Position numbers and translations under genes: made by a program
Shown here: positions 1 to 27,640 of the stretch, one piece after another
Layout of the letters: each line of letters starts with the position of its first letter
Position numbering within the stretch: the stretch's first letter is position 1
The notes under the pieces: model-generated
Database searches by the model: none
What the model saw: only the letters and a program-made list of their open reading frames with translations
What the model was told of the DNA's origin: nothing
Origin: a virus
IMG/VR virus record: IMGVR_UViG_3300031539_000248
Coordinates: 1-27,640 of that record
DNA length: 27,640 nucleotides
Reading direction: 5' to 3' (one strand)

Positions 1-1232
1 TTATAATCCGTTTCCCATACTTTGTTTTGGATATAGGTATTGTATCCCATGAAAAGCACGATCAGCGCGGTTGTCACGAGGGCCATAGACTTGAACCAGT
101 GGCGGTAAGCATGGATAACAAGGATCGCTATCGGTAGGAAAAAGAAGAATGAGGGTATGTAATTCCGGTGCTCATAGATAAGCTCAAGGGGGATAACCGT
201 GCCTTCCACCAGATGATTCAGGAAAAAGAAAAACACGCAGTAACATATTAGCGGGTGTTTCTTGATCTTGATTATGGCAAGGGTAAAGATCGTTGCGATA
301 ATAAGCAGGGAAACCAGAGTTGCAGGTGGATTGAGCAACCCATGAGATAAGGGCACCACATGAGTAAGACAGAGAAATCCATGGTAGGGACAAAGCAGGA
401 GCATGATATAGAACACCATAACCCGTGATTCCGTGAGAACCCGCTGGCCCACGGTGAACTCGCGTTTTGCATAGCCTTTCATTAAGGTGTCGATGCTGAA
501 AGTTTCCCAGCCCTGGACCGCCAGAATAAGCAAGAACCCGCCAATTATAAAACACCCGAAAATTGTGAGCTTTTTCCTGCTCATGCCGAAGAACATCACT
601 TCAAAGAGGGCAATCGCAGGAAAGGCCAGGATTGCGTTTTCTTTACTGAGCATAGCCAGGACTATGGCTAGGCCGGAGAAAGTGTACTGTAGGGGCGATT
701 TGCTCTTCCTGGCCCTAATATAGAAGTAGAATGCAAGGAGATAAAACATCCCGCACAGGCTATTTTGCCTCTGCACGATATAGGTAACGCTCGTGAGCTG
801 CACCGGATTGATCGCCCACAAGAAAGCAGCGAGTCCGGCAATCTGCAAAGCATAATCGCCATATTTCTCTCTCAGTGCAGGTAAAAGCAATACTTCCTTG
901 ATAAACAGAAAGAGAAGCATAGCGGTTATGATATGGATCAGCGTATTGACGGCGTGATACCAGAACACATCAAGGCCGTTGAAATAGTAATTGAGGGCAA
1001 AGGAGCACATAGCCAAGGGCCGGTAAAGCACCGGGTGATAGATATCCCCCCGTGCGCCACCCGCGAACCACGTTGCCTTAATGCTCTCCCAATCCAGGCT
1101 TTTAATCTGAATTATGCTGTTATGGGTAATGTTCACACTATCGTCATAGTGAAGTCCTGCCTTGAACGTATTGGAATAGACAAGGAGGATCGCAACGGCC
1201 AGCACCCCGAAAATGATAAGATTCTTTTTCAT
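1..1232 (-). CDS. GT-C type membrane glycosyltransferase (PMT/TMTC-like), C-terminus off window
   Basis: The open frame of 410 codons starts at ATG 1232, behind a GGGAG ribosome site, and runs off the left edge. It is very hydrophobic, with about ten membrane segments. An N-terminal HYDD motif (about residues 28-31) in the first periplasmic loop matches the acidic pair of GT-C enzymes that use polyprenyl-phosphate sugars. Further family-like stretches are RPLAMCSFALNY, a YHAVNTLIH segment, TYIVQRQNSL and YEHRNYIPS, as in bacterial TMTC-like proteins that often carry TPR repeats at the C-terminus (not visible here). It is the last gene seen in the late operon. By inference it transfers a lipid-linked sugar to an envelope or virion acceptor, perhaps using the product of the GT2 gene at 16111-16830. 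Family assignment is good; substrate unknown. Confidence 0.72.
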   Translation of the reverse strand, partial: MKKNLIIFGVLAVAILLVYSNTFKAGLHYDDSVNITHNSIIQIKSLDWESIKATWFAGGARGDIYHPVLYRPLAMCSFALNYYFNGLDVFWYHAVNTLIHIITAMLLFLFIKEVLLLPALREKYGDYALQIAGLAAFLWAINPVQLTSVTYIVQRQNSLCGMFYLLAFYFYIRARKSKSPLQYTFSGLAIVLAMLSKENAILAFPAIALFEVMFFGMSRKKLTIFGCFIIGGFLLILAVQGWETFSIDTLMKGYAKREFTVGQRVLTESRVMVFYIMLLLCPYHGFLCLTHVVPLSHGLLNPPATLVSLLIIATIFTLAIIKIKKHPLICYCVFFFFLNHLVEGTVIPLELIYEHRNYIPSFFFFLPIAILVIHAYRHWFKSMALVTTALIVLFMGYNTYIQNKVWETDY

Positions 1233-1287
1233 AAGCTCCCAGCGGAGGCCCCCTTGCAGGAGCCCCCGGTTAAAGTTAGGTTGTGCA

Positions 1288-2298
1288 TTACCTGATTGCC
1301 GTAAAATTAAACCACACAATGCCCCATCCGGTACTGTTAGCCGCCACCGCCGAAGCCGCGCCGGTGCCGAACATATAGGAAAGCGTCTGTTCCCAGGTGC
1401 CGTGAACTACCAGCTCTTCCTTATTCAGAATGCCAATGCCTTCACCCGTTAGGGCGACATTGGTGACATTGGTACCTATCATCCAGTTACCCAGGTATGT
1501 GCCAAGGGCAGGACCAAGAACCCCATCGGTGGGAGTCCGTGTGCTTGCATAGGAACCTCTTGAGCCACCGCTGCTGACCTGATAGCTCGTAAGATCGACA
1601 CCCGGCCTATAGATATTGTGCCAGCCCTTCGTCGCTACCTGTTCGCCATGGATAAAGCCGTCAATATCCCCATTGGTCCCGGCTGCGCTAAGTCCAACAT
1701 GCACAACCGCCGTACTCGCAAAGGCAGTACAAACCTGGATCTTCATGTCATGAATGATCGAAGGTCGGGGAAGTTCAATGCCCGCACTAATCTCCGTTGA
1801 GGTTGCGGTTGTTATGAGAAAAGCCGCACCCCAGTGTTTTATCAACGGTCTTTCATCAATGATGATCGTGTGCATGTATTGGTTAAAGTCCCGCACAACG
1901 CTGGTGTACCCGCCCGTCTGGTCAACGACAATAAGGTCAACGTAGGTGTCCCCGGTTTCGCTGGGGTCCACGGCAAAAGCTATCTTGTCATCACAAACGA
2001 GAACAGCTCCGAAACTCGTCCCGGTAACAGGCTGCGCCATTCCAGTGGTAATCATGGTCTTTTTGCCATACTGATACAATGTTTCCATGGTAACAACGCT
2101 GTTGCGCTGTAAGACTACAAAGGTAACACCACTGGTTGCCCTAGTAACTTCCATCAGGCCGTTAGCAGTCATAGAGCCGTCCCATCGGTAGACGTAAGCC
2201 CAAAAATCCTGCATTCCTACGGGCTTTCCTGCATTCGCAGCAGTCAGGCCAAAGGTCAGGCTTACTATGAGTGCTATGGCTATAATGATTTTTTTCAT
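1288..2298 (-). CDS. secreted protein, paralogue of the next upstream gene (virion-region)
   Basis: This 336-aa protein begins with a Sec signal peptide: MKK, a hydrophobic core, then cleavage near ANA. I chose ATG 2298 because GGAG lies six bases upstream; an in-frame GTG at 2310 and an ATG at 2304 are also possible. The mature part is closely similar along its whole length to the 330-aa protein encoded just upstream (2358-3350). Shared blocks include WAYVY.WDG, TTGMAQPVTGTS, DLIVVDQ.GGYT, HWGAA and the C-terminal NSTGWGIVWF. No known enzymatic motif is seen. Position after the capsid genes suggests a virion or secreted accessory role, but a cleavable export signal is odd for a cytoplasmically assembled phage protein. 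Function not recognised. Confidence 0.8.
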   Translation of the reverse strand: MKKIIIAIALIVSLTFGLTAANAGKPVGMQDFWAYVYRWDGSMTANGLMEVTRATSGVTFVVLQRNSVVTMETLYQYGKKTMITTGMAQPVTGTSFGAVLVCDDKIAFAVDPSETGDTYVDLIVVDQTGGYTSVVRDFNQYMHTIIIDERPLIKHWGAAFLITTATSTEISAGIELPRPSIIHDMKIQVCTAFASTAVVHVGLSAAGTNGDIDGFIHGEQVATKGWHNIYRPGVDLTSYQVSSGGSRGSYASTRTPTDGVLGPALGTYLGNWMIGTNVTNVALTGEGIGILNKEELVVHGTWEQTLSYMFGTGAASAVAANSTGWGIVWFNFTAIR

Positions 2299-2319
2299 GT
2301 TCATCTCCACTTTAGTTAT

Positions 2320-2341
2320 GAGGCCCCGTTTCCGAGGCCTC
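2320..2341 (-). other. GAAA-capped hairpin between the two secreted paralogues
   Basis: The minus-strand RNA can form a 9-bp stem (GAGGCCTCG with CGGGGCCTC, one U-G wobble) closed by a GAAA tetraloop. It lies between the stop of the 330-aa gene and the start of the 336-aa gene. No U-tract follows, so it is more likely an RNA stability or processing element than an intrinsic terminator. Confidence 0.5.
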
Positions 2342-2357
2342 CGTTAGAGGTTGCCTC

Positions 2358-3350
2358 TTACCTAATCGCTATAAAGCGGAACCAGACGATGCCCCACCCC
2401 GTGCTGTTCGCGGTAACAGTTGTGGAAGCACCAGAGGCAAAGGTATAGGTAAGACTTTGCTCCCAGGTAGCATGAATCATGAGAGATTCTTTGTTCATGA
2501 TTCCGATGCCAGGACTAGCAAGAGCACTAGCGCCCGTACCCACCATAAAATTACCCAGGTACGTCCCTAAGCTGGGTCCCATTACTCCATCTGCGGTTTC
2601 ATGGGTGCTGCAATAAGACGATCTTTCGCCGCCACTACTCACGAGATAACTTGTAAGATCGACACCGGGCCTGTAAATGCTGTGCCAGCCCTGTGTCGCT
2701 ACCTGTTCCATACGAATGAAACCGTCAGCATCTCCGTTGGTTCCAGCCGCAGTCAGGCCCACATTTACACAGGTCAAACTCGCAAATGCGGTACATACCT
2801 TGATCTTCATCTCATGGATTATTGACGGACGAGCAAAGTCGATTCCAGCCGCGATCTCGCTTGACGTAGCGGTAGTGACCAACCATGCCGCTCCCCAATG
2901 CTCCACAAGGGGCCGTTCGTCAATAACAATGGTGTGTGTATTTTCGTTGAACCCATTCACCACTGCCGTATAGCCCCCGGCCTGGTCCACCACGATTAAA
3001 TCAACATCCGTGTCGTCGGTTTCGCTGGGGTCAACCCTGAATGCAACCATGTCATTGCAGACAGTATCCGAGGCATAGCTGGTCCCGGTAACAGGTTGAG
3101 CCATGCCGGTTGTGACGAGGGGCGTCTTGTCATACACATAGAGGGTTTCCATCGTGGCATCAGAGTCATGTTGCAGAACCACAAAACTGATTCCGCTTTC
3201 TACCCTGCTCAGCTCATATTTGCCGTCTGCGGTAAGATCCCCATCCCATGAGTAGACGTAGGCCCACATATTCTTGTAGGTCGCGCTGGCGGGCATAGTC
3301 AAAGCAAAGACCAATGCCAGGGCCAGTATAAAAGTTAAGAGTTTTCTCAT
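2358..3350 (-). CDS. secreted protein, first copy of the paralogous pair (virion-region)
   Basis: The protein has 330 aa. ATG 3350 follows an AAGGAGG ribosome site. Residues 1-23 form a clear Sec signal peptide ending in PASA. The mature domain is rich in Thr, Gly and Ser and looks beta-rich; it contains WAYVYSWDGDLTADG, VVDQAGGYTAVV, YRPGVDLTSYLVSSGG and a C-terminal GWGIVWFRFIAIR. It is a tandem duplicate of the downstream gene 1288-2298, with the same order of conserved blocks. The pair directly follows the head genes, so a capsid decoration, fibre or adhesion role is conceivable, but nothing in the sequence proves it. Family not recognised. Confidence 0.8.
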   Translation of the reverse strand: MRKLLTFILALALVFALTMPASATYKNMWAYVYSWDGDLTADGKYELSRVESGISFVVLQHDSDATMETLYVYDKTPLVTTGMAQPVTGTSYASDTVCNDMVAFRVDPSETDDTDVDLIVVDQAGGYTAVVNGFNENTHTIVIDERPLVEHWGAAWLVTTATSSEIAAGIDFARPSIIHEMKIKVCTAFASLTCVNVGLTAAGTNGDADGFIRMEQVATQGWHSIYRPGVDLTSYLVSSGGERSSYCSTHETADGVMGPSLGTYLGNFMVGTGASALASPGIGIMNKESLMIHATWEQSLTYTFASGASTTVTANSTGWGIVWFRFIAIR

Positions 3351-3377
3351 TTTCTTGTTCCTCCTTGTCTTGTTAAG

Positions 3378-4103
3378 TTAGCCTAAACGGGTTTGTGCAT
3401 TGCCTAATACACTGGCCTGACTGTTTTCCACTCGCATAAGAACCGTTGCCGTATACCACAGAGCCTCGTATGTATTAGCCGCGGGTGGAGCCGCCGCAGT
3501 CGCGTCCGCGTCAATCTTTTCACACATCGTTTCCCACGCATTGAGAATGTCATAGAGTAGATCACAAAGAACCCTATCATTCGGCCTTCCGGTTGGTCCG
3601 ATCCTCGTCACCAACCAGGGAGTTCCCGCAGTATCCAACATAGTATCAAAACCACCTGTTGAAACGGTATTCCCTAAGATGGTCTGTTGATCGTATCTGC
3701 CGCTTTCAAAGATATACGGCAAAATGATTGCCTCATAACAAAGATCCTCGTAGTCAGTATCATCGGTAATGCCGGCGTCAGCATCGAGCTTTTCAACCAG
3801 AGTCTCAAAGGCATTGATCCAATCATAAAGCCATTGGATCAGAGCAGCGTTTGGTAAACCTCCACTTGGCATGATGATATGATCGCAGGTCGTCACGTTT
3901 TGGGTTTTATTGCCCCGGTAATCCCATACCTGTGTATGAAATAAGGCAGTATAGCAAAGGTCCACGTAATCAACACCTCCAGTGCCTTCAACGTCTAATT
4001 TCAGGCAAAGCCCATACATGGACTGCTGCAACATATACATCAAATCAATGAGGTACTTGTCGCTAACCCCGTTCGGCTTAATTTCTGGATGTATATTAGC
4101 CAT
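3378..4103 (-). CDS. virion-region protein with three internal repeats
   Basis: This 241-aa protein starts at ATG 4103 and lacks a signal peptide. The sequence holds three copies of a repeat of roughly 75-90 residues. Each has a helical segment ending in a KLDVEG / KLDADA / KIDADA motif, followed after a short linker by YVDLCYTALF / YEDLCYEAII / YEALWYTATV. The second and third copies both begin PN(A/D)..L..LYD..NA.ET. Cysteines recur at similar positions. It lies between the capsid-region 225-aa gene and the secreted paralogues, ten bases after the former. It may be a head-completion, connector or decoration protein; no family is recognised. Confidence 0.75.
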   Translation of the reverse strand: MANIHPEIKPNGVSDKYLIDLMYMLQQSMYGLCLKLDVEGTGGVDYVDLCYTALFHTQVWDYRGNKTQNVTTCDHIIMPSGGLPNAALIQWLYDWINAFETLVEKLDADAGITDDTDYEDLCYEAIILPYIFESGRYDQQTILGNTVSTGGFDTMLDTAGTPWLVTRIGPTGRPNDRVLCDLLYDILNAWETMCEKIDADATAAAPPAANTYEALWYTATVLMRVENSQASVLGNAQTRLG

Positions 4104-4112
4104 TATTCACCT

Positions 4113-4790
4113 CTATTCTTCCTCAACCAATTCCGGCGGTTCTTCGGCTGTTTCACCGGCAACCCACCGGGCCAAATTCTCGGTTCTCAGTTGAGGATTC
4201 ACGATCATCTCATAGACCCGACGAAGCCGATTCAACTGTTTTCCATCAGGAACAACATACCGATTATCAGGTAATATCCGTCCGTTTTTCAAATCGAGCT
4301 TAAAGCAAATCTGAGCCCTCGCACTGTGACTGGGCACGATGCAGCACCTCTGCATGACGGTTCCATCTGCAAGGGGGATATCGCGGTCAAACACATTGGC
4401 AGTAGTAATGCCTCCATTTTCGTAGTCCCGAACCGGCCTACTGTGAGAACTCTTCAGCGTGACTTTCTCTTCCCGCTCCATCTTTCCAACTTTCTTGCGG
4501 ATCGAGACTTTCACGCCGGAAGGGTCTTGTATCTCCGGTTCTTTGGGATTCATTGCCACAACATGAGTTACGTTCAATATGCCCTCACGCCCGTTTATAA
4601 CAACCTTGATCTTGCGTTCCGGGTATCCGTCAAAAGGATGCGCCGCCCGTGCTATCGCCTGCGGGACCGGCTTGAAATCATCCAGGGTAAGACCATCCAC
4701 CTTGAGCGATTCCATTTCCTGATCGAGTGTCTTTTCTTCCTTTTCTTTCACGGCTTTATCTGCCGGATCTATGAGTTTTGCGTTTGCCAT
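4113..4790 (-). CDS. hypothetical head-region protein
   Basis: The 225-aa product starts at ATG 4790 with GGGAG ahead of it. The N-terminus is charged and helical (about residues 1-45), the middle is a mixed-charge presumably beta-rich domain (about 55-180), and the C-terminus is acidic (EEPPELVEEE). No signal peptide, membrane segment or known motif is visible. It sits immediately downstream of the major capsid gene, a place often used for head-tail connection or capsid decoration proteins, which is the only clue to function. Confidence 0.75.
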   Translation of the reverse strand: MANAKLIDPADKAVKEKEEKTLDQEMESLKVDGLTLDDFKPVPQAIARAAHPFDGYPERKIKVVINGREGILNVTHVVAMNPKEPEIQDPSGVKVSIRKKVGKMEREEKVTLKSSHSRPVRDYENGGITTANVFDRDIPLADGTVMQRCCIVPSHSARAQICFKLDLKNGRILPDNRYVVPDGKQLNRLRRVYEMIVNPQLRTENLARWVAGETAEEPPELVEEE

Positions 4791-4892
4791 TTTCGTTCTC
4801 CCATCGTCCCGTTAGTCAATGAGTGGAAGGGGACCGGGAGTTATCCCTTTTCGCCTTCAGCGGCCAGCTTTCAGCTATCCACCCAAAGATCA

Positions 4893-5888
4893 TTAGTTAT
4901 TCGTTCTATAGGTGCGAATAACCACAAAGGCATTGTCGTAGGTGTTAAAAACAGCCTTGGTCATGCCATAAATCGCACCGATACAGAAACCTACCTTATT
5001 GCCATAGTCAAAGGTCTTTTCGTTCCAGACCTTCCGCTTGGCGTAGGCAATTCCCGCACATCCAACACCGAAGAAACCGGCCTCAGCACCAGCCAAAGTC
5101 GGCGGCGTGTCTGCCCCCCACGCTGTTGAAGTGGGGATTCGCTCGTGAACATGCAGGATGGTGTTGTTCCAGCGTCCGATAGCCCCGGTGAAAAGGGGAT
5201 TATCGGGACCGGGTTGCATGGCCTCTCTTTGTGCCTGTGCCCATGCAGCGTCACGCTCCTTGAGGTCGAATTCCTGATCGGGAGACATGACACAAACATA
5301 CCAGCGTCTGCCACCTGCCGGTGTTCCTATGATCTTTGGGGTTGCTTTCTTGGCATACGCTACGGCCTTGGAAATCAGGGCCAGCGTCATGTAATCGCCA
5401 GCTTCGATGGTTGCCGTGGTTGTAGCATCACCGCCATAAAGGGCCTTGGTCGGAGCCAACCAGATAGCGTCAAACATGTCCTGGTCAATGGTGTCGGCCT
5501 TCCATCTCTTGAGCAATCGCTGTGCCCATTGGCGAACTGCCTTATCCGAAGGGTACTGATCGGAGAGCTTACCGAATGTCCTGACTGCGTTCCGCTTTTG
5601 GTTGATCGTAATCGCATCGTCATAGACATTGGGGACCTCTTCGTTCCCCTCCATGATAAGATCACCGGCAACACCGGCACCACTCAGGTTCCGAACCTGC
5701 CCGAACGTGTGTTGATATCCCTGTTCTCTTTCGAGATCCGGGAACTCAACGATTATATTTGTTTCCTCACTCGCACCGATAAAGCCCTGACCGTAGAAGT
5801 AGGATTCGGTTTTGGCCTCTATCCACCACCTTTTCGCCCAGGTTTGCGCGGTGAGAGCGTCTGCGGTTGTAAAAGTCCAATCGGCCAT
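4893..5888 (-). CDS. major capsid protein, N4-gp56 family
   Basis: This 331-aa protein forms the phage shell. The start ATG 5888 follows GGAGGT. Family-typical features are an N-terminal TAQTWAKRWWIEA helix region (about residues 13-25), a FPDLEREQG segment, the GAGVAGDLIMEGNEE loop (about 70-85) where family members read GDGVAGD..LEGNEE, then AITINQKRNAVRTFGKLSDQ and a KADTIDQDMFDAIW helix. The C-terminal half contains the WYVCVMSPDQEFDLK block. The protein is full length for the family. The scaffold-like gene lies 36 bases upstream and the portal further upstream, the usual order for a head module. Confidence 0.9.
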   Translation of the reverse strand: MADWTFTTADALTAQTWAKRWWIEAKTESYFYGQGFIGASEETNIIVEFPDLEREQGYQHTFGQVRNLSGAGVAGDLIMEGNEEVPNVYDDAITINQKRNAVRTFGKLSDQYPSDKAVRQWAQRLLKRWKADTIDQDMFDAIWLAPTKALYGGDATTTATIEAGDYMTLALISKAVAYAKKATPKIIGTPAGGRRWYVCVMSPDQEFDLKERDAAWAQAQREAMQPGPDNPLFTGAIGRWNNTILHVHERIPTSTAWGADTPPTLAGAEAGFFGVGCAGIAYAKRKVWNEKTFDYGNKVGFCIGAIYGMTKAVFNTYDNAFVVIRTYRTNN

Positions 5889-5924
5889 TAGAAATACCTC
5901 CTAATCTAATGACCTTTCTTGACG

Positions 5925-6860
5925 CTAATCCCAAGCCGCTTGCGGAAACTTGTCTTTCAATTCCTTTGGAGCATCCTTGGCAAACTTTTTAAATGCCACA
6001 TCAGTTAAACCATCTATGTGTGCAGTAAGTTGGTCTACCGTGTACTCCATAAATTGCCCGTATCCTGATTTACCCTCAATGGATTTGTTCGTGGTAACGG
6101 TTTTCACCTCGCCACTTGCCAGTCCTTCAATGAGGGCCTTGGTGCTGTTCACTTGAGCAGTTTTGAGGATGTTGTCACGGTGCATGAGAAAATAGGCATC
6201 TTCCATGTTGTTAGCCCTGCCCGTTTTCCCTATCCAATCTACGATTTCATCAACAAACTGCTCCATCTGTTTGGCTTCCTTGCCGTCCAGCTTGTCCACT
6301 TCCTTGCTGAACATCTCTACAGACATCTTGGCACCAAAGGCATTAACCTCCGCTTCTGATTCTCGTTTAAGCCGCTCCTGTGTGTCCTTGGTTGTCCGTT
6401 GTGTTTCTCGCTGGTCGTCCCGATAGTCGTTATAAATCGCCATAGCAGCCAGTGGGTCAATCTCATGCACTTCTGCAAGACTTTTCCCATCATAAGGTCC
6501 ACTTTGGACGCGCAAATGAATAAGGTCAGCATATAAGTTGTCACTAATAGGGACCGGTTCCGGTTCTTCCGATTTCTCATCAGGATACTTCTCGTAATAG
6601 GCTTGGGGATCACGCCTCAAAAGGTCGAGTTTGCGTTCAAATTCCTTGCTCTTCCCGTACACCTCATTGAATCTCTCAAGTGGTACGGGTCCCTTTGGTT
6701 CTGGCTCTGGCTCTGGTTCCCCAGGCTCAGGAATAGGCTCTGGTTCTGGCTCGGGTTCCGGAACTCCCGGTTCCGGTTCCGGCTCTGGTTTTCCAGGTTC
6801 CGGTTCAGGCTCTTCGCCTAATATCTTCAGTTCTTCTTCCGTGAATTCTTCATCTCCCAT
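5925..6860 (-). CDS. putative scaffolding protein with acidic proline-glutamate N-terminus
   Basis: The 311-aa protein starts at ATG 6860 (AAAGGAG upstream). Residues about 16-58 are a low-complexity run of PEPEPE units, encoded by repeated GGTTCC/GGCTCT-type codons on the plus strand. The rest is highly charged and mostly helical with predicted coiled-coil character (about 60-230), then a helical C-terminus ending in KDKFPQAAWD. Composition, length and position directly before the major capsid gene match phage scaffolding proteins, which diverge too much for a motif match. Assignment is by context and composition, not homology. Confidence 0.7.
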   Translation of the reverse strand: MGDEEFTEEELKILGEEPEPEPGKPEPEPEPGVPEPEPEPEPIPEPGEPEPEPEPKGPVPLERFNEVYGKSKEFERKLDLLRRDPQAYYEKYPDEKSEEPEPVPISDNLYADLIHLRVQSGPYDGKSLAEVHEIDPLAAMAIYNDYRDDQRETQRTTKDTQERLKRESEAEVNAFGAKMSVEMFSKEVDKLDGKEAKQMEQFVDEIVDWIGKTGRANNMEDAYFLMHRDNILKTAQVNSTKALIEGLASGEVKTVTTNKSIEGKSGYGQFMEYTVDQLTAHIDGLTDVAFKKFAKDAPKELKDKFPQAAWD

Positions 6861-6932
6861 GAGAATTACTCCTTTCGCATGGCATTCAGGTTGCCAAGTG
6901 ACCTATTTGCATGACCTTCCGGGTCAAGACGG

Positions 6933-7151
6933 TTACTTCTTGTTAATGGTCAGTTCAATGCTGAAGCTGCCAGTGACTTCGTACTTCTCAGGGTCGAAGT
7001 CTGTCGGCAAAACTGATCTGTCCAGGGTGAATCTCCGATTGCTCAATAATGTCTTGCTCGGCTCCATCTCAAAATAACAGGCCAGAGGATCAACCTTCTT
7101 GAACACGACTTCACCTTGAATCACATGATCTGGTTTCTTTTTGTCTGCCAT
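6933..7151 (-). CDS. small conserved-looking head-region protein
   Basis: This 72-aa protein starts at ATG 7151 with an ideal AAGGAGG six bases upstream. It has a lysine-rich start (MADKKK) and a beta-strand-rich remainder, ending FSIELTINKK. There are no cysteines beyond one and no membrane segment. It lies between the portal and scaffold genes. The function is not recognised; a minor head or chaperone-type role is only contextual. Confidence 0.7.
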   Translation of the reverse strand: MADKKKPDHVIQGEVVFKKVDPLACYFEMEPSKTLLSNRRFTLDRSVLPTDFDPEKYEVTGSFSIELTINKK

Positions 7152-7164
7152 GATGTACCTCCTT

Positions 7165-9084
7165 TCATTTTTTTAGTGTTCCCGCCTGAAGCATTGCTTC
7201 TTCTCTCTTCTTCATACGGGCAGCTATTTTGTCCTTGTTGGGATCATCCACATATTCAAGTGCGGCCTCGGCATCGTAGATGCCAGCGCCCACGTATTCG
7301 ATTGCCACCTGCATCTTTGCTATCCGGTTGGTGGGCAGGGAACTTCCAGCCGTGAGTTTCACATCAAGGTCGATGAGCTTGATTCCAGGGGGTTTCTTTG
7401 CATCGGCGGGCCGTATCTTCTCAAGCGCGTCCTCCCACTTCTGCCGAATCTGCGCCTGCATATCCTCATCAGGTTCCTCCATATCCTCGCCCAGCTTGGT
7501 CTTTTCCTCATCCGGCATCCATTTGGTCCACTCATCCTCTTCAAGAAGGCGCTCCCACATGTACCGGGGCCATTTTGCCAGAACCATGGCGATATCGACT
7601 TTCCCAACCCGTATAAGCGCAGCTTCCAGGGTCCGGAGAAAGGGCTTGCTCATCATGCCGCCCATGTCCTGAAGGGCCAGGACTACCCGCCCGGAGGGGT
7701 CTGTTCCCTGTGGTATCTTCCCCCTCATTACGTCCTGAAGGTCGTACATATCGTTGATGTCGGCCTCGGATAGTTGTCGGATCTCAAGAAACTTGTTCGC
7801 ATCAATAGAACCTGCTCCCAGGCGTGAAGGAGCAAAAGCAGCCTGATTGCTGACAAGCAATTCAGAACCCGGTGTTCCCGGTTCCCCTACCCACATTGAC
7901 GCGCTCTTAGGTCTGACAATGGGGGAGTTGGCGAGGTGCGCCACCGCATGAGCAAATTGCAGGGTGGACTTGTTGAGTTGCCGGTTGATATCCTTGGCGT
8001 AGGCCGTGGGACTCATGGGGTAGGAACTGCGGGTTCTTTGTGCCCGGAGTGCAATTATAGGCAGAACAGGATTGCCGTCAGCATCCATGCCGTGAGGGTT
8101 TTCTTTCTCCTCAATGAGTTTCTTGCCGATAATGAAACGATGGATTCTCTTTTCGAGCTTTCGGGGCCAGTAGACAGCATCCCCTACCGCATCACCGGCC
8201 TTGAGGTTCTTTTTCTGATCCTTGCTAAGTTTAATAGGCTGGGCTATAGGCAGACCCTTCTCGTTTGAGATAACTACCCAATCCTCATTAACCACCTTCC
8301 GCATATAGGCATCGATTTCCCAAATGTTCTCGGGTTCTGCCGTGGCATCCCCTTGGTCGTCTACCTTGTCCTTGCCCTCTGGATAGTTGTCTTTCCCGGT
8401 TACACCGCTTGACTTGTCTCCGGTTTCGTCCTTGAGCTCTATCTTGAAGTTCAGATCATCATCCGTGATGATGTCGCCGTACTGTTCCTTGAGGTAGGGC
8501 TTTGAACGGAGTTTTGCTTCTATGATATGGGTATCTGAGAGGTCGCGTTGCCGTGCGTTTCTATCCCAGTAAAAATCATCGGGGGGGGCTTCCTCGAACA
8601 CAATCCGGCCAAACGGACCTTTCGAGGGGTTGTGCGATACCTTGATAAAGGAGATCCCGCCCACCTGTGTTTCTTCCACGGCATCATAGGTAACATCGTT
8701 ACCCTCGTTCTTTGTCCATACGAGGTCGTGGGCACGTTTCAGGAGTTCGGCAATGTAAAGGTCGGAACTACCAACCGGAAAGAACTTGATTTCAGGCTTT
8801 TGGTCCGTAACGATTGCGGCCTTGCCTTGGACACCCTTGACGCATTTGTTGGTGACAACGGGTTCTTGTTTCTGCTTCCTAATTTCCTCAAGTTCCTGTG
8901 CCGTCCACCAGGATTCCCGGTCATTCTCGATGATGCCCCAACATATCTTGCGGCGTTCTATCCATTTCCCGCGTTCCGTATCTTCCTTGTAGATTTTAAG
9001 ATAGGAGTAGACCTCGAGTATCTTCTTGGCATCGGGCTTATCTCCGAGTACCGCTTCTAATCGTTTCAGGTCGATGGTTTCCAT
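7165..9084 (-). CDS. portal protein, P22-like
   Basis: The 639-aa protein should form the dodecameric ring through which DNA is packaged. The N-terminal region (about residues 25-110) contains the W.ERRKICWGIIENDRESWW segment, then a KGVQGKAAIVTDQKPEIKFFPVG stretch typical of P22-type portals, where nearby residues read N....V.N..G..RQ.....I...P. The EEAPPDDFYWDRNAR motif near 175 corresponds to the conserved 'dP..f.wDp.a' block. The C-terminus is a charged helix. Its position, downstream of terminase and upstream of scaffold and capsid, agrees. The start ATG 9084 is preceded by AAAGG. It is full length. Confidence 0.85.
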   Translation of the reverse strand: METIDLKRLEAVLGDKPDAKKILEVYSYLKIYKEDTERGKWIERRKICWGIIENDRESWWTAQELEEIRKQKQEPVVTNKCVKGVQGKAAIVTDQKPEIKFFPVGSSDLYIAELLKRAHDLVWTKNEGNDVTYDAVEETQVGGISFIKVSHNPSKGPFGRIVFEEAPPDDFYWDRNARQRDLSDTHIIEAKLRSKPYLKEQYGDIITDDDLNFKIELKDETGDKSSGVTGKDNYPEGKDKVDDQGDATAEPENIWEIDAYMRKVVNEDWVVISNEKGLPIAQPIKLSKDQKKNLKAGDAVGDAVYWPRKLEKRIHRFIIGKKLIEEKENPHGMDADGNPVLPIIALRAQRTRSSYPMSPTAYAKDINRQLNKSTLQFAHAVAHLANSPIVRPKSASMWVGEPGTPGSELLVSNQAAFAPSRLGAGSIDANKFLEIRQLSEADINDMYDLQDVMRGKIPQGTDPSGRVVLALQDMGGMMSKPFLRTLEAALIRVGKVDIAMVLAKWPRYMWERLLEEDEWTKWMPDEEKTKLGEDMEEPDEDMQAQIRQKWEDALEKIRPADAKKPPGIKLIDLDVKLTAGSSLPTNRIAKMQVAIEYVGAGIYDAEAALEYVDDPNKDKIAARMKKREEAMLQAGTLKK

Positions 9085-9137
9085 TACTTGCCTTTTTTCG
9101 TCTTTAAATGCCCTAAATGGACATTGCCGCCCTTAAT

Positions 9138-9245
9138 TCAGATATGGCGGTACTTACCCGCAGGCACGTTGAACTGTTTGCTCGGGCCTGATATGGTCCT
9201 GATCTTCCCGCCTGCTGCTCTGCATTTCTCAAACGCTTCAGGCAT
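9138..9245 (-). CDS. 35-residue protein, coupled to the upstream gene
   Basis: A short frame runs from ATG 9245 to TGA 9138-9140. It is preceded by GGGAGGAAC at good spacing and its start overlaps the stop of the 150-aa gene by eight bases. The peptide is basic (MPEAFEKCRAAGGKIRTISG, then a short tail ending KYRHI). Overlap plus ribosome site favour translation. Function unknown; the peptide resembles small linker ORFs found between terminase and portal in many phages. Confidence 0.55.
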   Translation of the reverse strand: MPEAFEKCRAAGGKIRTISGPSKQFNVPAGKYRHI

Positions 9246-9690
9246 GGCCTGTTCCTCCCGGTACTACGATATTTGGGTTCTTCTCCACCCTCAGAAGAGG
9301 CATGAAGTGTTGGCTGATTTTCATGCAGTCAAAGTTTATCTTCTGAATAACGGGGGGACCCTGGCCTTCATCTATGAGCACCTTGGCATGAAGTAGAATC
9401 CAATCAACATCATCGTCCTTGAGATCATCAATCTTCTCTCCCGGTAGTTTGAAGAAGATATTCCGCACGAACACCCCGCCCATATCCGGTACTGGTAAAA
9501 CCTGATAGCCTATCTCCCATGGGGGAAACGTGAGCATTTGAATTTCCCTGATTTCTCTCTGCTTGTAGACGTTACCCACAAGATGAATAGAAGGGAGTTT
9601 GTTGGGGTTCTCTACCCGGTGCCTGAGTTCTTCCAGGCCTTCTTTAAAGTCCTTGTCGATCTTCATAGGTTGTTTTCTTCGCCTGCTCAT
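9238..9690 (-). CDS. hypothetical protein between terminase and portal
   Basis: The 150-aa protein starts at ATG 9690 behind AAGGAG (spacing short, three bases). The N-terminus is basic and helical (MSRRRKQ, then KDFKEGLEELRHRVE); the rest contains hydrophobic strands and an acidic DDLKDDDVDW loop. The downstream 35-aa ORF is coupled to its stop. It is the first gene after a strong terminator-like hairpin, so its expression may need read-through or its own promoter. No family recognised. Confidence 0.72.
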   Translation of the reverse strand: MSRRRKQPMKIDKDFKEGLEELRHRVENPNKLPSIHLVGNVYKQREIREIQMLTFPPWEIGYQVLPVPDMGGVFVRNIFFKLPGEKIDDLKDDDVDWILLHAKVLIDEGQGPPVIQKINFDCMKISQHFMPLLRVEKNPNIVVPGGTGHA

Positions 9691-9701
9691 GTGCTCCTTG
9701 T

Positions 9702-9753
9702 GCCAACAAAAAACCCCGAACTCCTCTAGCTAGAGTTCGAGGTTCATGTTGGC
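9702..9753 (-). terminator. intrinsic terminator within a longer inverted repeat
   Basis: On the minus strand a 12-bp stem (AACCTCGAACTC with GAGTTCGGGGTT, one T-G wobble) is followed directly by six Ts. That is a textbook Rho-independent terminator. The hairpin is itself flanked by perfect 7-bp arms, GCCAACA at 9702-9708 and TGTTGGC at 9747-9753. It lies between the 71-aa gene after terminase and the rest of the head genes, so it would attenuate or end the transcript coming from the late promoter. Confidence 0.7.
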
Positions 9754-9757
9754 TTTC

Positions 9758-9786
9758 GCCCCTACCGTGCGCCTGCGGATCGGGGC
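9758..9786 (-). ncRNA. second hairpin beside the terminator, candidate structured RNA
   Basis: GCCCC, CCG, CGG and GGGGC at 9758-9762, 9765-9767, 9776-9778 and 9782-9786 can pair as a two-part stem with an internal loop and an 8-base apical loop. With the adjacent terminator this gives two consecutive structures in a non-coding gap of 111 bases. That layout fits a small RNA ending at the terminator or a cis-acting attenuator. No known RNA family is recognised. Confidence 0.35.
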
Positions 9787-9801
9787 TGATATTGGGTTAT
9801 G

Positions 9802-10017
9802 CTATACTATTTTGTTTTCTGGCTCCCATTTATTGATTCCTGTTAAAGCGACAAGATGCGTGTAGCCTTCATAATCACAAACCAATTCTTCGCGTGGGCC
9901 AACATCATCTTGAATCAAGCAAACTTTTTTGTAGCATTCGATTAATCGTCTAGGCTGATTCTTCCCGTCCCAAAACGGTTGACAGTAATATTTTCCGGGT
10001 TCGATAGGAACAAACAT
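9802..10017 (-). CDS. 71-aa protein coupled to terminase large subunit
   Basis: The start ATG 10017 overlaps the terminase stop as TGATG and has GGAGGGG eight bases upstream, so I prefer it to a start further inside the terminase gene. The peptide contains several Cys, Tyr and Trp residues (EPGKYYCQPFWDG, ECYKKVCLIQDD) and ends KWEPENKIV. It may be a compact beta domain. No family recognised. The transcript probably meets the terminator at 9702-9753 right after this gene. Confidence 0.65.
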   Translation of the reverse strand: MFVPIEPGKYYCQPFWDGKNQPRRLIECYKKVCLIQDDVGPREELVCDYEGYTHLVALTGINKWEPENKIV

Positions 10018-11630
10018 CAATATTTCCCCTCCTGCCATTTCCTGAGCCATCCTTGTGGCTTTTCCGGCACCTGTACCGCCTTATCTCCTATAAACTGGCT
10101 TGCCTGTACCGCACATCCGCCACCTATCACACAATCGTCAAACTTGCCTTCCTCTGCCCCCAGCCTGCCGCTCTCATCACGGATAAACGTGGAGCACTCG
10201 CCAATGAGTATCGCATCATACAAGGTGCCCTTCATCTGCCGGAGCCAGGTCTTGAAATCTCCGCACAACTCATGTTTGCTTTGCTGTGTTTCAGACCATC
10301 CTATTTCCTTGGTGGGACCACCTATCTTTGCGGGTATCATCTTGAAATAGAGGTTTGCTTCGAGCTTTTCCAAGCGCTTGCAGGTGGTAATCCCTGCGCC
10401 TGTACGTTCCGGGCATATCAGGGCGTTACCATCTGCGTTGTTGTAATACTGTGAGAGCATAAAGAGCATTTCGCCCCACTGGTCAGCATCTATTCTGTTT
10501 GACCGCATCCGGGCCACAACCTCGTCAATCTTCCGATCGATCACATATCCTGTACTGTAGGTCTCCCCCAGACCTTCTGAAACATCGGCGCCGACACAAT
10601 ACCGATTCTCCCAGTATCTACCATCCCAGCCACCTATCATGTGATAGGGATAGCGCCATATTTCCAGGATTCCCCGCTTATCAGCGATAAACTCTATTTC
10701 CTTGTGCTTGTTAAGCTCAAGATGCCCCCGATTGCCCTCCATCGTAAACGTATGCCGAGCCAGCACCTTTCCGAAATAACTGCCAAGCATAGTGCTAATA
10801 GCTTCCTGTTCGGTAGCGGGATAGTGTTCAGATATCTCCTCATCGTCCGTACCTCCATCCCTTTGCTGCTTGATAAACTCAGGGATCTTCTCTTTCAGGT
10901 CCTCGTCATAGACGAGCTTTGTAGAGCGTAACGGGTGATCAGACCAGGGCATGAAGATACGTTCAAAGTCGTTGGCACCGTTCATGCTTCCAGAGTAAAT
11001 CTCACGGGTCCAGAACCATCCCGGAGCTGTCTTGATGCTGTTTGAGATAACGATAATCCGGCCCTGGGCAGAGTCAACACCGGGCTTTGATGCCGAGTAA
11101 ATCTCTTTCACGTACCGATTCCAGCACGTTTCATCGAGCACCAGGAGGTTGAGCGTCTTTGACTGTGCTCCTGAAGGCGTGGTTGCTATGCTCTGAATGA
11201 TGGATTCAAGGCCGTTGCTATGTGAAAACACGACCTCTTCATTAGTAGATTTGCGTATGGGAGGATAAAGCCATTCGGGAAGAGCATTGAGCATAAACTT
11301 GATTCTCGCCGTCACTTCCCAGGCGATTTGTTCCTTATAGCTGATAATAACGATGAGCTGCAGAGGTTTGGTCATTGCAAGCCATAGGCAGTAAGCAGCC
11401 GTGAGCCACGTAAGCCCTAGTTGTCGAGCTTTAAGGATGATAAGGCGCTTTGATCCGACTACCTTCGGCATGATCCGCTCTTGTGATTGCCATAGTTTGA
11501 AGGGTATGGCCTGGCTCGTGATCTTATCTTCGATCCAGCAATACTCACCCACGAAGTAGGGAAAGGATTCACACACCTTCTCAGACTCTCTAACTTGCTC
11601 CTGAAATATGTCTATGGCTTCACTTTGCAT
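10017..11630 (-). CDS. terL: terminase large subunit (packaging ATPase and nuclease)
   Basis: The 537-aa protein powers DNA packaging and cuts concatemers. The ATPase half shows a Walker A-like KARQLGLTW (residues about 67-75) and Walker B LLVLDE (162-167), followed by a coupling SNSIK motif near 196-200. The nuclease half shows GADVSEG (first catalytic Asp 349), CPERTGAG and the late acidic EGKFDDCVIGG motif. The start ATG 11630 overlaps the preceding stop as TAATG; a TTG two codons upstream is possible but less likely. It lacks a good ribosome site, so translational coupling to the upstream gene is likely. It is full length. Confidence 0.93.
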   Translation of the reverse strand: MQSEAIDIFQEQVRESEKVCESFPYFVGEYCWIEDKITSQAIPFKLWQSQERIMPKVVGSKRLIILKARQLGLTWLTAAYCLWLAMTKPLQLIVIISYKEQIAWEVTARIKFMLNALPEWLYPPIRKSTNEEVVFSHSNGLESIIQSIATTPSGAQSKTLNLLVLDETCWNRYVKEIYSASKPGVDSAQGRIIVISNSIKTAPGWFWTREIYSGSMNGANDFERIFMPWSDHPLRSTKLVYDEDLKEKIPEFIKQQRDGGTDDEEISEHYPATEQEAISTMLGSYFGKVLARHTFTMEGNRGHLELNKHKEIEFIADKRGILEIWRYPYHMIGGWDGRYWENRYCVGADVSEGLGETYSTGYVIDRKIDEVVARMRSNRIDADQWGEMLFMLSQYYNNADGNALICPERTGAGITTCKRLEKLEANLYFKMIPAKIGGPTKEIGWSETQQSKHELCGDFKTWLRQMKGTLYDAILIGECSTFIRDESGRLGAEEGKFDDCVIGGGCAVQASQFIGDKAVQVPEKPQGWLRKWQEGKY

Positions 11631-12154
11631 TAGCAATGATATTCACTTTCATCTACCTTGCTTAATGTAACTCGGAAATAATGGTTACTATCTTCTAGGG
11701 CAAGGTGAATAACTCCGTCTTCCATTTCAACAAATCCTTCACCATTAGTTAAACTCTCTTCATCAATTACTCCTTCGATTAATATAAGCAAATGTCTTTT
11801 AATCTCATCCTCAGTCATTTTTTTTCCTTTCTTCTTCGGCTTCTTCTTGGCTTCCTGCCGTGCCTCTACCACCAGGGCCATAGCATTAGGCAACCTGAGC
11901 TCACCTTCAAATTTCTCTGCTGGATAGTCACCCCGGAGCTTATGTGCATCCATACGGGCTTTTTGACGAATGTTCCATGCTGTAAGATCATCGGAGTAAA
12001 TAACACCCAGTGCATTTGAAAATACCTTTGTTTCGCAGGCATCAAGTTCTGCTTCGAGCTTGTCCAAAAGCCGGTTGATGCCGATCCGCTTCTTGATGGT
12101 AGTCGGTCCATCAGCTTCCTGCTCCATGTCCTCTTTTGTGACTTTGCGGGTCAT
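11630..12154 (-). CDS. putative terminase small subunit
   Basis: This 174-aa protein is encoded directly before terminase large subunit, with a one-base TAATG overlap. The N-terminal 90 residues are helical and contain LLDKLEAELDACE, then WNIRQKARMDAHKLRGDYPAEKFEGE, which resembles the oligomerisation part of small terminases, whose helices often end in 'KL.GDY..EK'. A lysine-rich linker (KKKPKKKGKK, about residues 104-113) leads to an acidic C-terminal domain. No clear N-terminal helix-turn-helix is visible. The assignment rests mainly on position; the ATG (12154) overlaps the upstream stop as ATGA. Confidence 0.55.
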   Translation of the reverse strand: MTRKVTKEDMEQEADGPTTIKKRIGINRLLDKLEAELDACETKVFSNALGVIYSDDLTAWNIRQKARMDAHKLRGDYPAEKFEGELRLPNAMALVVEARQEAKKKPKKKGKKMTEDEIKRHLLILIEGVIDEESLTNGEGFVEMEDGVIHLALEDSNHYFRVTLSKVDESEYHC

Positions 12155-12879
12155 TCTATCCTATCCACCAGGCCCCATTCCATGCCTTGTTGAGCAGAAA
12201 ACCATGTGGTTTTTGCTTCCATTGCTTCCCATTGCTCACGGGAGAGTTTGCTATTTTCAGTCAATGTGTCCATGTACCGATCCCTAAGCAAATCCATGAG
12301 TTTCCCTTGAGAAATAATATCGGAATGTGTTTCCCTTCCCGGCCACTTCCAGATTGATGTCTCGTGAACCATAAATATTGTACTGGGGGCGGTAATACGC
12401 TTATTGCAAACAGCGAATATGGGTACAGCAGCACTGGCAACGATACCGGAGGCATGACCTATCACGGTAAAGCCTAATACCTTTGCACGTTTGATCTCAT
12501 CGGCAAGAGCAAGCCCGGAAAAGGCATCACCGCCAGGAGAATTGATAAAAAGTTGAATCGTGCGAATATCTGTGGTTTTCTCCAAAATAGTAATATCACT
12601 CCAGATATTCATAACATCGACAACAGTAAGGGCAGACCATAACTTGATAAATACCTCTCCATCACATTTGAATGACAAAGCAGAAAGCACACCTTCCTGG
12701 TTTTGAATTTGCATGGTCCGGTTGATCTTGTCGCCTTCATCTTCCTTGGCAACCTCCACCGGCTGATCGACGGCCTTGACGGTCAAGATTATCTCCTGTG
12801 GAGGAGCCTGGACACTCTTGGTTGTTGCAAGGCAGCCTGTTAGAAGCAAGGCCAACCCTATAATCGTTACATATCTCAT
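12151..12879 (-). CDS. ClpP-like serine protease with lipoprotein signal
   Basis: The 242-aa protein has a lipoprotein signal (MRYVTIIGLALLLTGC, lipid-modified Cys16). Residues about 70-240 form a ClpP/crotonase-fold protease domain: the FINSPGGDAFSG oxyanion region (111-122), GIVASAAVPIFAV with catalytic Ser149, and IFMVHE with catalytic His172. Phage head-maturation ClpP proteases have the same motifs but no export signal. It is locked into the late operon by ATGA overlaps with the methyltransferase before it and the TerS-like gene after it. It may be an envelope-anchored protease acting on host surface proteins, or a capsid protease that acquired a signal. Fold assignment is strong, role uncertain. 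Confidence 0.8.
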   Translation of the reverse strand: MRYVTIIGLALLLTGCLATTKSVQAPPQEIILTVKAVDQPVEVAKEDEGDKINRTMQIQNQEGVLSALSFKCDGEVFIKLWSALTVVDVMNIWSDITILEKTTDIRTIQLFINSPGGDAFSGLALADEIKRAKVLGFTVIGHASGIVASAAVPIFAVCNKRITAPSTIFMVHETSIWKWPGRETHSDIISQGKLMDLLRDRYMDTLTENSKLSREQWEAMEAKTTWFSAQQGMEWGLVDRIE

Positions 12880-13361
12880 TTCCTATACCTCCCCATCAAA
12901 TAAGTTCCTGTGAGCGGAGGCCATGATTTCTTTGCCTCACAGGTGAAATACTCCTGTAATGCCTCATGAATCTCTTTGCCGGTGTGATAGTGATCCGCTG
13001 GCTTGTGCAATCTAAACAGTTTCCGGCCCAGGTTGTAGAGCCAATCTTCGCTTGGGGAGAGACATAGGAGCTGACCTCCTGGTTTCAGGACACGGTGAAG
13101 CTGATACACTGCCATGCCCAAGTTCTTGATGTGCTCCAGGGTAGATGAGGCCCAGACCACATCAAATCTATTTGCATCAAAAGGCACATAAGCAGGCCAT
13201 CTTGATTGTCCTTTGCGAATTTCTATATTTTCAAAGCCATATTTCATTCTCAGTTGATTTGCGGCCTTGGTATAGATATCAAAAGCCACCACAGAGCTGA
13301 AGTGCTCTGCCAGGGTAGGCAGCATCACGCCGTTTCCACAACCGAAGTCAAGGATGTTCAT
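12876..13361 (-). CDS. class I SAM-dependent methyltransferase (short)
   Basis: The 161-aa protein starts almost at motif I (ILDFGCGNG, residues 3-11). A FDVVWASSTLEH motif and RVLKPGGQLLCLSP follow, as in Methyltransf_11 enzymes. It is shorter than most because it lacks the usual N-terminal helices. A longer frame upstream overlaps the preceding small gene and has no support, so I chose ATG 13361. It overlaps the lipoprotein gene by ATGA. Substrate is unknown; neighbours suggest a sugar, lipid or surface molecule. Confidence 0.78.
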   Translation of the reverse strand: MNILDFGCGNGVMLPTLAEHFSSVVAFDIYTKAANQLRMKYGFENIEIRKGQSRWPAYVPFDANRFDVVWASSTLEHIKNLGMAVYQLHRVLKPGGQLLCLSPSEDWLYNLGRKLFRLHKPADHYHTGKEIHEALQEYFTCEAKKSWPPLTGTYLMGRYRK

Positions 13362-13363
13362 AG

Positions 13364-13483
13364 CTAATCCAAAAAATAGCCAACAAGTAGCATTAAAACA
13401 ACTGCTAAAAACAGTGGGCCCACAGCAATGACGAAACACATTATGACATCCTTTATCGAAACAGGGGTAGTGTCTAAATCCAT
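13364..13483 (-). CDS. 39-aa single-span membrane protein
   Basis: The frame starts at ATG 13483 with AGGAAAAC upstream and ends two bases before the methyltransferase start. A short polar N-terminus (MDLDTTPVSIKD) precedes one long hydrophobic helix that fills the rest. It overlaps the previous gene by ten bases. It may be a holin-like or regulatory membrane peptide, but a single span and small size do not allow a call. Confidence 0.5.
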   Translation of the reverse strand: MDLDTTPVSIKDVIMCFVIAVGPLFLAVVLMLLVGYFLD

Positions 13484-13797
13484 TTTTGTTTTCCTATTTC
13501 TAAAAGCCTCCACAACGCCCTCAACTTGCCCCATTGCAGCCACCTCATCAACCAGCCCCCGGTATGATACAGAGGCGTATCCACGTAGCCCTTGGCACAC
13601 TCCTTCAAGACATTGGCTGGGACTCTGACGACCTTCTTGGGGGGGCACCCGGAGGGTAAGAGCGCCTTGAGCCCCAGCCATGCCTCGCCATATCGCCCGG
13701 AGGAGAGCGCCATGAGAACTGTTTGCTCTTTGGTGATCACGATACGAACGAAGATCACGAGGAGAAAGGTTGCTATGAGTGAGGGCCAGTTTTTCAT
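13474..13797 (-). CDS. 107-aa membrane-anchored protein
   Basis: ATG 13797 overlaps the preceding TGA as ATGA. Residues about 6-22 are a hydrophobic anchor (SLIATFLLVIFVRIVI), followed by a basic, probably cytoplasmic or periplasmic domain rich in Leu, Trp and Lys. Two Cys residues are present. No family is recognised. It is the middle of three consecutive small membrane genes placed between radical SAM and methyltransferase genes. Confidence 0.55.
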   Translation of the reverse strand: MKNWPSLIATFLLVIFVRIVITKEQTVLMALSSGRYGEAWLGLKALLPSGCPPKKVVRVPANVLKECAKGYVDTPLYHTGGWLMRWLQWGKLRALWRLLEIGKQKWI

Positions 13798-13952
13798 TTT
13801 TGAATAAGTGTCATTCCAATACCCATACACACAAATGCTGCAACAATTACAAAAAGGGCGATAACTGCTCCCCATTCTTTCATGCTAATTAGAAATATCA
13901 AGAACACAAATAAAGGTGTTGGAACAAGACAGTAACCAATTATTTTTTTCAC
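13794..13952 (-). CDS. 52-aa two-span membrane protein, GTG start
   Basis: GTG 13952 overlaps the radical SAM stop as GTGA, which is why I reject a longer frame. The peptide has two hydrophobic helices (about residues 4-21 and 26-47) with a short KEWG loop. Small two-helix membrane proteins next to others of the kind can be class II holin-like, but no endolysin is found nearby, so this remains open. Confidence 0.52.
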   Translation of the reverse strand: MKKIIGYCLVPTPLFVFLIFLISMKEWGAVIALFVIVAAFVCMGIGMTLIQK

Positions 13953-15310
13953 GCCCACCTCGTCTTTGCTACCACCCAGGCACCCTTGAAACCCTGCCAC
14001 AGTTGCCTGAGAGAGCGCACCTTGGCAAGATAGGACCATACACGACTTGGCCGGAGATATACCCTGCGGTATGCTTCTTTTTGGAGGGCTTTCATTTCGG
14101 CTTGGGTACGTGCTTTTGGAAAATAAGCGAGAGGTCCTTTACCCCATCCTCCATGCGTTCTAAAATCTGCCCAATTACCCGATATTCTTCCGGGTTCATT
14201 CTCAAGACACCATTGATATAAAGAACTTCCAGGGAATGGCACACAGATTGTGAACTGTGACCAACCCGCTTTAAGCTGTCTAGCAAATTGAATCGTGGCA
14301 TCTGATTCCTCCCGTGTCTCCGTAGGTATCCCCAGCATAAAGAATGCCCGTACATTGATACCTACCTTCTTGGTTATTGCAAATGTCTCCCGTACTTGCT
14401 CTAACGTGATACCCTTCTTGATGAAGTCCAAGAGCCTCTGGGTTCCTGTCTCCACTCCATAACTTATCTGCCAGCAGCCGGCCTGCTTCATGTACCGCAG
14501 CATATTCTCATCTACCGTATCCACCCGGCTCTCGCATGTCCATGAAATACGGTGATTAAGACCGCTGCTAATAAGAGCATCACACAAGCCATACATCCAC
14601 TTATGATTGACCGTAATGGTATCAGCTTCCAGATTGATTTCCTTTGCATCGTAGTCCCTCACAAGGAGCTCTATCTCTTGAATTACCCGATCAACTGAGT
14701 GAAACCGCACCTTGCGGCCATGCAACCGGCAGCAGAAGGCGCACTCGAATGGACAGCCTCGAGCCACTATCACAGTATAAGCGTGATGCCCTTTGTTGCG
14801 CGAGGCCGTGATCTGGTACTGCTTCATGGGGAGGAGGTGGCGGGCGGGGAGGGGGAGATCATCAAGATTCTTAACGGGAAATGTATGAGCGATCGTACCT
14901 GAAGGCATATCCCAAATATCTGTTCTTTCACCTTCACCAGCTACGATATAATCCGCTTCTGGAATGTCTTTTGCCGTCTCCTCAGGCATCACAGTAGGAT
15001 GAGGACCGCCGAGGATGATAGGAATGTCATGGAAAATGGTGCTATGCTCAGACTTCAGAGCAATGCACATTTCTTTGACGACCTGGTATGAAGGGGTATT
15101 CATGGTAATTCCAATAAGCTCGGCCTCTGGTGCCCATGGTGTGCGCCTCTCCACCTGCCCATCCCATATCCTCACCTCATGCCCTGCCTGCTCGAGAGCC
15201 CCCGCCACATAAGCCAATCCCAGGGGCTCAGAGCATGGTCCGAACTGCGCCAGGTCCTTGCCATAGCGTTGCTCTGCGGTTAGGGGTGGGTTAATGAGGA
15301 GGATTTTCAT
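13949..15310 (-). CDS. B12-binding-type radical SAM enzyme
   Basis: The 453-aa protein starts at MKILLINPP, the typical opening of the cobalamin-binding Rossmann domain (about 1-140), which contains IILGGPHPTVMPEE and YIVAGEGE. A classical DxHxxG cobalamin motif is not evident. A DDLPLPARHLLP linker leads to the radical SAM barrel with the cluster motif CPFECAFC (Cys186, 190, 193), then EINLEADTIT, CESRVD, YGVETGTQRLL and MLGIPTETREE. The family includes methylases and ring-forming enzymes often found in lipid, hopanoid or polysaccharide clusters. ATG 15310 is preferred over a start 12 codons upstream because homologues begin at this motif. The substrate is unknown. Confidence 0.88.
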   Translation of the reverse strand: MKILLINPPLTAEQRYGKDLAQFGPCSEPLGLAYVAGALEQAGHEVRIWDGQVERRTPWAPEAELIGITMNTPSYQVVKEMCIALKSEHSTIFHDIPIILGGPHPTVMPEETAKDIPEADYIVAGEGERTDIWDMPSGTIAHTFPVKNLDDLPLPARHLLPMKQYQITASRNKGHHAYTVIVARGCPFECAFCCRLHGRKVRFHSVDRVIQEIELLVRDYDAKEINLEADTITVNHKWMYGLCDALISSGLNHRISWTCESRVDTVDENMLRYMKQAGCWQISYGVETGTQRLLDFIKKGITLEQVRETFAITKKVGINVRAFFMLGIPTETREESDATIQFARQLKAGWSQFTICVPFPGSSLYQWCLENEPGRISGNWADFRTHGGWGKGPLAYFPKARTQAEMKALQKEAYRRVYLRPSRVWSYLAKVRSLRQLWQGFKGAWVVAKTRWA

Positions 15311-15467
15311 TAAATAAATGCTCCGGGTAAACGTCAAAAGATTCAATCTCGTCTAATTGCTCAATCCCTAGACCTAATTGGTAATCAAGCAGAGCAAGAC
15401 AATGCGGAAATTTAAGATATTCGGTTTCTTTTTCTTTATGAGTAACAACTACTCTAATTCTCAACAC
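15291..15467 (-). CDS. 58-aa protein of unknown function, GTG start
   Basis: GTG 15467 sits six bases after AGAGGTG and overlaps the deacetylase stop; its 3' end overlaps the radical SAM start by 20 bases. The peptide begins with a beta strand (LRIRVVVTHK) and is acidic in the second half. Such double overlaps are typical of genes in this operon, which supports translation. It may assist the radical SAM enzyme; no family recognised. Confidence 0.5.
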   Translation of the reverse strand: MLRIRVVVTHKEKETEYLKFPHCLALLDYQLGLGIEQLDEIESFDVYPEHLFNENPPH

Positions 15468-16153
15468 TTTATGCACCTCTTCACCAAATTACACCCCCAG
15501 TCAAACACCCACTGCCGATACCAAGCCAGGCCATCATTCCAGCGCTCGGGGTGGATGTTGTAATAAATATCAACTGTTACACCTGCACCATCGCCTTCAG
15601 GCCAGTCCTTGAGGTTGTATTCAGGCTTGTCCCTGCCTGTATCGGTGATATATTCGCCTCCTACCTTCTCCGCCTCCCCCACCAATCCAAACTGCCCAGG
15701 GTCGAAGCTCTCAAAAAACTCCCGGTTATCATACTTGGTCAACGGGTTCCCATGAGCTGCACAGGTCTTGACCGGGACCCAGCATCGAAGCCTCTCAAGC
15801 TCACTGTTAAACAAAGCATGAGCCACCCCTACATCACCCCTGGCCTTGTCCATTACCTCGTAGTGGTAGCCTATTTCGTGGCCCAGGTTATAGATTCTTT
15901 CGATGATATCTTGATTAAATGTACTCCGACGAAAGTAATAAGTGCTTGGAGTTCCATTAATGCCTATCTCTGCCTCAAGGTCTGCCATCCTCAGCGCATT
16001 CTCAGGCCTGCGATCCACGTCATGCCGGAGGACAACGAACGGCCCTTGCTCTTTCAGCCTGAAATACTCCTCAGCCGTGATGATCTTGTAGCCAGCCCCG
16101 AGGAGTGAGCCTAAGAGTTCTTTATAAGCCGTAAGGGTGAAATCCTTTGCCAT
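15461..16153 (-). CDS. polysaccharide deacetylase-like (NodB-fold) protein
   Basis: The 230-aa protein has the metal-site motifs of carbohydrate esterase family 4-like proteins in their surface-polysaccharide variant: RHDVD (residues 43-47) and GHEIGYHYE (91-99, His92 and His97). Further parts are a TYYFRR strand near 71-76 and a conserved late VKTCAAHGNPL segment. I chose ATG 16153 (MAKDF), which overlaps the glycosyltransferase end by 43 bases; a longer frame adds 11 residues. It may act on an N-acetyl or related group of an envelope glycan, working with the adjacent glycosyltransferase. There is no signal peptide, so it would act on a cytoplasmic precursor. Confidence 0.82.
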   Translation of the reverse strand: MAKDFTLTAYKELLGSLLGAGYKIITAEEYFRLKEQGPFVVLRHDVDRRPENALRMADLEAEIGINGTPSTYYFRRSTFNQDIIERIYNLGHEIGYHYEVMDKARGDVGVAHALFNSELERLRCWVPVKTCAAHGNPLTKYDNREFFESFDPGQFGLVGEAEKVGGEYITDTGRDKPEYNLKDWPEGDGAGVTVDIYYNIHPERWNDGLAWYRQWVFDWGCNLVKRCIKC

Positions 16154-16830
16154 AACCCTCTCGCTAATATGCCGAGTATCGGCCAAATCACCTTATGTAT
16201 CTTAATCCCCGATTGCTCACCATGTCCGTATACTGGTGCTGTCTGCACGTTCCTGATCCGAGCTCCTACCTTCGAGAGTTTGATGAGCATGTCGTTGGGC
16301 ATACCGTAGCGGGGATAGATTTTGTCTAGAGGGAGTTTTTGGAGGACATCACGAGATATAGCAGTAAAACCAGATTGACTGTCGATAATTTGTCTGCCAC
16401 AGACGAAAGATGTAAGCCAAGAAAGCGCCACCCCTCCCATATAGCGCACCCAAGGCATAATAAAACGATTGCCTTTAGCATAATCCACCTCTCCCAGGGC
16501 CACCGGCTCCACGATCCGGTAGAGATCCCCGGCATCCATCTGACCATCTGCGGCCATGACTGCGATAATGTCGGCTCCTGCGCTTAAAGCAGCCCTATAA
16601 CCATCACAAATCGCCACCCCTACGCCTTGATTTGCGTTGTGGTAGCACAAAGTTATTCTTTCATCTTCGCCCTGAGCTAATGACATGATCCGGCGAGTCT
16701 CATCCGTACTGGCATCATCCACCACGATAATATGGTCAACAAAGCGAGGGATAGTGGTGAGCGTGCCGTAGATAAGGCGCTCTTCATTGTAGGCAGGAAC
16801 GACAACGGCGATTGTCTTATCGAGAATCAT
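16111..16830 (-). CDS. GT2 glycosyltransferase, dolichyl/polyprenyl-phosphate sugar synthase-like
   Basis: The 239-aa enzyme has the GT-A fold of family 2: VVVPAYNEE (9-17), IIVVDDASTDET (34-45), NQGVGVAICDGYRAAL (67-82) and the metal-binding AADGQMD (93-99). The later SQSGFTAISRDVL block resembles Dpm1-like synthases that charge a polyprenyl phosphate with a sugar. It is the first gene of the late operon. ATG 16830 has no Shine-Dalgarno sequence, and the predicted transcription start is within one or two bases of it, suggesting a leaderless message. It could feed the GT-C enzyme at the left edge of the window. Confidence 0.88.
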   Translation of the reverse strand: MILDKTIAVVVPAYNEERLIYGTLTTIPRFVDHIIVVDDASTDETRRIMSLAQGEDERITLCYHNANQGVGVAICDGYRAALSAGADIIAVMAADGQMDAGDLYRIVEPVALGEVDYAKGNRFIMPWVRYMGGVALSWLTSFVCGRQIIDSQSGFTAISRDVLQKLPLDKIYPRYGMPNDMLIKLSKVGARIRNVQTAPVYGHGEQSGIKIHKVIWPILGILARGLWQRISPLRLIKNS

Positions 16831-16838
16831 TGTAAGTC

Positions 16839-16867
16839 ATTGTAATTGCACCTTTTTTAAATGTCAA
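16839..16867 (-). promoter_or_regulatory. strong sigma70-type promoter of the late operon
   Basis: On the minus strand TTGACA (16867-16862), a 17-base spacer and TACAAT (16844-16839) make a near-consensus promoter. The -10 ends nine bases before the ATG of the glycosyltransferase, so the RNA should start at or just before the start codon. It faces the whole leftward morphogenesis region. Confidence 0.75.
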
Positions 16868-16870
16868 ATG

Positions 16871-16925
16871 GGCTATCCCAAGCCTACTATCTTAGACCTA
16901 GTATTCCAAGCCCCCTATCCCAAGA
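16871..16925 (-). repeat. four direct repeats of 14 bp upstream of the late promoter
   Basis: Four imperfect units, each centred on TAT followed by a C/T-rich and A/G-rich half, begin at 16869, 16883, 16897 and 16911 with an exact 14-bp period (TAT at 16874, 16888, 16902 and 16916). On the minus strand they read like CTTGGGATAG. They end four bases from the -35 box, the position of an activator array, and resemble iterons. Confidence 0.65.
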
Positions 16926-16942
16926 GAAAAAAAGCAACTTTT

Positions 16943-17164
16943 TTACTCCCTCCCCCGTAACTCAAAAAACATCCTGACTTTGCTTGCCCAGGCACAGGTC
17001 CGTTCATTTCTATGGCCTCTGCTCATCCTAAAAGTAACACCCGCCTCTCTCATTTCATCCTTAAATCTCTGTCTCATAGCCTCAGCCGAATACATTTGTA
17101 TGCCTTCCCCATCGGTTAGTACCTGAGCTATTTGCTTCCATCCTTGGCAGAGGTGATCAGACAT
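16943..17164 (-). CDS. small helix-turn-helix protein
   Basis: This 73-aa protein starts at ATG 17164, overlapping the upstream stop by eight bases; a longer frame upstream is only a shadow of that gene. GWKQIAQVL, then SAEAMRQRFKDEM and a strand pair ending in CAWASKVRMFF, resemble the winged HTH of excisionase- or terminase-type DNA-binding proteins. It is encoded right before the repeat array and late promoter, so it is a candidate regulator of that promoter. Role inferred from fold and place. Confidence 0.6.
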   Translation of the reverse strand: MSDHLCQGWKQIAQVLTDGEGIQMYSAEAMRQRFKDEMREAGVTFRMSRGHRNERTCAWASKVRMFFELRGRE

Positions 17165-17885
17165 CCTCATCCTTCCTATAATGACAATCGATGCACAGGC
17201 CCCCAAGATACTTCTGGCCTTTGCCACAATGCTCACATAAACCTGAATCCTTCGGACTGAGATTAAAATGCTTCTCCATTTCCTCGATGAGCCAGGAGCC
17301 CTTCTTAAAGAATCCATAAGCACCGGTATATTTCTTTTTCGTGGTAGATAGATAGAAGTCGAGCTTATTAAACATCCATTCCAATTTTTCTTTTTCAAAC
17401 TGAGATTTAAGGTTGGTGTATTGCTCGGTTGTGAGCCGTATATATTCTCTAATCTCCTCCATATCCTCTTTCTTTACCTTCTTTGAAGGTGAAGAAGAAG
17501 ATGAAGAGGGTTGTGACAGTGGTGTTATTGGAGCGTTACTGTCACGCTTCTCTCTGAATCTGTTTTGCCTTAATCTATTGTTTTCCCTTTCCTTTTCATC
17601 CCTGAGCATACGACGTGACATAACCGTTACCTTACCGTTATTAGAGAAGATAATGTCGCCTATTTGCTCATCTTTAAGGTATAAAAGTATTTCTCTTGTA
17701 GCTTGTTCCGTTGCCCTTAGAATCCGAGCCCACTGAGTTATTGTTTTTGTGAGTTTCCCGTGTTCCTCAGACCACCATAACTTGCAGCAGATTCTTATCC
17801 AGGCACCTTCTATCTCTAAAGGATGCTCGTCTAAATCGTGCATCCAATCATTAGGATAAAATTGAAATGCTGGTGCTTTTGTCAT
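17157..17885 (-). CDS. phage replication protein (DUF1376 / replisome-organiser type)
   Basis: The 242-aa protein has an N-terminal winged-helix-like domain (about 1-90) with APAFQFYPNDWMHDLDEHPL and IEGAWIRICCKLWW, the pattern of phage replication initiators. A charged linker (about 93-112) and a Ser-rich stretch (about 122-135) follow. A second helical domain contains EKLEWMFNKLDFYLSTTKKKYTG-type residues (about 160-200). The C-terminus is a zinc ribbon with Cys217, 220, 231 and 234. It probably binds the phage origin and recruits the host helicase. It lies in a run of nuclease and DNA-modification genes, as in other early regions. Confidence 0.72.
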   Translation of the reverse strand: MTKAPAFQFYPNDWMHDLDEHPLEIEGAWIRICCKLWWSEEHGKLTKTITQWARILRATEQATREILLYLKDEQIGDIIFSNNGKVTVMSRRMLRDEKERENNRLRQNRFREKRDSNAPITPLSQPSSSSSSPSKKVKKEDMEEIREYIRLTTEQYTNLKSQFEKEKLEWMFNKLDFYLSTTKKKYTGAYGFFKKGSWLIEEMEKHFNLSPKDSGLCEHCGKGQKYLGGLCIDCHYRKDEDV

Positions 17886-17907
17886 CCCTCCCGTTTCTCC
17901 CTCGGCC

Positions 17908-18171
17908 TCATAAATTCCTTTTCTTTGCCCATTCAGGCTTTTCAGTCAGCCACATTTGCCCCGGCCTATACTTCGCTTGAATGCTTAAATGACAGACTTG
18001 GCAGCAAGCCAACAAATTCTCGTATGTACAATTCGCCTTGTTCAAATCTAAGTGGTGTACAGTGAGGATCCTCCCGGGAACAGAATCAGAATCGCAATTC
18101 TCACATTTCCGGCCAGCTTTATCTTTAATTTCATCAGCTATCTCAGACCAATTATCCGGGTAATCAGACAT
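17908..18171 (-). CDS. HNH endonuclease
   Basis: This 87-aa protein has a complete small HNH/treble-clef fold: CENC (Cys23, Cys26), VHHLD (His39, His40), ENLLACCQVCH with Asn52, Cys57, Cys60 and His61. Free-standing HNH nucleases in phages take part in packaging or DNA processing. The ATG overlaps the stop of the 55-aa gene by eight bases. It lies just upstream of the replication gene, so it is more likely an early DNA-metabolism nuclease than the packaging HNH found beside terminases. Confidence 0.85.
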   Translation of the reverse strand: MSDYPDNWSEIADEIKDKAGRKCENCDSDSVPGRILTVHHLDLNKANCTYENLLACCQVCHLSIQAKYRPGQMWLTEKPEWAKKRNL

Positions 18172-18331
18172 GGTATTCCATCACTTTTCTCCCCGGTAGC
18201 GCCTCATACCCTTTCAAACTCGCGTACATTTCACAGCCCCTGCACTCCCGGTCACTCTGTTGATAATGCCAAAGGCAGACGTCCGGGTGTACCCGATGTG
18301 GCCGGATACGTGGGCACCATTGGTTAATCAT
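18164..18331 (-). CDS. 55-aa cysteine-rich protein
   Basis: The frame from ATG 18331 overlaps the preceding stop as ATGA and the HNH start by eight bases, so it is tightly coupled on both sides. Cys6, Cys19, Cys30 and Cys33 (MINQWCPR, VHPDVCLWH, RECRGCEMY) could bind zinc. No family is recognised. Confidence 0.6.
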   Translation of the reverse strand: MINQWCPRIRPHRVHPDVCLWHYQQSDRECRGCEMYASLKGYEALPGRKVMEYHV

Positions 18332-18597
18332 GGTTTCCAATAACTGATTTTCAAAATGGGTTTCCGGTCTGCCCTAAACAATACAAAGTCGTGCGGTTCT
18401 GGAGATTCCAATTCCTTGTATGCCCACTCAAGCCCGTTCTTTCGGCGCTTGCACGATACTGGACGATTGTTGAGTTTCACGTCTGGGTAGACACTCGCAA
18501 CACTGCGGACGGCATCGATACCCGCATCTTTGGCAATGTTGACCACTTCCCTCTCGAAATCGAAGCCTTTGGTGCGTGGTGATTTGCCTCCGCTCAT
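18328..18597 (-). CDS. Holliday-junction-resolvase-like PD-(D/E)XK protein with altered site
   Basis: The 89-aa protein follows the layout of small phage/archaeal-type resolvases: KGFDFEREVVNIAKDAGIDAVR (about 10-31, with Glu15/Glu17), a YPDVKL strand with Asp39, then VSCKRRKNG at 47-55 and DFVLFRADRKP. In active members the third motif is (E/D)xK, typically ECK; here it is Ser48-Cys-Lys50, so the usual second acidic ligand is missing. It is either an inactive or a divergent nuclease. It is coupled by ATGA overlap to both neighbours. Confidence 0.6.
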   Translation of the reverse strand: MSGGKSPRTKGFDFEREVVNIAKDAGIDAVRSVASVYPDVKLNNRPVSCKRRKNGLEWAYKELESPEPHDFVLFRADRKPILKISYWKP

Positions 18598-18791
18598 TCT
18601 TCCCCTGCTTTCTTACATGCCATACAGATAGCCAGGGCAAGAGTAGGCTGCCCTGTAACCCAATGCCGGTGACAGGTCTTATCCCAAACATCGCAACTGT
18701 ATTTCCCGTCGTCTTTTTCCATTATCCAATCATCCCGCTTATCCACCTTCTCAAACGCTTTGATGAGGTCTCGGATTTCTGCGGGTGTCAC
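18594..18791 (-). CDS. 65-aa cysteine/histidine-rich phage protein, GTG start
   Basis: GTG 18791 directly follows the TAA of the preceding gene, and the ribosome site GGAGGG is the end of that gene. The helical N-terminus (PAEIRDLIKAFEKV) is followed by a Cys/His set (SCDVWDKTCHRHW, AICMACKK) likely to hold zinc. The stop overlaps the resolvase-like start as ATGA. Function unknown. Confidence 0.6.
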   Translation of the reverse strand: MTPAEIRDLIKAFEKVDKRDDWIMEKDDGKYSCDVWDKTCHRHWVTGQPTLALAICMACKKAGEE

Positions 18792-18992
18792 TTACCCTCC
18801 GCTCTCTTGGTTATACCTCACAATATCTCCGTCTTTTAGCTCATGCCATTTTCTGATTTCCCAAAAGCCAAGGCATAGATACCAATCATAGATAAGCGAC
18901 ATCCCATACTTTGCCTTGATGAATCCAGATACATGCCATCGAGGAAACCAAGAAATGTATTGATATTTCTTTTGTGGTGTCACTTACCCTCC
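18784..18992 (-). repeat. duplicated 17-bp ribosome-site/stop/start junction
   Basis: The identical minus-strand string GGAGGGTAAGTGACACC occurs at 18800-18784 and 18992-18976. In both places it encodes the last two glycines of one gene, its TAA stop, the ribosome site and the GTG ACA start of the next gene. Confidence 0.7.
18792..18983 (-). CDS. 63-aa aromatic-rich protein, GTG start
   Basis: GTG 18983 follows TAA of the 48-aa gene without a gap, again with GGAGGG encoded by the last two codons of that gene. The peptide is unusually rich in Trp and Tyr and opens with the same MTP as its downstream neighbour. No family is recognised; tight packing supports it being a gene. Confidence 0.55.
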   Translation of the reverse strand: MTPQKKYQYISWFPRWHVSGFIKAKYGMSLIYDWYLCLGFWEIRKWHELKDGDIVRYNQESGG

Positions 18993-19130
18993 CACCCTGA
19001 TCTCTGCGGCACAGTCCTTAAATCCCATTTCCCAGGCTGCCGCCGCTACGGTTCCTACCGGGTATATGTTGTCCTCGAGCTTTCCACCCTGCAGGTAAGC
19101 TAGGCGGCCTTCTTCGTATGGAGTGATCAT
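18984..19130 (-). CDS. 48-aa RMF/CrpP-like small protein
   Basis: ATG 19130 overlaps the upstream stop as ATGA and has GGGGAG just before it. The peptide reads EEGRLAYLQGGKLEDNIYP, then AAAAWEMGFKD. That matches the pattern of ribosome-modulation-factor/CrpP-like proteins (G.A...G....N.YP......W..G), which are common as small phage ORFs. The match is short, so the family call is tentative. Confidence 0.5.
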   Translation of the reverse strand: MITPYEEGRLAYLQGGKLEDNIYPVGTVAAAAWEMGFKDCAAEIRVGG

Positions 19131-19354
19131 ATCTCCCCCCTATCATGTTGATTCCAATCTTCTGGGCCGTATTCATCCTCGTGCTTGTCGCAAATCCCAG
19201 GCTCTGGGCTCCGCTTGAATCCACCGGGTGGGCCTTTAAACTTTCTGCCGCAGACGGTGCAATATTTATCCACACGCCCTTTGCCTCGGGCGCCCGTGTA
19301 ACTGGCGATTTGCCTAGTGATTTGTTCGCGCCTGGCTTGCGTAGGTTTAGTCAT
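19127..19354 (-). CDS. 75-aa zinc-finger-like protein
   Basis: The frame from ATG 19354 has AAGGGG close upstream; another ATG six codons earlier is possible. A basic N-terminus (TKPTQARREQITRQ) precedes CTVCGRKF and GICDKHEDEYG, which could form a treble-clef zinc site. It overlaps the 48-aa gene by ATGA. Function unknown. Confidence 0.6.
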   Translation of the reverse strand: MTKPTQARREQITRQIASYTGARGKGRVDKYCTVCGRKFKGPPGGFKRSPEPGICDKHEDEYGPEDWNQHDRGEI

Positions 19355-19361
19355 AAGCCCC

Positions 19362-19847
19362 TTAAAAAACATCCTCTTTGCGCCATTTTGTCCGGTGTAT
19401 AAGCATAAAGGCTATTCTTGATACCATGCTTTTCTCCATCTCTCGCTTTTTAGGCCGTTTGATCCATTCTTGTTCTAAAATCCAAGTATCATCAAGTCGT
19501 GTTTCATGGTGCCATCTCCATTTGTAGATGTACATAAGGCCAACATATCGAGGTAAATCGTCTCTCTTGATTGCATCTCGTGGGCAAACGAATGTAAACG
19601 TATGGCAATACTCCAGATAGTTCTGCCATTTCTTATCAGAGATAAAATCCCGCCGACACGATTTAAATTCATAGATTCGTATGTGCTGGCTGTATGGATT
19701 AACCCGGATAAGGTCAAACCGGTTATTATCTAAGCCGGTTTCAAACATGCTAAAATATGGGCCGGTGTGATTGGTGCGAAAGTATTTCTTGATATCTGCA
19801 ATGCTGACATCGTAATCGAATTCTTCATGTATGACTGTTTGGGGCAT
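19362..19847 (-). CDS. MmcB-like PD-(D/E)XK nuclease
   Basis: This 161-aa protein matches the MmcB DNA-repair family. NRFDLIRVN carries Asp45; IYEFKSCRRDF carries Glu60 and Lys62 of the ExK motif; SDKKWQNYLEYCHTFTFVCP copies the family's SDrKW..Yl.yCD.f.FavP. The catalytic residues are intact. It opens with an AGGGGATT ribosome site and lies next to another PD-(D/E)XK gene, suggesting joint roles in DNA processing or in degrading competing DNA. Confidence 0.75.
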   Translation of the reverse strand: MPQTVIHEEFDYDVSIADIKKYFRTNHTGPYFSMFETGLDNNRFDLIRVNPYSQHIRIYEFKSCRRDFISDKKWQNYLEYCHTFTFVCPRDAIKRDDLPRYVGLMYIYKWRWHHETRLDDTWILEQEWIKRPKKREMEKSMVSRIAFMLIHRTKWRKEDVF

Positions 19848-19862
19848 AATCCCCTGAAATGC

Positions 19863-20261
19863 TTATAGTTCCTTAAAATGGTTTAACGGGAATATAACTC
19901 GTGGCCTTTTCCCGCTTGTTTCGTGAGCTTTATCCATCCATAAAATATCAAGATAATTCCAAAAAATTACATCATTTGGCTTTTCTACGATAAATAACAC
20001 TGCACGAATCCCTGTTTGCTTTTGAAATTCTAATCGCCTTTTTATTTGCCACAATGGAAGCCCATGACCCTCGAACGGTGGCGGCTTGTATCGCTCTTGT
20101 CTTTTAACCTCAGCCAAAAACCAATTACTATTATATCGATAAAGAATATCAGCCTGAAAATAGGGCAAGTCCCGATTGCTAAGAAAAGTACGAATTATGG
20201 ATTCACCAACCCAACCCTGATAATAAAGACAATTTTTGCATTCTTTCCTGGCTTCGTTCAA
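19863..20261 (-). CDS. PD-(D/E)XK nuclease-like protein
   Basis: The 132-aa protein has a YFQADILYRY strand with Asp38, a FLAEVKRQ strand with Glu51 and Lys53 (ExK), then LWQIKRRLEFQKQTGIRAVLFIVE, the helix-strand that follows the site in this fold. Glu20 in GWVGES may complete it. It is coupled by ATGA overlap to the adenine methyltransferase gene upstream. A nuclease next to a DNA methyltransferase could be a restriction-like pair or two independent early functions. The local sequence is more AT-rich than the late genes. Confidence 0.68.
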   Translation of the reverse strand: MNEARKECKNCLYYQGWVGESIIRTFLSNRDLPYFQADILYRYNSNWFLAEVKRQERYKPPPFEGHGLPLWQIKRRLEFQKQTGIRAVLFIVEKPNDVIFWNYLDILWMDKAHETSGKRPRVIFPLNHFKEL

Positions 20262-21256
20262 ATCTCATTGCCCCATGAATCCCAACCCTCATAAGTTTCC
20301 CTTGCGAAAAGCTCTAAACGATTCCCTATGGTTTTTACTTCGATTAATTTTCGAATTTTATCCGGTTTTTTAGAATGTTGCTCTTTAGTTTCGCTAATAA
20401 GGGTTGGTATAGCATCACCATATTGCTCTATGTTGATTTTGCCTTTATAACCATAAAGCAATAATTCGGTTTTTTTATGAAATCCATTTTGGGTCCACCC
20501 ATTTCCCTTATCCCACGTTATGAGACAGAAATATTTAAATCCCCATATTTTCATTACGTCTAATGCATCTGGAAGGAACGTATGAGTAGTCCAAAGAAAG
20601 AGAGAACATTGTTCTGCAGCGAGATTAGCGATAGGTAGAGTTTTGATATTCTCAATGCTCATGGTGGGATATTTATCTTCAATAGGACTTTCCCATTTAT
20701 CCACGATAATAGAGCCAACTGGCCAAGGGGGGTCGGCATAAATGACGTGATATTTCTTAGGTTCATTGGCTAGACGAAATTCATTTTCCTTATCAACGAT
20801 GTATTGTTGTACAACTTGGCGTAATTCACGGATTGATAGTTTTTCTTTTTCAGCTTTATTTAAAAATTCTTGAGCCTTATTCATGTCATGGTTTTTACCC
20901 CATGCCATTCTTTCAGCATTGATTTCTATTTCTTTAAGAGAGGCGACTTCGTAGTGATGAGCGTATGAAACATTTAAGTGACGACACTTAATTTCAAATA
21001 ATTCAGCTATTCGCTTAAATTGGGCCAAATTTTGGTAATGATACTCTAAGACCCTTTCCGCCTCCTGATACAACCCATCCCCATAATGCCTTTTCCCATC
21101 AACCAGCCAGTCGCCTATGGCCCATTGTTTGGCTTCGTCCACTCGTTTCAGTATTCCACCATAGCCTTCCCATTCTTCTTTTGTGGATTCCCTAACAAGC
21201 TCGGTGCCAACAAATGTTGTGCGATATGGGCCGGTTCTTAGTATCAACTCATTCAT
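20258..21256 (-). CDS. MT-A70 family adenine N6-methyltransferase with N-terminal helical domain
   Basis: The 332-aa protein has a C-terminal MT-A70 domain (about 168-320): YHVIYADPPWPV with the DPPW motif at 175-178, then SLFLWTTHTFLPDAL, GFKYFCLITWDK, TELLLYGYKG and a late RLELFARETYEGWDSWGNE. The N-terminal 160 residues are helical and resemble the ParB/KorB-like region often fused to such enzymes in phages. It should methylate adenine in DNA, protecting phage DNA from host restriction or marking it. ATG 21256 is preceded by TAGG. Confidence 0.87.
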   Translation of the reverse strand: MNELILRTGPYRTTFVGTELVRESTKEEWEGYGGILKRVDEAKQWAIGDWLVDGKRHYGDGLYQEAERVLEYHYQNLAQFKRIAELFEIKCRHLNVSYAHHYEVASLKEIEINAERMAWGKNHDMNKAQEFLNKAEKEKLSIRELRQVVQQYIVDKENEFRLANEPKKYHVIYADPPWPVGSIIVDKWESPIEDKYPTMSIENIKTLPIANLAAEQCSLFLWTTHTFLPDALDVMKIWGFKYFCLITWDKGNGWTQNGFHKKTELLLYGYKGKINIEQYGDAIPTLISETKEQHSKKPDKIRKLIEVKTIGNRLELFARETYEGWDSWGNEI

Positions 21257-21275
21257 AACCTATCGAAATCCTTCA

Positions 21276-21294
21276 TCTAATTATTTTAATTAGA
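21276..21294. promoter_or_regulatory. 19-bp AT-rich palindrome, candidate operator
   Basis: TCTAATTA, three Ts, TAATTAGA is a perfect 8+3+8 inverted repeat in the gap between the ribbon-helix-helix gene and the methyltransferase start. It could be bound by the adjacent ribbon-helix-helix protein. Confidence 0.45.
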
Positions 21295-21308
21295 CTCTAC
21301 TTTTACTT

Positions 21309-21500
21309 TCATTTGCGTTTTCGGGATAATGCTATACAAAGTTTGGAGGCATAAAGACGAGCTATGTATTCCTCAATGGCCACACTACAAAATTCAGAGC
21401 GTTTAAGATTTCGCTTACCGGCTTCGTGGTCTATTATTTCGACAAGGTCGCTTTCGAGATACAGACTACATTGCTCTTTACCGTTTTTGTATTTACGCAT
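21309..21500 (-). CDS. ribbon-helix-helix DNA-binding protein
   Basis: The 63-aa protein has the CopG/Arc pattern: a short strand (QCSLYLESDL), helix one (VEIIDHEAGKRN), a turn, and helix two beginning LKRSEFCSVAIEEYI. The ribosome site GGAGGGAGCC precedes ATG 21500. It lies just after the repressor gene in the leftward early operon and probably regulates early genes, possibly through the palindrome at 21276-21294. Confidence 0.72.
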   Translation of the reverse strand: MRKYKNGKEQCSLYLESDLVEIIDHEAGKRNLKRSEFCSVAIEEYIARLYASKLCIALSRKRK

Positions 21501-21534
21501 GGCTCCCTCCGTAGGTAGAAATACTTAGTTTGGA

Positions 21535-21786
21535 CTAGGTAGTTCCCCGCATAAAAAGTGTTTTGAAGATACGGTTTAGTGTGGTATATTTTGATTTTTT
21601 GGCCTGGTGTAGAGTGGACTCGAAGCATTGAATTCGCAACAAGACATCTCCTGGTGGGATTGCCCTGTTGTTCTCGTAATTAGCGATAGCACATCGGTTA
21701 GAACTCACTGCAGAAGCGAACTTCTCTTGACTTAATCCCGCTCTTGCCCGAACAGATTTGACAAATTGAGAAATGTCAGATTTCAC
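21535..21786 (-). CDS. XRE-type repressor of the lysis-lysogeny switch, GTG start
   Basis: The 83-aa form begins at GTG 21786, the first start codon after a strong promoter. The HTH spans about residues 5-55: FVKSVRARAGLSQEKFASAVSSNRCAIANYENN, the Cro/CI-type fold. No Shine-Dalgarno sequence exists, and the -10 box ends eight bases before GTG, so the message would be leaderless, as for lambda cI. A 15-bp palindrome lies over its -35 box, consistent with autoregulation. An in-frame TTG 12 codons upstream would start inside the promoter and is rejected. Confidence 0.75.
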   Translation of the reverse strand: MKSDISQFVKSVRARAGLSQEKFASAVSSNRCAIANYENNRAIPPGDVLLRIQCFESTLHQAKKSKYTTLNRIFKTLFMRGTT

Positions 21787-21793
21787 GTTGACT

Positions 21794-21822
21794 AATATAT
21801 AAAAATAATTTGTGCTTGTCAA
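21794..21822 (-). promoter_or_regulatory. promoter of the leftward repressor gene
   Basis: TTGACA (21822-21817), 17 bases, TATATT (21799-21794) on the minus strand. The -35 lies inside the palindromic operator at 21812-21826. Transcription should begin at or next to GTG 21786. Confidence 0.72.
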
Positions 21823-21826
21823 GCAC
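21812..21826. promoter_or_regulatory. switch operator, copy 1
   Basis: GTGCTTGTCAAGCAC is a perfect 7+1+7 palindrome between the divergent HTH genes. It recurs at 22146-22160 with only the central base changed. On the minus strand it contains the TTGACA -35 of the repressor promoter. Confidence 0.75.
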
Positions 21827-21842
21827 TTTTAAGGGGGCTCAT

Positions 21843-22085
21843 TTGGGCGGAAAGAAAAAAGCCGAAATTACTCCAATCTTGTTAGAGCGGATTCGTATAC
21901 TTAGTGAATTCAGTGAGCAAGAACTTGCGGAAATGGCTGGGATTGACAGAACAGCATGGTATCACAAAGAAAATGCTAGACAGACTATGGCAGGGGATGA
22001 TTTTGCTAGATTATTGCTCACGCTGGCAAAACGAATGCCTAGAAAAAAGTATGAAAAATTACTGAGCGCCATATTTATAGACTAA
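21843..22085 (+). CDS. Cro/CII-like HTH regulator, TTG start
   Basis: This 80-aa protein is divergent from the repressor. TTG 21843 follows AAGGGGG at good spacing; no ATG is better placed. The HTH region reads LLERIRILSEFSEQELAEMAGIDRTAWYHKENARQTM (about 11-46), followed by a basic helix and a short C-terminus. It ends just before a clear terminator, so it forms its own short transcript. It is likely the anti-repressor or Cro-like partner in the switch. Confidence 0.7.
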   Translation: MGGKKKAEITPILLERIRILSEFSEQELAEMAGIDRTAWYHKENARQTMAGDDFARLLLTLAKRMPRKKYEKLLSAIFID

Positions 22086-22100
22086 TCAATAAGTTAGATT

Positions 22101-22139
22101 AGCCCACGGAAAAAAATGCACGTGGGCTTTATTTTTATT
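22101..22139 (+). terminator. intrinsic terminator after the HTH gene
   Basis: AGCCCACG (22101-22108) and CGTGGGCT (22121-22128) form a perfect 8-bp stem with a 12-base loop. A T-rich tract (TTATTTTTATT) follows. It sits 16 bases after the stop codon. Confidence 0.82.
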
Positions 22140-22145
22140 CCGATT

Positions 22146-22160
22146 GTGCTTGACAAGCAC
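22146..22160 (+). promoter_or_regulatory. switch operator, copy 2, with rightward -35 box
   Basis: GTGCTTGACAAGCAC is the second copy of the 15-bp palindrome and holds TTGACA (22150-22155) on the plus strand, opposite in sense to copy 1. A -10 is less clear (GATACC or ATACCC at 16-17 bases spacing). It probably controls the rightward early operon that starts at 22205. Confidence 0.65.
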
Positions 22161-22204
22161 AAAACAGGTATGATACCCTGATTCAAACACTCCAGGAGGG
22201 CATC

Positions 22205-22300
22205 ATGTCAGAACAAGCTCTCAAACGCGCAACCCTCATTGTCTGTATCATAACGATTCTATATTTTGGCATTCATTTAACTATTTGGTGGTTACGATGA
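22205..22300 (+). CDS. 31-aa single-span membrane peptide
   Basis: ATG 22205 has AGGAGGG five bases upstream, a near-ideal site. The peptide is MSEQALKR followed by one hydrophobic helix and a WWLR end. The stop overlaps the next start as ATGA. It is the first gene of the rightward operon; such peptides can act in superinfection exclusion, but there is no direct evidence. Confidence 0.6.
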   Translation: MSEQALKRATLIVCIITILYFGIHLTIWWLR

Positions 22301-22503
22301 TAACAGAACTCACCATGCTCCGGGGCCTTTACTGCCCTCATAAGGTACACCTGAAGGGCACAGCCTCACAAGTCTATCATGATTGGTACGAACACCTTAG
22401 CCCTACTACTCAACGCCATATCTGGCTTGACCGGTTCGGCTTGATTTTCCCCGATCCCGAGACACAAGCTCCCTACACAGTTAGGACGAGCACGGTCCGG
22501 TAA
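22297..22503 (+). CDS. 68-aa hypothetical protein
   Basis: The start ATG 22297 overlaps the previous stop. The protein contains LYCPHKVHLKG, DWYEHLSPTTQ and a Trp/Phe-rich centre. No family is recognised. Its position behind the operator marks it as an early gene. Confidence 0.6.
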   Translation: MITELTMLRGLYCPHKVHLKGTASQVYHDWYEHLSPTTQRHIWLDRFGLIFPDPETQAPYTVRTSTVR

Positions 22504-22563
22504 GGGGATAGGCAGGGGAGTCAAGAGGGCAACCCAAGGCGTAACCTTAGAAGGGAGGAATCA

Positions 22564-22809
22564 ATGGAAGGCAAGGAATTGGGTGAAACTGATGTAAATG
22601 AAATCAGGGATAGGCTTTCAAATTGTCTTGATTTGGGCCGGGAAATTCGCACCAAAGCGTATCAGCTTCATGTGCCAGCATCGAAATCTGAGCGTGAAAA
22701 GCCTGTAGAGACGAAGGCAGATTCGATAGGTGGAGAGTTTAAGCAGTGCTTGTCGGAACTCACAAGCACGCTGGATGAGGCCCTGAGCACTTTGCAGAAG
22801 TTCTGCTAA
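22564..22809 (+). CDS. 81-aa helical hypothetical protein
   Basis: ATG 22564 follows AAGGGAGGAATCA. The protein is acidic, with two predicted helices (about 9-35 and 58-79) and a low-complexity charged middle (SKSEREKPVETK). No motif recognised. Confidence 0.6.
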   Translation: MEGKELGETDVNEIRDRLSNCLDLGREIRTKAYQLHVPASKSEREKPVETKADSIGGEFKQCLSELTSTLDEALSTLQKFC

Positions 22810-22820
22810 CCCAAGACACA

Positions 22821-22919
22821 ATGCTCATTGAAATCAAAATTTGTCGCTGTACCCTGTGTTGGTGGAGCCAGGGTGAAACCTTAACATGTGTGTGTTGGCC
22901 AAGAAGGGCGGGTGGGTAG
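22821..22919 (+). CDS. possible 32-aa cysteine-rich peptide
   Basis: A short frame from ATG 22821 to TAG 22919 encodes CRCTLC and TCVC, an arrangement that could bind zinc like the other small proteins of this arm. The ribosome site is poor, so it is uncertain. It fills part of the 300-base gap between clear genes. Confidence 0.35.
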   Translation: MLIEIKICRCTLCWWSQGETLTCVCWPRRAGG

Positions 22920-22934
22920 CAAGGATGGCGGCAA

Positions 22935-23095
22935 GGGGCTAGAAGTTGCTTGCGACCTGAGATAATATCAAAACGCGACCTCGTAATTCTAGCCCCATCC
23001 CTCGGAGGTTCCTGGAGAAATCCAGTACTTCAACCGAATTAGCATAACTCTTTCATTCCGAAAGACGCCATCCCCCGGGGGCGAAATCCCGGGGG
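22935..23095 (+). promoter_or_regulatory. structured leader ahead of the zinc-ribbon gene
   Basis: GGGGCTAGAA (22935-22944) and TTCTAGCCCC (22987-22996) form a perfect 10-bp long-range stem. CTGGA-GAAA-TCCAG (23012-23025) is a GNRA-capped hairpin. CCCCCGGG (23072-23079) and CCCGGGGG (23088-23095) form an 8-bp GC hairpin directly before the ribosome site of the gene at 23110. The rest of this gap shows no convincing gene. It may be a cis-regulatory RNA; no known riboswitch class is recognised. Confidence 0.45.
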
Positions 23096-23109
23096 GAAAG
23101 GCGGGAATC

Positions 23110-23643
23110 ATGTCCTACAACATAGGTGATAAAGTCTGGTACGCAGGCCGGACAAGCACACAAGAGCAAGTAGTCTGCCCAGAATGTTTCGGCAAGAAAT
23201 ACCTGACCGTTATTTTAGGTGATGATAGCAAAGTCACAATTAATTGTGCTGGGTGTGCGTCAGGGTATGACCCACCAAGAGGGTATGTGACCTATTACAA
23301 GCAGCATATTGAGGTGTCCCAAGTTACGATTTGCAAGGTGGAAATCAATCCTGATTATGTTGAATATGGGTTTGATTCATTTGGGGGTGGTTGCCGTATA
23401 GCGAAGGACACAGACCTGTTTCCCACCAAAGAAGAGGCTGAAATCAGAGCCAAGGAATTGGCCGAAGAGTGGAATAAGGAGAAACTTGCCCAAATCCACC
23501 GGAAGGAAAAGAACAATCGCACCTGGTCTTGGCATGTTCATTATCACAGAGGGCAAATCAGGGATGCTGAGAAAACGATTGAACGCTCCACAGCAAAGTT
23601 AGACGCTGCCAGAACCCATGTGAAGGAAGAGGTGAAGCCATGA
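23110..23643 (+). CDS. 177-aa zinc-ribbon phage protein
   Basis: ATG 23110 follows AAAGGCGGG. The N-terminal third has CPECFGKKY and INCAGCASG (Cys23, 26 and Cys46, 49), a four-cysteine zinc ribbon reminiscent of DnaJ-type cysteine motifs. The middle contains beta strands with an FGGGCR loop, and the C-terminus is a long charged helix (about 105-177) likely to form a coiled coil. The product probably binds nucleic acid or a protein partner. It is coupled by ATGA to the next gene. Function unknown. Confidence 0.72.
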   Translation: MSYNIGDKVWYAGRTSTQEQVVCPECFGKKYLTVILGDDSKVTINCAGCASGYDPPRGYVTYYKQHIEVSQVTICKVEINPDYVEYGFDSFGGGCRIAKDTDLFPTKEEAEIRAKELAEEWNKEKLAQIHRKEKNNRTWSWHVHYHRGQIRDAEKTIERSTAKLDAARTHVKEEVKP

Positions 23644-23816
23644 ACCTAATCGAATTCATCAAAGTCGAATGCTATGAGTGTGAAGAATTTATAAAAGTAC
23701 CTTTTGATATCCTCAGAAGTCGCACCGAATATGGCAAGTGCGACTGTGGGGAAGGGGTACAGGTGCATTATCATGCTGGGGTTTTGCGAATTGAACGATT
23801 ACCGGAGGAACCATGA
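23640..23816 (+). CDS. 58-aa zinc-ribbon-like protein
   Basis: ATG 23640 and the TGA at 23814-23816 both lie in ATGA overlaps with the neighbouring genes. ECYECEEF and GKCDCGEG give four cysteines for a metal site. Short length and context suggest an early accessory protein. Confidence 0.65.
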   Translation: MNLIEFIKVECYECEEFIKVPFDILRSRTEYGKCDCGEGVQVHYHAGVLRIERLPEEP

Positions 23817-24622
23817 AAGCAATTCATCAATCCAGTTTAGGCATGGCTTTTCGTTGCGGGGAACAGTTTCGGCGCCGATATCTTGAAAAAGAAATTATCC
23901 CCCCTGGCATAGCTGCAGGACGGGGCACCGGCGTTCATGCTGCGAGCAAGGTAAATCTCTTGCAAAAACTCAAAAGTCAAAAGGATATGCCTTTGTCTGA
24001 TATTCAAGATGCTACGCGGGACGGTTACGTGAAGGCTTTTAAAAACGGGGTTTATCTCGCAAAAGAAGATCAACCGGCCAAAGATAAACTCTTGAATGAA
24101 GGGCTCGAAGATGCTCTCCGTTGCTCTAAAGTTTATCTTGAAGCCGTTGCTCCTCAGATAAACCCGATAGCGATAGAGGAACCTTTTCATATTGAAGTGC
24201 CTGGCATCGAATTACCTCTTGAGGGCACAATGGATTATCAGGAAAAGCCGAAAGTGGGGGACCTCAAAACCACATCTATGAAATGGCCTGAAGGCAGAAT
24301 CAATGGAGAGATCCAACCTGTCTTTTATTGCTTTTCTCATGAATCGACAACAAATGTCAGACCGGAATTTGTCTATCATATTCTGATAGCGAGAAGAGGC
24401 AAAGACGGCCCGACCTCAGAGGAATTGCAAGAACAGAAATTGACCCCTACGGATGCTCATTATTATGCGCTTTTCGCCAAGATCAGGATGTTTGAAACCA
24501 TGCTCAACAAAGGCGTATTCCCGCCAGCCAACCCTACGGCCTGGTGGTGTGATCCAAAGTGGTGCGGATACTTTTATACGTGTCCGTATGTTGGCAATAA
24601 TTCATCTAAACAATGGGTATAG
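23813..24622 (+). CDS. RecB/Cas4-like PD-(D/E)XK exonuclease with Fe-S cysteines
   Basis: The 269-aa protein carries the PDDEXK_1 exonuclease motifs: GRGTGVHAA with His42, LEGTMDY with Asp141, VGDLKTT with Asp150 and Lys152, and a QPVFYCF motif around 168-174. Cys15 at the N-terminus and Cys246, Cys251 and Cys257 at the C-terminus match the AddB/Cas4 arrangement that holds a 4Fe-4S cluster. It probably resects phage DNA ends for recombination. ATG 23813 has CGGAGGAACC before it. The next gene is a putative annealing protein, the usual partner. Confidence 0.82.
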   Translation: MKAIHQSSLGMAFRCGEQFRRRYLEKEIIPPGIAAGRGTGVHAASKVNLLQKLKSQKDMPLSDIQDATRDGYVKAFKNGVYLAKEDQPAKDKLLNEGLEDALRCSKVYLEAVAPQINPIAIEEPFHIEVPGIELPLEGTMDYQEKPKVGDLKTTSMKWPEGRINGEIQPVFYCFSHESTTNVRPEFVYHILIARRGKDGPTSEELQEQKLTPTDAHYYALFAKIRMFETMLNKGVFPPANPTAWWCDPKWCGYFYTCPYVGNNSSKQWV

Positions 24623-24632
24623 GGAGGAAATC

Positions 24633-25736
24633 ATGGAAGAAATAAGAGCGTTATCACCGGAAATTTTAGAAGGCATCAAACCGTTCAGTGGCGATCCCAC
24701 AGAGATGTTGCCTGCTGAAAGATTACTTCGCAATGGCTTTACATTGCAGAAGGTAGGAACTCAATATGCAACGGCTGTCGCCGTGCAGAAAAGGCGCTCT
24801 CTGCCAACCGTTGTGAGCAACGTTCTGGAAGAAGCGGAATTGGCAGGAGAAGCCTTTTATTATGGCTGGAACGTTACCACCAAACAAGGGAAACGCTGGA
24901 TTCAGGGAGGTTCCATTTCTCTTGCTACCAGTATCGCCCGGAACTGGGGGAACTCGGTTGTGGATGCTGACCTCGTGGAAGAAACGCCAACACATCATAT
25001 CCTCAAGGGATATTTCATTGACCTTGAAACGGGCGTTACTTTCGGGAGACCATTTCGCCAACGAAAACAGCCAAACATCGGTATGGGTGATGATATTGAC
25101 CGGAAAGAAGATATCTCCTTTCAAATCGGCCTGAGCAAGGCTTCACGCAATGCTATATTTGAGGGCGTTCCCCGCTGGCTTGTAGATAGGGCCATTGACA
25201 GAGCACAACAAGCCGTTAAGAAGGGACTGGGGGAAAACTTGGAGATTGCCCGAGCCGAAGCGATTAAGTATTTCAAGCGTTACGGCGTAGGCCAAGAACG
25301 CATAGAAAATGCCTTGGGAACACCTGCCGATAACTGGACTCCTGAACACTTGGTAGAACTCAAAGGCATGGCAACAGCTTTGAAAGAGGGCCGGGTTACT
25401 ACCGATGAACTTTTTCCGAAAGATGTAGGACCCACAGCGCCCCCACCTAAAGAAAAACAGAAGAGAACAAGGAAAACCAAGGCTACCCCACCCCTAAAGG
25501 CAGAAGATGCAGCCACGGGGCAGGATGCTCTTCCTGGGGGGGATTCTGAGGATGAAACGGAGGGTGAAAGCGGAGAAGAAGAAAAGTATCCCGTAAAATG
25601 CACCAATGAGGAGGTTGCAGCGGATCGCGTATATCTTGCTTACTGTGAGGATCGGTGTCGATATAAGGAAAATGCAGACGGTTCGGTGTGCGAGGATTAT
25701 CTGAGCTACGTGGAGAGCTTGGCAGGGAAAGAATGA
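24633..25736 (+). CDS. putative single-strand annealing protein (RecT-like)
   Basis: The 367-aa form starts at ATG 24633 behind GGGAGGAAATC; an upstream in-frame extension overlaps the exonuclease and is rejected. Residues about 85-210 contain GSISLATSIARNWGN, then HILKGYFIDLETGVTFGRPF and FQIGLSKASRNAIFEGVP, a pattern I associate with RecT-like phage proteins. The later part has a lysine-rich linker, an acidic run (DSEDETEGESGEEE) and a C-terminal segment with Cys residues. Pairing with an exonuclease upstream supports the call, but the homology is from memory and should be confirmed. Confidence 0.6.
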   Translation: MEEIRALSPEILEGIKPFSGDPTEMLPAERLLRNGFTLQKVGTQYATAVAVQKRRSLPTVVSNVLEEAELAGEAFYYGWNVTTKQGKRWIQGGSISLATSIARNWGNSVVDADLVEETPTHHILKGYFIDLETGVTFGRPFRQRKQPNIGMGDDIDRKEDISFQIGLSKASRNAIFEGVPRWLVDRAIDRAQQAVKKGLGENLEIARAEAIKYFKRYGVGQERIENALGTPADNWTPEHLVELKGMATALKEGRVTTDELFPKDVGPTAPPPKEKQKRTRKTKATPPLKAEDAATGQDALPGGDSEDETEGESGEEEKYPVKCTNEEVAADRVYLAYCEDRCRYKENADGSVCEDYLSYVESLAGKE

Positions 25737-25876
25737 TCTGGCCCGATGAAACCATAGCCTACTGTCCCTCTCCTATCTGTCATTGGCAAGGCCCGGAGTG
25801 CGACACCGAAATGCACGATGGCTCTGACAGGTGCCCTGATTGTGGGGAAGAGATAGAGAAGGAGATAGAACAATAG
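25733..25876 (+). CDS. 47-aa zinc-ribbon protein
   Basis: ATG 25733 overlaps the previous stop as ATGA. Cys10, Cys15 (YCPSPICHW), Cys22, Cys33 and Cys36 (RCPDCGEE) give a zinc-ribbon pattern. It is the last gene before the cassette array. Confidence 0.65.
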   Translation: MIWPDETIAYCPSPICHWQGPECDTEMHDGSDRCPDCGEEIEKEIEQ

Positions 25877-25877
25877 A

Positions 25878-25910
25878 TGGAAAATTTTCCACGTATGCAG
25901 GCTGTTAGGA
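25878..25910 (+). other. cassette-array entry point: palindrome plus GTTAGGA, attI-like
   Basis: TGGAAAATTTTCCA (25878-25891) is a perfect 14-bp palindrome. Thirteen bases later GTTAGGA (25904-25910) fits the GTTRRRY core cut in integron recombination, and everything up to 27174 downstream is cassette-like. This could be a primary insertion point analogous to attI. It lacks an adjacent integrase, so the role is inferred. Confidence 0.4.
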
Positions 25911-25918
25911 GGTGCTTT

Positions 25919-26098
25919 ATGAAAATACGATTTATAGTCGAAATAGATGCTGGCGAATATACATTTATCATAGATACCGATAGTTTGCCAACCAGTGTGG
26001 GGTGTAGGCAAGTCGCATTAAAGAATTTTGAGATAATAGAACCGGATGCACCCCTAACAATCCAATCAACCAGACCGCATAAGCGGCAGGTTATCTAG
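25919..26098 (+). CDS. cassette 1 ORF, 59-aa hypothetical protein
   Basis: ATG 25919 follows TTAGGAGGTGC, where the ribosome site overlaps the cassette's first bases. The peptide opens with two strands (MKIRFIVEIDAGEYTFIID) and looks like a small beta-rich domain; its tail (TRPHKRQVI) is read from attC1 and the TAG stop lies in that site. Function unknown. Confidence 0.7.
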   Translation: MKIRFIVEIDAGEYTFIIDTDSLPTSVGCRQVALKNFEIIEPDAPLTIQSTRPHKRQVI

Positions 26099-26107
26099 GC
26101 GTTAGCC
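26052..26107 (+). repeat. attC1
   Basis: Left box CCCTAAC (26052-26058) and right box GTTAGCC (26101-26107) flank an imperfect hairpin: AAC, CAG, extrahelical A (26074), CCGC, loop ATAA, GCGG, CAG, GTT. The total is 56 bp, the short class of attC. Confidence 0.8.
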
Positions 26108-26110
26108 GCT

Positions 26111-26290
26111 ATGAAAAAAATAATTATTACTATTGATTGGACATGCCCCGAATGTGGCATAGAAATTGTCGATGATCATATTCTTTTAGAGAATGGCTGG
26201 GGTGTTTTTGTGTGCCCGATATGCAATTATCAGGTTTATAGAACAGCGGCTAACAAGAGCATTCATCCGACCTGCTCCGCAGGCGGCTGA
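26111..26290 (+). CDS. cassette 2 ORF, 59-aa zinc-ribbon protein
   Basis: The frame starts nine bases into the cassette at ATG 26111, with almost no leader and no clear ribosome site. Cys12, Cys15 (TCPECG) and Cys35, Cys38 (VCPICN) make a zinc ribbon. The last residues and TGA are encoded in attC2. It may bind nucleic acid; function unknown. Confidence 0.65.
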   Translation: MKKIIITIDWTCPECGIEIVDDHILLENGWGVFVCPICNYQVYRTAANKSIHPTCSAGG

Positions 26291-26304
26291 TAACAGCGTT
26301 CGTT
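26248..26304 (+). repeat. attC2
   Basis: GGCTAAC (26248-26254) and GTTCGTT (26298-26304) flank CCG, extrahelical A (26270), CCTGC, loop TCC, GCAGG, CGG. The stem is perfect except for the extruded A. The left box complements the start of cassette 2 over ten bases. Confidence 0.85.
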
Positions 26305-26320
26305 TTCTAGGAGGTGAAAA

Positions 26321-26500
26321 ATGCAACCAGAACAATTTAGGCAATTAAGGGAAGACTTGCAGGCGTATGTAATTGAAATAAGCACTAAATTAGAGCAAAT
26401 CCGATGCGGGATTATTGATGTTGAGAATGAGATCATCAAGGGCAATAAAGCCGAAAACGAACAAGGTCAATCCAGCCGACCCGATAAGACAGGCGGCTGA
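26321..26500 (+). CDS. cassette 3 ORF, 59-aa helical protein
   Basis: ATG 26321 follows TAGGAGGTGAAAA. The peptide is one long amphipathic helix (about 3-45, FRQLREDLQAYVIEIS and on), likely a coiled coil, then a polar tail ending TGG read from attC3. No known family. Confidence 0.7.
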   Translation: MQPEQFRQLREDLQAYVIEISTKLEQIRCGIIDVENEIIKGNKAENEQGQSSRPDKTGG

Positions 26501-26514
26501 TAACAGCGTTAGAT
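26456..26514 (+). repeat. attC3
   Basis: AACGAAC (26456-26462) and GTTAGAT (26508-26514) flank CAGCCG, extrahelical A (26479), CC, a ten-base loop, GG, CGGCTG. The left box plus three more bases are complementary to the start of cassette 3 (ten bases in all). Confidence 0.84.
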
Positions 26515-26533
26515 TGACATTTAAGGAGGAAAC

Positions 26534-26752
26534 ATGACTGTAACTGCCTGTATTGATCTGAATATTGATTGTGATTTCTGCGATAACAGAATAAGCCGAA
26601 CTATTGTTGATAAAGGAAGCAACCTTGATACTGTTTTCTTGGCACGTTTTCACAGCAGAAATCATGGGTGGGATGTTAGAGATGGTGATGATATATGCCC
26701 TAAATGTCAATCTAACAACGCAATTCAACCGACCGCCAAGGGCGGCGGCTGA
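26534..26752 (+). CDS. cassette 4 ORF, 72-aa zinc-ribbon protein
   Basis: ATG 26534 follows AAGGAGGAAAC. CDFC and CPKC (about residues 13-16 and 55-58) form a two-knuckle zinc site around a strand-rich middle. The C-terminus (AKGGG) and the TGA are encoded by attC4. Function unknown. Confidence 0.72.
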   Translation: MTVTACIDLNIDCDFCDNRISRTIVDKGSNLDTVFLARFHSRNHGWDVRDGDDICPKCQSNNAIQPTAKGGG

Positions 26753-26766
26753 TCGTAGCGTTGGGC
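26710..26766 (+). repeat. attC4
   Basis: ATCTAAC (26710-26716) and GTTGGGC (26760-26766) flank CCG, extrahelical A (26732), CCGCC, loop AAG, GGCGG, CGG. The left flank complements the cassette 4 start over 16 consecutive bases, the longest in the array. Confidence 0.86.
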
Positions 26767-26787
26767 ATTTTTAATAAGGAGGTATCT

Positions 26788-26958
26788 ATGAAATTTAAAT
26801 GTATCAAATGTGGTTGGCAAGGCGAACATACAGAAATTAATTCTTGGGCACCTCATGATGGACCCTTTTGCCCTATTTGTGGGGCGGGATGTCCTCATCT
26901 TACGAGTGAAAATGCCCAACAAGCAAATCCAGCCGACCAGGATAAGCCTGGCGGCTGA
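26788..26958 (+). CDS. cassette 5 ORF, 56-aa zinc-ribbon protein
   Basis: ATG 26788 follows AAGGAGGTATCT; an in-frame TTG at the cassette boundary is less likely. CIKCGW (Cys5, Cys8) and CPICGAGC (Cys28, Cys31, Cys35) form a probable zinc ribbon. The tail DKPGG and TGA come from attC5. Function unknown. Confidence 0.7.
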   Translation: MKFKCIKCGWQGEHTEINSWAPHDGPFCPICGAGCPHLTSENAQQANPADQDKPGG

Positions 26959-26977
26959 TAACAGCGTCAGGTTAGCC
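26914..26977 (+). repeat. attC5, with a five-base extra at its right junction
   Basis: GCCCAAC (26914-26920) starts the site. CAGCCG, extrahelical A (26936), CCAGG, loop, CCTGG, CGGCTG form an 11-bp stem. The right box at the usual distance would be GTCAGGT (26966), but the box matching cassette 6 is GTTAGCC (26971-26977), five bases further on. Confidence 0.78.
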
Positions 26978-26997
26978 GCTAAAACAAAGGAGAACTT

Positions 26998-27150
26998 ATG
27001 GATATTATAGACATACTCAAAACCCAGGCCAAGGAAATAGCCGATCAAGATATTCCCGGCTGGGGCAATACTATGTTGTGGGCCGCTGAAGAAATTGAAA
27101 AACTACGCCAAGAAGCGGCTAACAATCCCATAAACTCTGACCGGGCATAG
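26998..27150 (+). CDS. cassette 6 ORF, 50-aa acidic helical protein
   Basis: ATG 26998 follows AAAGGAGAACTT. The peptide is mostly helical (IIDILKTQAKEIAD and EEIEKLRQEAAN) with a central GWGN turn. Its TAG stop lies inside attC6. No family recognised. Confidence 0.66.
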   Translation: MDIIDILKTQAKEIADQDIPGWGNTMLWAAEEIEKLRQEAANNPINSDRA

Positions 27151-27176
27151 CCCGGCAGGTTATCTCGGCGTCAGGA
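27117..27176 (+). repeat. attC6, right end of the array
   Basis: GGCTAAC (27117-27123) and GTCAGGA (27170-27176) flank AAC, extra T, CTG, extrahelical A (27140), CCGGGC, loop ATA, GCCCGG, CAG, GTT. The left box complements the cassette 6 start over ten bases. The right box has GTC instead of GTT. Confidence 0.8.
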
Positions 27177-27242
27177 ATAACTATGTTGACCGCCACCCCC
27201 CAAATAGATATGCTTTCCCTTGAACCTACAGGGAGGCTATCC

Positions 27243-27640
27243 ATGCCAGCTTACATCGATGGGAGGGGGTATATCCGCGTTACGGTGCCGGGATTCGACA
27301 AGACATTGACTTCCTGGCGGGGGCAGCGGCTCAAGGATTTACCGTCTGAAGATATCCAAAAGCTCTGCGATTATTTTAATCAGGCTATGATGCTGGGCAA
27401 CTATGAGGCCGTCAAAACCTGGTTCCCCGGGGAGCGAGCGAAGCACCTCGTCAAAAAACTTGCCTACAAATGGCTTGAGGCTGAGAACAAAAAGGATTCT
27501 ACCATCGCCATCGAACAGCGGGATCTCGAAACGTATATCCTGCCACAGATCGGAGATATGGCAATCCAGGAAGTCACAAGACAAGACTTCTATTGGATTC
27601 GGGAAAGGTGGGGTGACATTCACATGGCCCGGAGGATACG
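27243..27640 (+). CDS. int: phage tyrosine integrase, N-terminal part, cut by window edge
   Basis: ATG 27243 has GGGAGG seven bases upstream; an in-frame ATG at 27183 without a ribosome site is the alternative. Residues 1-80 form an arm-binding-type N-terminal region (YIDGRGYIRVTVPGFDK, then KLCDYFNQAMMLGNY). The core-binding domain then begins: LAYKWLEAENKKDS, DLETYILPQIGDMAIQEVT and FYWIRERWG. The catalytic domain lies beyond the edge. The extra arm domain points to a prophage integrase, not an integron IntI, which starts at the core-binding domain. It would insert the phage into the host chromosome. Confidence 0.85.
   Translation, partial: MPAYIDGRGYIRVTVPGFDKTLTSWRGQRLKDLPSEDIQKLCDYFNQAMMLGNYEAVKTWFPGERAKHLVKKLAYKWLEAENKKDSTIAIEQRDLETYILPQIGDMAIQEVTRQDFYWIRERWGDIHMARRI

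Follow-up and report, generated by a model that had tools for sequence, protein, structure and literature searches.

Six attC sites with small integron-type cassettes beside the integrase gene of a temperate tailed phage

Arrays of attC sites with cassettes, but without an integron integrase (IntI), are referred to as CALINs and have already been reported from bacteriophages. In the accessible parts of their paper, Qi et al. (2023; PMC9892861) report a screen of 10,705 phage genomes that yielded 17 CALINs, three complete integrons and one In0, with the CALINs coming from temperate as well as virulent phages. IntI1 recombined five of the six phage attC sites that they tested, and for some phages they proposed the capture of a piece of a host integron. 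We found no other papers devoted to phage CALINs in a search that mostly left subscription journals and preprints outside its scope. IntI can also place cassettes outside integrons, at attG sites (Loot et al., 2024, as cited in PMC12901181 and PMC12444791), and titles cited in PMC12444791 describe bacterial integrons as libraries of anti-phage genes. A preliminary description of the locus presented here, made from the sequence before any search, knew of no well-described phage with such an array; the phage CALINs published in 2023 (Qi et al.; PMC9892861, as far as accessible) supersede this statement.

The stretch of DNA analysed here (the window) corresponds to an entire IMG/VR virus record (27,640 bp) from a tailed phage. 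Its minus strand carries the genes for terminase, portal, major head protein and head protease, with family matches to phrog_2 (E 8e-24), phrog_156 (E 2e-31) and phrog_334 (E 4e-53). With terminase, portal, major head protein and integrase in one genome it is, judged by its genes, a temperate tailed phage. A second record (G003; IMG/VR 3300031565_000118, 40,853 bp) is 99.99-100% identical over window positions 1-22207 and holds, at its far end, the C-terminal part of the integrase. This part is 51% identical to residues 160-345 of the integrase of a related phage (G001, see below), and the N-terminal part in the window shares 52% identity with the beginning of the same protein. Window and G003 would together make up one phage of about 46 kb, covered except for about 80 nt. 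The features around the array are:

23813-24622, plus strand, exonuclease-like gene before the array (exonuclease family phrog_69, E 6.8e-10; nothing in Pfam)
24633-25736, plus strand, phrog_3657-family gene (E 1.5e-42; family of unknown function)
25736-25876, plus strand, small zinc-ribbon-like ORF preceding the array (sub-threshold Pfam zinc-ribbon matches)
27186-27214, plus strand, promoter-like TTGACC-17-TATGCT preceding the integrase (pattern scan)
27243-27640, plus strand, N-terminal part of a phage tyrosine integrase (PF14659, E 6.1e-5), cut by the contig end

The array is bordered by the phrog_3657-family gene and the small zinc-ribbon-like ORF on one side and by the integrase on the other, that is, by phage genes on both flanks, and its description as phage-borne stands. 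The flanking genes upstream had also been called recombination genes. This holds for the gene at 23813, whose protein matches the exonuclease family phrog_69, but not in the same way for that at 24633, as the function of phrog_3657 is unknown. The latter gene probably belongs to the recombination module; its protein is 27% identical to one annotated as ssDNA binding protein in Gordonia phage Mutzi. In a further relative of the window, G005 (IMG/VR 3300017991_000238), a similar small ORF follows the homologue of the 24633 gene (by eye).

The array itself spans 25904-27170 and consists of six cassettes of about 200 bp, each with one small ORF. The own-end run given with each is the length of the Watson-Crick run between the start of the cassette and its own R'' end:

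25904-26100, plus strand, cassette 1: ORF at 25919-26098; own-end run 6
26101-26297, plus strand, cassette 2: ORF at 26111-26290, zinc-ribbon-like (sub-threshold Pfam); own-end run 10
26298-26507, plus strand, cassette 3: ORF at 26321-26500; own-end run 10
26508-26759, plus strand, cassette 4: ORF at 26534-26752, zinc-ribbon-like (sub-threshold Pfam); own-end run 16
26760-26970, plus strand, cassette 5: ORF at 26788-26958; own-end run 12
26971-27170, plus strand, cassette 6: ORF at 26998-27150; own-end run 10

The zinc-ribbon matches of the cassette proteins fall below the Pfam cut-offs. All six reading frames are open, and each ends with its stop codon inside the attC of its own cassette, in line with the initial reading of tiny single-gene cassettes that are each closed by such a site. 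A purine-rich ribosome-binding site, identified by eye, precedes the start in five of the six and is absent for cassette 2. Since all six ORFs face in the direction of the phage genes upstream, their expression by read-through is likely; the cassette genes would then be transcribed from the upstream phage operon. A promoter pattern scan found no promoter-like sites on the plus strand within the array; in the region there are nine against 6.9 expected, and the site at 27186-27214 is not significant by itself. The array starts with a bare G^TT at 25904, without a preceding attC, and by eye no attI is seen upstream of this position. Such a start would fit an attG-type insertion.

As a purpose-written attC finder had caught three of the six sites (at score 13), covariance models were used. 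For the first (R1), seven bacterial attC sites were used, taken from class 1 and Shewanella plasmid integrons; it contains no window sequence and is independent of the window. The second (R2) was built from 111 R1 matches at 35 viral loci, with the window and G001 excluded from the sources; these loci were found with patterns partly modelled on the window, and R2 is therefore not wholly independent. The two models give the following scores:

26052-26107, plus strand, attC site 1: R1 25.1 bits, E 1e-4; R2 37.8 bits, E 1.9e-7
26248-26304, plus strand, attC site 2: R1 11.8 bits, E 0.7; R2 26.8 bits, E 1.2e-4
26456-26514, plus strand, attC site 3: R1 19.3 bits, E 0.0049; R2 28.1 bits, E 5.7e-5
26710-26766, plus strand, attC site 4: R1 19.3 bits, E 0.0049; R2 31.2 bits, E 9.5e-6
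26914-26972, plus strand, attC site 5 (R' box GTCAGG): R1 21 bits, E 0.0016; R2 25.6 bits, E 2.6e-4
27117-27176, plus strand, attC site 6 (R' box GTCAGG): R1 9.7 bits, E 2.9; R2 17.1 bits, E 0.037

The six attC-like sites in one orientation that had been proposed are thus recovered on the same strand, between 26052 and 27176, and a search with attC covariance models, chosen beforehand as the check, matches window sites with both models. With R2, the six sites are the top six matches in the window (E 1.9e-7 to 0.037), followed by the reverse strand of site 4 (E 0.15); with R1, sites 1, 3, 4 and 5 reach E <= 0.005, and sites 2 and 6 are found among chance matches. As positive controls, R2 found three sites each in the phage records TJE1 and MW202573, and it recovered class 1 and Vibrio integron sites. 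A search of the window against Rfam returned nothing at gathering scores. Set against the consensus RYYYAAC / GTTRRRY, the R'' box contains AAC in all six sites, while the R' box starts with GTT at sites 1-4 and reads GTCAGG at sites 5 and 6; the R' boxes originally ascribed to every site therefore need correcting at sites 5 and 6. Between the cut point of site 5 and the start of the matching in cassette 6 lie 5 nt, and TCAGG stands at both junctions, those of sites 5 and 6, either by chance or as a trace of the entry of cassette 6.

Folded as DNA, the bottom strands of all six sites leave the same T unpaired as those of aadA1 and aadB (dot-brackets compared by eye), and the single extruded base noted at the same place in every site is thereby reproduced. 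The folding z-scores of the six bottom strands range from -2.1 to -5.2. In the minimum-energy folds, pairing of the outer R boxes is seen at site 4 only, and in the centroid at site 1; the class 1 controls, aadA1 and aadB, both show it. Where R' is part of the following cassette, unpaired outer boxes are to be expected, though they also mean a weaker hairpin.

The ends of the cassettes provide a further line of evidence. The own-end runs listed above average 10.7, compared with 3-5 for cross-pairs other than that of cassettes 2 and 6, which have common ends (10). Their sum is reached by two of 720 pairings, one of which is the observed pairing itself. When matches are counted over the first 12 bases instead, the total is reached by one pairing in 720, and cassette 1 matches the R'' of cassettes 2 and 6 at 8 positions and its own at 7. 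Furthermore, when the whole window is scanned for GTT/GTC...AACAA pairs that are 60-900 nt apart and have a run of at least 8, five pairs are returned, namely cassettes 2-6; the same scan of 200 dinucleotide shuffles yielded 0.41 pairs on average and two at most. For known integrons, an incomplete automatic table gives runs of 4-11 in the Vibrio phage integron (n=7), 8-9 in plasmids (n=3) and 4-12 in genome loci (n=9). End matching is a property of integrons, and the window lies at its high end. The outer boxes thus differ between sites and covary within a cassette, as had been suggested, with cassette 1 as a weak exception on the 12-base count; the cassette-wise matching speaks against generic repeats.

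No integron integrase was detected in this phage. The TIGR02249 profile has no match in the window and none over the cut-off in G003, G005 or G001. The PF00589 profile finds nothing in the window, where the catalytic part of the integrase is cut off, and its sole match in G003 is the C-terminal half of the phage integrase. Because the full-length integrase of G001 scores just 25 bits against the integron integrase model (cut-off 265) and is without the segment common to three integron integrases, we conclude, by comparison with this relative, that the phage integrase beside the array is not an IntI. As six attC sites are present and neither the window nor G003 yielded an IntI (the two records leave about 80 nt uncovered), the locus is a CALIN; an IntI gene of its own, as in a complete integron, was not found across the two records. 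Since no IntI was found in the phage, movement of the cassettes would need an IntI from the host, in keeping with the published recombination of phage attC sites by IntI1 (PMC9892861) and with the insertion of cassettes at attG sites. These results also bear on the question of whether the sites, which after all are hairpins between small genes adjoining an integrase gene, might have nothing to do with integrons and be repeats or terminators of the phage, or might be served by the phage's own integrase. We regard this as very improbable, given the matches to the attC models, the cassette-wise matching of ends and the extrahelical T, but also the number of terminator-like patterns (three against 3.8 by chance, no excess) and the G001 integrase, which is not of the IntI type.

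Searches with the integrase recovered a single relative, G001 (IMG/VR 3300008516_001099; 19,554 bp), whose integrase is 51-52% identical to that of the window; an alignment of these two integrases retrieved G001 and one 26%-identical record. No relatives were found among viral contigs via the 24633 protein. Likewise, an exact 23-mer beside the array yielded no strain variants in a search from which near-identical records may be missing, and gain or loss of cassettes was therefore not seen directly. Sites 2 and 4, used as DNA queries against phage records, and site 4 against plasmid records, gave no match.

In G001, other cassettes lie between a phrog_10048 gene and the integrase. R1 places attC sites at 7116, 9443, 6721, 6905, 1761 and 6134 (E 1.7e-6 to 0.18); R2 places them at 9443, 7116, 1761, 6721 and 6299 (E <= 0.05) and misses 6905 and 6134. 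The cassette ORFs are small and zinc-finger and helix-turn-helix-like (by eye; one weak Pfam match), one cassette carries a tRNA sequence, one has ends that are complementary over 17 nt, and some sites look decayed. Three tandem repeats, each with GTTAGG, stand directly before the first cassette (by eye). G005 is 71-80% identical to the window in nucleotide sequence in most aligned pieces. Here, the gene for a protein homologous to the C-terminal portion of the 24633 product is followed by small ORFs and then by the apparent start of another integrase (by eye), and no attC is found with either R1 or R2 at E <= 1. By this comparison, which is one of distant phages rather than strains, the corresponding place is occupied by six cassettes in the window, by other cassettes in G001 and by none in G005; the suggested check on related phages thus turned up different content in G001 and no cassettes in the closer relative, G005.

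The relatives also help to judge whether the locus might be an assembly chimera, in which a bacterial cassette array was joined to a phage contig via similar attC repeats. Stretches common to the attC sites do reach 33 nt, and a second contig of the same phage that spans the array was not found. However, the array has phage genes on both flanks, its cut integrase is completed by G003, and G001, which comes from a different metagenome, shows an array in the same arrangement, so that a chimera has hardly any probability left.

A generic attC pattern found 47 stretches in 45 IMG/VR records, and a second pattern gave 16 matches, of which many do not look like attC sites on inspection by eye. Eight of the 45 records were dropped as they had no model match; the 42 that were kept comprise 40 with a model match, G001 included, and two found by pattern only (L205, L206), with L058/L081, L083/L089, L086/L088 and L202/L207 as apparent duplicates. 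An integron integrase scores above the cut-off in one of the 42. The 40 records with a model match, some of them near-duplicates, suggest that arrays of this kind occur in more than the one phage. Phage genes were confirmed in the six records inspected (G001, G032, G045, G046, G054 and G058), with no terminase seen in G001; the phage status of the others rests on their classing in IMG/VR. One site in G046 shares 91% identity with window site 2 across 57 nt, and the 7.3-kb locus of G046 has no other DNA match to the window longer than 60 nt. The virus Rctr41k (L038) encodes an IntI-like protein but has no R2 match. In a host search by attC type, the pattern matched 86 stretches from many phyla; R2 matched 33 of the 80 loci given to it, and many of these loci are therefore not attC.

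The cassettes of the window are short. The median site spacing is 204 bp in the window (n=5) and 197.5 bp in G001 (n=4, weak sites included, such as that at 6134 with R1 E 0.18), compared with 375 bp in other viral records (n=66) and 723.5 bp in genome loci (n=34), counting spacings below 2,000 bp between viral sites called by R1 and genome sites called by R2, with some spacings lengthened by missed sites. By Mann-Whitney tests, window and genomes differ with p 7e-6, and other viral records and genomes with p 4e-5, with the duplicates L081, L086, L089 and L207 and the IntI-bearing L093 and L095 left out.

This difference in size argues against a further alternative, namely that a ready-made piece of a host integron was taken up in one homologous or illegitimate recombination and has been inert since. 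Such a capture has been proposed for some phages (PMC9892861, accessible parts), and it would agree with the failure to find an IntI in the phage, with the GTCAGG boxes at sites 5 and 6 and with the decayed sites in G001. Nevertheless, we consider it unlikely: the array begins exactly at a G^TT, with a cassette there that matches its own end, all six ORFs are open, G001 has other cassettes at the corresponding place, and the cassettes, with a median spacing of 204 against 723.5 bp, are much shorter than those of the genome loci compared.

The phage thus carries six attC sites with integron-type cassettes, which are real, and no IntI was found in it. The best overall explanation, which we consider probable, is a CALIN in a temperate tailed phage, with cassettes that would be moved by a host IntI and read through from the phage operon. 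The bottom strand of an attC site, when single-stranded, would fold into a hairpin with an extrahelical T, and its recombination at G^TT or G^TC would be carried out by a host-supplied IntI acting in trans. An ordinary, attG-like G^TT of the phage genome would have received the first cassette, and later cassettes would have entered at attC sites, so that the array may have grown stepwise. Several observations weigh against this explanation: site 6 scores weakly (R2 E 0.037, R1 E 2.9), R1 misses site 2, the own-end match of cassette 1 is short (6 bp), with a slightly better fit to other cassettes on the 12-base count, sites 5 and 6 read GTCAGG, G001 is distant and some of its sites look decayed, and the contigs are metagenomic.

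More tentatively, the stretch between the recombination genes and the integrase could serve some temperate phages as a docking place, filled with mini cassettes from host integrons, in which case the host IntI would supply and swap small phage proteins (zinc-ribbon, helix-turn-helix-like, perhaps directed against host defences). We see this as a possibility rather than an expectation. If true, phages would keep a cassette population of their own, shortened for packaging and exchanged with bacterial integrons. A phage with exchangeable cassettes could pass on anti-phage genes or turn the same means against its hosts. The window phage and G001 offer a place to test the turnover of phage cassettes directly.

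The phage CALINs of Qi et al. (PMC9892861) are among the closest described systems. For instance, Tetrasphaera phage TJE1 (HQ225832) and MW202573 likewise have attC sites and small cassettes without IntI, and the cassettes of TJE1 face one way, as they do in the window. As far as the accessible parts of that paper go, the window differs from these in its six cassettes of about 200 bp beside the integrase of a temperate phage, and in that a second phage, G001, has other cassettes at the corresponding place. With sedentary chromosomal and class 1 integrons, the window shares the attC architecture, the complementary cassette ends and the ORFs that run into attC; unlike in these, no IntI or attI was found, and its cassettes are about one third as long. 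If the first cassette arrived by an attG insertion (Loot et al., 2024, known from its citation in PMC12901181 and PMC12444791), its position at a G^TT without attI would be accounted for, although the accessible citations describe such insertions for bacterial genomes. Phage CALINs as such were therefore known already; what appears to be new, within the accessible part of the literature, is the place beside a phage integrase, the very small size of the cassettes and the presence of other cassettes in G001.

An integron integrase scored over the cut-off in only one of the 42 attC-bearing viral records, a set that includes some near-duplicates and comprises 40 records with a match to the attC model and two with the attC pattern only. 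This record, IMG/VR 2834908352_000001 (loci L093 and L095), encodes the enzyme at 47278-48222 (489.5 bits) and contains numerous attC matches; it may be a provirus call in which host integron DNA was included. Separately, positions 4680-5678 of Virus Rctr41k (KX853513), a phage from a DAMO/AAA enrichment, encode a protein with 38.9% identity to a Shewanella integron integrase. No attC match was found in this record with R2, the covariance model built from 111 viral attC matches.

In the window, the R' box reads GTCAGG at both attC sites 5 and 6 (26960-26975 and 27165-27176), and the cut point of site 5 lies 5 nt away from the start that pairs with the R'' end of cassette 6. In the second phage with an array (G001, IMG/VR 3300008516_001099; locus L057), a roughly 25-nt unit, recognized by eye, occurs three times in tandem at 5900-5971, immediately before the first cassette. 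Each copy ends in a GTTAGG core, likewise seen by eye, and this is perhaps an insertion site.

This second phage also carries a diversity-generating retroelement (10554-14258), with a reverse transcriptase matching phrog_1423 (E 1.6e-100) and RVT_1 (E 9e-16). Its template and variable repeats of 60 nt (12064-12123 and 12643-12702) differ at 14 positions, every one of them an A in the template, in a scan that retained pairs only if at least 80% of mismatches were of this kind.

Elsewhere in the window, two adjacent minus-strand genes (1288-2310 and 2358-3350) resemble paralogues: some 850 nt of them align at 66% nucleotide identity, as seen through the near-identical record IMG/VR 3300031565_000118. 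A PHROG search at E 0.001 gave no match for the gene at 1288-2310.

Finally, one cassette of G001 contains a tRNA sequence (L057 6227-6297; Rfam RF00005, 32.9 bits against a gathering threshold of 29), for which ARAGORN made no call. Directly after the integrase gene of the same phage, ARAGORN places a tRNA-Gly gene (8412-8487), an arrangement also found at many phage attachment sites.
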